Shown in pieces: positions 1 to 64,000 of a stretch of DNA of 64,000 nt. Each line of letters begins with the position of its first letter. The stretch's first letter is position 1. Under the pieces are notes generated by a model, which had not been told where the DNA came from, did no database searches, and worked only from the letters and a program-made list of their open reading frames with translations. Where the stretch lies: NCBI GenBank assembly GCA_025716815.1, contig JAIXMN010000052.1:1-64000 (forward strand), read 5' to 3'. A program made the position numbers and the translations under genes. The DNA is from Dichotomocladium elegans. Lineage: Eukaryota; Mucoromycota; Mucoromycetes; Mucorales; Lichtheimiaceae.

Positions 1-337
1 GTCACGTGGCATGAATGTAAAGATTTTGCATCATGCATATGCACGCTAGAATGACCTGATCCCATCGCCCTCAGGCACATGCCCGCAATGTATGCATATG
101 CATACATTATGTCGCTATGGCCTGACAAGCTCTACATGGCGTGACATATCTTTTACATAACCTCTATGGATATCCAATGTATAACAAAGTATAAATATCA
201 AGCCAGTAATATAGAATAAAGGGTATCTATCGGATCAATCACAATCTTCCGAATTGTCTTAGTGACATTCAGTGTTCTGTGTGAACCCGTCGTTGTCCCC
301 AGCATACAAAAGGATCTCAGTGACCTAGGCAACGACA
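1..337 (+). repeat. 5' LTR of the virus-carrying element (start cut by window)
   Basis: This stretch is identical to 5103-5439. By comparison with the right copy, the LTR begins TGTCGTGG about 21 bases before the window and ends GGCAACGACA. A probable TATA-like and polyadenylation region lies around 185-225 (ATAAATATC, AATAAAGGG). Related LTRs sit at 35282-35621 and 35624-35963. Confidence 0.9.
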
Positions 338-339
338 AC

Positions 340-351
340 TGGTAGCTGATG
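340..351 (+). other. Primer-binding site (PBS)
   Basis: TGGTAGCTGATG starts two bases after the LTR end. The same 12-mer follows the LTRs at 15562, 57940 and, on the minus strand, 31348-31337. It is complementary to a tRNA 3' end of the type CATCAGCTACCA; initiator Met is the usual primer for such elements, but I could not identify the tRNA here. Confidence 0.85.
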
Positions 352-1378
352 GGGACGTGACATGGGAGCCTCATCCATGTAGCGTGACAATCGTACAAGT
401 ATCACGTTGTCAACGTCCATACCTTGACCGGTATGCACTGTTCGAACTACTTCTCCGTCTATCACTTCGACTTTCGGACCCTTTGAACTAATTCTGGATC
501 CTTTTGAACATTTCTTAAAATACTCGTTTAATTGAAAAGCATCAGCGCGTGTGAATGTCATGTACAAGGCATCATCATACAGAGGTACTTGACTTTCAGA
601 ATGAATAACGTCATACTGCATAGAATGACGCACCTCAGAAGTGGTGATAAACCTTTCACCGAACAGCGAATCTTTCATATAGAATCTGTCACTCAACAAT
701 CTCGCGGTATCCTGGGGACACCTTCTTGATATGTTTAGCGTGACCTTCCTATCTATGAAATGTTCTAGATTGGTCGACCACTCCATGGACCTGATGGCTA
801 ACCTATTGATAAATCGAATTTGTAAAGGATCACCCAAGTACACGACCCTCTTGGGTGCTACTAATTGTACCACACGCAATAATTCACCTACTTGACTCTG
901 ATAGCATTCGTCAACGTATAAATCTTCGACATACATTTTCGGTAACCCATTCACCGTCAACGAATCGCATGTTCTCACACGCATGTCAAAATCGAAGGAG
1001 GGAAATGAGTCCGCGTATTTTGCTTTCAATTTGTTTCTTAAATCCGACACTACCTTCCGTGTGGAACCCACGTAGAAATTATTCGGAGAAAAGTTTTGAA
1101 CAGTGAAATGCGTCTTTCCACACCCCGCACCTGCGGAAATCAACACCATTTCAGGCCACTTGAATGTGACATCTCGTTGTAACAAAGAACTAGCTATGTT
1201 TTCATCGTTCATGACGACAGTGAGATCACTCACTAAGACGGCACCAGAGTAATCTAGTGGACCCGACTTTATCTCATGCTTCTTCGTCACCGTATTGAAC
1301 ATGAGTTGGTAACAAGGTCGCTGATTTTTCTCGTCATAAGGAACGTATCCGACGGAATATTTCTTCTCGGTACCGAAA
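352..1378 (-). pseudogene. Endogenous viral element: superfamily 1 helicase part of a virga/tobamo-like replicase
   Basis: The reading frame is open on the minus strand from the MITE edge at 1378 to the PBS. It shows the motif series of alphavirus-like SF1 helicases in the right order: Walker A (GAGCGKT, about 1120-1140), Walker B (VDEC, about 900), GDPLQ (about 830), an SRR motif IV and a TVHTGQG motif V followed by LVRL near 400. The frame ends by running into the PBS and LTR just before the expected motif VI, so the helicase C-terminus and any polymerase are absent. The family function is NTP-driven RNA unwinding and capping-related 5' triphosphatase in viral replication. No stop or frameshift is seen apart from the transposon insertion, so the integration is probably young. 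The exact virus group is inferred. Confidence 0.8.
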
Positions 1379-1747
1379 TACAGGATTTTCAAGAAGAAGT
1401 TTGCCACAGAATTTAGTTGTTCGTATAGACCGTCTAGGTTTTTCGTTTTTTTTTGCTTCAAATTCGAATACAAATTTTAGTATTTCGTTGCTACCCTTTT
1501 GTCAAATTTAAAGGCAATAGCAGCAAGAACATTCCAATCAAGGCTATAGATGAGTCTTCCTTCTCCTCTTTTTACACCAGAATAGTTTTGGGAGGCCAAC
1601 CATTTATGTTTCATTCTAATTTCAAAGGAAGAAGAGAAACGAAATACTAAAATTTGTATTCGATTTTGAAGCAAAAAAAACGAAAAACCTAGACCATCTA
1701 TACGAACAACTAAAATTTGTGGCAAAGTTCTTCTTGAAAATCCTGTA
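1379..1747 (+). mobile_element. TA-flanked MITE, copy 1
   Basis: This belongs to a family of about 370 bp with perfect or near-perfect terminal inverted repeats of about 110 bp, beginning CAGGATTTTCAAG and ending CTTGAAAATCCTG, bordered by TA on each side as for Tc1/mariner elements (coordinates include both TAs). This copy splits the viral replicase frame between linker and helicase. Short ORFs in it are not conserved as coding. Confidence 0.92.
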
Positions 1748-3556
1748 CCTGTCCACTTCTTTACCTAATTTAAAAAACAATATATTAAATCCGGCATTTT
1801 TTTTTTGTGGTGAATCGATATTCGATTTGACTACTTCCTTATTCGGTCCATAGAACATCGTCATGGCTTCTTTGCACATCGTATTATGCTCACAAGCGGA
1901 TGAATCCTTCCTATATACGTAAGCCTCGAAAATCGCTTTGTCGTGGTCTGAAGCCGAGGACTCGTCAAAACACATCATCTTGGCATAGTCCACTTCGCGC
2001 AACGTACTTGATTTTTTAATGTCCGTCATAAACTGCCTAGCATTAGTAACGCTCTCCGGACGGAGTACTGGGAGCCCTATGTCCGAAATTTGTAGTGTTT
2101 CTGGAACTTCAGACAACCCTTTCGAGGACATATCGATATTCTCGTTGTCTTCTCTCAAAGTCACCGAGCTTTGTCTTTCTCGGTTACTGGACACTAAAGA
2201 ATCAACGATAGATTGTAAGTTATTTGCTAAAGATTCGGCGTCCATCGTGGCTCCCGAGGATATATTTTCTCCATCGGTGTCGCAGGTAGTATCAAAAGCG
2301 AATAAGTCATCTACGCACAAATCTTGCACAGCATCATCCAAGATTGAATAGTCTGGCTCCGGATCAAATTTCAAAAGATCCTGAAACCAAGATACGTTCG
2401 TTATGTCTCCATCTTTATAGTGATAAAACCACATCGTCTCGTATGGTGTCAGTGGAACGTTTGCGTATGTCCCTAATGCCTGGGAATCATACAGATTATC
2501 AATGAAGTGGGACATAGTGAAAAACTCAAGCAACATATTTGCCGAAAATATTGAGTCCTTTACTCTATTCAAAATGGCATTTGAAAAACGTTCAGCAAGC
2601 TCTCCCAGTGGGGTATCTCCGGAAAATATCTTTTTAATCTTTTTGTAGAATACTTCTACCGCGAACTTATCCAAAGGCTTACGTTCAAATGCCTTTTGGG
2701 TTTCTTCAAACACTTTATGTACTAGGGTGTTTGTGGCCATCTTTTCCTTCAGGGCTTCTATTAATAAAGCGACGGCTATGGAATCGAAACACTCCGCGGG
2801 GAGTTTTTCAAAGTTTTCGAAAGTTTTTCCGTTAACAACGAACTCGGAATTCAACGTTCTCAAGTATCGTTTCGTAGTAATCAGATACTCGTCATCCGGT
2901 TTCTCTATAGACACCAAATGGTTCTTCACTTGATTAAAAATTATTCGATGACACGATAAAATCAGTGGTTGCACGGGAACACTCGAGTGTCTATCCCAGG
3001 TTTTTGTCAAGACATACGTCTTCAAGAAAACGAAATCGTCTCTGATATCTACCACAGGGGAGTGACGTACCGGTTTAGTACCCAACGGTAGTCTGCGGAG
3101 CGCATACACGAGTACATCTGAAGTGACATACTCATGTCTGTATGCATAAACATACCCTTTATGAACTATGTCTTGCTCAAAGAAGAACTGTCTCAGGGTA
3201 GAGTATTTATAAACGTAATCATTCGCTTCATCTTTATTGTATACTCTCATTTCGTCTCGTTCGATATCAATGATAAAATCTTGTTCGAACATCTCCATTC
3301 TTCCCGAAGAGAACCTCAACATAGATTTCGACATAGCTTCAGCTCCGTACAGCACCTCCACACCTCTAATGTGCATTATCCTGACAAGGCGTTCAATGCT
3401 GTACTCTCGCGCTGTGAACATGGTGATGGCTTGTCTTGCGTTTTCCATGCACAGCTCGGGTGGTCTGAAGCACCGATGTCGCAATCCCGTGTCCTCATAA
3501 AACTCAGGTTCGGGAGCTCCGGTATACGAAAATTCGGCCAAAACAGGATCAGATCC
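1748..3556 (-). pseudogene. Endogenous viral element: C-terminal methyltransferase region and linker
   Basis: One long minus-strand frame runs from the TIR element at 3557 to the MITE at 1747 without stop codons. Its N-terminal part (about the first 200 residues) is compatible with the second half of an alphavirus-like capping methyltransferase: an AIT-FTAREYSIERLVRIMHIRG block followed by a basic and aromatic region, as in the conserved A-HS-YDI-type block of the family. The following roughly 400 residues are acidic and Ser-rich and look like the variable linker before the helicase. The apparent C-terminal tail in the same frame comes from the MITE, not the virus. The methyltransferase assignment rests on gene order and weak motifs; the linker has no recognised domain. 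Confidence 0.65.
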
Positions 3557-4333
3557 AGTTTATCCCTACACATTTCAAATTCAGTCGGAGTTGCCTTTCT
3601 GGGGTGTTTGACTTTAAAAATAAAAATAATTTTAAGGTCAGGCCTGTGCCCAAGAGCAATTCATGTTTTCTAAAATAAAACCACACGTCACAAGCATTTG
3701 CAAATTTTGCAAAATATTAAGTCACGATATCTAAAAAATATTATCAAAACAATAAGCCACATTCAAAAAAAATCTACAAGAGGGACAAGCAAGCAAAAAA
3801 CTCTTAAACTGCTAGACCTATTAATCACAAACTCTATCTTTAGAAACCTATCCTTACTAGATCGTGTATATTAAAGCGCAAATACAGGATTTTCAAGAAC
3901 AAGTTTGCCACAAATTTTAGTTGTTCATATAGACCATCTAGGTTTTTCGTTTTTTTTTGCTTCAAATTCGAATACAATTTTTAGTATTTCGTTGCTACCC
4001 TTTTGTCAAATTTAAAGGCAATAGTAGCAAGAACATTTCAATCAAGGCTATAGGTGAGTCTTCCTTCTCTTCTTTTTACACCAGAATAATTTTGGGAGGC
4101 CAAACATTTGTGTTTCATTCTAATTTCAAAGGAAGAAGAGAAACGAAATACTAAAACTTGTATTTGGATTTGAAGCAAAAAAGTTCTTCTTGAAAATCCT
4201 GTATTGTTTACTGAAAATTTTTTGGGTGGCTTTAACTGTGTTTTAAAGCTGACTGTATTTGAAATTATTTTTTAAAAGTCAAACACCCCAGAAAGGCAAC
4301 TCCGACTGAATTTGAGATGTGTAGGGATAAACT
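3557..4333. mobile_element. Non-autonomous TIR transposon inside the viral sequence
   Basis: The inverted repeats are about 3557-3616 (AGTTTATCCCTACACAT...) and 4274-4333 (...GTAGGGATAAACT), roughly 60 bp each with few mismatches. The core of about 650 bp has no coding capacity and includes a MITE at 3883-4203. The element interrupts the viral methyltransferase frame. I could not define a clear target-site duplication. The family is unassigned, though the length and TIR suggest a pogo/Tc1-type or other small DNA transposon. Confidence 0.75.
3883..4203 (+). mobile_element. TA-flanked MITE, copy 2 (internally shortened)
   Basis: It has the same termini as the copy at 1379-1747 but is about 50 bp shorter, because the right inverted repeat has lost an internal piece near 4177. 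It is nested inside the TIR element, which is nested inside the viral sequence, which sits inside the LTR element. Confidence 0.9.
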
Positions 4334-4981
4334 ACCTTTCAACCCCAAAACAGAGTTCAGTCTGCCAGGATTCTCCCTTAACAGTGTTCGTACATGTTTT
4401 CTCAGAGAATGTTCGGCCCTAGATATGCGGGAATGAGCTCGTGGTATTTGATTATTCGTATCTTCAATGAAGTTACCTTTATCATCTGTGCTCACTTCGA
4501 ACAACGGAAAACAGCAGTGACATTTGAGACCTCTTCTCATAAAGGACTCATAACCCACTCCAAAGGTTAAGAATCTCTCGTTTATGTCCATATGGCGCAC
4601 CAACAAAGCCTCAAGAGTCTGACGCATGACATGACTCTTGGGATGTTGTGTAGTAGCGTATGGTCTATTAGGCCTCTTAGCCATACGATATTGATCGAAC
4701 TTTTGAATGGACGCATCGACTTCATTCGCAAGTTTGTTATCTTTCGACGAGGTAAGATCCTTGAACTTGATATTGTATCCGTCGAAATGTGATATAATCT
4801 CGTCTTTTATGTCCTGACGAGTAGTGGTGACTACTTGTACATCCATAGCATCCACTCTTTTACTCAACAGATTATCTGCATTGGCAGTGTATTGAGCAAG
4901 TATATTATTCATTACGGCATCTTTTTTCTCTTTTTCGAGGAGAGTAGAAAATGCTTGAACGAAGGACTCGGACCCTCCCAT
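4334..4981 (-). pseudogene. Endogenous viral element: N-terminal part of the viral methyltransferase region
   Basis: The minus-strand frame starts at ATG 4981 and stays open to the TIR element. Features include an early NADNLLSKRVDA stretch, an RHMDINERFLTFGVG block and a Cys/His cluster (KCHCCFPLF), in the order expected for the N-terminal half of alphavirus-like capping methyltransferases, where a conserved His and a later DxxR-like segment occur. The start is chosen as the first Met; stops in this frame lie upstream within 100 bp. It is read with 1748-3556 and 352-1378 as the remains of one replicase. Family assignment comes from order and motif similarity only. Confidence 0.65.
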
Positions 4982-5081
4982 GGATCTGATCCCGCCGCCT
5001 CACGAGCTGCAGACCGATGGACTGCTGCTACAAATTCATTGTTATTGCTCGAGGACGACCAAGAGTTTCGGGAGAGGGAAT
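4982..5081 (+). other. 3' internal remnant of the LTR element with polypurine tract
   Basis: About 100 bp separate the viral frame from the right LTR. The end, GGGAGAGGGAAT at 5071-5082, is a typical polypurine tract next to a TGTCG LTR start. The preceding bases are probably the retroelement's own 3' internal region; the exact virus-retroelement junction lies somewhere in 4982-5060. Confidence 0.7.
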
Positions 5082-5439
5082 TGTCGTGGACTGATCGTGC
5101 GAGTCACGTGGCATGAATGTAAAGATTTTGCATCATGCATATGCACGCTAGAATGACCTGATCCCATCGCCCTCAGGCACATGCCCGCAATGTATGCATA
5201 TGCATACATTATGTCGCTATGGCCTGACAAGCTCTACATGGCGTGACATATCTTTTACATAACCTCTATGGATATCCAATGTATAACAAAGTATAAATAT
5301 CAAGCCAGTAATATAGAATAAAGGGTATCTATCGGATCAATCACAATCTTCCGAATTGTCTTAGTGACATTCAGTGTTCTGTGTGAACCCGTCGTTGTCC
5401 CCAGCATACAAAAGGATCTCAGTGACCTAGGCAACGACA
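5082..5439 (+). repeat. 3' LTR of the virus-carrying element
   Basis: 358 bp, TGTCGTGG...AACGACA, identical to the left LTR where comparable. It ends 61 bp from the 3' end of the tRNA-Tyr gene on the opposite strand. Confidence 0.92.
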
Positions 5440-5500
5440 GAGGCGCAGTTTGCCAAAAGAGATTGCTCAGCCAGAGGCTGTGACACTTGTCACAAATACA

Positions 5501-5583
5501 TCCGAGCTGCCAGATTCGAACTAGCGACCTAAAGATTACAGATGAACTACAGTCTTCCGCTCTACCAACTGAGCTAAGCTCGG
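5501..5583 (-). tRNA. tRNA-Tyr (anticodon GTA) with intron
   Basis: A cloverleaf can be drawn: acceptor CCGAGCT/AGCTCGG (7 bp), D stem GCTC/GAGC, anticodon loop with GTA after CT, T arm GCTAG-TTCGAAT-CTGGC and discriminator A. An insert of about 10-11 nt directly after the base 3' of the anticodon is the usual eukaryotic tRNA-Tyr intron. An A box (TAGCTCAGTTGG) and a B box (GTTCGAATC) are present. No CCA is encoded. Its first 14 nt are part of the target-site duplication of the neighbouring LINE. Confidence 0.93.
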
Positions 5584-8251
5584 GGAGACCTTGTCGAGCA
5601 TCGCGCACGGAGAAAACGAGCCCTTTATATACTTTTTTGCAAAAAATTTTCACTACCCCTACTGGCTCGGAAAATACATCCACCCGAAATTACCGAACTC
5701 CTGAACAATACCCCTTTAAACCAAGAAGCAACCGCAGATCACCTCGAGGCACCAGAACCATCCTCCTCGAAGCACAAAAACTCGTGCTACGTGCCTAGAT
5801 CGTCGAAGATACCAGTTCAAAAGAAAACACATGCTAGTAGTGAAGCCCTCCCTACTATGCCAAGAACGCCGATTAGCAACGTACGGACTACCCCTTGCAC
5901 TACCGCCCCCGCAACCACCCCGCGCCATAATAGTAACCAGTCTCGGGAAGCGTCGCCTGCCTGTCGCTCTACAGCCACCAGCAACAACCCCCACTGAACC
6001 CGATCGCCTGAAATCGGCAACATCCCACCTAGCTCATGGCATAGCGCGCAGGTAGTCCCAATCTTCAAGAAGGGTGGTCCCTCAGAAGTGGCCAACTACT
6101 GACCTATCAGCCTGACTAGTACCTTCTGCAAGATACTTGAGCGTTGTTTACTGCCGATCCTGTTGAACAAGATGCCTGCCCTCGACATTGCTCAAGGCGG
6201 ATTTTGGGCAAATCGCGGCGCACTGGACCAGGCGTTCAATCTTCACATGCTCTTGCGTCAATATCAACGCCACTACGAGGAGAAGCCTGTGGTTGCATTC
6301 CTAGATATCAAAGCAGCATACAACTCAGTCGACCAGGCTGTTATCTGGGAAGCTCTCACAGGCTGAGTAATGCCCAGTTTGCTCCCTCTGCTGCAGAACA
6401 TGTTTGACTGCGTTCTGATCTCGGTCGTCCTTAAAGGCAACCAATCACGATGGATTCGCCCGCGACGCGGTGTGCTCCAAGGCTCAATACTGAGCCCAAT
6501 GCTGTATGCGATCTTCATCGACCAGCTCCCTAAGACGCTACGCGTGGTCAGCCGCCGCCCTCTCCTCCTCCAGACCATCCCAGTTGCCCACCTCACCGAA
6601 TCAGATGTAAACACCAAGGGCATGACATGACTAGAGCCCGAGATCCAGGCTATCAACTCCTTGTTGTATGCCGACGATATCGCCATCTTTGGTGCACCGG
6701 AGGATGTCATGGACATGCTTGGTACCGCCGAACGGTACGCTAATCAGTTCAGCTTCCAATGGCACCCAGCCAAGTGTGTGGTGCTTAATGCCCCACCCAA
6801 CAACACCACGACATTCTTTGAACTTGCCAACCAACGGATCCCCACCAACACCTCGTTCACTTACCTTGGCATCCCTTTCTCTGGTGACGGGATAGTCATC
6901 GACCGACTGATCAAGCATTCCACGAAAAAGGGTACCAACGCCATGCAGCTTCTACGGAAAATAGGTGCTCATCAGTATGGATTCGGCATGGGACCTGCGC
7001 TTCGTATATACCATACTTTTGTGCGGCTGGTTCTCGAATATGGCCTTGCCATTGCCCCACTCAACGCTGACCAGACGAAGCTCCTCGAAACTGCACAGAC
7101 CAAGTGCATTCGATTGGCAACCAACGTTGTTAGCCGTTGTCCAGTCCCCACAATCGTCCAGAAACATATTGCTGACCTGCCGTCCATGGCGCTGCGGGCA
7201 GCAATCCTTGCATTCAAGTTTGTACACCGCGCCCACTGGCAACCACGAACGACCCTCTTGTGTGCAGTGATTTGTTCGTTGTTGCACGTCGACAACGCTG
7301 AAAGTAGCTCTGGGGAAAGAGATGTGCACTGGTGCACTCTTACAACTGGCGCGGCTTTGTGGCAGGACTACACCAACCTCGCAGCTGACCCCCCACTCCC
7401 ACGCGACCCAATCGCCGAGTTCATCATCGACGCCCACCGCGACCTCGAACTCGAAGTCCGACGCAAGAAATTTCCGGCAGTGGCCTGTGCCCGCCCAACC
7501 TGCATGTGGGATCTGATTCTATACCTCCCAGCTACAACTTGACAGCAGCATCGGTTAGTCAAGTGGAGAGCACACTGGTTGCCATCTTTCCCACCTAAAG
7601 ACTGCTGATGTGGTTTCCGCAAGGCAAAGCAAAACCATTACCTTGAGTGTACTCTGCTTGATGGCATGCTCCAACAGCTCGAGCAGAGCCTCAGTAACCG
7701 CCTAGACGCCAAGGACCCAGAAACGCACTTGTTGGATTTTATTTTCAACATGTTACCCCTCTCAGATGGTGGACTCGCTCACGGCCATTGGCGTACGACC
7801 TGGCCAACACTTCTCAACACTCTTAGGGATATTGACATCCTCAGTCATCTGGAGTCGACGTTCGAGGCGGAAGAACCGGCCTGGATATCAAGAGACTGAG
7901 ATGTTCACCTTCCTTTCCCGCCCACACGCCACACCCCCACCCGCCGATATATTTATTACTCCTTCTTTCTTTTGTTCTCGTGTAGTTTAGACCCTTATAT
8001 CTTATCTGACTTTCTATAGTTACCCCGTTGCAGTACCCCACATCCCATATCTTCAGTTGTCCCCCCTTATGCTTGGCTTTTTTCCCCATAGGGGTTTTTG
8101 TCGAGGTCAGTCTCACTACCCACACATATTATATATCCCTATCACCAGGCTTCATATTGGACAGGCATATGGCAGTAGCTGCTCGCCGCAGGATATCCTC
8201 TTAAATAAAATAAACATTTTCGATTGAGCTAAGCTCAGGGAGACTTTGTCG
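5570..8251 (+). mobile_element. Degraded LINE (LINE-1 here) inserted at the 5' end of tRNA-Tyr
   Basis: A 28-bp direct repeat (5570-5597 and 8225-8251, about two mismatches) flanks the element; it consists of the first 14 nt of the tRNA gene plus upstream flank. Between the copies lies a non-LTR reverse transcriptase relic ending in an A/T-rich tail (AAATAAAATAAAC near 8205). There is no endonuclease domain, so the copy is 5'-truncated or decayed. The part at 5600-6000 is proline/arginine-rich in several frames and not recognisable. Confidence 0.75.
6010..7903 (+). pseudogene. LINE reverse transcriptase relic
   Basis: RT blocks appear in order across three frames: an AQVVPIF-type block near 6045, DIAQGGFWANRGALDQ (6183), AFLDIKAAYNSVDQ (6295), GVLQGSILSPMLYAIFIDQLP (6470), LYADDIAIFG (6665; catalytic DD) and a thumb FTYLGIPFSGDG (6855). 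A C-terminal part, ending at the stop near 7900, matches the tail of the LINE at 37060-42257. Internal stops at about 6090, 6364 and 6628, plus frame changes, show the gene is dead. It resembles the Tad1/APE-type LINE RT of the tRNA-Gln-associated copy, but at clearly lower identity. Confidence 0.85.
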
Positions 8252-8510
8252 TGTCGTGGACAAACGGAGTTTTGGCTCCAGGACTGCCAAATCAAGGCAA
8301 AGATTCAAGCCCAGAAATCCCAGTCGACCCAAGCACACAATTCGAAGCACGTGATCCCAAACATCCCTCTTGTCACGTGCCTTTCGGAAGCTAAAATGCC
8401 ATCGCTTCCTGGCATCTTCTGGAACTTGCTCCACGATCACTTCCCCACCACACCAGTCATGTCACGTTGACTCTTCTAGAAAAAGGATGTCTCTAGAACC
8501 ATCAGTAGCT
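8252..8510 (+). repeat. LTR, first part (split by CACTA element)
   Basis: It starts TGTCGTGG and is related to the Gypsy-1 LTR at 15156 (shared TTCAAGCCCAGAAATCC-type segment). It continues at 14553 after the CACTA transposon, and again at 15108 after a MITE. Confidence 0.7.
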
Positions 8511-8524
8511 CACTGCGCCTGGGA

Positions 8525-8660
8525 GGAGGAATAAGGTAGTAAAAAAGTACCTTATTCCCTCACTTATTCCTGGGAATAAGGTAGAGAATAAGGTAGTACC
8601 TTATTCCTGAAGTGAACTTCTGTTCTGCAGGAATAAAGTACCTTATTCCTCTAAAAACTG
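8525..8660. repeat. CACTA subterminal repeat cluster
   Basis: Several direct and inverted copies of GGAATAAGGTA and TACCTTATTCC occur within 135 bp; a shorter pair is at 14513-14537 at the other end. In CACTA elements such motifs bind the transposase. Confidence 0.8.
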
Positions 8661-8945
8661 TCAATGGGGGGAGCATGGCGCAGCTGCCGTCTCATCTATT
8701 TTTGAAAAAAGTGGGGCCGTTACACCAGTTATAAATGGTAGGTCCGTGTTTTATTTTATACAACTTTTTACAGTAACAGGTCGGCAATCTCGTTTGTTTA
8801 TGGTGCTGATCAATAACCCTCAGCAAACAATTATATACTGACGATGAAACAGATAGAAGTATCAATTGAAACGCGACCTTTTTTTTTATTATTTCAAAAT
8901 GAAATGGTTGACAATTTTTAGCTACACTACTGTGATAAATGCTAC

Positions 8946-9312
8946 TACAGGATTTTCAACAAGAAGTTTGCCACAAAATTTAGTTGTTCGTATAGACCGT
9001 CTAGGTTTTTCGTTTTTTTTGCTTCAAATTCGAATACACATTTTAGTATTTCGTTGCTACCCTTTCGTCAAATTTAAAGGCAATAGCAGCAAGAACATTT
9101 CAATCAAGGCTATAGGTGAGTCCTCCTTCTCCTCTTTTTAAACCATAATAGTTTTGGGAGGCCAACCATTTATGTTTCATTCTAATTTCAAAGGAAGAAG
9201 AGAAACGAAATACTAAAATTTGTATTCGAATTTGAAGCAAAAAAACGAAAAACCTAGACGGTCTATACGAACAACTAAATTTTGTGGCAAAATTCTTCTT
9301 GAAAATCCTGTA
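8946..9312 (+). mobile_element. TA-flanked MITE, copy 3
   Basis: Full-length member with TA on both sides, inserted in the non-coding 5' part of the CACTA element. It is nearly the exact reverse complement of the copy at 25129-25497. Confidence 0.93.
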
Positions 9313-9927
9313 TAATGATAAATGGGATTCTAAAGAGCTAGTGAGGCAGATGCTTCTGTTGAAGTGCAGGTTGTGCAACAGGATGGAAATGTAGATGAGG
9401 TAAGATGCCGGAGGCACACCAGAATAACAGTTCGTCATAACAGAAAGTATAGTGGTCTTCTTTATCTAAAAAAAGTGTGATACCAGTTAGCACCCATATA
9501 AATCAGTGGATGCAGCAACATATGTAAACCTACCTGTGATTAATCGAACAGTCAGAAATGAACCTAATAAAATAATTGACCTTTGAGTAAGGATTCATAT
9601 ATCTGTTCCATAAGAAAACTTACCTCATCGTTCATAGGAGAAAATATGCGATGGAAACAAATCGCCTGTAGCCGTTCATAAGTTAAAGAGCATTAGGAAG
9701 AAGGAAGCCTTACATGAACACGCGTTGTCGTCCAAAGATCCCGGTATGAAGGAAGTGAAAAGAAAGGGAAAGAAATGATGAAACAAATAAATATACCAGA
9801 CACCCGCTTTAAATACTGTCTTCACTGCGTATGTGCACCCATCTTCCATCTCTGCTCCAAACAATAAATTTCAGAAGTAAGCAAAAAAAAGGTTGCATGC
9901 GAAATTGGCCCCTTCATCTTTGTGTAG

Positions 9928-10912
9928 ATGTTTTCCAATAGCAATACCACCCAGCGCCGCCAAGAACACGGCGAAAGCATCAGACAGTCCGATATGCTCT
10001 CGCATATTCGCCGTCTGGAGGGCGAACAGGTCAGGTTGAAGGCCAAGAACCAGGCCATTGAGCAGCAGCTCCTCAACTTGTCATCTGCACTCATGGCCAG
10101 AGAGCAACCAGTCGCTGCTGCATCGTCTGTATCTCGCGAACCTGGAGTTGAACGAGTTGTGGTGCGTTTATTATTTGATGTACTTAACTTTTGTAACATG
10201 TCTAATATCTGTTGGCTAGCGAAACATCCATGACCGGCATGCTCTCTTTTCTGCCGGTCAAGGTTACGATTTCAATCGCTCGTTTCGATGTGTGCGCAAT
10301 GAGGAGGTGACGGCAACGATCGCCGCATACTGCATTGGACATGTCGGCGGCTGTGTGCTTGGTGCACGGGAGCTACGCTCCCAGATACACACTTTTTTCT
10401 CTGGGCAGAAAGATGCTCTCAAGCTGTCTCCAGCGCAGAAGAAAGCCGTTGCCGAGACGCGCAAATGCAACAAACGAGTGTGGAAGGTAATTAACCACTA
10501 TGTTGGCCCTTTATAAGTTAAAATACTCATAGGTTACATACAGAAACTCGTGGGCCGCAAAGAAGCCTGTGAGAAGTATGCTGCCACGTTGGAGGCTGAC
10601 TTCCCCAGTGGCTCGCGTCTTCTTGTGCGTGAATGCATGTCGCCAGAGATTTCTGACGACGATGGGAATGTGTAGGTCAAAAAACCTGCGCACAGAACTG
10701 TTAAGGTATTCTTAGTTTGGGTGACATTATACGTTTGCGCTGAAAGAATGCGGTAATGTTGTAGGCAGCAGAGTTCTTTGAAAAGTTGGACTTGCTGGTA
10801 AAGCAAGGGAAAAAGAGGGAGTCACGGGAAAGTCTTAAGAGGAAGAGAGTTGAGGACGACCAGGCCATACTCCCTGAAGAAGTGCTGGCTGTTTTGCCCG
10901 ATTGGGCCAAGT
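9928..10912 (+). CDS. CACTA accessory gene, unknown function (multi-exon)
   Basis: Open segments joined by plausible GT-AG introns: about 9928-10160 (MFSNSNTTQRRQEHGES..., a heptad-like QVRLKAKNQAIEQQL coiled-coil stretch), 10219-10486, 10544-10673 and 10766-10912, ending VLAVLPDWAK. The protein is charged and helical, with Lys/Arg-rich segments near the C-terminus (GKKRESRESLKRKR). No catalytic domain is recognised. It lies between the transposon end and the transposase, on the opposite strand. CACTA elements often carry a second DNA-binding protein, so a TnpA-like role is possible; that is inference from position. Confidence 0.55.
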
Positions 10913-10958
10913 AAAAAAAATAGTGACTATTCCCCATTCATACTTTTCTCTTTCTTTA

Positions 10959-13340
10959 TTACGCTGTGATTCTGCGTGCTAATGGAATAACCAGGATCTT
11001 TGAAGTTGCAGAGTTTTGCTGCTGACCATATGCAACAATGGCAACTTGGGAAAAGATTCTATGTATGGGTAAGATGCAATCGCGGTCTTCACTCATAAAG
11101 CTGTTGCGCCATTCCTCAAGACCTTCGTCGGCAAAGCGCTGTGTTGAAGCATGGGTACGATACCAATGGACAAATGCGAAGTAGTGGACGGTCGGAATGC
11201 GGTTCACAACAAGGACGTGACGAAAGTAAAATTGTACTTGACCAGTCCAGGCAACAACACGGTTACTTGTGTCAAGAAACAATGCCTGTATGTGCGAACC
11301 ACGGATTGAGCGAGCTGTTGCTGATTGGTACGTTTGCCCGAAGATCTCGCTGGTTCTAAATTTCTCAATCTCAGGCAAAACGTATGACGCCGGCCTGCAT
11401 GCTGCATAGTTCAGATACCGAACTTCTTCCTCTCCATAGCTGGCCTGGTAAAACTGGACCAGCAGTTCGTAGGTAATGGTGCCGAGTAAGTTCGCTTTTT
11501 TGCCATCACGCATTGACGCAGCTGTATCCGGTGGGATTGGTTCCGATCCAAAGACATTGACTGCTGGGTCTGTGGATAAAGCCGCAAACGTAAGTGGCTC
11601 GAAATGGGGATGGACTGCTTGCTGCTGGAGTGTGCGAGATTGACCAGCAATCTTCAAGAGTAAGCGCAACTCAAGATTCCTACCGGAAAAGCGCCTGGCC
11701 TCACGATGAACGAAGTCGACTGCGCTGGTCTTCTCGATAAAGCGCTTCATAAAAGTAAGCTCTAAAGAGTCCTTTTGGTTCGTTGCTGCGGCTTTCATGA
11801 ACCCGTTATATCGTTCGAAGCTGAATAGCCAGAACGCATAGACAGGCCCAAAATCCTCGATCACTTCGCATAAGTGCAGATGTAGATGCATATTAGGCGT
11901 GATGATCTCAGGACCATATATCCACTCGCACCCGTGCACAAAATGCTCGAGGAACCCATGCGCCTCATCAATATCGGCGTATGTGATCGTCGTTTTCGCG
12001 AGGATTCGGCAGGCAGAAACAAAGTCCATCCAGTTCTTGAACTCGGCTCGAGGCAGGAAATTCTTCAAAACGAATGGTGAATATACCAGACACCATGCTT
12101 TCCAGTCGTCAGCTGTCATGAAACCAAATTTGCGATCGATTTTGCGTTGCAGCGAAGGGATACCCGGTGGCAGCACGACACCGTCGGCCAATTTCTGCAT
12201 TTGGGCTCCAATGGTGTCATTCAGTAGCCCGCGCGTCCTCCATACATGCACCATCCGGTCAGCAGTTCCCAGGAAGCAATTGTGCATAACATCGATGACT
12301 GTGCCTTGTACTGGATCGAAATAGGCAAGCCTGTGAATTTCCGACCATCGCATTCCTGTTGATCGTTCGATGTCATAGCACTCTGAAGGCGATGTCGCTG
12401 TACGCCAACGCTCAGCAGCGTATGCATTATCAGCCTTGGTCCTTAATGGGTCGAGGATTTGGTACCCAGAATAGTCAAGCTTCGTAGTGTCAGGGAAAAC
12501 ACGGAACTCGCGCGTACATTTATGACATGCTCGCGTGCTGGCATGCGAAGTAAATCCACCAACCTTTCGCCCAGCAGGAATGTCACAAGCGATGTTGAAC
12601 AAAGCTGCTCGAATGATTGCGCCATTGGGTTGTTGGAATGTTGGGATCATAATGCCGCGAAAGAGTGGGAGAAGATCGTCAATGAGCGGTTTCAGGTAGT
12701 GGTTCACCTCGTATGTACTCGGCTCTTTTGGTCCAGGCATCACACCAAGAAGGATTACATTCTCTGTTTTATAGCGGTCGGCATGAGGCAAATTGTTTAC
12801 CACAAGGTATATGGCACCGCAAGAGTACCCAGAATCAAAAGGAGCAAACCTATCGACGTTTAAGGTCAACATCAAGGAACGGCCGTCTCGAACAAATGGT
12901 TGGTTGATATCGTTGGGGTCCTTCAATGCACGCCACGCCATGCCGTCGTATACGTCATGGAAGATACCATTCTGCGTGTTCCGAAGTTGCCACTGTGTGA
13001 TCTTGGTCTCGAAATCATGTCGTAAAAAGAGCTTTTTTAGGCTCTGAGCAAGCGGGTAGTATGCATACTGCTTGATGGGTACAGGCTGGTTGCTTGACGT
13101 CAATTTACACAGCTGTGCACCACACAGTGTCCCATTCATCTGGTGGCTCTGCTTCGTGCATGTCTGAGGACCGGGTTGCAGAAAGATACCATGGCATACA
13201 GGACATGCACTATACATCCGAAGGTCATCGATAAGACTCTCGAATCCAATCCATCTTTTCCAGCCGGCGATTGTGTCAGGAAGAGTATTCTGTTGCGCAA
13301 TGGCTCCGAGACTGACTAGCAACATGGTGACAAAACTGAT
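10959..13340 (-). CDS. CACTA transposase (Tnp2-like)
   Basis: A 788-codon frame from Met 13325. It contains paired Cys motifs (CPVCHGIFL...C; CHKC in the middle), a conserved VQGTVIDVMHNCFLGT block typical of Tnp2 transposases, and FWLFSFERYNGFMK in the C-terminal third, also typical. Its role is cutting and joining of the element ends in the nucleus. No internal stop or frameshift is seen. The frame is open a little upstream of this Met, so the true start may be in an upstream exon (splice acceptor-like TTCCAG near 13376). The gene is on the minus strand, with its 3' end 46 bp from the convergent accessory gene. Confidence 0.85.
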   Translation of the reverse strand: MSFVTMLLVSLGAIAQQNTLPDTIAGWKRWIGFESLIDDLRMYSACPVCHGIFLQPGPQTCTKQSHQMNGTLCGAQLCKLTSSNQPVPIKQYAYYPLAQSLKKLFLRHDFETKITQWQLRNTQNGIFHDVYDGMAWRALKDPNDINQPFVRDGRSLMLTLNVDRFAPFDSGYSCGAIYLVVNNLPHADRYKTENVILLGVMPGPKEPSTYEVNHYLKPLIDDLLPLFRGIMIPTFQQPNGAIIRAALFNIACDIPAGRKVGGFTSHASTRACHKCTREFRVFPDTTKLDYSGYQILDPLRTKADNAYAAERWRTATSPSECYDIERSTGMRWSEIHRLAYFDPVQGTVIDVMHNCFLGTADRMVHVWRTRGLLNDTIGAQMQKLADGVVLPPGIPSLQRKIDRKFGFMTADDWKAWCLVYSPFVLKNFLPRAEFKNWMDFVSACRILAKTTITYADIDEAHGFLEHFVHGCEWIYGPEIITPNMHLHLHLCEVIEDFGPVYAFWLFSFERYNGFMKAAATNQKDSLELTFMKRFIEKTSAVDFVHREARRFSGRNLELRLLLKIAGQSRTLQQQAVHPHFEPLTFAALSTDPAVNVFGSEPIPPDTAASMRDGKKANLLGTITYELLVQFYQASYGEEEVRYLNYAACRPASYVLPEIEKFRTSEIFGQTYQSATARSIRGSHIQALFLDTSNRVVAWTGQVQFYFRHVLVVNRIPTVHYFAFVHWYRTHASTQRFADEGLEEWRNSFMSEDRDCILPIHRIFSQVAIVAYGQQQNSATSKILVIPLARRITA

Positions 13341-13501
13341 GAGGACGTTCGCCGCCCGCTCAGATTAATGGTGCAGCTGGAACAGGACAAGGAAGAGAAA
13401 TATGAACGGCAAAGGATGTGTAAGGAAGTCCTACGGGGTAGATGTAGGTGTGTCTGTTGTCTGCTTGTGATTGAGAGACCTTATTAATAGGGCATTAATT
13501 T

Positions 13502-13978
13502 TTATTTAAGTTCACAAACCTCGTCGTCCTCAATCACACCATCAAACTCAATGTCGATGGCTTGATTCATTTCGTCTTCACTCGTGATCTTGGGAATTAC
13601 GCTATCGCTTCCGTCGAAATGCTCTTCAGGCAGCTCGTCTGCAACGAGACAATAACAACCACAACAATAAGCTTCCAGTGAGACCAGCAAATGACAAGAA
13701 CATACCATACACAGTAGGTGGAAACATTCCCGCTGCTTCCATTATTGTATCACTGCCTATCCACGCATATATAGAGTAAGTTTTATGCAGCATGGGCTTT
13801 TGAACAAATGTACCATTCTGGAGAGCCTGGACTGGATTGGTATCAATGGAGCATTCGAAATGCTCACGCCATGTTCTGATATTGACAATCCCATATTGGC
13901 GGGCAGGATTCTGCTGAACGCATTGTGGACAGACGCACATTGTTAGCTGTCCAGTGGTATCGGTGCGATCTGACATGG
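13502..13978 (-). CDS. Zinc-finger-like upstream exons of the CACTA transposase region
   Basis: Exon from Met near 13974 (MSDRTDTTGQLTMCVCPQC) to about 13709, a GT-AG intron (13642-13708), then an acidic exon ending CELK at 13502. The first exon has a C-x-C-x2-C cluster followed by W-x-x-H, similar to the N-terminal zinc-binding part usually seen in Tnp2-type proteins. It may be the 5' end of the transposase gene joined by further splicing, or a separate small protein. The boundary to 13340 is unresolved. Confidence 0.5.
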
Positions 13979-14054
13979 TAAGTAAATAAAGCTGATAAAT
14001 TGTTTTGCTTCTTTCATTGCTGCCCTTATATAAAGATTCTTTGCAATGAGTCAA

Positions 14055-14510
14055 TAAAAGCATCCATTATCGAAACTCTTGGCAATGGACTTGTATCAAG
14101 CATTTGCCAAGCAACTTGTCTTGGTTTGATCCAATCCACAAATCGAACTGTCTTTTACGGAGCATGTGAGATCATGCTCCCCATAGAAAGCAAAATGCCG
14201 AGCTTTCTAATTATTTTTGGAACCTCATTTCTTTTGATTCATTGCTTGGCAAATGCAATGAATGCACTGTATCCATGTTCCCTTTTAGGGAAACATATTA
14301 CTGCTGCATTTTTTCATCCGTGCTTTTTTTATACATCAACTTTTTTGATAGAACAATTATGCTCATCACAATGTAGTACGTGGATACCAAACATTAACAA
14401 TTTGAAGATAGGAGTGTGCAACGCAGACATACTAATTATGGACCATTTATTCGTGTCACCTATCCTGGGAACTTGGGGGTGCAGGTCACTCACCAACCTG
14501 AAACTCATAT
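14055..14510. other. CACTA terminal non-coding region
   Basis: A/T-rich sequence between the upstream exons and the right TIR. It contains a short inverted pair near 14163-14205 (GAGATCATGCTCCCC / AAAATGCCGAGC area) but no coding signal that I can support. Confidence 0.4.
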
Positions 14511-14552
14511 TCCTAGGAATAAAGTACCTTATTCCTCCTCCTGGGCGCAGTG

Positions 14553-14737
14553 GCTTTTGCTAGTATCTTCTTTAGACATTAGTATAAATATCAGCTGTAT
14601 CCTTTACTACAATAAAAAACAGTCAATCTATCTACTCTTATTCTTATATTCCACTTCCTCCTGAAATCAAGGCTTCCTCGGCGCATATCCTCTTGTTTAC
14701 TGCTAGTTTGAGTACTCTTTGGGCTGGATAAAGATAT
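14553..14737 (+). repeat. LTR, middle part (after CACTA)
   Basis: Continuation of the LTR at 8252-8510. It includes a TATA/poly(A)-like stretch (AGTATAAATATC, ACAATAAAAAAC) and a TTGAGTACTC segment shared with the Gypsy-1 LTR at 15482. Confidence 0.6.
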
Positions 14738-15107
14738 TACAGGATTTTCAAGAAGAACTTTGCCACAAATTTTAGTTGTTCGTATAGATGGTCTAGGTTT
14801 TTCGTTTTTTTTTGCTTCAAAATCGAATACAAATTTTAGTATTTCGTTTCTCTTCTTCCTTCGAAATTAGAATGAAACATAAATGGTTGGCCTCCCAAAA
14901 CTATTCTGGTGTAAAAAGAGGAGAAGGAAGACTCATCTATAGCCTTGATTGAAATGTTCTTGCTGCTATTGCCTTTTAATTTGACAAAAGGGTAGCAACG
15001 AAATACTAAAATTTGTATTCGAATTTGAAGCAAAAAAAAACGAAAAACCTAGACCATCTATATGAACAACTAAAATTTGTGGCAAAGTTCTTCTTGAAAA
15101 TCCTGTA
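14738..15107 (-). mobile_element. TA-flanked MITE, copy 4
   Basis: Full-length copy in the opposite orientation to copies 1-3, inserted in the split LTR. TA lies on both sides. Confidence 0.93.
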
Positions 15108-15155
15108 TTACAAAAGCGGAAAGAGACAAGACAACTAGGAAACAAGAAAACCGAC
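15108..15155 (+). repeat. LTR, last part
   Basis: ACAAGACAACTAGGAAACAAG matches the 3' part of the Gypsy-1 LTR (near 15522). It directly abuts the next LTR at 15156 without recognisable spacer, so two LTRs stand in tandem. Confidence 0.55.
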
Positions 15156-15558
15156 TGTCGTGTCATGGACGCGCCCAACCAAGGCATTAGGCCGTCACAA
15201 AATAAACGAAGGTTCAAGCCCAGAAATCCAGGCCGACGGGAAAACCTTCGATCCGAAACCGAAACATTGGATACTGCGCGAATATTCTAGATGTCGGCTG
15301 CAGAACAACCACCTCATACACCAATTGGTATCCATAGCAGTTCTATCAGAAGTACTTTCCATGAAACACTGCTTCCAGCACATTCCATAGTAAAATATAT
15401 AAATATAAGCCATATAGAATCAATAAAGGGTATCACTTGGTCAAGCAAGAAGAAGTCTGTAAAGTCGATATCAAGGCTGGTTTGAGTACTCCGGGACATT
15501 ACCATTTTTAGACGGAATTGTACAAGACAACCAGGAACCAAGAGCCCAGGACCTGACA
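15156..15558 (+). repeat. Gypsy-1 5' LTR
   Basis: 403 bp, TGTCGTGTC...ACCTGACA, followed after three bases by the TGGTAGCTGATG primer-binding site. AATAAAGGG near 15423 may be the poly(A) signal. Confidence 0.85.
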
Positions 15559-15657
15559 AATTGGTAGCTGATGAAAGTTTCTTTCCACTAACTCTTGGAA
15601 CCGATTTATTTGCAAGCTTTCAAGGATAACTTTGTACCATACCTGTGACCCATCAAA

Positions 15658-16623
15658 ATGGATTCAGAGCAAGCCCAAAACAATCAACCCAACCTCACCC
15701 TCGAGCAACAAGTGCTCATGTCAGTCATGCAGTCCCTGCAACAGGTCCTGCAGCAGCAACAACAGCAAAGTCAGCAAATCGCTGCAATGCAAAACTCCCA
15801 AGTGGGACCCGACCAAGGCCAACAGGCAACCCCACGAAGTAGCCGTTCGCTGGTGCAAGCACTAAAGCCCACCAAACCGGATGTCTTCCGAGGCGAACGT
15901 ACATCTCAAGCAGTTGAGGCGTGGCTGTATACAGTCCAGAAGTATTGTGAGTTGGCGGAAATCGACGACGACCATCAGATGGTGCTTTTCGCGGTGACTC
16001 TGCTACGCGATGGTGCCATCGCTTGGTGGCGACAATTGGAGGCAGAACTCGACCTGGAAACCCCCAGCACCTGGGCAGAATTCTGCCGGGCTTTCCGGAA
16101 AGAGTTCAAGCCTGAGAACTCTGAACAGCTGGCCCTTCAACGCCTACAACAACTGGAACAGAAAACAACAATCGAAGCTTACATCCGTGAGTTTCGTAGC
16201 ACGATGTTGGAGTTACCAAACATGGACACCCGGGATGCAATGTTCATCTTCACGCAAGGCCTCAAGTACCATGCGCGTCTCCAAGTGCTGATCCAAAAGC
16301 CAACCACGCTGCATCAGGCCTACAAGTTCGCGGAATCATATGAGGCCGCACAACAATGTGCAAAGGGTCTGCTACCATCCCGCTTCACTGTACCATCGGT
16401 CCCCGGACAAGGATTTGCGGCGCGCAATCAAGGCTATATCCCGCAAACTCCATCACCCATGGATCTCGATGTCGTCGCACCTACAAGCAGGACGTCCCGG
16501 CAGCCAAACATCTGATGCTTCAAGTGTGGCTGCATCGGACACATCAAGCGAGAATGTCGTCAACAGCAAGACCGTGCTAAACAAGACTCCAAGTCGCAGG
16601 GTTTTGGCACTGCGCGTACATAA
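15658..16623 (+). pseudogene. Gypsy-1 Gag with an in-frame stop before the zinc knuckle
   Basis: Met 15658 opens a 285-codon frame with a Gln-rich N-terminus, then the retrotransposon Gag core (FRGERTSQAVEAWLYTVQKY; DGAIAWWRQLE; EFCRAFRKEFKPENSEQ). A TGA at 16513-16515 interrupts it; the same frame then continues with CFKCGCIGHIKREC, a CX2CX4HX4C zinc knuckle, and ends with TAA at 16621. The Gag core forms the particle and the knuckle binds RNA. The stop may be an inactivating mutation or a readthrough site. Pol follows in a different frame. Confidence 0.85.
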
Positions 16624-16694
16624 GCAAGGGGGAACGTACGCGCGACCTTGAACATCCCCTTAACAAGGAAAAACGGTCGCTGGAGAATCGGGGG

Positions 16695-19600
16695 ATGGTT
16701 CACAAGGGTCCGACAGACAAGGATTCTCCAGTGGGGCTGGTCGAAACTCATCAGGAAAAAGACGAACCTGCAATGTGTATAACTCAAGACTTGCAGGATA
16801 CTCCAGGTGACAGACTGATGAGCGCAACTGAGGGTGACCAGCACGGTGATGATGCAGCTCCAAAAGCTCTCACCGAGGAGCAACAGTTGCGAAAAGATTA
16901 TTGTTACTTGGAAGGACTCTTCACCTGCAGCGGAGGCGAATCTTTGCCGTTGTATGGCGGCAGATGTGGAAATAAGCAAATACTGGCGCTAATCGATACG
17001 GGAGCGAGCACAAGTTACATTTCGCCCAGATTATGCAAAGGACTTAAGATATTCGATATCGAAGCGCGGGAAGTAGAAACTACCGGCAGACACAAACTAA
17101 TAATTTCCAAGAAGGCTAAGGTTCCATTCACCTTATCAGGATGTTTCATGACAGTCGAAGCATACATCCTGGAGACGAAGTTCGACATCATCCTTGGAAG
17201 GAATTGGCTGGCAGGATATTCACCGATAGCTGACTGGACAACTGATACTTGGACGATCAAGATCGATGGCAAGACACATATACTACGACCTGAGCGTTAC
17301 CTGGGAGACTCAGGGGTACGATACCTACTATCACACAAGCAAGTCAGCAGAGCAATCCGCAAGAACGAGGTACAAGAATTGCTCATGTTACACTTACTGG
17401 AGGCTGACATCCAGTCAAAGGAAATCCCTGAATCCATGCAGGTGCTCATAGACGACTACCAAGATGTCTTTCGTGATGAGCTACCTGGCCTACCCCCAGA
17501 AAGAAAAATAGAACATGTTATTGACACGGGCGACGCAAAACCCATTGCAAGACCACCGTTCAAGATGTCACCGTTGGAGCTCAACGAACTACGCCGACAA
17601 CTGGATGAGCTCCTACAACTAGGTCTGATTCAACCAAGTGCTTCACCTTGGGGGGCCCCGGTATTATTCGTTAAGAAGAAAGACGGGAGCATGCGCATGT
17701 GCATTGATTATCGTGCGTTAAACAAGGTGACAATTCGTAACCAGCACCCATTGCCAAGGATCGACGAATGCCTGGAACGATTACAAGGAGCATCTTTCTT
17801 TACAAGTCTCGACCTCAAGAGCGGCTATCACCAAATCCGCATTAGACAAGAAGATGTTCCTAAAACGGCATTTAATACCTGGTACGGCCAATTCTCTTTC
17901 CTTGTCTTACCGTTTGGCCTGTGCAATGCCCCGCCCACGTTTCAAAGCTTAATGAATAAGGTCCTCGGCGAATACCTCGATCGCTTCGCACTGGTGTATC
18001 TAGACGATATCCTAATCTTCAGCAAGTCCAAGGAGGAACACCAGGAACACGTTCGTCTGGTATTAGAAAGATTGCGCGAAGCCAAACTGTATGCAAACAT
18101 CAAGAAATGTGAGTTTGGCAAGTCGGAAGTGCACTTTCTAGGATTCCGAGTGTCTGCCGAGGGTATTAAGCCGGCCCAAGACAAGATCAAGGCGATTCAG
18201 GAATGGGAACCACCTACTAATGTCCAGGAAGTCCGCCAGTTTGTTGGTTTGGCACAACATTATCGTCGGTTCATACCATCATTCGCAAGCATTGCGGCAC
18301 CTCTGACTGACCTCACAAAGGGTACTGGCCTGAAGAAACGTGCAATCACATGGTCCGACGCGTGTCAAGCCAGTTTTGAATTGATTAAGGAAAAACTGAC
18401 AACTGCTCCTGTACTCCGACCGCCGGACCCGAGTAAGCCTTATCGGGTAGAGACAGATGCATCCGATGTTGGTATTGGCGCAGTGCTGTTGCAAGAAGAC
18501 TCGACGGGCGCGTGGCATCCCCTGGCATATGAGTCGAGGAAACTCTCTGCAGCAGAACGCAACTATCCTGCCCAAGAGAGAGAGTTGCTAGCCATTTTGC
18601 ATGCGTTGAGAACTTGGCGTTGCTTCATCGAAGGCCGCGATTACGAAGTCTTGACTGATCACCACATGCTCAAGTACCTCTGCTCTCAAGCAAAGCCGAC
18701 TCCACGACTCGTACGATGGATGAATGAGCTTGAGTTGTATGACCCCAAGATCAACTACAAGCCCGGCAAAGACCACGATGCCCCGGATGCCCTCTCGCGC
18801 AAGTCTTACCATGCAAGCCCTAACGAGGAAACTTTGGAACCCGAGTTCCTTTACGTTGCAGCCGCTAGCATACCTGAAGCGCACCGACAAGACTGGCCAA
18901 GTTATTACATTTCCCAACCGGACGACCTTCCCCAAGTTGTACAAGAATTCCTCGAACAAGAAAAGGAACATTTCGTAATAACTGATGGGAAGGTATATCG
19001 CAAATTAAAAACCAAGGATGCAACTGGTAGTGAAGTGACCAAAGAAGTCCGCTTTCTCCCATCTGCGAAGCGCGCCGACACAGTAAAGACCTTCCACGAT
19101 GGATTCGGCCATGTAGGCAAGGCTACAGTGTTCGAATTGATGAAATTCCGATATTGGTGGCCGACGATGCGAGCTGACATCCAAGAATGGCTCAAGACGT
19201 GTCCCTCTTGTCAAATGAGCAGTCGACGTTCCTGTGCCCACCAAGATGTTATGCATCCACTCGACGTCCCTCCTGCTTTCGTTGGCTGGCACCTTGACTT
19301 TATCGGCGAACTTCCCAAAACTGTACGAGGAAACTGGTGGATATTAGTGGCCGTCGACTATATGACCAATTATCCAATCGCTCGTGCTGTACCTGTTGCA
19401 TCCGGCAAGGCTGTCGCTGACTTCCTGTATGAAGAAATCGTAATGCGTTTCGGCTGTCCCAAGGAGATCTTGACCGATCGTGGTGCAAACTTCATGAGCA
19501 ACGTCTTACGACATTACACGCAACGCATTGGTATCAATCACAAGCTCACGTCCGCGTTTCACCCACGCACCAATGGCAAGTGCGAGTGCCTGAACGGCAC

Positions 19601-20091
19601 CCTCAAATCTATGTTACGAAAATACGTCAATGATGCTCTCCACCTATGGGACGATTATCTCGACGCAGCTCTTTTTGCCTGCCATGTGCGGACACATGCT
19701 ACCACGGGTTTCAGCCCTTTTTACATGACTTATGGCCGCGAACCTGTTCTGCCCGGCGACCCCCTTCGCCCTTACATATCCGACGACGCGCTTAAGGACC
19801 CACGCGTTATGGCAGAACTGACCGCCCAAGAACTGGAAAAGCTGAATCAAGTCCGTGCTGCTGCTACTGCTCGCATGCAAGCCGTTAGCCAGAAAGACAA
19901 GGATCGCTGGGACCAGGCCTTGAACATTGTTGACTTCGATATTGGCGAATTTGTTAAGCTAACCCATGAAGGACGTTTTGGACTCGAACCGCAGTATAAA
20001 GGACCTTACGTTGTCATTGCGAAGAATCCCGACTATGGTACGTATCAGCTCGAAATGCTGCAAGGTGTGCCCCTTGCTTCATGGGTCCATG
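16695..20091 (+). CDS. Gypsy-1 Pol (protease, RT, RNase H, integrase), C-terminus lost
   Basis: One open frame of more than 1100 codons. Aspartic protease: [13 protein letters not shown] near 16990. [20 protein letters not shown] (17671), [36 protein letters not shown] (17993; catalytic DD). RNase [16 protein letters not shown] (18451). Integrase: zinc-binding H-x3-H...C-x2-C near 19095-19215 and a DDE core ([34 protein letters not shown] with the Glu). It has no stop codons until it runs into the hAT sequence at 20092; the last residues of the frame are hAT-derived. The start Met is uncertain and Pol is probably made by frameshifting or as a separate ORF. Confidence 0.9.
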
Positions 20092-20316
20092 TAGGGTTTC
20101 TCATCGAATCCGGATCTTATGATCCGATCCGGATCAAAAGGCAATGGTGCGGATTCGGATTGACCTCATCTCGGATTTTGTGGATCCGGTGTAGGACATT
20201 TGCAATCCGGATCTCATACGGATTGCACTTCACGGATCTGAACCGATCTGGATCGCATACAGATTGCACTTCGCGGATCTGTTCCGATTCGTTAGATCTG
20301 TCCAAATCAACCTAGA
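20092..20316 (+). repeat. hAT left terminal and subterminal repeats
   Basis: Terminal TAGGGTTTCTCAT followed by many GGATCY/GATCCGG and GGATTGCACTTC repeats. The counterpart is 29500-29675 in inverted orientation. Subterminal repeats are usual transposase-binding regions in hAT elements. Confidence 0.75.
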
Positions 20317-20716
20317 CATTGGGTTCCTGCCATTATAATCCTGTTAATGTATAACAATAGCAATTACAGATGTGCAACAAATGGGATGTGGGAGTTTGAG
20401 AATGAGGAATACAGTTAGTGCAAAGTTGCGGAATAAACAAAACCAGCAAGAAATGTAGCTTCGTTATAGCTCATACATAGTTGACTTTGGCGAAATGACC
20501 AGCTCTTTAGATAATAGCTGGTAGTATTTCGATGTGAAGCTGGCTCAGTACACATCTCTTTTAGGATATCTCAGGTTTTATATTTGCAGAACGTGAAAGG
20601 TAAAAAAATCACGCAAACTCCTCGAAAGTAAATATTCCTTCCATATCAATCATTCCACGGCCATGCGCTTTTCCCCATATTTCCGTATTTCCTTTTCTCA
20701 TTTTCCAGCAATCAGT
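20317..20716. other. hAT non-coding interior, first part
   Basis: Unique A/T-rich sequence between the subterminal repeats and the solo LTR. I see no ORF or repeat that I can support. A similar empty stretch lies at 21087-22144. Confidence 0.4.
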
Positions 20717-21086
20717 GAGATGGATGGATTAGAGAGAATGAAAAAAGACAACTATAAAAGTATCTTTAAGGTTGATGTTTATTCCTAAAAATAAAATAAC
20801 TCTCTTTTATAATAATTCTATTAGAACGGCGATGTAAGTGCTTAATCCTGTTAGGACATATCGGATGAGAGCATTCTCTTTTCATTGTCCTCTTCAAGAC
20901 CAGTGATGGATCCTGGGTAGAGGAAGTACCTTTGATAGGTGCGATTGTCCTGTCACGCAAGCGGATATGAAAATATCGGTCCCTGAACATCAATGTGTTA
21001 AATTCATCATTGTCTTAGTTTCAGGATATCGGCGATAGTGATGTGAAACTGGCTAAGTTCTCTAACACGGATCAATGTTCACCACA
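20717..21086 (-). repeat. Solo LTR of the Gypsy-3 family
   Basis: 370 bp, closely similar to the LTRs at 50311 and 55601 (few differences). It is flanked by a perfect 5-bp duplication ATCAG (20712-20716 and 21087-21091), so it arose by LTR-LTR recombination after a regular insertion. Confidence 0.93.
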
Positions 21087-22144
21087 ATCAGTATTTCTTG
21101 GTTTTCACCAAGCAATGATCACAAACGCAGCCTGCGCCTCGATTTAGTATACATATTTCCACCCATGGAACCCTAGCTATAATCCATCTCATATAGTCAT
21201 CTCTATACTTCGCCATAGTGGAACATCAGCCTTTTTGTCATTCTATCCTCATCTTCTCTCAGAAATCTCAATCCACTATTCCACCCTTCTCTTTATCATA
21301 TATTAATCTTCATCCATGTGGTAGCATATTCTTTATTGTTCTCATACCGATGGCGGTATTGTACATCCCTTTTATTCCATATAAGATCCTCTTCGTCTCT
21401 TCACTGACAGTAATCGATTCTCCTTTGCACAGTATACACCTTCGACGTCGGTGATAGAGTAGCAGCCACTGCAAATCACCAGGGACATCGCGACGAGTAT
21501 AGCTGCGGGTACAAATAACGAATGGTGAAAAAAGTCAAACAGCTCACTAACACTTACCATAAACAGAGCTGTTGTGGCGCACAACAATTGAGGGAAGCAT
21601 CAAGCATTCCAGTAATATAAATGGAATGGATCAAACTGCAAATTGTGGTTGATTAGGATAACTGGGAGATCGTAAAGGCAGCTGGGGTAAGAGGGCCACG
21701 CAACATTGCTCAATTCGCGACAAATAAATTGTGCTTGTTAGCAAAATTTATCGACTTGATTGCGTGAAATGATCGTGAAATAAATGTAGCTGAAAGCAAC
21801 GTATCAATAGTAAATGGCATTAATAATGCTTTGGAGGTGAATGAAAGGATGGCATGAGAATGACGCATTGACTTGTTTGTCGCATGACCTCAGCACTGCC
21901 ATCGCCTGTCCGAACACATTTAGAAAATAGAAGGAGCATAAAGAAATTGCCGGGCCTGAAATTGGCTCAAAATTTTTTCCGACACCTGTCCCTTCTGTCA
22001 AGCATTTGTTCCCAGAATAGATATCTGATATCACGTTTGGTCCAATGGTTCTTTTGACAGGTACACACTTTGTTCAAGCAACAACAGCATTATTGATTCT
22101 TTGAGCACATAGCATGAATGTCGTTTGAAAGTATTAAAAAAAGG

Positions 22145-22514
22145 AGTGGTGAATATTAATCCATGCAAGAGAGCTAGCCGGTTTCACATCACTATGGCCG
22201 ATATCCTGAAACTAAGACGGTGATGAATTTGGCATATTGATATTCAGGAACCATTATTTCCGTATCCGCCTGCGAGGCGGGATACTTGCACCTATCAAAG
22301 GTACTTCCTCTATCCAGGATCCATCACTGGTCTTGAAGAGGACAATGAAAAGAGAATGCTCTCATCTGATACGTCCTAACAGGATTAAGGACTTACATCG
22401 CCGTTCTAATAGAATTATTATAAAAGAGAGATATTTTATTTTCAGGAATAAACATCAACTTCAAAGATACTTTTCTAGTTGTCTTTTTTCACTCTCTCTA
22501 ACCCATCCATCTCA
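22145..22514 (+). repeat. Diverged solo LTR of the Gypsy-3 family
   Basis: Same family as 20717-21086 but inverted and more diverged (start TGGTGAATATTAATCC). The 3' end is extended by CATCT repeats to about 22529. No clear target duplication. Confidence 0.85.
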
Positions 22515-22606
22515 TCTCATCTCATCTCAACTACTGCAAACGGATCAAGTACCTCGCACTTTATTTTTTCTTGTAAATATCATTCAAGTATGACTCACCT
22601 CACACT

Positions 22607-24972
22607 TGGTTACTAATATGTCTTTAAATACAGACACTTACCAAAGATCCACTATGTCCAACTCAATCACTTCTAACCTTGGCAAACGTTCCTCTGATCT
22701 TATGGTCAGCAGCGATTCTGAAGTTGATGTATGTTATCAAATATTAACTAGAGACCTGCCTTCTGAGCTGTCAATTTCGAAACAGGGAATTCCCAGGTTA
22801 TCCAGGGGAGGCAGCTTTATGTCCCTTGACCACCAAGATTCCATCACGTCAATTGATTCCGAGTGGGATGAGGACAATGGCAATGGCAATGGCAATGGCG
22901 GCGGCCAGGACTCAAGCTCCGTCCAGTCCGCCGAAGGAGTGAGCGTCAAGGCCCGAAAGAACTGGGTGTACAAATAGTTTGACGCTGTTGAAGATCCAGT
23001 AACCAATACGCTCTATTACCAGTGTCGATTCACCGTTGGGAGCAAGGCATCACGTTGCAATAAGCGGTACAAGGACCCACGAGGTTCCACGACTGTTCTG
23101 AAGAAGCACCTTGGGACCCATTGCATTACTGCAGACACGTCGCTTACGCCGACCCAGCAAGGGACATTCCTTGACCGGCACTTCAGAGGTAGTGGGGATC
23201 TCATCCCTCCCCAATTCAACGATGAGCAGTTTAGACAAGCACTCGCGCTTTTCGTTGTGTCTGCGGCTTTGCCATTTACAATTGTCGAGAATCGCCACTT
23301 TCATACATTACTCAACCTTGTGCAATCAGCACCAAATCCAAGAGCAGTCAAACCGCCAAGCAACGATACGCTTGCACGCGCTGTATCTCACCTGTACGAG
23401 TATTACAAGTCTCGGATTATTGTCGTCCTACAAGAGCAAGAGAATCTGGCGTATACTGTTGATGCTTGGACCAGCGAATGGAGAACTGCCTTCCTTGGCG
23501 TCACCGTTTATTGGATTGACACCGAGTGGACACAACAGTCGATTGTTTTGGGTTTCGAAGAGCTTGTTGGACCACACATAGGAGCAAACATGGCTCTTCG
23601 CTTTTGGAAAGGTCCTAAATGACTGGGGCCTCTCAAGGAAACCATTTTTTTTGACTGCTGACAACGCGTCAAATATGATCAAGATGGCCGAGCAAGTCGA
23701 GCGTAGTGTTGGCATCACTGTATTTAATGCAACGGAAAATCGTATTCCTTGCATCGCGCATGTTATCAATCTCACTGCTCAGAGTGTGATCTGCGACAGT
23801 TTAAAGGCTGAGGCAGCTGACAGCGAGCAAGGGGCTTTTGAGGACGAAGAAGAAGGACCAGATGACAACACACCAGGTAAATATCAGAAAAAAAGATGAA
23901 ATGAGCACACTTTTTCAACGCGACTAAATATCCTCACCTTAGGTATCATCTTGCGCAAACTACGGAAGGGAATTGTCAATATCCGTGCATCTCCGCAGCG
24001 GCTTGCTCAGTACTGTAGTGCTTTTGACGGCATGTTTGAAGTGGAGGAACAGGTCACCAGTAGCCCTCTCGCTTTAATCCTAGACGTCCACACTCGGTGG
24101 AATTCCACATACGAGATGATTCAACAGTCGCTGGGGTTAGACGCGCATACAACAATACTTGTCACAACATTCCAGGACTTGAACAATATGTGCTGTCTGA
24201 TGACGAATGGTTGTGCTTGGAGAAAGTTTCATTATTGCTTCACGAATTTGCCAAACTGACACCACTGCTCTCTGGCGCGACATACCCAACCTTGAACCTT
24301 GTAATTCTCTCATATAACCAGTTGCTTGACCATCTGGAAAACTTTGAGGAGGACTGGAAAAATGTAAGCGAGGTTACAGTGAAGCGATTCCAGACACGAA
24401 ACTTATATGTTGATTCGTAGGAATGGCCCGCGCTATCAGAAGCAGCACGCTGTGGATGGGCAAAATTAAAAGGCTACTACTGCAAGGCCGAAGGACATGC
24501 CTTTGCTGTCGCGACTGCTATGGATCCACGGCTGAAATTCCAATGGTGGGAGGACGAGAACTGGGGACACTTTGGTGATGTTGCGAAAGAGCAAGTGCAA
24601 GCGACCTGGGAAGCGTACAAGCCGATTGCTGGTCATGAGTCGTCCATTTGCAATCCAGATGCCTTAATCAGGAGGCCGCAAAGGATTGCTGACCAGCTGC
24701 AGGCATACGTCTCCGCAAATTGTATATTTGATGAGACAAACGGTGTCAATCAGGAGCTTGTTCTTAGCTACTGGCGCGGCGAGGTGAACGAATGGAAAGA
24801 GCTGAAGACAATGGCGCGCAGATACCTGGCAATACCAGCATCGTCAGTCGGTTCGGAGCGCACATTTTCACGAGCAAAGCATTACATTCCAGCATCAAGA
24901 AATCGGCTCAATCCTGCAAAGCTTCGCGAGAGTGTACTTGTCAACTCGTGGTGTACATATTTCGGCGAGTAG
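22607..24972 (+). pseudogene. hAT transposase relic
   Basis: Segments in order: acidic Ser-rich N-terminus with (NG) repeats (22870-22905), BED-like zinc finger (C...C...KKHLGTHC, 22990-23130), RNase H-like core with YTVDAWTSE (first Asp, about 23455) and LTADNASNM (second Asp, about 23650), an intron (23877-23942), HTRWNSTYEMI (24090), and a C-terminal hAT dimerisation domain with YLAIPASSVGSERTFSRA (24822; catalytic Glu). Defects: an in-frame TAG at 22975, just before the zinc finger, a frame change near 23595, and a further break or intron near 24200. Its role was cutting and joining of hAT ends. Other hAT copies are not in the window. Confidence 0.88.
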
Positions 24973-25128
24973 ATGGGCGTTAGCAGGCGGCAAACTAAAA
25001 GAAGATTTTTTATGCTAGAAAGATGTCACCTTAAGCGTGAGTCTCGTAAATAAATAAAAAAAGCTTTCGCATCGCTGTAATTGCAGCAATTAACATCGAT
25101 TAATAATACTTTGTTGCTGGTTTCGCAG

Positions 25129-25497
25129 TACAGGATTTTCAAGAAGAAGTTTGCCACAAAATTTAGTTGTTCGTATAGACCGTCTAGGTTTTTCGTTTTT
25201 TTGCTTCAAATTCGAATACAAATTTTAGTATTTCGTTTCTCTTCTTCCTTTGAAATTAGAATGAAACATAAATGGTTGGCCTCCCAAAACTATTATGGTT
25301 TAAAAAGAGGAGAAGGAGGACTCACCTATAGCCTTGATTGAAATGTTCTTGCTGCTATTGCCTTTAAATTTGACGAAAGGGTAGCAACGAAATACTAAAA
25401 TTTGTATTCGAATTTGAAGCAAAAAAAAAACGAAAAACCTAGACGGTCTATACGAACAACTAAATTTTGTGGCAAACTTCTTGTTGAAAATCCTGTA
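25129..25497 (-). mobile_element. TA-flanked MITE, copy 5
   Basis: Full-length copy in the hAT 3' non-coding region, opposite in orientation and nearly identical to the copy at 8946-9312. Confidence 0.93.
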
Positions 25498-25815
25498 CAA
25501 TTATGTACGCGGTTTCTCTGAAGGCAGACCAGCTTTGAAATGTGGTGGGCATGGGTGCAAAATTAAATTGTTCAGCTTGTGACCGTCACCCAGCCACAAC
25601 CATAGGCATAACTAGCTAGTCTGAAGCCATTCTGCCAGACATCAGAAGCGTTCCAAATGGCTCCTGTGGTAAATAAGGTTTATAGAGACTGTCAAAGTAC
25701 AATGAGACTCTTGGAGGTGTTTTTAATAGAAAGAAAAATTCTTCTGTCTGTTTACTCCTACACTACATAGTTGTTTATATATTGTTATGGGTAAAATAGA
25801 TTCCGCCCGATTGAC
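25498..25815. other. hAT interior without recognisable gene
   Basis: Sequence between a MITE and the PIF/Harbinger element. No ORF, RNA gene or repeat that I can support. Confidence 0.4.
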
Positions 25816-26019
25816 ATGAGGTCCTCTCATTACATCAATTAAATCGATCAATTATTTCTTATAAAGGAAGGAGCGCCTTTTATGGACACAGATGAATACA
25901 AGAAAAAATTGATCAAAACGATCAATTTTTCTTACTACGACTTCCTTTTTTGGCTTTGCTAAAGGGACGGCGCTACACGAATAATATCACATAACTTCTT
26001 ACTCCAACATCTAACCATC

Positions 26020-27033
26020 ATGAACAGCAACAATCGCAACTCGTTCCCCGGCATGGGCCAATTTTCCCTTCGTGGAATGTCCCAAGCCAGAAACATGCCA
26101 GCTCCAGTTTCCGAGCAAGCGACAGGTGCTGCTCATCTCGCGCCTGTCAGCACCAATGGCGAATCGAGCAGCAATATCTCTTGGTGCGATGAAACGATCG
26201 ATTTGCTGTTGGGTGAAATGAGCCGCAACTACATGCGGTTGTTGAATTCCGAAGACACGATGGTCAGGAATCGAATTTGGGCTTCGGTGGTCGAGGGCAT
26301 CAAAAGCTCTGTCCAAAGGGAGATTGGACAGAGCCGCTCTTTTGATGCAGGCGACTTCCTCTCAAAGATTGACACGCGCCGCGCGCAGAACAAGTGGCAG
26401 TCTTTGAAAGACAAGTATAACAGCAAGAGACGCCGCGTTGGAGCCACGGGTGTTGGCGGCTCTCACCCCGACATCGAGTGGCGATACTACGACCAAGTAG
26501 GCCAGATCCTGCACGACGACCCGTCGATCCACCCCCACATCACCCTGGAATCAATGGATGTGGGTGTTACTGGTGCTATGCACATTGCCAGGAATGAAGC
26601 CCAGGATGCGACGGCGACGACGACGGCCGAAAATGGTTCATTAGACGCCCCAGCCCCTGCTCGACCTGGTTTAGGGCGCGGACGGCGCACAGTGTTTGAC
26701 CTCGACGCAGTGCGCAACATCTTCCGCGAACTAGACGAGCACATGCTGAGTAATACTCAGCGTGCTCTCGAGTCAGGGGTTGGGATGTTTGAAGCAGCGA
26801 TGGAGAGAGAGCGGGTGAAGAGGAGAGCAGAGCTGGAGGAGTTCCGCAGGGAGGTTCGCCAACGCCGCGAAGAAGACCGGAATGAGCGGCGGGAGATGGC
26901 CAGGCAGCATCTCCAGGTGATGCGGCAACTCCTTCGTAATAGCAATGCGCTCCTCAGGAGTAGTGGCATTGTTCCTGAGAACCTCCCCTCAGATGATGAA
27001 GCATCCCGTCATAATGAACAGGTAAGAACTTAA
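26020..27033 (+). CDS. PIF/Harbinger Myb/SANT-like DNA-binding protein
   Basis: 337 codons from Met 26020. A trihelix or Myb/SANT-type domain at residues about 50-140 has conserved tryptophans (WCDETIDLLLGEMSR; RIWASVVEGI; NKWQSLKDKYNSKRRR). The C-terminal half is strongly charged with a long Arg/Glu helix (RERVKRRAELEEFRREVRQR), a likely coiled coil for partner binding. In this superfamily the Myb protein binds the element ends and brings the nuclease into the nucleus. The last codons run into a GTAAGA donor-like site, so a small 3' exon may exist. Confidence 0.85.
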   Translation: MNSNNRNSFPGMGQFSLRGMSQARNMPAPVSEQATGAAHLAPVSTNGESSSNISWCDETIDLLLGEMSRNYMRLLNSEDTMVRNRIWASVVEGIKSSVQREIGQSRSFDAGDFLSKIDTRRAQNKWQSLKDKYNSKRRRVGATGVGGSHPDIEWRYYDQVGQILHDDPSIHPHITLESMDVGVTGAMHIARNEAQDATATTTAENGSLDAPAPARPGLGRGRRTVFDLDAVRNIFRELDEHMLSNTQRALESGVGMFEAAMERERVKRRAELEEFRREVRQRREEDRNERREMARQHLQVMRQLLRNSNALLRSSGIVPENLPSDDEASRHNEQVRT

Positions 27034-27207
27034 TGCTGGGTAACATCACCAGGCAAATTAGTCTAATTGGAAGTATTCACGAACAGGAATAAAAATATTC
27101 AATATGAATATTGTTAAGTATATTTGTTTTTTTAAAAAAGCTATAGTCTATGGGCGGAAATGATGCGTGAGATAGGAAGACAAACGTATACAGTAACATT
27201 ATGTTTC

Positions 27208-28788
27208 TTACGTTTGCAATGATTCGACAAGCTCGTTTCGTAATTGCCGACCTCGCTCACGCTCAACGTTCTGCAGCTCTCTGGCTTCTTGCTCGCTCAA
27301 AGAGCTGATATTGGCGAATGCCACGTTATTCGGATCCGCGCGAGCGTCACTGCCAACAAACACTTCGAATTCTTCAACGATATCATCGTCCACTCCATCT
27401 TCGATATCACCAGCGTCAATACACATATTGTGTAAGACACAGCAAGCATAGATCGTATTTGCAATCCGATCTATGTTGAGCATGTACAAATGCTTCCACA
27501 AAGTACGCCAGCGGGTGGAGAGGGCACCGAAAGCATGCTCAATCGCAATACGTGTGCTGGAGTGAGCCAGGTTGAATCGTTTTTGGCTATCAACCATAGT
27601 TCCACGAGGGAAAGGAGTGATAACCGTCGACATCAGTGGGAAGGCAGAATCTATAGAATTCATTGTCTCTTGTAAGTATAACTTGGTGATTGTTGGCATA
27701 CCAAATACTTTATCAATAAATTACCTGCTGCGATGTATGTGTTGCCCATGCACATGCGTTCAGGCATGATCAACAAGTTCTTGTAAAGCGCACTTGATGT
27801 GAAAGAACGCGCATCATGCACGCGACCTTCATATCGGTAAACACATCCGGATTTTGCTTCGCCATTACATCCAGTCTATACTAGCAGTTGACTGCAACTT
27901 ACCGGATTCTCCTGCTTTCACATAAGTGAAACGCATAGTGTCATCACAGACAGCGAGCAACAAAATGGATGCATTGTTTTTACGGTCAACATATGCATTT
28001 CCATTTGCACTCGGCTTCTGGATGACACACAGCTTTCCATCCATCGCCCCGATCACCTGGGGGAGGCGGGGTCTTCTTGAAGTTCCACCGCTTTTGAACC
28101 CCTCTGCAATGGCCATTGCTCGGCGGACGTCGTCTTTTGGCCAAGTAATTGTACGCTGGCCTACTCGTTGCATGGCTCGCACAAACCGATCGGTAAAGTT
28201 GTTGTACGAGCCGTCTTCGATGCCCAACGTTTCCTTCATCAAGCGAAAGCCGAAGTGCGAATTCGCAAAACGCCAGAGGACCACGGCCACTTGTATCCAT
28301 ACCGGATACCCGCCTCTTGCGACACTACCGATGTATTCAGGATCATTTGAGAGCTCATTGACGAGCCTCTCAAATGAAGCACGTGTAATCCGATAGTGCG
28401 CCTTGAATCGATTACGACCACTGGCGCTATCGGTCAGCTGGGGATGTCGAACAGTCCACCAATGGATCTCTTCGTACGATCGAGGACGCCACTCCCTTGG
28501 TGTTATGGCAGCTGACAGGAAGACTGGGCATGCATAAAAGATATCGTAAAAGATATCTCTCTGTACAATTCGAGTTCGAATTGCAGCTTCCATGGCGAGT
28601 GAAGAGAACAAATGCCATGGGCAGCTATCAAGGCGCTCAAGATCTTCTACAAGCCACTCCAAGATGGCTTCGTCCTCGGCGTCTTGCACAGTAAGCATCT
28701 CGTCATTGAGTGCATCTTCAAGAGCCAAAATGCTGTCTGCGATCGTCAAGATGATCTCGTGTTCGGCAATGTTGGTGTGCGTATCCAT
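27208..28788 (-). CDS. PIF/Harbinger DDE nuclease (DDE_4 type), three exons
   Basis: Exon 1 from Met 28788 to about 27902 includes an N-terminal helix-turn-helix region (ITRASFERLVNEL; VALWRFA-type), VIGAMDGKLCVIQKP (first catalytic Asp) and NASILLLAVCDD. It ends at a GTAAGT donor. A middle exon (about 27850-27728) encodes GRVHDARSFTSSALY (second Asp). After a GT-AG intron the last exon, to 27208, encodes VITPFPRG, RIAIEHAFGALSTRWR (catalytic Glu) and CCVLHNMCID. No frame damage is seen once introns are allowed for. Its function is DNA cleavage and joining at TIRs with 3-bp targets. Confidence 0.9.
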
Positions 28789-28969
28789 TTTAAAGGTATG
28801 TTAAAGCGGGTGCGTAAGTGTCGCAGGTAGGTTAAGTAATATGGTCAGGCTTTCGCTTTCCGACTCTTACAAAGTTACTGAGCTCCAATCTACAGCACTT
28901 CCATAAAAGGCGCCCTTCCTTTATAAGAAATAATTGATCGATTTAATTGATGTAATGAGAGGACCTATG

Positions 28970-29499
28970 GGTCAATTGTCCTGGAAATTTCCGTAAGAGG
29001 AGTTGTTGGGGTGCTGTACTTGACAAGTCATAGAAAAACTTTTCGTTCGTTCCTGTAGCTGAATCCCAGACCATCCTCACGTCGGTAAAACCTCAAAAAA
29101 CCCAGTGGGAAAAAATAGAGGAGAAAAGACTGTGAATATGGATCTAGTGGCTATGTATGATCGTGTTTCCCTTGGCTGAGTCGTGTTTCTGTATTGCGGT
29201 TGTTCCAGTTCTTTACATCATTGCCATGGATATTCACTTCATTGGTGCTCTTGCAATCACCTATGCGACAGCTCCCGCGTCAGCAATTATACCACTTTGC
29301 CTTCTATGGATCAAACCCTCCAACTTTTTTAATTCCTATTGGGATTTTCTGTTCTTTGACGCTTAATTTTTTGCTACAACTGCTAATGTCATCTTAAAAT
29401 CAACTTCGGTTTTCACCTTTCTCCGTTCTGACAGTATTGCCGAATGGCCATATTCTTTCCAATTTCGCTCTATTGATGTGTTTTAATAAATCTCCTCAT
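28970..29499. other. hAT interior, right part
   Basis: A/T-rich sequence between the PIF/Harbinger insertion and the hAT right subterminal region; no supported gene. Confidence 0.4.
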
Positions 29500-29675
29500 T
29501 TCAGCATTACGGATCACGGATTGGGATGGATTGGGACGGATTGAAGCGGTGTGGATCTGGATTGCAATTTGCAAGCCGTTTAGCAAACGGATCGGATTTG
29601 GAGTGAGCAATTCGATCCGCGGTGTGGATCTGGATTGGATCCAATCCGATCCAGATCCGTCAATGAGAAACCCTA
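29500..29675 (-). repeat. hAT right terminal and subterminal repeats
   Basis: GGATTGGGAT, GATCTGGATTG and GATCCAATCC repeats ending ATGAGAAACCCTA at 29675. They mirror the left end at 20092-20316. They interrupt the Gypsy-2 protease frame. Confidence 0.75.
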
Positions 29676-29848
29676 TGACCTCCTGCAGTTTCGACGTGTC
29701 GGTTTGATACTGGATAGACTGGGCAACCTGCAGCCAGATGGGGTGAGACGTACGTGCAGGTGGCACCACTATCTAGTAGGACATCGACTGGCTTTACGTT
29801 GCAGACCATGGAGTAGAGTGGCAAAGAGGTATGGTTTATTGCATTCAA
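29676..29848 (-). pseudogene. Gypsy-2 aspartic protease fragment
   Basis: The minus-strand frame has LLDSGATCTYVSPHLA, the retroviral-type aspartic protease active site (DSGAT), followed by HVETAGGH. It is truncated by the hAT terminus and separated from Gag by a MITE. Confidence 0.8.
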
Positions 29849-29883
29849 TGATTCAATATGTCTAAGATTGTTTTGGTGCGTGC

Positions 29884-30252
29884 TACAGGATTTTCAAGAA
29901 GAACTTTGCCACAAATTTTAGTTGTTCATATAGACCGTCTAGGTTTTTCGTTTTTTTTTGCTTCAAATTCGAATACAAATTTTAGTATTTCGTTGCTACC
30001 CTTTCGTCAAATTTAAAGGCAATAGAAGCAAGAACATCTAAATCAAGGCTATATGTGAGTCTTCCTTCTCCTCCTTTTACACCAGAATAATTTTGGGAGG
30101 CCAACCATTTATGTTTCATTCTAATTTCAAAGGAAGAAGAGAAACGAAATACTAAAATTTGTATTCGAATTTGAAGCCAAAAAAACGAAAAACCTAGACG
30201 GTCTATATGAACAACTAAATTTTGTGGCAAACTTCTTCTTGAAAATCCTGTA
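29884..30252 (+). mobile_element. TA-flanked MITE, copy 6
   Basis: Full-length copy inserted between Gag and protease of Gypsy-2, with TA on both sides. Confidence 0.93.
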
Positions 30253-31339
30253 TCATCGTTCTCCTCGTCGAATGGGACCTCCTCGGAGAGGTCGATTAAA
30301 GGAGTGTCCAACGGGCCAGACACTTGGGCAGCGGATCCATGGGTGACCGATTCTGGAGAATCTTTATCTTGTAGGGCGTTGAGGGAAGGTATTGAGCGCG
30401 AAGGGACTCCCTTTAATCCCGACGCGCTGCGCCTTTTAAATCCTTGCGAGGCGATGAGGTAGTGGGAACAGAGCCAAAGTTGCCTTGTGGGGGTGATGGG
30501 CAATCGCGTGCCAAGTGACCACGGCCATCACAATTGTAGCATCGTCGAGGCCGATACTGTTGTCGACGCTGCGGAAACGACCATTGATGGATGGTGTCCA
30601 ATTCCATTGGCACTGGACCTTCGGCGGCAGCTGGTGTTGATCGTGGGTTATTCGTCCCAGGGCGCTGGAACGTCTCGCGGATACCAGCGGCATACTCGTG
30701 GACAGCCTCAAACGCTTCTGCCGCATTATAGGCAGCTCGTAGTGACGTCGGTTCCTTGAGGAGCACCTGGATGCGGGCGTCGTAGGATAGTCCACGGATG
30801 AATTCGTGCATCGCGTCATCGTCGAACATCTCCGGAAGGTCGAGCATGATATTGCGGAATTCAGTAACATATTCACGGATGGTACCAGATGTCGTTGATG
30901 CTTGCGATAAGGCCCGAAGTTTATTGCGCGCCATTTCTTTCGCGTTTCTCGGTTTGAATTCGGCACGGAATGCTATTTGAAATTCTTGCCACGTCTTGGG
31001 TGTCATGTCGCTGTGGGTGTCATCCGGATTGATAGACATTTCCAGATGTCACCACCAAGTTGCCGCGCCATCACGTAGTAATGTTGACGCATATGTTACA
31101 CGTTCGGAGTCCGAGAGCGAGGCACACTCACCATATTTGTCAACTGTATGCAACCATGCCTCCACTGCTGAAGACGAGCGGCCACCTCGAAAAAGATCTG
31201 GCTGGACTGGTTTAATTCTTGGGCTGGCCCTTGTATTCAGTTGTTCACAGAGAGCTCGAATTTCTTGCTGCTGTGCCTGCATTTGCACCAGCATTCCGTG
31301 CATAAGGTCCATAGGATTCGGATGTTGTTGGTCAGTCAT
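30253..31339 (-). pseudogene. Gypsy-2 Gag
   Basis: Met 31339 (MTDQQHPNPMDLMHGM) opens the Gag core (DLFRGGRSSSAVEAWLHTVDKY, DGAATWW). A TGA near 31046 breaks the frame. It then continues with TWQEFQIAFRAEFKPRNAKE, LDLPEMFDDDAMHEFIRGL and a zinc knuckle CYNCDGRGHLARDC near 30525, with a frame change near the 3' end. Gag forms the particle and binds RNA. The start Met overlaps the PBS, as seen in some Ty3 elements. Confidence 0.85.
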
Positions 31340-31348
31340 CAGCTACCA
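31337..31348 (-). other. Gypsy-2 primer-binding site
   Basis: TGGTAGCTGATG on the minus strand, two bases after the LTR end (ACGACA-TT). Same 12-mer as three other elements in the window. Confidence 0.85.
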
Positions 31349-31350
31349 AA

Positions 31351-31718
31351 TGTCGTCTTTGTTTTTGCTTGTATCACGAAGAGAAGACGACCACAGAGGG
31401 AGTCACGAAGAATATATATACAGTATATATATAACCACTGAGGAGTATCGCCACGAAGAGAGTATAACCACGAAGAAGGACCACAAAGGATAACCACGAA
31501 GAGCGTAGACCACTAAGGCAATCTCGAGGGATTGGGTAGATGAGTTGATAATCCTTTATTGTCTGTTAATTACCTGGATACTTATATTAATTGTCAAATG
31601 CTAAATACACATATGATGTCGTAATGGGGAGCAGACGATGTCTAAGAGGTAATGATGTCTATGTCGTCATAGTGCCCCAAGAAGATATATGACGAGCATT
31701 ACGTCATGGGTCATTACA
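31351..31718 (-). repeat. Gypsy-2 LTR
   Basis: 368 bp, TGTAATGACCC...AAGACGACA on the minus strand. It contains several spaced CCACGAAGA/TAACCACGAAG repeats (31395-31515 on the plus strand) and a TA dinucleotide run near 31410-31435. Confidence 0.8.
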
Positions 31719-32559
31719 AAAATAGATATGTCCGGGAATTATAATAAGGAGTTATCTGGGCCGCCCAGGCTGGGGAAACTTCCCCAGGACACCAGCCTGA
31801 AGGTGTCCTGACTCAGATAATCAATTTCCAAAATTTTTTGAAATAATGGCATTTCATTGGTTAGGATTTGTATTGCTAGAATATGGTAGAACGTTCAGTG
31901 ACATTTAAAAGTATAAAAACGATGCTTGGGCCATACTTCTAATAGAGTTTACTCAGTAAAAGATGCCACTTAGAAACAGTCATACACAACAACCAGCTAC
32001 TGCTTCTACATCATCTACCAATACATCCCAGGCGACAGAAGCCTATATTCAGATGAGGCGAACAGTTGCTTCTGCGGTAGATCAACTTAGAGAAGCAAGA
32101 CCTACTGCAACAAAAAGACAATACGAGCCGAAACGGAGAGAGTTTAGACAATGGTGTGACAAGGTCTTTAGTTCTGAGCCTCCTGAGACTCGGTACACTG
32201 TCACAGGGGACAAGCTAACCTACTTTCTTCAGACTGAGGTATGCAATCTATCGGTACAGCATACAGTTTCGGTTTCTCAGAAAATGCTCTAATATTTTCC
32301 CATCTTAGGTGATTGACAGGCCTAAAAAAAGGCAAAAAAAAGGCAATGATGTCGTTGCCACAATCAAGCATTCCACAGCTGAAGCCTATTGCGCTGCAAT
32401 TGTCGACATGTGGCGAGACCAGGTCGACAAGAATGTAAATAATCATCCTAATCCAAGGAATACTGCTTTGAACGTTCTCAGCCTCAGCAAAATTAAAGAG
32501 AATGCTACAAGAATAAGCAACTATGAAGATCGAGGTGCAGGCACTCTCATTGATGGATA

Positions 32560-32928
32560 TACAGGATTTTCAAGAAGAACTTTGCCACAAATTTTAGTTG
32601 TTCGTATAGACCGTCTAGGTTTTTCGTCTTTTTTCGCTTCAAATTCGAATACAAATTTTAGTATTTCGTTGCTACCCTTTTGTCAAATTTAAAGGCAATA
32701 GCAGCAAGAACATGTCAACCAAGGCTATATGTGAGTCTTCCTTCTCCTCCTTTTACACCAGAATAATTTTGGGAGGCCAACCATTTATGTTTCATTCTAA
32801 TTTCAAAGGAAGAAGAGAAACGAAATACTAAAATTGGTATTCGAATTTGAAGCAAAAAAAACGAAAAACCTAGACGGTCTATATGAACAACTAAAATTTG
32901 TGGCAAAGTTCTTCTTGAAAATCCTGTA
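32560..32928 (+). mobile_element. TA-flanked MITE, copy 7
   Basis: Full-length copy in the coding region of the Crypton recombinase, TA on both sides. Confidence 0.93.
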
Positions 32929-33846
32929 CATCCAATGACGAGATAGCCAGTCTTAATCGATTTTTTCTTTTCGAAAAGAACTGCGCAAGGTTTGCGTTCT
33001 GCTGTTGCATTCCTCTTATCTCATTATTGTCTCCTGCGCGGCGAATCGGCTCGCATGGCGGAACTTCCAGATTTGCAGACTGTTCAGCTAGAACATGAAG
33101 GTCCATGCCCATGTCCAGCTTTAATTCTCGTTATGAAACGGGGGAAAACGAATGCATTTGGTCGATTGGAAATCGGTGCCTGTCTACGCAGTTCAAGAGT
33201 GGAAATATGTCCATTTATGGCTCTAGGATTCTACTTTTTTTACCGATTCCATATCGAAGGCGAGCCGTTTCCAGAAATGATTCAAAATCAAGACTGGTTC
33301 GACCATAAAATCCTGAAACACGGTAGCGATCCTAAGAAGCAGTGGACCTATGACAGTCACTGCAGCTCCTTCGATGAAGCCTTCAAGGCATACAACATCA
33401 AATCATTGAAGAAAACGCATGTTGCCAGAGGAGCAGGGGCAAGAATGGCCGATCTCAGTGGCGTTTCAGAAGACGAAATACGACGTATGGGAAGATGGAA
33501 TAACAGCACCATGAATGGTGCTTATCTTACTGGACTACCGAGAGACATCATGAGGAAAGCAGCCGGTTTTGTGCATGGGCAAGGCACCTACTATGTCCCT
33601 CGTGCAACATTTATTCCTCCGGAGTCACTCCAACAAAAAGTATTCCCTACTGTGTCGATTCGTTTGCATCAGCTGCGAGAAGGTGTGGCTAATCAGACAG
33701 TCTGCGCCGATGGTTTCTTACGCCTGATGGTTCAACTGCAGATCAGCTTCCTGCAAGACTCAGTGTTGATGCAGCGCCACCATCCAGGACATCCTATTTT
33801 CTCGGACAAGTTGTTTCAAGATCCTGAATATTTAGAGTTCAAGAGG

Positions 33847-34215
33847 TACAGGATTTTCAAGAAGAAGTTTGCCACAAAGTCTGGTTATTGGTATAGACCG
33901 TCTAGGTTTTTCGTTTTTTTTGCTTCAAGTTCGAATATAAATTTTAGTATTTCGTTTCTCTTCTTCCTTTGAAATTAGAATGAAACATAAATGGTTGGCC
34001 TCCCAAAACTATTCTGGTGTAAAAAGAGGAGAAGGAAGACTGATCTATAGCCTTGATTGAAATGTTCTTGCTGCTATTGCCTTTAAATTTGACAAAAGGA
34101 TAGCAACGAAATACTAAAATTTGTATTCGAATTTGAAGCAAAAAAAAACGAAAAACCTAGACGGTCTATACGAACAACTAAATTCTGTGGCAAGCTTCTT
34201 CTTGAAAATCCTGTA
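33847..34215 (-). mobile_element. TA-flanked MITE, copy 8
   Basis: Full-length copy, opposite in orientation to copy 7, between the recombinase core and the GCR1_C-like part of the Crypton gene. Its left TIR carries several mismatches (AAGTCTGGTTATTGG), making it the most diverged copy. Confidence 0.92.
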
Positions 34216-35281
34216 TTGTTTGACAGAAGAAGGTCCGAAATGCCCATGAATACTAAAACACATTGATCATAGAAATTTTGAGCAGCATATGCAAGCCAAT
34301 GCGAACAATGATCCGCAACAAGTCCTGCTGCAACGCGCTGTTCCTGTGATAGAAAGCACACTCACAAATATAGTGAACAATCAAGCGCAAGCCTTTTCAC
34401 AAGTGATTGGAATTATGGACAGTTTTGAGAAAAACCTATCTGACATTCAAACAGGAAGAGCACCTGTCCAAGTATCAGTCTCATGGGGAAATGGCGAAAC
34501 CACGACCATTACCCATAGCGATGAAGTGCAGGCGCAGATTCCTACGCCCTCAATGGCTACTTCTGGTCAGCTCTCACATCAACCAAGCACTATCGCAATC
34601 CAAAACGAGCCGTCTACGTCCGGTATCATCACATACAGGCTCAGTAGAGGTATCCAAAAGCTGGACGATCTTTGGAGAGAGTGGTATCACAGTCTCGGTG
34701 CCAACAGCTACTCGGTCGCTTTCTTAGATGAGCACCATAAAGGATGGTATGGGAAAGACAAGACATTCTATATGCGATGGAAGCATATCATAAATCGTAT
34801 AAAAAAATATGCAGCCAAACATAATGTTAGTGAAGAAATAGCGCTGCAAAAAGCTGAAGAACGAAGGCGCATTACAAAGTATATGCTCGACTACTTGTCT
34901 AAGAACATTGACTATATTTTTGATTCATAATTCACAATAAACATATGAGTCGTTTGTATAAACGTCTCGAATACTTTTTTCGTGCAGCGACTCCTCGATC
35001 ATTTTTGACTTTAGACACTACATCAGTGCAGATACTTTTGAAACGGGTAGGATCAAATATAAAGGTTGTGAAATATAACTTAAGCACCTCATAAAAAAAC
35101 ATCTACCATTCCATAAGTAATTTATGCGTTGAACCAAACAGATGGTGTCCTCACGTCGAAATATATCGATATATTTGGGTGAGCGCCCGAAATATTTTAA
35201 AATAATGGCGGCGGGACTTGAAACCTCTGGTGTCCTCAGGTTTCCCCAGGTCAAGATAATAACCGATAGATTTGGTTACGA

Positions 35282-35621
35282 TGTCGTGGTCTGCTAATGG
35301 TTACACGGTACAGTCAAATGTGTAACCTTTCTCGAAGGAGTACAATGCGTAGCCGTTTTGCTGAGCATTCGCTATCTGCTGAGCATTCACTATTTGCTGA
35401 GCATTATTGCCAAGGCATGTAGTGCGCAGCCATTTAATATTTTCCCTTGTCAAGATGCTTAGCTACCTAGAATTAACAATACATATAAATATGCATCTAG
35501 CGGTAGTAATAAAGAACCTCCAAGCTTCTGATATTTCTGAATAGTCTCAGTGACATTCCCGTTCTGTGTGAACTTGCCATTACCCGCTACAAAAAGGATC
35601 TTCATGACCAGGGCAACGACA
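35282..35621 (+). repeat. LTR related to the virus-carrying element (first of a tandem pair)
   Basis: TGTCGTGGTCTGC...GGGCAACGACA, 340 bp. The 3' part (CAGTGACATTC, TTCTGTGTGAAC, AAAAGGATCTTCATGACC) matches the LTRs at 1-337 and 5082-5439. Three imperfect GCTGAGCATT repeats occur at 35360-35405. It is followed by AC and then directly by another LTR. Confidence 0.8.
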
Positions 35622-35623
35622 AC

Positions 35624-35963
35624 TGTCGTGGCCAGAATCAGATAGTCACATAATCTATTTTATTTTGTAAGACTCTCAAGAACGTACAAGGCGCAGTACG
35701 CTTACTGAGCCACGTACCACATCCAAAGCCTACCACAAACCATACACACGCCCAGCCACAATCTATATATATATATATATTAGCCACACATTTTTAGATA
35801 CAGAAAAACATATAAATACTCAAATAGTTCCATTAAATAAACGATATCTCATTTCTGATATTTCCCTGAATCGTCTTAGTGACATTCCAGTTCTGTGTGA
35901 ACTCGCCGTTGTCTATTGCAAAAGGATCTTCATGACCAGGACAACAACACAACGACAATGACA
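35624..35963 (+). repeat. Second LTR of the tandem pair
   Basis: TGTCGTGGCCAG...GACAATGACA, same family, with a (TA)n run at 35766-35780 and AATAAACGAT near 35835. After AC at 35964-35965 a third TGTCG occurs, but I cannot follow a full LTR from there. Confidence 0.75.
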
Positions 35964-36149
35964 ACTGTCGCGTATGAATTCTAGAGCCAATCAGATCGAC
36001 TTGCTGTAGGGACCCAAAAAGGGGATTATTGGAGAACACCTACCCCTGACTCCATCGACGTCCCTGTCGACTGCATTTATTGTCCGGGTTGCATTTATTA
36101 ACCCATCTACATTTATTAATTCGTTAAGCCATGGCAATGAGTATGAAGA
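35964..36149. other. Undetermined sequence, possibly LTR remnant
   Basis: Begins AC-TGTCGCG in the same way as the preceding LTR junction and contains ATTTATT repeats (36076-36120). No further identification. The sequence resumes after the MITE at 36521-36655 without a recognisable gene. Confidence 0.3.
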
Positions 36150-36520
36150 TACAGGATTTTCAAGAAGAACTTTGCCACAAATTTTAGTTGTTCATATAGA
36201 CGGTCTAGGTTTTTCGTTTTTTTTTTGCTTCAAATTCGAATACAAATTTTAGTATTTCGTTGCTACCTTTTTGTCAAATTAAAAGGCAATAGCAGCAAGA
36301 ACATTTCAATCAAGGCTATAGATGAGTCTTCCTTCTCCTCTTTTTACACCAGAATAGTTTTGGGAGGCCAACCATTTATGTTTCATTCTAATTTCGAAGG
36401 AAGAAGAGAAACGAAATACTAAAATTTGTATTCGATTTTGAAGCAAAAAAAAACGAAAAACCTAGACCGTCTATACGAACAACTAAAATTTGTGGCAAAG
36501 TTCTTCTTGAAAATCCTGTA
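36150..36520 (+). mobile_element. TA-flanked MITE, copy 9
   Basis: Full-length copy with TA on both sides. It is close to the reverse complement of copy 4 (14738-15107). Confidence 0.93.
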
Positions 36521-36655
36521 CCGGACTGGCCCTTCCACTTTAACTAATATAAATACCTGAGTGTTTGTCGTAAATAAAAAGGGGAATACTACTACATTAA
36601 TTATCACTGCCCATCACTATCGCTGGCTAAGGTTTATCCGCCAAAAATAGTCGAC

Positions 36656-36995
36656 TGTCGTATTCGTAAATCTGTGCTGGTAATCCAATAGCCAGAATAT
36701 GGAAATAGACGTATAGCCCTTTTACTGATAGGAGATAAGAATATATGATATGTCCTTTATTCATGTAAGTCGAAGGGGATATTTATACTATTCTATAATG
36801 TGTAAAAGCGCAGCATGCGCAGCATGATGATAACGATGACAAGATGTGCGCAGCAAGCGCAGCAAGCGCAGCAATTATGTTGCACAGCGTTAAGGCTGTT
36901 GCTGAGCAATGTGTAACCAAAAGGAAAATGACAAGTGTCATGTGCGCCAAGAGTAATGTTGCGACACGACACAACGACACAAGACAACTATGACA
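36656..36995 (+). repeat. Probable solo LTR next to tRNA-Gln
   Basis: TGTCGTATTCG...CAACTATGACA, 340 bp. It has LTR-like ends and a GCGCAGCAA tandem motif at 36839-36874. It ends 6 bp from the 3' end of tRNA-Gln. No target duplication found, so the call is tentative. Confidence 0.4.
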
Positions 36996-37001
36996 AAATA
37001 A

Positions 37002-37073
37002 AGGTCTCGCCGAGGATCGAACTCGGATAATGAGATTCAGAGTCTCATATGCTAGCCATTACATCACGAAACC
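37002..37073 (-). tRNA. tRNA-Gln (anticodon CTG)
   Basis: Cloverleaf: acceptor GGTTTCG/CGAGACC with one G-T pair, anticodon arm TGAGA-CTCTGAA-TCTCA, T arm CCGAG-TTCGATC-CTCGG, discriminator T. No intron. A run of A/T (TTTATTTTG on the minus strand) follows as Pol III terminator. Its first 14 nt (plus-strand 37060-37073) recur at 42244-42257 as the LINE target duplication. Confidence 0.95.
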
Positions 37074-37242
37074 ACTCTCTTTCCGATACTCCTCACTTTT
37101 TTTGGAATTAGAGTTTAAAGCCAAAGTGACAACAACAAACGACAGTAATAGCATCATCCATCCGCGCATCCCATCCATCCGTCGCTGCAGCATCAGCGAC
37201 ATCATCCATCCGTCCTCAGACAACAGCAAAAAGAGCCGTACC

Positions 37243-38361
37243 ATGGTGGATTTCGACTTCTCCATGGATAAAGTGGATTTCTTGGGTGGACCGACTCATC
37301 CATCCACGCCCTCATCCATCCGTCCGAAGAACCGGGTGCCAGACCTCCTCGCGACCATTGCGCGGCTTGAACGCACCGTTGCGAGCCTCGAAGCGAAGTT
37401 AGAGGCGATGGAGCTGCGTCAAGCAGCTTTCACCCCTCAAAACTCTGCCGCCCCCATGATCAGTGCTTCTCCTGCCGACCCTGCTGGACAAGCACGTGAT
37501 CCAGTCACGAAACGCCCAAGCAAGGGCAAGAAACCTGCTGGCCCCACCTCACGCCTGACCACCACCCCTGCCTCCGCCCAGAAAATTACGTCTGTTGCCC
37601 CCACAGCAGCAGTAAAGGATACCTCCACTGCTGCATCCTCGTGGGCAACAGTGACCGCCAAACACTTGCCCCCTCAGGGCAAGAAAAAAAAGACCACCAA
37701 GAAGCCCGCCAAGACCCAGGCCGTGAGGGCTTTTCAGGAAGCGTCTGGCCCTTCGCAGTACACATTTGTGTACATCCCCTGCCGCCGCCACCTCCGCCAC
37801 CACGAAGTACGGCAAATGCTTGCCGTGCTGAAGATCCCACAATCCCGCGTCCTTGACATACAGTTCCCTGCAAAGGGAACTGTTGCACTGCTGGTGCATA
37901 CCGCCTTCCACGACGAGCTTGTGGAAAAACTCAAGGTGGACGGGGTAAACCCCCGTCAGTCTTTTGACCCTCTCGCTGCCGAGATTGTTGGTAACACTGA
38001 GCATGCCAACAAACCCGCCGCCGAACGCGCCTTGTTGGCAAAATCCATTTTTGCCAATCGCATGCTGCGATCATGCGCGCGTATGCCAAGACCTTTGGGC
38101 TACAGTGTAGCCAGATTCTTCGCCTCCCCTGCCGCCGCCAACCTCCAACTTGACGATGCTTGGTGGAAGAAGTTCCTTGCAGAACGGACCCCCGCCAAGT
38201 TGACCAAGAACACCACCGCCACCACCACCAACAACAACAACAACACCACCATCCGCACCACCACACCACCCTCGACAGACGTTGTCATGGACTTCGACCT
38301 TGACATCGATCTCGACATCCCGACCGCCACGCCATCATCTGGTTCTGACTCTCAGCAATGA
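37243..38361 (+). CDS. LINE-A ORF1 protein
   Basis: 372 codons from ATG 37243 in the context ACCATGG. A coiled-coil-like helix (LLATIARLERTVASLEAKLEAMELR) follows a short N-terminus, then a Pro/Thr/Lys-rich linker with KKKKTTKKPAK, then a folded part (YTFVYIPCRRHLRHHEVRQM, LDIQFPAKGTVALLVH) that may correspond to an RNA-binding fold. The C-terminus is Thr/Asn-rich and acidic. ORF1 proteins of LINEs bind element RNA. The upstream 5' UTR (37140-37240) holds repeated CATCCATCCG units. The stop overlaps the ORF2 start in ATGA. Confidence 0.75.
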   Translation: MVDFDFSMDKVDFLGGPTHPSTPSSIRPKNRVPDLLATIARLERTVASLEAKLEAMELRQAAFTPQNSAAPMISASPADPAGQARDPVTKRPSKGKKPAGPTSRLTTTPASAQKITSVAPTAAVKDTSTAASSWATVTAKHLPPQGKKKKTTKKPAKTQAVRAFQEASGPSQYTFVYIPCRRHLRHHEVRQMLAVLKIPQSRVLDIQFPAKGTVALLVHTAFHDELVEKLKVDGVNPRQSFDPLAAEIVGNTEHANKPAAERALLAKSIFANRMLRSCARMPRPLGYSVARFFASPAAANLQLDDAWWKKFLAERTPAKLTKNTTATTTNNNNNTTIRTTTPPSTDVVMDFDLDIDLDIPTATPSSGSDSQQ

Positions 38362-41300
38362 GTAGTCAAGAACGGATCAAAATCGCCACCCTCAACATCC
38401 GCAACATCCGTCATAACCTGGTAAGCGTGATAGAAGCCTGTGTGAATGAAAATGTTGACATCCTCTTCCTCTGTGAAACCTACTTTCGCCGTGGCAAACT
38501 TCGGTGCGCCTGGACTCAATTCCACAACTACGCCGAGCATAATGCGATTCACAACCGTCATGACCGCTTTGGCCTGTCCTTCCTGATCCGCCCCTCCTTC
38601 CCCTACGAGGTTCGTCTGCTTCCTATTCAGAACGGTGAGTCCCTGTCACTGAAAGTTGGGCCCTATACACTGCATGGTCTATACTTGCCGCCTTCGCTGT
38701 CACCAGAGGAGGCTGCTCAGAGGTATAGTTCTCTGTCCATGGATCCATATACAATTGTACTTGGGGACTTGAATGTGCGGCTTGGGAGTTTAACAGGTGA
38801 TTCTCGTTTTACACCCAACCGCCACCATGCACTGAGGGAATGGTTGTGCACACACGACTTAACCTTGTGGAATGCTGAGTTGGCATTTGGTCAACCTACG
38901 TTTGCTACGGTAGCGCGGACTCAAGCTGCTGCGTCGGCCTCTGAGGATGGCTCCAATTTGAAAACGAGCATCATTGATTATTTTATCTCGATGCGCGACC
39001 ACTTGCTTGATCCGGCCATGGTCATTCACACCGGCCTAGGCATATCGGATCACCACTTGTGTGAGCTGTCATTTGTGCCCGTCAATATGCGACGGCTTCC
39101 CGCTGTGCCAGCAATGCGTCGGTCATGGCGTCTTCAGCGTCTCAAAGCGCAGGAGGTGCAAGACTCGTACTCTGACCAGTTTGACGAGGCTGCAGGTCCT
39201 CTTCTGGAAGACATCCAATCTGCTATCGATAAAGACAACAACATGCCGTTGAGCCCTGAAGTACTGGAAGGCTTCGTGCAGCGTCTCAATGAGGCATTGT
39301 ACACTGCCTTGGACAAGAGTGTAGGGCGCACTCGTCCCCGTCTCGACAGCCACAAGTGGTTTTGGAGCAGCCGTCTTCAGCACCTTGACAACAGTAGAAA
39401 AAAGTGGGCCTCACAGCTCGCTCGTTCTCGTCATGGTATCGAACGCATTACGGCCCACCGCGAATGGCTTGCTGCGTGTGCAGCATTTCGGAAAGCGGTA
39501 CGGGCTGCTCAGCGGCAATCCTGGATTGACTTTTGTCAGCAGCTGCAAGCTGATCCTACAGAAATGACGGCCGCGGTGAAACGGATGCGCATGCGCCAAC
39601 GCACCAACGTCACGATTTCGTCTCCCGAGGGACCGTTGCAGGCTGCCAACGACATGGCGTCCCATTTGGAACGAGTGTTCGGCGGGTCTGTGGCACCTCG
39701 TGTCTCACCGGGCAGCAATGTCCACCGAGAACCCCCTCCGTGGAATGTAGGCGACATTCGTCAAGCGCTCAACGATCTACCCAATCGAAAAGCACCAGGC
39801 GTAGACCACATTAAGGCGGAAATGCTCAAGCCCATTGCACCGACTCTCACTCCCTTTCTGGATGGCATATTTACCCTTTGTTGGCGTCTGGGGTGGTCTC
39901 CTCTCGCCTGGCGGACTGCGCAAGTGGTTCCGATTTACAAAAACAAGGGCCCACTGCGGATCCAGCCAACTTTCGGCCGATTAGTTTGACGTCGGTCTTT
40001 CGTAAACTCCTTGAACGGTGTTTGCAGCCTTCGTTGCTCTATTCCATGCCGATTCTCGATGTTGCGCAGGGTGGTTTCCGAGCACATCGAGGCACGTTGG
40101 ATCAAGCGGCTTGCCTCCATGAGTTGATGCAAGCATATTCGCGCCAAGAGGGATCGGAGCAGATTCCTCCTGTTGTTGTCTTTTTGGATATCAAGGCTGC
40201 GTATGACAGTGCCAATCGGCTTGTTATATGGGATTCGCTCCGTCACTTTGTGGCGGCGCCTCTGCTCGCGCTACTTCAGAACCTCTTTGACGACATTGTT
40301 GTCACGGTGATCCACATGAATGTAGCATCCCGGGAAATTCACCCCAGGCACGGTGTACTGCAAGGAAGTATTTTATCTCCTTTTCTTTATTCTATTTTCA
40401 TTGATTCCCTTCCGCGCCTTTTGCGGTCGGTTTCAACATCTCCTCATCTTGTGCGTGTACCTTCCCCTCCTTCTTCCCGATCCCTCAATTGGAGCTCAAG
40501 GCGACCTTTTACTTTTAACACCGCTCATGCTTCTCCCCGTTCTCTTATTGACGACTTACGCGACCCCTACAATCCTTATCTTATCCCCGCCGACCTTGAG
40601 CCTGGGACTGGGACCCCTTCTTCTTTTGTTCCGATCAATTGCTTGCTGTATGCGGATGATGTAGCCCTTGTGGCACGCACCACTCGCGATATGCAGCATC
40701 TGCTGTTGGCCGCCGAACAACACTCGAATCTCCTTGGATATCGATGGAACCCAACAAAGTGTGAGGTCCTGAATGCGCCGCCTGATTCAGAATTTTGTCT
40801 CTACGAGACGCCGATCCCCACTTGTTCAAAATTCCGATACCTTGGTATTCCGTTTTCTCGCCATGGGATTGACCGCGGCTTGCTTGTGGAACAGTCTGCT
40901 CTACGGGCTTTCGCAGCAATGCGTCAGCTTCGGGGTCTGGCGTACATATGTATGGCTTTGGCATCTCCTCGGCTCTTAGGGCGTACAAGATCTTTGTGCG
41001 TCCCGTGATGGAGTATGGTCTTCCTATTTCTTTCTTTGGTGTCAAAGAGCTCTCGACGTTGGAGGAGACGCAGCGGCAGTGTCTCCGAATGGCCTTGTGC
41101 CGTTCACCGACTGAGAAGGCCCTCGGCACTATTACTATTCAACTGCTTGCAGCGCTTCCCCCTATGTACCTTCGTTATCAAATTTTGCAAACGAAGTTTA
41201 TTCTTCGTGCACGCACACTTCCGCGCAGTACACTATTTGCCTGTATGTTCCCGCAGCTCTGCCGTGCTCCCCTGAGCGAGGCCCGTTGGTTCCCCCTTCG

Positions 41301-41898
41301 GCGCAATGCACTCTGGAAGCACGTTCGGACACTCATTATGGGGCCTGACCCCCCCAAAGAGCCTGTGCCGATTGCAGTGGCGAAAGCCATGCAAACCCTC
41401 ATTGACAAGTTAATCGCCACGCCAGACAAGTATGTTACAGTGAAGCGAGGAATTTGTAAACCTGCTTGGGATCCAACTCTCTTGTTGCCGTGCACCAGAA
41501 AGGAACGTCATCGCTTGGTCAAGTGGCGTCTGGCCTGGTTGCCTCCAACACCGTCAGTCGACTGCCAGTGTGGTTGCCCTCGGGCAAATCGGGATCATTT
41601 CTCTACATGTCCTCTTTTACAAGAGCATCTTCGGTCGTTTCGTTGGTCTCTTTCTACCCTGATTCCGGATCCCCCCGCTGGTCTGAACGCCATCGACGCC
41701 GCTCTGAATCTTCTCCCAGCCAAAGTGCCTCGAAACTTGAAAAAGTGGCACACACTCTGGCCGGCTCTTCTTTCTCTTTTAAAACTTATTGATGAACTCA
41801 CCTCCTCCACTCCTTTTACAGACGAACCTCCACCTGGTCTTCTTCTTCTCGAGGCCTCACAGAACCTCACTCGCAAAATCCCGCACCCCGTTTAGAAA
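38358..41898 (+). pseudogene. LINE-A ORF2 (APE-type endonuclease and reverse transcriptase), two frameshifts
   Basis: ATG at 38358 overlaps the ORF1 stop (ATGA). Endonuclease: IATLNIRNI (38373), DILFLCETYF (catalytic Glu), VLGDLNVRLGS (38756), GISDHHLCEL (catalytic SDH, 39040). RT: NDLPNRKAPGVDHIKAEML (39772), FLDIKAAYDSAN (40183), HGVLQGSILSPFLYSIFID (40350), LLYADDVALVAR (40645, catalytic DD), FRYLGIPFSRHG. C-terminal CQCGCPRANRDHFSTC motif near 41563. Frames change near 39945 and near 40950; otherwise it is well preserved, so the copy is recently dead or the breaks are sequence errors. Confidence 0.88.
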
Positions 41899-42243
41899 TT
41901 GTACTTCAATTTTATCCCCGCTGTATTCCCCCCGCATTCTTCATTCATGCAGATCTATCACGCTTACTTGTGTTACTAACTACATTCCTTTTCCGTCCTA
42001 CTTCTTTACCGCCCTACATCTCCCTCGCATAGCTTAGAGGTTTTTCAGGCACGCCCTTTTCCTCTCTGCATCCTACTTCTCGTTTACTTCGCAATTCAGC
42101 TACACTCGTTTTTTTTCTTTTCTTTCTCCTCTGGTGCATGCCACTGGAGTTTTATATCCCTAGACCCTCACCAACGCACCACAGGGCGGCCACACATGCC
42201 AAACAAGGCGACGGCCAGAAGCCCATTGAATAAATGATTAATC
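41899..42243 (+). other. LINE-A 3' UTR
   Basis: About 345 bp of pyrimidine-rich sequence after the ORF2 stop, ending in AATAAATGATTAATC directly before the duplicated tRNA-Gln fragment. No long poly(A). Confidence 0.7.
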
Positions 42244-42411
42244 TACATCACGAAACCACTCTCTTTCCGATACTCCTCACTTTTTTTGGAATTAGAGTTT
42301 AAAGCCAAAGTGACAACAACAAACGACAGTAATAGCATCATCCATCCGTTGCTACAGCAACAGCAATCCATCCATCCGACCACAGAAGCATCCACCAAGA
42401 AGACATGCACC

Positions 42412-43475
42412 ATGGTGGACTTCGATTTCGACTTTCTGTGGACAAAGTGGATTTCATGGGTGGACCCACCCATCCACCCCAATGCACATCCATCCATCTG
42501 AAATCCCACGTCCCTGACCTCCTTGCAATCATCGCACGCCTCGAGCGCACTGTCACTAACCTCGAAGCAAAGTTGGAGCGATGGAACTATGTCAAGCAGT
42601 TCTTCCAACCCAACCACCAGCTGCGAACCCCGCCCCCACCCTCAGCACTGTCAGACAGCCAAATGCCCTGGCTGCCCCCCAGCCCACAAAGGGCACGAAA
42701 GCAAAAAGTGCACCCGCCAGTGCACCTCCTGCAATGTTGCTTGGCGCTAGGCCCAAACCTGCCACCCAGAAGATCACCTCCACTACTGCCTCCTCGTGGG
42801 CCACAGTGATTGCTAAAGACTTGCCCCTCAGGGCAAGAAAAAAAGACCACCAAGAAGCCCGCCAAGACCCAGGCTGTTAGGGCTTTTCAGGAAGCGTCTG
42901 GCCCTTCGCAGTACACATTTGTGTACATCCCCTGCTGCCACCACCTCTGCCACCACGAAGTATGGCAAATGCTTGCCGTGCTGAAGATCCTGCAGTCCCA
43001 CGTCCTTGATGTACAATTCCCTGCAAAGGGAACTGTTGCACTTCTGGTGCATACTGCCTTCTGCGATGAGCTTGTGGAAAAGCTCAAGACTGATGGGGTG
43101 AATCCCCGTCAGTCTTTTGACCCTCTTGCCGCAGAGATTGTTGGCAACATTGAGCATGCCAACAAACCCACTGCTGAACGCACCTTGTTGGCAAAATCCA
43201 TCTTTGCCAATCGTATGCTGCGATCATGCGCCCATATGACAAGACCTTTGGGCTACAGTGTAGCCAGATTCTTCGCCTCCCCCACCGCCACCAACCTCCA
43301 ACTTGACGATGCTTGGTGGAAGAAGTTCCTTGCAGAATGGACCCCCACCAAGTTGACCAAGAACACCACTGCCACCACACCCCCTTTGACCGACGTTGTC
43401 ATGGACTTCGACCTTGACATCGATCTCGACATCCTGACCACCACGCCTTCATCCACTTCTGACTCTCAGCAATGA
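42412..43475 (+). pseudogene. LINE-B ORF1 relic
   Basis: Starts with the same CACCATGG context as LINE-A ORF1. Small deletions change the frame around 42430, 42600 and 42810, while 42810-43475 stays in frame to the ATGA overlap. The (CATCCATCC)n leader is shorter and the Asn/Thr-rich tail lacks the AAC repeat. Confidence 0.85.
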
Positions 43476-43754
43476 GTAATCAAGAACGGATCAAGATCGC
43501 CACCCTCAACATCCACAACATCCGTCATAACCTGGTAAGCGTGATAGAAGCCTGTGTGAATGAAAATGTTGACATCCTCTTCCTTTGTGAAACCTACTTT
43601 CGCCATGGCAAACTTCGGTGCGCCTGGACTCAATTCCACAACTACGCCGAGCATAATGCGATTCACAACCATCACGACTGCTTTGGCCTGTCCTTCCTGA
43701 TCCACCCCTCCTTCCCCTACGAGGTTCGTCTGCTTCCTATTCAGAACGGTGAGT
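43472..43754 (+). pseudogene. LINE-B ORF2 fragment (start of endonuclease)
   Basis: Begins at ATG 43472 and covers the first about 94 codons of the endonuclease, including the CETYF Glu. It is truncated where the sequence changes to TGTAATGTTT at 43755. Confidence 0.88.
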
Positions 43755-44107
43755 GTAATGTTTTGGGAGCTGGATTGAGCCAGGACAAGAAGGGTGTTAG
43801 GTGCTTTCCAACAAGACAAGACAAGACAGGACAGGACCAATAGGACAGGACAGGACAGGACCAAAGCACAGAGGCCAAGAGAAGAGTTGAACGAGAAGGA
43901 ATTGTATAGAAACAAAGAAACAAGATAACTGATTGATCTTTTACTAATGATAATGCTATGGCTATACAGTATATATATAATACGTGTGTATAAGATTATG
44001 GTGAGAAAAGTATTGATAACAACAATTACGAAAAAAGGGGATTTGGATGGCTAGCTATGGACTTCGCTGACGATCAATATAGGAGATGTTGAGTTTGGTC
44101 GTTACAA
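43755..44107. repeat. Possible solo LTR
   Basis: Starts TGTAATGTTTTGG and ends GGTCGTTACA, so it could be read in either orientation. It contains a TATATATAATAC stretch (43971) and the repeat at 43801-43863. It follows immediately after the LINE-B breakpoint. No 5-bp duplication found and no second family copy in the window. Confidence 0.35.
43801..43863 (+). repeat. (GACAA/GGACA)n pentanucleotide repeat
   Basis: Tandem AAGAC, AGGAC and GGACA units with two ACCAA interruptions. Confidence 0.85.
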
Positions 44108-44691
44108 ACAGCCAGGCTATATACAATATCATCACATAACAAGACATTTCCATATATAGCCAAGAGACAAGAATCCATCACAATAGTAACAACAACAACG
44201 AACAAATATCGTAATATCAGACTAGTATAAATAGCCATCATATATCAAATAAAGAAGGACAGTTCCATAATTCTTATCACTACTCCAAAAGTCCTCGAGC
44301 CCAGATTATTGCAAGACTTGAATTTTCTGTTCAATTTCAATTGGTGGAAATATAGCCAATGGTGGCCTTGAAGGAGCAGATCAGTCATGCTAGATTTCTC
44401 ATGCGCCATTTTTTTTAAAAAAATATAGCTTTTCCCCAGCAATATTATCTTACCAAACGATGCCCCTGAACAACTTTTTGACCACAACTTTCATCAATGG
44501 ATCGGAGAGACGTGGAGAAGAGCTTCCTGAAACTATGCATATCAGCCGCCATGAATATTCGGCTTGGATTGAAGAGCAAAAACAAAATAGCTACATTCGC
44601 TATTATGGTGCATTTCATTTGTAATCGCCTAAACCTTATTTTATTTCAATTTTTCGATTTCAACTCCGATCCCATATTGGGAGAATACCAC
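44108..44691. other. Non-coding flank of the IS630/Tc1-like gene
   Basis: A/T-rich. It contains an inverted-repeat arm at about 44305-44346 (TTGAATTTTCTGTTCAATTT) that matches 50003-50040 in inverse orientation, and an AAATAAAGAAGG signal near 44249. No supported gene. Confidence 0.45.
44305..44346 (+). repeat. Inverted-repeat arm, left (partner at 50003-50045)
   Basis: About 40 bp; the core TTTTCTGTTCAATTTCAATTGG is exact in both arms. It could be the TIR of the IS630/Tc1-like transposon, with the MULE relic nested inside, or of the MULE itself. The outer ends differ (…CAGATTATTGCAAG versus CAGTAATAATCTGG). Confidence 0.6.
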
Positions 44692-46835
44692 TTAGTCGTG
44701 AACTCCTATGCGACGATGTGACTTATACTTTCTGGCAGAGAACTTGACGATGTCTATGGCTTCCAGTGTCATTTTACCATTTGCATATGCTTCAATATAT
44801 CGCCAAGCCCTTCCTTGAAATCTTCTAATCATAGTGGGTGTTGAATCAGGCGGGGAAATCGTATCAAGGAACCTCGAAATATTCTCCTTCAAAGAGGCAA
44901 AACTGTAATCGCAGTTGGCGCGGGCTTCTCGCTTTGCTGCACCCCAGTACTGTTCAATCCAGTTACATTCATAATGAAACTTGGGATATAATTCGAAAAT
45001 ATGACCAGCGTCAAGTACTGCCTCACAAATGGCTGTTTTTTGCTCTTTGAAGTCAGGCTGAGCAGCTAAAAGATGTTTTATACAACATCTACTGTCGGCA
45101 ACTTCCTCGCCTTTGCAGTCCACTCGCCAGTTCTTCCCTGGACGATGCGGGTCTTGTCCATCTCTAGGCCACATGCCTCGCTCCTCTAGAATTCTTTGCA
45201 TTCCCTTAAACTGGCATACACTTTGCTTTTTCGCAGTGACAATATCGTGGCCCCCCTTGCGCTTCACAACGTTCTCTTGGATATGCTCGTACATGCACTG
45301 GCGTCTCACTTCTCCAGTGACTTGATCACGATAAAATCCATCTCGAAACTCGTGAGTACTTGGATTGTGCTCATCGTTAAGTACGCCACATCGCCGTGGG
45401 CCTTTGCACATTTTCTGCGTTAGTAACGCATCACTGGGGTAGGCATTGTGATTGCTACTTTGATCGAATATGAAAACCGCTTTGCTGTTTGGATGCAGGA
45501 GATTGAAAAGAGGAATCGCATCATCCTTAAGCTGCTCCACCATGTGCTTACTTGTCCAATACTGATCTCGATTTGCACCAGGATAAAACACCTTTCGCGA
45601 TGTCCATGGGCCTGAGTGCATCGTTCCATGACATGCACACTGGAACTCAGACACCATAATAGACCCACCGGGGCTTTTCTTCTGGAACACATTTTCACCC
45701 TGTGTAAGCCAAAGATGCTCCTGTCCATCATTTGCATAAAAAGTGGATTCGTCATGGGTAACTAAGACCAATTTTGTTTCACCATTGCACAAAGAAGGCT
45801 CGTCGACTATCTCTTCATTTACACCTTCGTATGTTTCCATTCTTCGTCGTTAGGCCTTCATTCGTTTAGACCATTCATTACGGTAAGACACAACACCTTC
45901 CCGCTCATGGCCATCGAAGTACACATCCTTGTGGTTTTTACGGTATGTGTATCCCCATTCGCGCATATATCTCCACAAAGTTGTTTGTGAGGTGGAGCCT
46001 GGCACACCAAAAACTTCTGGGATGGCTGTTTCATTGACATATTTCAAAAGGGTTGGAATGGAGCGTCTTTCAGCTTTTTGCCCGCTGATAAATTTAACAA
46101 TTTTTTCTTGTAATTGTTCGTCGCTTAGTACTGATTCACGTTTCGTGTTTTTTCCTTGTTGATGTTGCGAAATAGTACCGAAATCTAGGTACTCCTTCGC
46201 CCAGTAATGGATGGCCCTTGCGCGATAATGTTCAGAGGCACTAGGCCAGAAATCTTGCGCAGTAAGCTCAGAACTCTCATATTTCTTGTACCCTTTGGAT
46301 CGATAGGAGAGGTAGCGGTAAACAGCTTGCTGCTTAAGCATGTGAAAAGTCTCAGTTCTGTTGAAATTGCTTCTTGTATTAGCCTGCGGGTTGATCAACC
46401 TTCCAAGGCTTCCAAGAGCATTTTTTATGATTGCTTGCTCATCATTTTCGATGCACTCATTAGTTTCATCCTCAGGGGCAGTGGGATCAGCTGTTTCACT
46501 GCTCTTGAGTGTGAAGCCAAAATTTGTAAGCTTCTGCGATATTTTAGCAGCATTTTCCATCGCCTTCTGTCTTCTCCAGAGCGTTGTAGGAGAATCCTTG
46601 GTGTAAACACCACGGAGATTCCTTCCTGCTTCTTCAACCCACAGGAGGGCAGACCTGCGATATGGTCCAGGTCCTCGGTGAGCCCAAGGAGCTCCCAGTC
46701 TACAGCAACTTGCTCAGCTCCATCTGCTGAACTGAATGGAGCTACTTCGAGATGTTGAGGGATCTCTACGATGCAGCCATTCTCATCACGCTGTTTTCTT
46801 CTAGCTGCTTTCTGGCGTTTGTTAAGGGGCGGCAT
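44692..46835 (-). pseudogene. IS630/Tc1-like DDE transposase gene
   Basis: Minus strand. The N-terminal segment from Met 46835 (MPPLNKRQKAARRKQRDE) is followed, after a frame change or intron near 46590, by a helical region with helix-turn-helix character (TLLKYVNETAIPEVFG; TTLWRYMREWGYTYRK). A TAA at 45850 interrupts the same frame, which resumes at Met 45840. The catalytic part has LVTHDESTFYANDG (first Asp), VFIFDQSSNH (second Asp) and YECNWIEQYWGAAKREA (Glu after NWIE). Its function would be cut-and-paste transposition at TA-type targets. The single nonsense codon and unresolved upstream break make it a probable pseudogene. It is not obviously the source of the MITE, since the known TIRs differ. 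Confidence 0.8.
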
Positions 46836-47145
46836 TGTTGAGGTTAAACAAAAGAATTTTTTCCGTCAGAAGCTCTGTGGGAGCAGAAGATTAATTTATA
46901 TATAGATTCCATGATTCTGATTGGCCAGTCCGTCTAGCGGTGTTACAATGTGTCCGGAGTTTTATTTTCAATTCTGGCCATTACCAGGTAAAAGCACCAC
47001 CCACCGCCCATCTTTGACGGCTATCTCTTCTTTAACAACATTGTCTAGAAGGAAAATAGACTTTAACAATCATTTAAATTTATCTTAAAAACAATTGTTG
47101 AAGTATATTTTTTTCAAACTATCATTCTGTGTGGAGTAGATACAT
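46836..47145. other. Intergenic stretch between two divergent transposase genes
   Basis: A/T-rich promoter-like DNA (TATATATAG near 46900) between the minus-strand IS630/Tc1-like gene and the plus-strand MULE relic. No other feature supported. Confidence 0.4.
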
Positions 47146-47149
47146 TTTT

Positions 47150-49850
47150 AAATTTGGGTAAAATTTGGACGATTACAAATGAAATGCACCATATGAGACC
47201 ACCAATGGTCGCCCTGAACGCCTCTTTAAGAACAGAAACTACTGGTTGAATGGCTACACGCCTTCCGCAGCTAGCAGCGACGAGCATCCTGCAAAAATAG
47301 CCCGCTGGAGACGTGGGTTCATTTTTAATCAAGTAAATCGAACTATTCCTGCATCGATATTTTCTAGTAGTAAATATTAAGCGTACGTAGCATTTCAAAT
47401 GTCGATTTTCGAAGATATGTGGCTGCCAGGCCGGATTTTCAGCATCCGTTGACGAAAACGACCTCGACAAGGAGATCATAACAATCTCCTTCTCTCACTC
47501 ACATACCGGCCACAACCCCTTTTCACCCCAGGAGATCGCCAATGGGCCACTCCCTCCTTCAGTGTCTACGTTCATTAAGCAGCAAGTCGAGCAGCATATG
47601 ACTTGGATTAATATCAAGCATATGCTGTGAATGGATAAGGGTGTCTTGTTCAATATCCTGGAAAATGAAGACTATGACCAGATGCCACTTGCGACAACTG
47701 TAAACTATCATCACGTTTATTATGCAATGAAAGCCTTCTTACGTCGCAAGTCTCATCTGGCAACATCAATGGAAGAAAGTCTGTGCTTGTGGGGATTGAA
47801 GATGGAGACAGGCGGTGATCACTTCACCTCTTTTCACCTCGATGAGCACGAGCAAGGGATGTTTTTTATTGCATCCATGTCGAAATGGCAATTGCAGGTA
47901 ATGATTTCTAGCATCTTGTCCTTAACCTACCAGCCGCCTTACCTATTAGCTTTAACTGGGTTTCATAGTTGCTGAAAGAAGATGGTGACCTTGTGTGTCT
48001 AGATTCGACACACAAAACTTGCGTTGATGGTGCAAAAAAGGATTGCTATCTGTACACGCTCGTCGCAAGATGCAAGACCACGGGGAAGGGGGCTCCTTTG
48101 GCGTGGATGATAACTAATTCTGATGCCCAATACCCCATTACCAGCTGGTTATCTTGGTTGAGGAATTCGCACGATTATAAACCTTCCAGTGTGATGATCG
48201 ATAACTCTGACACGGAGATAGTTGCTATTAACAAGGCATACAACGTTGATCCTGTGAATGATGAAGAATCAAGACCATACCTGTCAAATGTATGGATCTT
48301 GATCTGCCATTGGCATATTGTGAAAGCCTGGAAAAAGAATATCCTCAAGAAGGTTGTCGCTGCACCTTCTAACCCCAAGAAAACCATGCACAAGAAGTCT
48401 GAGAAGCCGGAGGAAGCATTATCATTAATGCTGACAATGATGCGTGCTGAGACTCCAGGTGATTTGATATCGCCTTTGAAGAATTTGAACTCTGTGTCAT
48501 AGCCTTACTGTTCATAACACTGCGCTTCTACAGACAGTACTGAGCAGGGTTATCGACTTATCCACCTCTTCTACAGCACGTTTCGACTGTCCTCCCATTC
48601 CAACGTTACGAAGCCTGCTAACTGGTAATGATTGGAGGACCATGCTCAATGACTACCGCTTGTATCACCACTACCACCCTGGTCCGAAATCATATAAAAA
48701 GAGAGTTGTTTTTTATTCAATAAAGAGGATCCCGTCTCAAAGACTCGATTTTAGCCCCTACGGTTTAAACACCTGCAACTAACTCTCTAACCATCACACT
48801 CTGGTGCATAGACAATGACGACGAGTGGGACACCCAAGCACTTTCGAGTACTTTGAGCGGGAATACATTCCCAAAAAAACGAATTGGAGTAATGCCTGGC
48901 GACACGTAAGTTAGTTAGTATACGTATATTGTTGATGTATTACCTAACTTCTTACCATCAGGGAAACTACAACGTCAACACAAACAATTACATCGAAAGC
49001 TGGCATCGCCAGCTGAAAGAAGGATATGTGTCCAGCTTACGACGACAGCGAATAGATGTCTTGGTATATATCCTCTGGGATATGGTGCTCCCAGACGTTG
49101 TGCAAGACTATTTGCGCATCAAAGCAAACTTTTCTCCTCATCGCCTGAATAAAGCTGAAAGACAGAGGCTACAGTGGGCGAGAGCACTCAGTGGTAAGTG
49201 GATAATCATAAAATAAGAGCAAGATACACTAACCAGTAGGAAATAGAAGAAGAAGCTGAAGCGAAGATCCTTGGGCAGGATGATAATATCATCAAAGTGG
49301 CTTCTTTCACAGACGACAATATCACACACAATGTCACTATTGACATCTCTGATAATTGCATGCTTGCTTGCACATGTGGTGACCAACAGAACAGTAATTC
49401 ACCCTGCAAACACATGTTTCTGGTAAGATAATCTTTACATACAACTTGTTCATGTGCTGATACTTCACAGGTAAATCGCGTTTTGGGCATTGGTTTGGTT
49501 CACATTCAAGGCCAGCCATCTGAGCCTGTGGCAGCAACAGATATCGAGGTCCAAAATAACAATGAGCACACAACAGAATCTTCTCTGACCATTCGGAATG
49601 ATGCCTACAACAGGTAACGTATCAAAGAAGGCATAAAAACCCATCTAGTAATATTTTTAACTGGTACATACCACAGATTCACCGACACATTCAGTCAGCT
49701 ACAAATTGAGGTTGGAAAGACGAATGAGCAGCAAAGAGTACCACCTCGCATTATCAAAAACTTAGCAACTTCGTTCATCAGTCATATACAGAAACTAAAA
49801 AGTTGGAATAGCAATCCTCAAGGACCAACCGATCACCAGCAGCGTTATTA
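47150..49850 (+). pseudogene. MULE/FAR1-type transposase relic
   Basis: Fragments in order on the plus strand: an N-terminal FAR1/WRKY-GCM-like zinc-binding part (RPERLFKNRNYWLNGYTPSA near 47208; HFKCRFSKICGCQAGF near 47390), the MULE core (DLVCLDSTHKT near 47988; MIDNSDTEIVAI; WILICHWHIVKAWKKN near 48295), NTNNYIESWHRQLKEGY near 48975, and a SWIM zinc finger (CMLACTCGD...PCKHMFL, 49360-49423). Introns near 47895-47970 and 49424-49470 are plausible. A stop at 47629 and disorder between 48500 and 48950 show decay. A segment at 48693-48760 recurs at 56577-56640 in the long-TIR element. Confidence 0.82.
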
Positions 49851-50050
49851 ATAAAGACATGTTCACTTCACTGTGTCATCTACAAATACATTAGTGCTAA
49901 CAGGGATCACACGCGTACAACTATCGTCTTCAGGAACACGGGTTACAGGTGGGACGCCAAAAAAATAGGGATGTGTCCAGTTGTGACTTCACAGTGGATT
50001 AACCAATTGAAATTGAACAGAAAATTTCAAGTTTTCGCCAGATTATTACT
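49851..50050. other. Non-coding end region with inverted-repeat arm
   Basis: Holds the right arm (50003-50045) of the inverted repeat paired with 44305-44346, ending CCAGATTATTACTG. Confidence 0.5.
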
Positions 50051-50310
50051 GTCATATCCACGACTATTTTTCTTACCTAACAGCAGTGTCCCTGGTTTAT
50101 ATGGGACATCAACACTTTGTTTCACTCTTTGAGCGCCGTTATCATAATTATTCTCGCGCTATACAGATTCATAATTTATATCCCGGACTTGTTTCAGGAC
50201 GCAGTTACAATCACAAGGGTAAATGATGAACTTCTTTATCAACCTTTTAACTGGTCTATCGTCCCGGGAGACCGCTTAGATGATTATCCACACCCAGCCT
50301 CCAGAGTGGC

Positions 50311-50682
50311 TGAGATGGATGGATTAGAGAGAATGAAAAAAGACAACTATAAAAGTATCTTTGAGGTTTATGTTTATTCCTGAAAATAAAATAACTCTCT
50401 TTTATAATAATTCTATTAGAACGGCGACGTAAGTGCTTAATCCAGTTAGGACGTATCGGATGAGAGCATTCTCTTTTCATTGTCCTCTTCAAGACCAGTG
50501 ATGGATCCTGGGTAGAGGAAGTACCTTTGATAGGTGCGATTGTCCTGTCACGCAAGCGGATATGAAAATATCGGTCCCTGAACATCAATGTGTTAAATTC
50601 ATCATTGTCTTAGTTTCAGGATATCGGCGATAGTGATGTGAAACCGGCTAAGTTCTCTAACACGGATCAATGTTCACCACAT
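50311..50682 (-). repeat. Gypsy-3 3' LTR
   Basis: 372 bp; on the minus strand TGTGGTGAACATTG...CCATCTCA. It is preceded on that strand by a purine tract GGAAGGGGGTAA (50683-50694), the likely PPT. Family members also at 20717, 22145 and 57492. Confidence 0.95.
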
Positions 50683-50709
50683 TACCCCCTTCCAGGTTGA
50701 ACATAACGC

Positions 50710-53519
50710 TTAATGGAGGTGTGCCGTTTGATTGCACTTGCTACGTCTTAGGATATAGTCATTGCGTTCTGTGGTGTCATTACCTGAATGTCTACGCTTT
50801 CGCTGTGGAGCTTGTTGAGTCATGTTTTTTGGTGTGGGTGTTGTACCCTTTACCTTCTTTGGTGTTGGTGTAGTACCTGTTACCTTTGAATGAGCCTGTG
50901 GGCCTAGGCTCCGTATCCTGTCCCAGTATTTTGCGATTGGCTCTGGACTATTGAAGGACGCATGCGGTTCCCATGTATCGTCTTCTGGTCCATAGCCTTC
51001 CCATCGAACCCGATATAGGTACCTTCCGGGTGACAACTCTTTATGGTCTACAATCGCTTGGACTGTATAGTATTTACCATTCTTTTCATATACCTCTTCG
51101 ATGCTGATCAGTTCATCTTGAGATACAAGTTTGAGTTGCGAGGGTGCAAAATTTCTGGTTGCGAGGAGTCCCTGTTCGTCTCTGAGGACATAGGAACCAC
51201 CTTTGGTTTCCCTGACGACAGTGTATGGTCCTTCATATCGAGGATCCGTTTTTCTACTGCGTACTTCATCTTTGACCATGACCGTGCTACCAGGAGGATA
51301 TTTAATGATCCTGTATTTGGTATCATGTTTACCTTTCTTAACATCTGATAGAGCTTTTGCCCGTTCTGCTATGGCCGGAAAGATGGTGTCAGACATTTTG
51401 TCAATGCGGTCCATCAGCTCCTTTTCTGTTAAGGGCCGTGGTATCTCGTCATTGCTATAATCTCTGAAGCCATTCATTGTGCGGTTGAACATTAGGGCGA
51501 ATGGTGTGGAACCATGTCTACTGGCGACTTTGTTGTTGATGGCGAGCTGTGTACTTTTGACGTACAAGTCCCAATCATGTCGTGCGCCATTGAGGCTCTT
51601 GCGTATGACGTTGACCGATGTTTGTACATATCGTTCTGCCAAGCCATTTGCGCGTGGATGATAAGGTGTTGTTAACCGATGGTCAAAACCGGTGGACTGG
51701 CTAAGTTGCTTCATCAAATGATTGACAAACTCTGTGCCGTTATCCGATTGTAGATAGCGTGGAAAACCGTAATCGCAAAAGGTGTTTATGACTGCTTGTA
51801 CTACTGTGTCTGAAGACTTGTCAGGAAGTGCATGTAGTACACAAAAGCGTGTGCAAACATCGACCATAACTAAGAGATAGTTGTGCCCTCGTGCGCTTGT
51901 TCCAAAGCTGCTGGCAAGGTCGATTGCCCAGTGATCACCAGGGTAGAAGGCGTGAATAGGGCGCATAGGATGATACCCTGTTTTCGTCACGTTGAAGCGT
52001 TGGCATTGTGGACATTGTTTAACGTGTTCAGCCGCTTGCTTGTACATGTTAGGCCATCTGAGCCCGTCATTCTGAAGAGACTTCGTCATCGCTTCAGCGC
52101 CGAAGTGTCCAAACGCATGAGCTTGTGCTAACAGCTGTGGTCGTTCTTCTTCAGGAGGAATAAAATGTACTGATGTGTCAACATCGTCTTCCTTAGTTAC
52201 GTCCGTGGTGGTGTGTGTTGACATAGTTTTGTTTACGATTAAATTGGTCGTGTTACTTTGCGTAGCATTACCCCCTTCCAGCTCTTTGTCCGTGGGAAAA
52301 AGGCGAGAAAGTTGGTCGGGAAGGATATTGTCTAATCCTGGCAAGTGTACTACGTCAAAAGTGTATTCAAGAATGGTGTCTAACCAGTTGTTCATCATGG
52401 CATTAGTAACCTTTTGGGTGTGAAGATATACCAACGCTTTGTGATCGGTGTAAAGTGTGAACTTTTGTCCCCAAAGGAATTTGTGGAATTTTGTGAGTGC
52501 GTAAACAACAGCGAGCAACTCACGCTTTGTTGTAGAGTAATTTCGCTCTGATTTTGAGAGAGCTCTAGCCATGAAAGCGATATGCCGTGTTTCTTTATCA
52601 ATGACTTGGTAAAGGACAGCGCCAATACCGACGTTGGATGCGTCAGTAGCAACCTGAAAAGGGTGTCGTAAATCAGGGTAGCGAAGGATGGGTGCATCCA
52701 GCAAAACCTGTTTTAAGCGGTTGAAAGTCGCTTGCTCATGACTGGTCCATTTGTTACCCAGGTCCCCTGCATAACGCAGACAGTCCAGGGGTGCAGTGAG
52801 GTCCGCACACTTGGGTATGGACTCACGGAAATAATTAATCACTCCGAGAAAGCGTTGGATGTCTTTACCCGTGCGAGGTGTAGGCCACTCCTGTATATTG
52901 CTGACTTTGCGAGGGTCTAGCCCGATGCCTTGTTCAGACACGCAGAAGCCTAGGAGGTAAACGCAGCGTTGTGCGAAATGGCACTTATCCGGATTCAGAA
53001 TGAGGTTTACGTCGGTGAGCTTTTTAATTGCTGTAGCGACGTGCTGAGCGTGTTCATCCAGTCCCTTAGAGAAGATAATGATATCGTCCACGAATGTGGT
53101 GACAAAAGGGAGATCATGGAAAATGATGTTCATGGTACGCTGAAAAATAGAGGATATGGGCTTGAGTCCAAAGGGACAGCCTCGGAATTGATATTGTATA
53201 TGACCATGCGGCTTAAATGCTGTCTTTTGTCTGTGTGGCTCATAAATTTCAAAGCGGTGAAATGCGCTTTTAGGTCAAGAGTTGTAAAAACTGTAGAGCC
53301 TTGCAGCATATGAAAAATGTCCTTGATTAATGGAAGCGGATGACGATCCGGTTGGACCAACAGTTTGTTGATGTGTCGAGGATCAAGGCATGGCCGTTTA
53401 TCAGTGTAATTACCAAAGAGATCCTTTTTTGGTGCTAGCGTAAGTGGACTGTTCCACATTGTGTTGACAGGTGCAGGTTCTATGTGCCATCTTCCAACCA
53501 TGTTTGTATTGCTTATCAA
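50710..53519 (-). pseudogene. Gypsy-3 Pol: RT, RNase H, integrase, chromodomain (one frameshift)
   Basis: The RT begins in the segment 53519-53130 (WNSPLTLAPKKDLFGN, FTTLDLKAHF). A frame change near 53250 leads into the long frame 53133-50710: FVDDIIIFSKG (catalytic DD with Phe in place of the usual Tyr), RNase H (VATDASNVGIGAVLYQ), integrase zinc finger (HAFGHFGAEA...CPQC), core (HWAIDLASSFG, QSDNGTEFVN, YHPRANGLAERYVQ), and a C-terminal chromodomain (YTVQAIVDHKELSPGRYLYRVRWEGYGPEDDTWEP, split here only for description) around 51070-50940. Chromodomains guide integration to histone-marked chromatin. Confidence 0.9.
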
Positions 53520-53567
53520 TGATTTCCTTATATGCTAGTGCCAAAGGATATTGTGCACGGTGAGATA

Positions 53568-55581
53568 CTACACCTTCTGGCGTGTCGATGCGGACGACTG
53601 ATTCCGGTACCGTACAGAAAGAGTTCTTTGGGATTTGTTTGTTATCTCAATGGTTGGTTGTACAACGGAGAAGAAATTTTTACGTTCCGTGTTTGTACCA
53701 TAAGGAGAATTATTGGGTTCAGGCGTGTCGTTCACCTTTTCTTCCTTGTTCTTTGGTTGCGTGTTCCATGAGAGAACCAAACCAGTGAAACCAACTCCCA
53801 TTTTGCGTGCTAAATCAAGACCAATTGTCACGGGTGCGTCACCTTCAAGTTCCAAGATGTAAAAATCATGTTTGAAATGCTTGCCATTGTAGGTTATCGC
53901 GACGTCGGTCACCAAGCCAAGTAAGTCGGCTGTTTTATCTCGTTGAGCCAGAGAGACAGAGATATTGTGCACTGCTTTTTTATTAAATATGATACTGCGT
54001 TCTGATTCTAGCTTTTCGATGAAAAATGGTGTGATAAACGATCTACTAGCACCTGTGTCAAAGAGGCCCAGTGTTTGTTCATTCTGTACCATGATAGGAA
54101 TCAGCAGTGAGTCATCATCGCTTGGGATGTGTGATATATGTGTTGAACGCAGAGTGTACTTACTCGTTATGTCCAATTCTTCCAAACGGACAGGAAGGAT
54201 CTCCTGAAGTATAGCTTCATCACGTTCCGACAGCTTCGATGCTGTGTTATCCATGGACTTCGGCCCAACCTTGACGCGTATGGATTTGTTTGTAATGGGT
54301 GTCTTACCCTTTCTTTTTGCCTCGAAATACTCCTGGCAGGTATGTCCCTTGGTGTAAGGTACCTTTCTGCAGTAGCGGCAAAGGTTGTTGGAGATATGTT
54401 CTTGCTGCGCAGTGTATGTACCGCGTCTGCCTTGTTGCAGCTGTTGTTGTACCAGCTGTTTTTGCTGTCGGAGGATGTGGCAGTCGGCCTTGGAGTGACT
54501 ACCCTTCGGGTGGACTGGGCAGTCGCCGTACTTGTGCTGGCTCTGTGTTTTCGGCACCAAGCGCCGCTTCTTGTTGCTACCCTCGCGCATTTGGTACACT
54601 TCGTCAGGCCCGTCCTGTTCATCTGTTCCTTCGATGTATTCACCAAGAGTGGAGACTACTAATTGCGCCATTTCCATAATATCTGCTGGTAACATCGTTC
54701 CATAGCGTTGTGCCATGACAGGGTGAATCTTGTCCCGGATGTGTCGAGGAAAGGATGACACAAAGTCGAAGGTTAAGTCGGGTCCTTGTTGACGGCTGGC
54801 CTCTGTCGCCAATGCGATCCACTGTTCTGTGTACAGTCGCACTGACTGGCCGTTACGATACCTCTTGGAATATAGCTCGTGTCGTTTGATATATGCGTGG
54901 TAAGGATTACCATATTCCTTGTGTACCACCTTACAAGCTTGCTCCCAGGTGTAGTGCTTGTCCGCCAGTTCGCGGCGGAACCACATGGTTTGCCCTTGAT
55001 CAAGACACAACCAGAAGAGTCGTTCCCAATGCTCATCTAACGACAGGCCGTGGCTCCTCAGCTGCGCCTCGAATGCCTCCGTGAACGCACGCACTGACTC
55101 GTGCACCGGTTTGCTGGTGTTGCGTACTGGACCGCCACGGAACTGCAAGGCTGGAAGCTCCTTTGGTACCAAGGTCTGTTGGCCATGCGCTATTCTTGCT
55201 CCGCGGGGTGTAGGGCATCTCTTGTGTTCTGGTACATTTTTAGGTCGTCTAGCGCCTGCTTATGTTCCTGGCGAAGGCGGTCCCGTTCCTCTTCCGGTTC
55301 GCCTATGGAGGACATGTACGTTCATACACCTGCTGTAGACGATTACGGAGAATTGCTTCCGTGTTGGCAGGCGTGAGTATGCGCTCCTTCGCATACGTTT
55401 CGAGTGTTAAAACTCGTTGTTTCGGTGCCTCCTCGTTGTCTTGCATCGGCGTGTCCTCATCCTGGCACTCGGGAATGGGTTCCTTATACACGTTCGCCTC
55501 GTGCGGGTTCGCCTCATGGTTGCGTTCGACATTGGTAACTGGGGTGATGTCAGACATGGTGGGATCAGGTAGGAAAAACAA
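53568..55581 (-). pseudogene. Gypsy-3 Gag and protease (frameshifted)
   Basis: N-terminal part from Met 55554 (MSDITPVTNVERN) to about 55303, then frame changes near 55310 and near 55190. The main frame 55172-53568 covers a Gag-like helical core (VRAFTEAFEAQLRSHGLSLDEHWERL), a zinc motif CRYCRKVPYTKGHTC (near 54370) and an aspartic protease LGLFDTGASRSFITP (near 54050). The long reading frame suggests that Gag and protease are fused, as in Tf1-like elements. Only about 50 bp separate it from Pol. Confidence 0.85.
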
Positions 55582-55600
55582 AGGTTTTCAAAGATAAAAA

Positions 55601-55971
55601 TGAGATGGATGGATTAGAGAGAATGAAAAAAGACAACTATAAAAGTATCTTTGAGGTTTATGTTTATTCCTGAAAATAAAATAACTCTCTTTTATAATAA
55701 TTCTATTAGAACGGCGACGTAAGTGCTTAATCCAGTTAGGACGTATCGGATGAGAGCATTCTCTTTTCATTGTCCTCTTCAAGACCAGTGATGGATCCTG
55801 GGTAGAGGAAGTACCTTTGATAGGTGCGATTGTCCTGTCACGCAAGCGGATATGAAAATATCGGTCCCTGAACATCAATGTGTTAAATTCATCATTGTCT
55901 TAGTTTCAGGATATCGGCGATAGTGATGTGAAACCGGCTAAGTTCTCTAACACGGATCAATGTTCACCACA
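55601..55971 (-). repeat. Gypsy-3 5' LTR
   Basis: 371 bp, nearly identical to the other LTR. On the minus strand it ends CATCTCA and is followed by TTTTTATCTTTG, with no recognisable tRNA complement. Confidence 0.95.
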
Positions 55972-56103
55972 GTGGCCATTTTGATAAGCACTTCTTATAA
56001 GTAGGCCCATTATTGGCACTTAATAAAAAAGGAATCCTTTTGCGAGTCTCACAGAATCATATTCTGTCTCTTTTTATTCTTAAAAACCCCTTGATTCCAC
56101 ACT

Positions 56104-56749
56104 AAGGAGTATAATCGATATGCGTGACTGTTAACCATCATCACCAGGGGGATCAGTCTCCAGGAACCTGCATCTGCGGCTCTATTGCACACACCGATCC
56201 ATCCTCGAATGATTGTCCTTTAAACGTTCATAGAGTTCGTCTAAGAACTACGACTACTGAAGTATGTTTTATACCCTATGCAGATTCTGCTTTCAGTGGT
56301 TAACATTAAGGTATATATGTGTCGTAGTCCTCCTGTTCATGACACTGCACTTGCACAGTCAGTAGTGAGCGGAACTGCTATTCGTCCAACAATTCCCGCA
56401 AGTACGTCTTGATGCCCTGACTTCTTCCATCTCACATCTATCCAATCGGTGATTTCCTCTTAATGAAGACGGAGGGAACAATCGCCCGGAATATTAACTA
56501 CAGATGGAGAGTAGTGGAGAAGCGGTGTCAACGGCTAACACTTGTTCCGGCAAAGCTAACATGGTCCATCCCAACGCATATAAAAAGAGAGTTGTTTTTA
56601 TTCAATAAAGAGGATCCCGTCACAAAGACTCGATTTGGACTCATTGGTTTCTACTTACCACTAACTCTCTACACAACAACACAATATGCAGGAATTTGTC
56701 TCCTTTGTCCAAACCCAAAATCAAACAGCCCCAACCTGTCCTTCCTGTG
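56104..56749. other. Core of the long-TIR transposon
   Basis: No long ORF. It contains a short segment (56577-56640, AAAAAGAGAGTTG, GAGGATCCCGTC) also present in the MULE relic. Nothing else recognised. Confidence 0.45.
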
Positions 56750-57131
56750 TGTGGAATCAAGGGGTTCTGAGAATAAAAAGAGACAGAATATGATTCTGTG
56801 AGACTCGCAAAAGGATTGTTTTTTATTAAGTGCCAATAATGGGCCTATTTATAAGAAGTGCTTATCAAAACGGTCACTCTGGAGGCTGGGTGTGGATAAT
56901 CATCTAGGTGGTCTCCCGGGACGGTGGACCAGTTAAAAGGTTGATAAAGAAGTTCATCATTTACCCTTGTGATTATAACTGCGTCCTGAGACAGGTCCGG
57001 GATATAAATTATGAATCCGGATAGCGCGAGAGTAATTACGATAACGGCGCTCGAAGAGTGAAACAAAGAGTTGATGTCCCGTATAATCCAGGGACACTGC
57101 TGTTAGGTAAGAAAATAGTCGTGGATACGAC

Positions 57132-57491
57132 ACTGTGGCTCCTTTTCTCATCGGCGATCAACCCATCGCGATTGCCTGGCAAATCCGCGGCGTCAACAAG
57201 GTATTACTGAATATGCAAATATTGCGAAGAATGTCAATGTTAATTTTCAGTGTGATGCAGCTCCTGCTCCAGCCCCAGCTCCAGCTCAATCCTGTAGTCA
57301 ATGCAGATCTCCTTCCCACAGCCGACGGACACACAGTCTATGCCCATTTAATCCACTAAACGTTCAGTCCCAACACGGCGCTCAGTACCAGATTGCACTC
57401 AGGATGCCATTTCAGCCTGAGAACATATTCGGACATAGCATCTGCCACACCCCAGGCCCGAACTATCGACGTAGCATTTTTGGTCACATGG
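57132..57491. other. Unassigned sequence
   Basis: Short plus-strand ORF of about 74 codons, a CTCCAGCCCCAGCTC low-complexity run (57265-57290) and TTTCAG acceptor-like sites. It may be a decayed exon; no family recognised. Confidence 0.3.
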
Positions 57492-57620
57492 TGTGGTGAA
57501 CATTGATCCGTGTTAGAGAACTTAGCCGGTTTCACATCACTATCGCCGATATCCTGAAACTAAGACAATGATGAATTTGACACATTGATGTTCAGGGACC
57601 GATATTTTCATATCCGCTTG
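57492..57620 (+). repeat. Truncated LTR of the Gypsy-3 family
   Basis: The first 129 bp of the LTR (TGTGGTGAACATTGATCC...), highly similar to the Gypsy-3 LTRs and cut by the Gypsy-4 insertion at 57621. The remainder is expected beyond the window after the Gypsy-4 3' LTR. Confidence 0.9.
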
Positions 57621-57937
57621 TGTAGCAGTAGCTACAGTGACGGGTCACTCTTGACCGACGACCAAGATACTACAAGGATAACGATCACGATCAAGACCGC
57701 ATCTCCGGCGACGACATTATGTACCACACTCACTTTCTCTGTACGACGATCCTATATGTATACCACTGTAATTACCCCGCTACTGTTTACTATATAAACA
57801 AGGATGCCCTGTGACGTCGGGCATCCCCACGTTGTATTATTATAATCATCGTTCTTCTCATCGCGTTTGCGCTTCCTCCACGCTGTATATCAGACGCTCT
57901 TTGTAAGTACTCGCACAACAGTGCCTGTACTGTTACA
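57621..57937 (+). repeat. Gypsy-4 5' LTR
   Basis: 317 bp, TGTAGCAGTAGC...CTGTTACA, with TATATAAAC near 57789 as a possible core promoter. Confidence 0.93.
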
Positions 57938-57939
57938 GT

Positions 57940-57951
57940 TGGTAGCTGATG
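57940..57951 (+). other. Gypsy-4 primer-binding site
   Basis: TGGTAGCTGATG two bases after the LTR. Confidence 0.88.
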
Positions 57952-58195
57952 TAGTTTCGAACACTGCATCATCTCGACGTGATATACTCGCTTGTTTTTC
58001 GACGTTATGAACGACGTGCCATTTTGCGCGGGTTCCTCTTTACCATAAAAGACACGACGCTCACGGAAACTATCTTTCGACGCTAGGACACACAAAAGAA
58101 AGATCAAGTTTCGACGCACGAACCACACCACCGCCAACCAAGTCTCTCTCGCTTCTTCTGTCTTCTCTGTCGACCTTCCCCACAAGCCTCCCGCC

Positions 58196-59523
58196 ATGTC
58201 TGCTCCCACTGAGAACCACCCTCTTGCGGCAACCACCTCGGCCGCGACGCTGGAGCCCATAATTGGGTCGATCCAGGAATTGTCCGCTCGTGCTGAGCGG
58301 ACAGACGAGAACTTCCGCCAAGTCCGTGCGGAGTTCGAGAATTTTGGGGCCACCCTGCAAGCAGCCGACGACTCCTTCACCAAGGCCATGGCGGCGAACG
58401 ACCGCCGCGTGGGCGGCATCGAGCAGCAGCTCCAGGAGGTCTCCGCGGGGCTTACAGCCCAAAACGCCCATCTGGCGGACGTGGCAGCGACGCTTGCTGC
58501 CATCCAGACCCAGCTGTCGGCCCTTTCTCTTGGTGTTGCCTCCGCCACGTCCAACACCGACGCTACCTCCGCCCCTGCCACGGCTGCTGTTGCCACTTCG
58601 GTGGTGACTGCAGCGACGCCTGGCGACGCTCCCTCGGATGCCAAACGCATCAAGATCGTGGCTCCGGACGCGAAGTTTTCGGGGGTGACCCCAACGCTTT
58701 GGAGGACTGGCTGTTTGGGCTCACGCGGTATTACCGCAACGCCCGTAACTCCACCGACGCCGAGAAGGTGGATTACGCGGCGAGTCTTTTGACTGACGGA
58801 GCCCTCAGCTGGTTCCAACTCCTTTGCGTGGAGAACAAGGAGCCCCGCACGTGGGGTGACTTTACGACGGCCCTGCGGCAACGCTGGTTACCCCCAAACC
58901 AGGACGAGCTGAACCGCAGCAAGTGGGAGGCGACGCGCCAACGTACGACCGTACCGTCGTATGTGGCGGCCTTCAACGACGCGAAGGGACGCTGCAACCA
59001 GCAGGAGTTGTCCGACGCTGAGGTGCGCTGACGGTTTTTGCATGGCCTAAAGCCGAATGTGCAGCGTTGGGTCCGTTTTAAGGACCCAAAGTCGTACGAC
59101 GAGGCCGTGCTCTTGGCCACCCGTTATGACGCGACCTGGGGCGACGGTAATGCCCTAGGCCTTGGCAGTAGCATTCATGCTCCTGTCGACGAGATGGAGG
59201 TTGACGGGGTAGAACGGCGACGTTCTACCCGACGAGTGTCCGGCCAACCTTCTGGACTTTCTTGGGCCGAAGTCCAGCGCCGCAACCTTTGTGTTCGGTG
59301 CTATAAGCCCGGACACCAGGGCAAGCACTGCCCCCAGTATGGCGATGCCAACCGTTCCTCTGGCCGTTCCTCTGGCCGCTCTTCTGGCCGTTCCTCTGGG
59401 CGTTCCTCTGGCCGTTCCGGTCGTTCCTCGGGCTCTCGGCGCTCTCGTTCTCGCTCTCGCTCCCGTTCCCGCTCTCGCTCTCGCTCGGCGCCCCGTTCTG
59501 CCAATGCGGTGGAAAAAAACTAG
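58196..59523 (+). pseudogene. Gypsy-4 Gag with zinc knuckle and RS-repeat tail
   Basis: Met 58196 (MSAPTENHPLAATTSAATL) leads a coiled-coil-like region (IQELSARAERTDENFRQVR). A frame change near 58685 leads to LEDWLFGLTRYYRN and GALSWFQ (Gag core). A TGA at 59029-59031 interrupts the frame, which continues HGLKPNVQRWVRF to a zinc knuckle CVRCYKPGHQGKHC (59290-59331). The tail has about 5-6 SSGR units followed by an (SR)n run (59350-59505) and ends at 59523. RS tails are known from splicing factors and some capsids, where phosphorylation controls RNA binding or nuclear entry; a similar role here is inference. Confidence 0.85.
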
Positions 59524-59564
59524 ATCCGCCAGTAGAGGCACCCAACTCTGCTGGTTCTCCTCTT

Positions 59565-62500
59565 TTGTCGCCCCCCGCGAGTGGGGATAATAAAGACGCA
59601 TTAGACGTTCCTTATAATGCTCTTTCACGTTTTGCCTTTTCGATTACGGACGTATGCGACGACGATACTTTCACTAACCGCCATGTTTTGATCCGACGTG
59701 ATGGGCTGGTCAATGGGTACCCAGCCCGGATTTTAATTGACAGTGGCGCTACGCACGATTTTGTGACCAGCTCTTTCCTGAACCGTTTCCAATTGAGCGA
59801 CGAATTGGTCAACGACGAACGAATGTCTTCAGTGACGTTTGCCAATGGCAGCATTGGTAACTCGCTGGCATACATTGACGCTACTATCGTAATGGACGAT
59901 TTCAATTCCTCAGTACGGTTATATACAGGTATTGTCAGTAACTCCCATGACGTTCTTTTGGGAAAAAGCTGGCTTTACGACGAGAACCCCAATATTGACT
60001 GGCGGACGAACAAGATGAGCCCTTCCGACGTTCCAATTCAAGTCGAGATCAATTATGCATCCCGGCATGAAGGGAATCAGCTCATCGACGCGCCTGACGG
60101 GGAAAGCTTTGTGGTCCTCTTTACGGAGAAGTTGGAGTCTGACGGAACCAAGGTTTTCGTACCAGAGTTAGACAAACTTCTCAAGGACTATGCTGACGTA
60201 TTTCCCGACGATCTTCCTACTAGGCTGCCACCTGAACGCGACGTTGAACACACCATCCCTCTAGAGCCAGACGCACGACCACCAGCTCAACGTCTATACC
60301 GCTTATCCACACGTGAGTTGGCAAAGCTGAAACGGACGCTCGACGATTTATTGGCAAAGGGGTGGATTAAACCGTCCAGTGCGCCTTATGGTGCACCGGT
60401 TCTGTTTGTGGGCAAGAAGGATGGTACCCTACGAATGGTAGTGGATTATCGAGCTTTGAATCGCGTTACTATAAAGGACCGATACCCATTACCTCGCACC
60501 GACGATCTCATGGAGCAGCTCCGTGGTGCCAGAGTGTTCTCGAAGATGGACCTTCGTTCTGGCTATTACCAAATACGAGTCAAGGAAGACGATGTCCCAA
60601 AAACCAGTTTCCTGACGAGATATGGACTCTACGCTTTTACGGTTATGCCAATGGGTCTAGCTTCGGCTCCCTCGACGTTTATGCGGGCTCTCAACAACGT
60701 TTTTCACGACCTCCTCGACGAGTGCGTTATTGTTTACTTGGATGATATTCTCGTCTACAGTAAGACGCCTGAGGATCACGCCAAACACCTGAATAAGGTT
60801 TTGGGACGACTACGTCAACACAAGCTCTACGCCAAATGGTCTAAGTGTGCTTTCGGGATGTCTCGACTTGAGTTCCTTGGACATGAGGTAGGGGCTGACG
60901 GTGTACGGTGTGAGCCTAGAAAGCTCGACGCGGTCACGAAGTGGACGGCGCCCAAAAGTGTGGGTGACCTCCAGACGTTTCTCGGATTTTGTAACTATTA
61001 TCGACGCTTTGTGCACCAGTACGCAGAGGTTACTGTGCCCCTCAACGAACTCCTTCGTAAGGATGTTCCTTGGACGTGGGGTGACGCGCAACAGACGGCT
61101 TTTGACGAACTAAAGCGACGGCTTACCTCTGCCCCTGTTCTTGCACTTCCTGATCCCTCTCGACGCTTTTACGTGCACACCACGCATCGACTACGGTCGC
61201 TATTGGTGGCATTCTCTCCCAGGAACAGGACGATGGTCTTTTGCACCCTGTCGCTTTTGCATCTCGGACTTTGAAAGGTGCAGAACGGAATTATCCCGTA
61301 CACGAACTCGAGTTGCTTGCGGTTATTTTTTGTCTTAGTGAATGGCGCCATCATTTGGACGGGCGTCGCTTTACGCTCTTCACGGACAACCGCGCTATCT
61401 CCACTCTTCACACAAACACGAATCTCTCTTCCCGACAGGCACGATGGCTGGAAAAATTCATGTCTTACCAGTTCGACGTTTATCATATTCCTCGCGAAAA
61501 GAACGCGGCCGCTGACGCTCTCTCTAAGCGGCCTCTGGATGAGCCGACGCATGCCGACGCCCACATGGCGATACATCATATGGCTCTTGTGGTCCGGGGG
61601 GAGACGCTTGGCCACGATCTTATCAAATATTATTGTAAGGACGCACTGTGGACCGACGTTATTGCCAAGTTACGAACCGGGGAGGAGGTTGACGGTGAAT
61701 ACTCGATGGAGGACGGCATATTATATCGAGTTGTGGATGGACGACGACGAATCTGTGTCCCTCGCATGCCGACGCTGTTAAATCGTATATTGCATGACGC
61801 ACATGATGCACCAGTAGCAGGGCATAGGGGGATCGACGCAACGCTCGAGCGCGTAGGACGCATTTACTACTGGCCTCATATGAGCAAAACTGTCCGACGA
61901 TATATATCCACGTGCGACATGTGTCAAAGGGTGAAACCGACGAACTCTAAGCCTGCAGGCCTCTTGCAACCATTGCAACGGGCTCAGGGACGTTGGGCAT
62001 CAGTCTCCATGGACTTTATTACGCATTTGCCCAAGACGAAACGCAATTTCGACGCTATCGCAGTATTTGTGGATCGCTTCTCCAAGCGTGCCCACTTTGC
62101 TCCATGCAAGACGACTGATACTGCTGAAGATTTTGCTGATCTGTTCTTTCGAGAGATTTATCGCCAGCATGGTCTACCCGACGATCTTGTAAGTGATCGT
62201 GACGTACGTTTTACCTCTCGATTCTGGGCCGCTCTCACGAAGATGCTTGGCATCAAACGCAATTTATCGACGGCTTTCCATCCTCAAAGCGACGGACAGA
62301 CGGAACGCACGAATCGGACGCTCGAAGACATGCTGCGCAATTACGTCGCTTATGACCAACGTGACTGGGATCGATGGTTACCAATTCTAGAGCATACGTA
62401 TAACGACACCAAGCACGCCTCGATTGGCATCACGCCTTTCTTCGCCGACTTGGGACGGAATGTCTCTCCTGCTCTGACGCCTGGTACTCCATCAGACGTG

Positions 62501-63099
62501 GCTTCGGCCGACGAATTGGCTAGCAAACTTGACTCCATCCGCAAAGAGGTGCTTTTACAGCTCGACGCTGCGGCAGAACGACAAGCTAAGTATGCTAATG
62601 CCAGACGCCGTGAAGTGGAATTGGAAGTGGGTATGCAAGTTCTTGTTAGAACGACGAATATCAATCCCGACGTATACTCCTCTTCCCCGACGAAGAAGTT
62701 ACTGCCACGATGGGCAGGCCCTTACAAGATCCTGGAACGTATTGGGCCTGTGGCATATCGTCTTGCACTCCCTGAGACGATGACGGCTCATGACGTTTTT
62801 CATATCAGTGCTCTGAAGGTTTATAATGAACCTGACGATGAAGAGCGACGGCCGGACAGACCTCCAGCAGTCATTACACGAACGAACGAATATGAGGTCG
62901 ACGAGATTTTGGACGCACGCACCGACGCGGCAAAACCCAATACCTTGTTCTTTGGAAGGGGTATCCACGTCACGAAGCCACCTGGGAACCTGCGTCAAAT
63001 CTGACCAACGCTAAGGAGTCTCTCCGACGTTTCCATGAGCAAAAGTCTATAGTGGATGTTGTTTCACCGACTCGCCGCTCACGCCGTTTAGGCAAATAA
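59565..63099 (+). pseudogene. Gypsy-4 Pol: protease, RT, RNase H, integrase, chromodomain (two frameshifts)
   Basis: Protease ILIDSGATHDFVTS (59733). RT: GKKDGTLRMVVDYRALNR (60412), KMDLRSGYYQIRV, MPMGLASAPSTFM, VYLDDILVYSK (60732). The frame shifts near 61182 at the start of RNase H and resumes at 61241 (HPVAFASRTLKG). Integrase: H-x-H/CDMCQ zinc finger (61800-61925), SMDFITHLPK, VSDRDVRFTSRFW, FHPQSDGQTERTNRTL. A chromodomain starts YEVDEILDAR (62890), and a further frame change near 62955 places GYPRHEATWEPASNL in another frame, ending at a TAA near 63099. The start is uncertain because the frame overlaps the Gag end. Confidence 0.9.
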
Positions 63100-63849
63100 C
63101 CGTTTGGTTAACGCTCGCCAATCTTGATTGGGACGCTTTGCACGGCTGTTTATACAGCATTCCGCATTTAGGCTTCGTGTCCTTCAGCCTTTTTGCCACG
63201 ACGAACCCTGTCTAGTTTCCAATTCTCCTGTCGGGTTGACGTTACGCTTGTTTCCGCTTGCAGTATGTTTGGAGTCTGTTACGCCCTGTTGATGTGATGG
63301 GGTTACCACTTCCTTGTTACGCTTAGGCAGTATATGCGTTGTGGTGATTTTCGGATCTGATACTTGGCAGTATGTTCTTCATCTGTTACGCTTGCGCTAC
63401 TTGCAGTATTTTGATCTTACCGCCTCTGTCTCGAGACGCCTTTTTTTTTCGACGGGGAGGAATGGATACACCCATTATATGACCGCCTTAACGACGAATG
63501 CTAACAGCCTTAGGCTACCCGACGATTAATAGGGGTGTTAAGGTCGAAGAGTCATAGGGTTAACGCACGCACGACAACGCCCGTCACTGCTCTCTAGCAT
63601 ACGTATTTTACAACCAGACCAGACTGTCCTCTGGCTGCGCGCAAGCAGACGCCATCCATAGTTCATGTGGATCACGACGACGATTGTGATGGACGACGTT
63701 AGGATGACGACGACGACGAAGTGGTTAACTCGTGTCATCTCTGTCTCACAAATTATAGAACACGCAGGTCAATAGACGCATTATATTGACGACGACGATT
63801 TCTCCCGACGTTTCCTCAGGTTTGTTCCAGTCCAGAGGTGGACTTGGTT
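63100..63849 (+). other. Gypsy-4 3' untranslated region
   Basis: About 750 bp without a supported ORF. It shows repeated short phrases (CTTGTTACGCTT, TTGCAGTATG, TGTTACGCTTGCG) between 63180 and 63420 and runs of GACGACGACG at 63672-63720 and 63785-63800. Confidence 0.6.
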
Positions 63850-63863
63850 TAGAGGGGGGAGAA
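63850..63863 (+). other. Gypsy-4 polypurine tract
   Basis: TAGAGGGGGGAGAA directly before the 3' LTR start TGTAGCAG. Confidence 0.9.
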
Positions 63864-64000
63864 TGTAGCAGTAGCTACAGTGACGGGTCACTCTTGACCG
63901 ACGACCAAGATACTACAAGGATAACGATCACGATCAAGACCGCATCTCCGGCGACGACATTATGTACCACACTCACTTTCTCTGTACGACGATCCTATAT
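63864..64000 (+). repeat. Gypsy-4 3' LTR (cut by window end)
   Basis: Matches 57621-57757 base for base as far as I compared. Confidence 0.95.

Follow-up and report, generated by a model that had tools for sequence, protein, structure and literature searches.

A Ty3/gypsy LTR element of the fungus Dichotomocladium elegans holds an antisense RNA-virus replicase segment between its paired LTRs

Results

Organization of the Chimeric Element

Positions 1–5439 of the window, i.e., of the whole stretch of 64,000 nucleotides, form one LTR element of a Ty3/gypsy family (Table 1). The element possesses paired LTRs with TG...CA ends (the start of the 5′ LTR lies off the contig), and its interior is flanked, as the first-pass annotation had described, by a PBS and a polypurine tract (PPT). 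The PBS-like stretch ACTGGTAGCTG is present at 338–348 and the PPT-like stretch GGGAGAGGGAA at 5070–5080, each in the same place as in related elements, and the gag start codon ATG follows the former at 349–351. Between the element ends lies about 3.46 kb of foreign sequence, antisense to the element and interrupted by two DNA transposons.

Comparison of the LTR pair showed a match at 337/337 bases between 1–337 and 5103–5439, in agreement with the identity noted earlier, and one base common to both was found in none of the 18 further LTRs aligned. The shared private base together with the complete identity indicated that the two are one true pair. An origin of the LTRs from separate insertions is ruled out by this base.

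Contig C71 (75,610 bp) begins at window base 1, so that the first 21 bp of the 5′ LTR are missing, and neither the left flank nor the target duplication on that side is on the contig. A search of the whole assembly for the LTR start, allowing up to two mismatches, returned 21 places including the 3′ LTR of the chimera; none was at a contig end, the nearest being ∼0.7 kb away, which ruled them out as the lost left flank. The sequence was read at all of these places other than those on C59 and C35 (2 of the 21).

Table 1. Positions of the features of the chimeric element and its right flank in the window.
Feature	Position	Strand	Remarks
5′ LTR	1..337	+	Without first 21 bp; identical to 5103–5439
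PBS-like stretch and gag ATG	338..351	+	Final element bases on the left; aligned with 8 relatives
Coding piece of viral-type superfamily 1 helicase	352..1378	-	Viral_helicase1 and PDB matches; stretch analysed 352–1374
Insert A, TA-flanked miniature transposon	1379..1747	.	Multi-copy; arrived once the sequence was DNA
Middle viral coding piece, located between the methyltransferase-like part and the helicase	1748..3545	-	Open frame, no known domain; stretch analysed 1751–3559
Insert B, inverted-repeat transposon	3546..4344	.	Contains an insert-A-type copy at about 3880–4205
N-terminal replicase piece, weak methyltransferase similarity	4345..4981	-	Open frame; stretch analysed 4334–4999
Right junction zone	4979..4986	.	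CATGG common with relatives, then ATC here vs TA in relative
Interior portion of the pol frame, final 95 bp, with polypurine tract	4987..5081	+	
3′ LTR	5082..5439	+	Complete, 358 bp, TGTCGT...ACGACA
GAGG, expected right copy of 4-bp target duplication	5440..5443		Based on 4-bp duplications in relatives
tRNA-Tyr gene	5501..5583	-	61 bp from element, 3′ end facing element

Two uninterrupted autonomous relatives, L045 and L046, encoding gag of 402 aa and pol of 1178 aa, were found in the assembly. Domain search of L046 revealed capsid, knuckle, protease, RT, RNase H, and integrase in the Ty3 order. The LTR pairs of L045 and L046 were identical at 358/358 and 357/358 bases, respectively, and hence the family has moved recently. 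Target duplications of 4 bp were observed in 8 of the 13 other insertions of the family examined.

The Viral Segment

One antisense frame was open in each of the three stretches analysed (1023, 1809, and 666 nt, the latter two taking in a few bases of adjoining transposon or element), bearing out the claim that the viral frames carry no stops apart from the transposons. Among 2000 base shuffles of each stretch, none kept this frame open. The other five frames of these stretches contained 3 to 52 stops. The first in-frame ATG of the N-terminal piece was located at 4981–4979.

The earlier description of the foreign sequence as a viral methyltransferase-linker-helicase in antisense held for the helicase, which showed viral similarity in both Pfam and PDB. 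The helicase piece matched Viral_helicase1 with 62.6 bits (cut-off 21, E 6.2e-17), i.e., about three times the cut-off, and in PDB it matched 6jim ('helicase' chain, E 4.4e-9) and 7y38 ('Protease nsP2' chain, E 1e-8), which we take to be alphaviral proteins, along with a weak match to an ORF1ab chain (E 0.055). No cellular helicase was found among its PDB matches at E up to 1. The piece is cut off near the end of the helicase, after motif V. A control search with Viral_helicase1 gave matches in 12 of 14 bacterial and archaeal genomes, above the cut-off in 10; passing the cut-off alone is therefore no proof of viral origin. The whole fungal genome contained four matches to this model, of which only that in the window spans most of the domain (profile positions 2–208 of 228), and two of the others were barely at the cut-off, over the last ∼50 positions of the model.

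The methyltransferase part of the description was not upheld to the same degree, as Vmethyltransf scored 12.8–13.7 bits against a cut-off of 27, a sub-threshold similarity that is only suggestive of a capping methyltransferase in the N-terminal piece. The middle piece, i.e., the linker, matched no family in the Pfam search. No Pfam family of RdRp was matched in the three pieces, and a search of the whole genome with the RdRP_2 profile gave no match, though its 14 controls were likewise silent. An NCBIfam search gave nothing above any cut-off. Scanning of viral contigs with each of the three pieces confirmed no close viral relative, and a plasmid scan with the helicase piece found none; IMG/VR probably contains few RNA viruses of this sort. 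Single-sequence structure prediction yielded a mean pLDDT of 30.6 for the helicase piece and 35.3 for the N-terminal piece, values too low to be of use.

Each of the three viral stretches is present as a single copy in the 39.4-Mb assembly. Owing to this, the proposal of a mobile, non-autonomous carrier of viral sequence is not supported and was dropped; the chimera may never have moved again after its founding event. The insert is a truncated replicase in which no RdRp was matched, and it most likely has no present function.

Junctions Between Element and Viral Sequence

DNA homology with the relatives stopped at 351–352 in eight stretches and restarted at 4979–4988 in 11 stretches by blastn; eight of the left-junction and seven of the right-junction stretches were displayed base by base. 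The left junction placed at 351 by the first-pass annotation was thus exact. At the right junction, CATGG (4979–4983) was present on both sides. Element homology was restricted to 1–351 (LTR, PBS, and gag ATG) and about 4979–5439 (pol end, PPT, and LTR), and both junctions were found within one contig, with the viral sequence joined directly to element sequence on each side. The region ∼4987–5081 was 93–97% identical to seven places in the assembly and 83–84% identical to four others.

The interior had been described as free of gag-pol. Nearly all of it is indeed gone, but the gag start codon and a 95-bp pol tail (4987–5081) persist. These, the only remnants, support the replacement of a gag-pol interior. 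No reference virus was found against which to read the end of the viral RNA or any microhomology at the left junction; this, the off-contig left flank and target duplication, and the cellular matches of the helicase model were counted against a capture of viral sequence by the element.

Transposons Within the Viral Segment

Insert A has at least 40 full-length copies including that in the window (40 of the 308 candidates scored), the others being 96–98% identical to it (best 98.1%). Insert B is bounded by an 8-bp duplication, CCAAAACA, at 3538–3545 and 4345–4352, and showed 98.8–98.9% identity to L075 and 99% identity over 319 bp at six other places. Its position between direct repeats of viral sequence indicates that the virus was already in DNA form when insert B came in.

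Two transposon insertions against 0/337 LTR differences look many for so young an element, and this too was counted against capture, although the near copies of inserts A and B are 98–99% alike.

Origin of the Chimera

The chimera very probably arose by template switching from the element to a viral RNA and back to the element during reverse transcription, followed by integration of the chimeric cDNA. The first-pass proposal that an LTR element captured part of an RNA virus as its interior is supported by the junctions lying in one contig, the paired LTRs, and the existence of relatives with gag-pol. An alphavirus-like positive-strand RNA virus would have infected an ancestor of the host while a Ty3/gypsy element was replicating. 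During cDNA synthesis in the particle, the reverse transcriptase would have quit the element template beside the PBS and gag start, copied ∼3.5 kb of viral RNA (the 5′ part of the replicase, beginning near its start codon and ending inside the helicase), and rejoined the element template within ∼100 bp of the end of pol. The resulting LTR-PBS-viral insert-PPT-LTR molecule would retain the ends required by integrase, and we infer that it integrated as one cDNA beside a tRNA gene with enzymes supplied in trans by intact relatives. The two DNA transposons would have entered the viral part subsequently. A switch onto viral (+)RNA during plus-strand synthesis and one onto viral (-)RNA during minus-strand synthesis are each compatible with the antisense orientation.

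The tRNA-Tyr gene is probably the insertion target of the chimera. A tRNA gene within 61 bp, its 3′ end facing the element, was observed at 5 of the 17 insertions examined, chimera included (4/16 of the others); the remaining 12 had no tRNA gene within this distance, a result counted against the capture reading.

Alternatively, the interior of a complete resident LTR element could have been exchanged for viral cDNA in a later DNA-level event, with breaks followed by recombination or end joining. The tRNA site and the paired LTRs would look alike in that case, and the few bases common to both sides at one junction are also compatible with end joining. Such a replacement is nevertheless unlikely, as the identical LTRs leave little time for it and it would take a coincidence for the two breaks to lie just inside the PBS and immediately ahead of the PPT, i.e., next to the regions that reverse transcription preserves. 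It is also quite improbable that a putative LTR-promoter RNA, antisense to ∼3.5 kb of replicase, would confer heritable small-RNA immunity, given Argonaute-type genes, so that the locus would be a chance antiviral memory kept by selection.

If the viral segment had first been an ordinary endogenous viral element, with its transcript captured later by the LTR element, inserts A and B could predate the capture, matching identical LTRs with two insertions. This order of events is very doubtful, since no viral stretch has a second copy in the assembly, no other host DNA separates viral from element sequence at either junction, and the viral frames are open. An assembly artefact, with viral sequence misjoined between two LTRs at a contig end, is suggested by the start of the contig within the 5′ LTR, but is hardly credible with both element-virus junctions internal to the contig, a private base common to both LTRs, and genomic transposons within the viral part, one with a target duplication, which is impossible for free viral RNA. 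Equally hard to credit is a non-viral host or transposon gene as the source of the foreign frames: the sub-threshold methyltransferase match, the unmatched middle piece, the viral-contig scans without a close relative, and the matches of the helicase model in 12/14 cellular control genomes speak for it, but the helicase stands at three times the Pfam cut-off, its best matches in PDB belong to viral helicases of the nsP2 type and include no cellular helicase at E up to 1, and it alone among the four genomic matches covers most of the domain.

Discussion

The capture of RNA-virus sequence by a retrotransposon is not without parallel. Recombination between the two giving integrated viral cDNA is said to have been described by Geuking et al. 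in 2009 for LCMV and IAP in mouse, and Tanne and Sela in 2005 reportedly found RNA-virus (potyvirus) sequence in a plant genome, that of grapevine. Judging by the texts that cite them, the former is an experimental mammalian system, whereas the locus described here is inherited, and the host in the latter is a plant.

Among the closest counterparts in the literature accessible to us is eBxnv-1 of Bursaphelenchus xylophilus, in which a Bel/Pao LTR element contains nodavirus RdRp sequence and for which copy-choice in reverse transcription was proposed (PMC5177903). As far as the available part of that account goes, both loci hold positive-strand RNA virus sequence within the LTRs of one element, with PBS and PPT and as a single copy, and in both the LTRs are identical (132 nt in eBxnv-1). 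The same part of the account shows differences. A degenerate pol persists in eBxnv-1, whereas nearly all of gag-pol is lost here, and the eBxnv-1 family is otherwise known from fragments and isolated LTRs, whereas uninterrupted relatives are present here. The present chimera is of Ty3/gypsy and an alphavirus-like virus in antisense to the element, in contrast to Bel/Pao and a nodavirus. Insect LINEs with SF1 helicases of viral origin (PMC5563155) are similarly retrotransposons that carry a helicase of alphavirus-like viruses; in the accessible portion of that work, the helicase lies within the LINE protein and is kept in many families of Lepidoptera, whereas the present one is a truncated antisense piece with a single copy.

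Among the titles and abstract openings listed in literature searches, with most subscription papers outside their reach, none reported a fungal LTR pair enclosing a captured RNA virus, and the accessible parts of PMC3136472, PMC8554740, and PMC2805616 contained no further case of an LTR-captured RNA virus. In view of the precedents, i.e., the nematode Bel/Pao nodavirus and the experimental mammalian case, this type of capture is already known and the present locus is a new instance of it. It is a clear but apparently isolated example of a rare route, documented before, by which viruses enter genomes.

Genome entry of RNA viruses that lack a reverse transcriptase is usually deduced from weak traces. 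At this locus it is possible to read which element family was the donor, at which two points the switches fell, and where insertion took place, and the identical LTR pair allows the event to be dated as late. The chimera is a good specimen for the rules of strand choice and junction formation in template switching by reverse transcriptase. It suggests that a Ty3/gypsy element was able to integrate after losing nearly all of its coding sequence to a virus, and the locus stands as a record of an alphavirus-like virus in a fungal host.

Viral pieces in the interior

The interior of the element contains three antisense pieces of viral type, which were described separately as found, with no joining across the two inserts that interrupt them. 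The stretches analysed were 352-1374, 1751-3559 and 4334-4999, the second and third taking in a few bases that belong to insert B and the element. One frame was open in each stretch, and it stayed open in none of 2000 base shuffles. The helicase piece scored 62.6 bits against the Pfam model Viral_helicase1, and at E ≤ 1 it matched only three chains in PDB, 6jim ("helicase"), 7y38 ("Protease nsP2") and, weakly, 5wwp ("ORF1ab"). The alternative that the foreign frames are not viral draws on the matches of the same model in cellular genomes (12 of 14 controls, 10 of them above the cut-off); since the model has such matches, the viral reading of this piece rests on the score and the PDB chains jointly. 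A non-viral origin appears very improbable. The N-terminal piece matched Vmethyltransf below the cut-off (12.8-13.7 bits), and no Pfam family was matched by the middle piece. The helicase identity is thus firm, and a methyltransferase identity is likely, mainly from position. The helicase piece stops before the last helicase motif. A profile search of the three pieces revealed no RdRp, and no close relatives were found on comparing all three with viral contigs and the helicase piece with plasmids.

Coordinates of features in the window and of family insertions close to tRNA genes
Feature	Position	Remarks
Viral pieces	352-1378, 1748-3545, 4345-4981	antisense; ~3.46 kb in total
Insert A	1379-1747	TA-flanked miniature element
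Insert B	3546-4344	inverted ends; 98.8-98.9% identical to L075, a locus elsewhere in the assembly
Complete LTR	5082-5439	358 bp; start TGTCGT, end ACGACA
Tnp2 transposase, two more gypsy-type pol frames (one with chromodomain), LINE-like unit	10959-13364, 16581-20315, 36994-41895, 50710-53274	
Five insertions located 34-61 bp past the 3' end of a tRNA gene	L002, L046, C69:71588-82925, C73:60490-70197, window 5440-5583	

LTRs, autonomous relatives and insertion site

The assembly comprises 39.4 Mb in 122 contigs; the window covers positions 1-64,000 of contig C71 (75,610 bp). Pairwise comparison of 1-337 with 5103-5439 showed no difference, which by arithmetic places the 95% upper bound of LTR divergence at ~0.9%. 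At least 43 LTR matches were present in the genome, with identities from 100% to 74% (40 of 64 candidates scored). Both LTRs of the element carry a private C where all 18 other aligned LTRs have T, the closest of these showing 2 differences per 357-358 bases. The shared private C and the lack of any mutual difference show that the two LTRs belong together as one pair.

Two uninterrupted relatives, L045 (C46) and L046 (C55), possess a gag frame of 402 aa and a pol frame of 1178 aa (stop to stop). The gag frame of L046 has Pfam matches to a Ty3-type capsid and to a CCHC knuckle, while its pol frame matches protease, RT, RNase H and integrase. The LTR pairs of L045 and L046 are identical at 358/358 and 357/358 positions. 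Comparison of flanks revealed a 4-bp target duplication in 8 of 13 other family insertions; in the remaining five, either an LTR is truncated or the LTRs reach no more than 86-94% similarity to those of the element. This Ty3/gypsy family was thus active recently. L050 (C45:206264-209953) has a 4-bp target duplication and an internal deletion, yet its LTRs come from two subfamilies (~94% alike, judged via the match of each to L046), perhaps through conversion or recombination following insertion. The family elements on C69 and C73 are each split in two halves, by ~5.9 kb of intervening sequence in the former and ~4.3 kb in the latter.

A tRNA-Tyr gene lies 61 bp past the 3' LTR, its 3' end facing the element. 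Among 17 family insertions, this one included, a tRNA gene lies 34-61 bp away in five and 393 bp away in one more, in all six cases with its 3' end facing. No tRNA gene occurs within 600 bp of the other 11; one of these, L059, has hardly any flank on one side. According to PMC5006619, Skipper-2 and TRE3 of dictyostelids likewise target sites downstream of tRNA genes.

Junctions and probable mode of capture

Homology to the relatives ends at 351-352 on the left (eight stretches, all inspected base by base) and restarts at 4979-4988 on the right (11 stretches, seven so inspected). A PBS-like stretch and the gag ATG are retained at the left, and the PPT with the final 95 bp of the pol frame's interior part at the right. 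The right junction has CATGG in both the element and the relative shown; ATC follows here and TA in the relative, after which the two sequences are identical. The foreign part is single copy: within the assembly, each of three DNA queries matched only itself. The one exception was the stretch of element tail with which the first query ended, and this stretch matched 11 further places.

Template switching of RT from element RNA onto viral RNA and back, with integration of the chimeric cDNA, is the best-fitting and a probable explanation, because the retained LTRs, PBS and PPT are what reverse transcription and integration need; relatives could have provided the lost functions. In the direction of the plus-strand DNA, the foreign part is the complement of viral (+)RNA. 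If the switch took place during plus-strand extension, its template would be viral genomic RNA; during minus-strand synthesis, viral (-)RNA would be required.

Later transposon insertions

Insert A has at least 40 full-length copies including this one (40 of 308 candidates scored), the others being 96-98% identical (best 98.1% among the matches listed). A similar copy is nested inside insert B. As CCAAAACA flanks insert B on both sides, this transposon arrived once the viral sequence was DNA. C71 is repeat-rich, given the further transposase, pol frames and LINE-like unit in the window. An open frame at 32947-33972 has an NDC10_II domain (E 2.4e-53), and its end resembles the translation of a miniature transposon of the insert A type; it is possibly a Crypton-like recombinase.

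Comparison with known cases and possible function

PMC5177903 describes a nematode Bel/Pao element holding a nodavirus RdRp, with identical 132-nt LTRs and in single copy, and names two earlier cases, one natural and one experimental. Identical LTRs and single-copy status are shared with the present element, which however is of another type (Ty3/gypsy), has its interior almost wholly replaced, and carries sequence of another kind of virus, antisense to the element. Virgaviridae-related viruses have been reported from two arbuscular mycorrhizal fungi, according to PMC7482067.

A working protein is not expected from the viral part, since its helicase is truncated and two insertions interrupt the gene. 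As a genome search found Piwi-domain matches on three contigs, an antisense small-RNA role for the element is possible, though conjectural.
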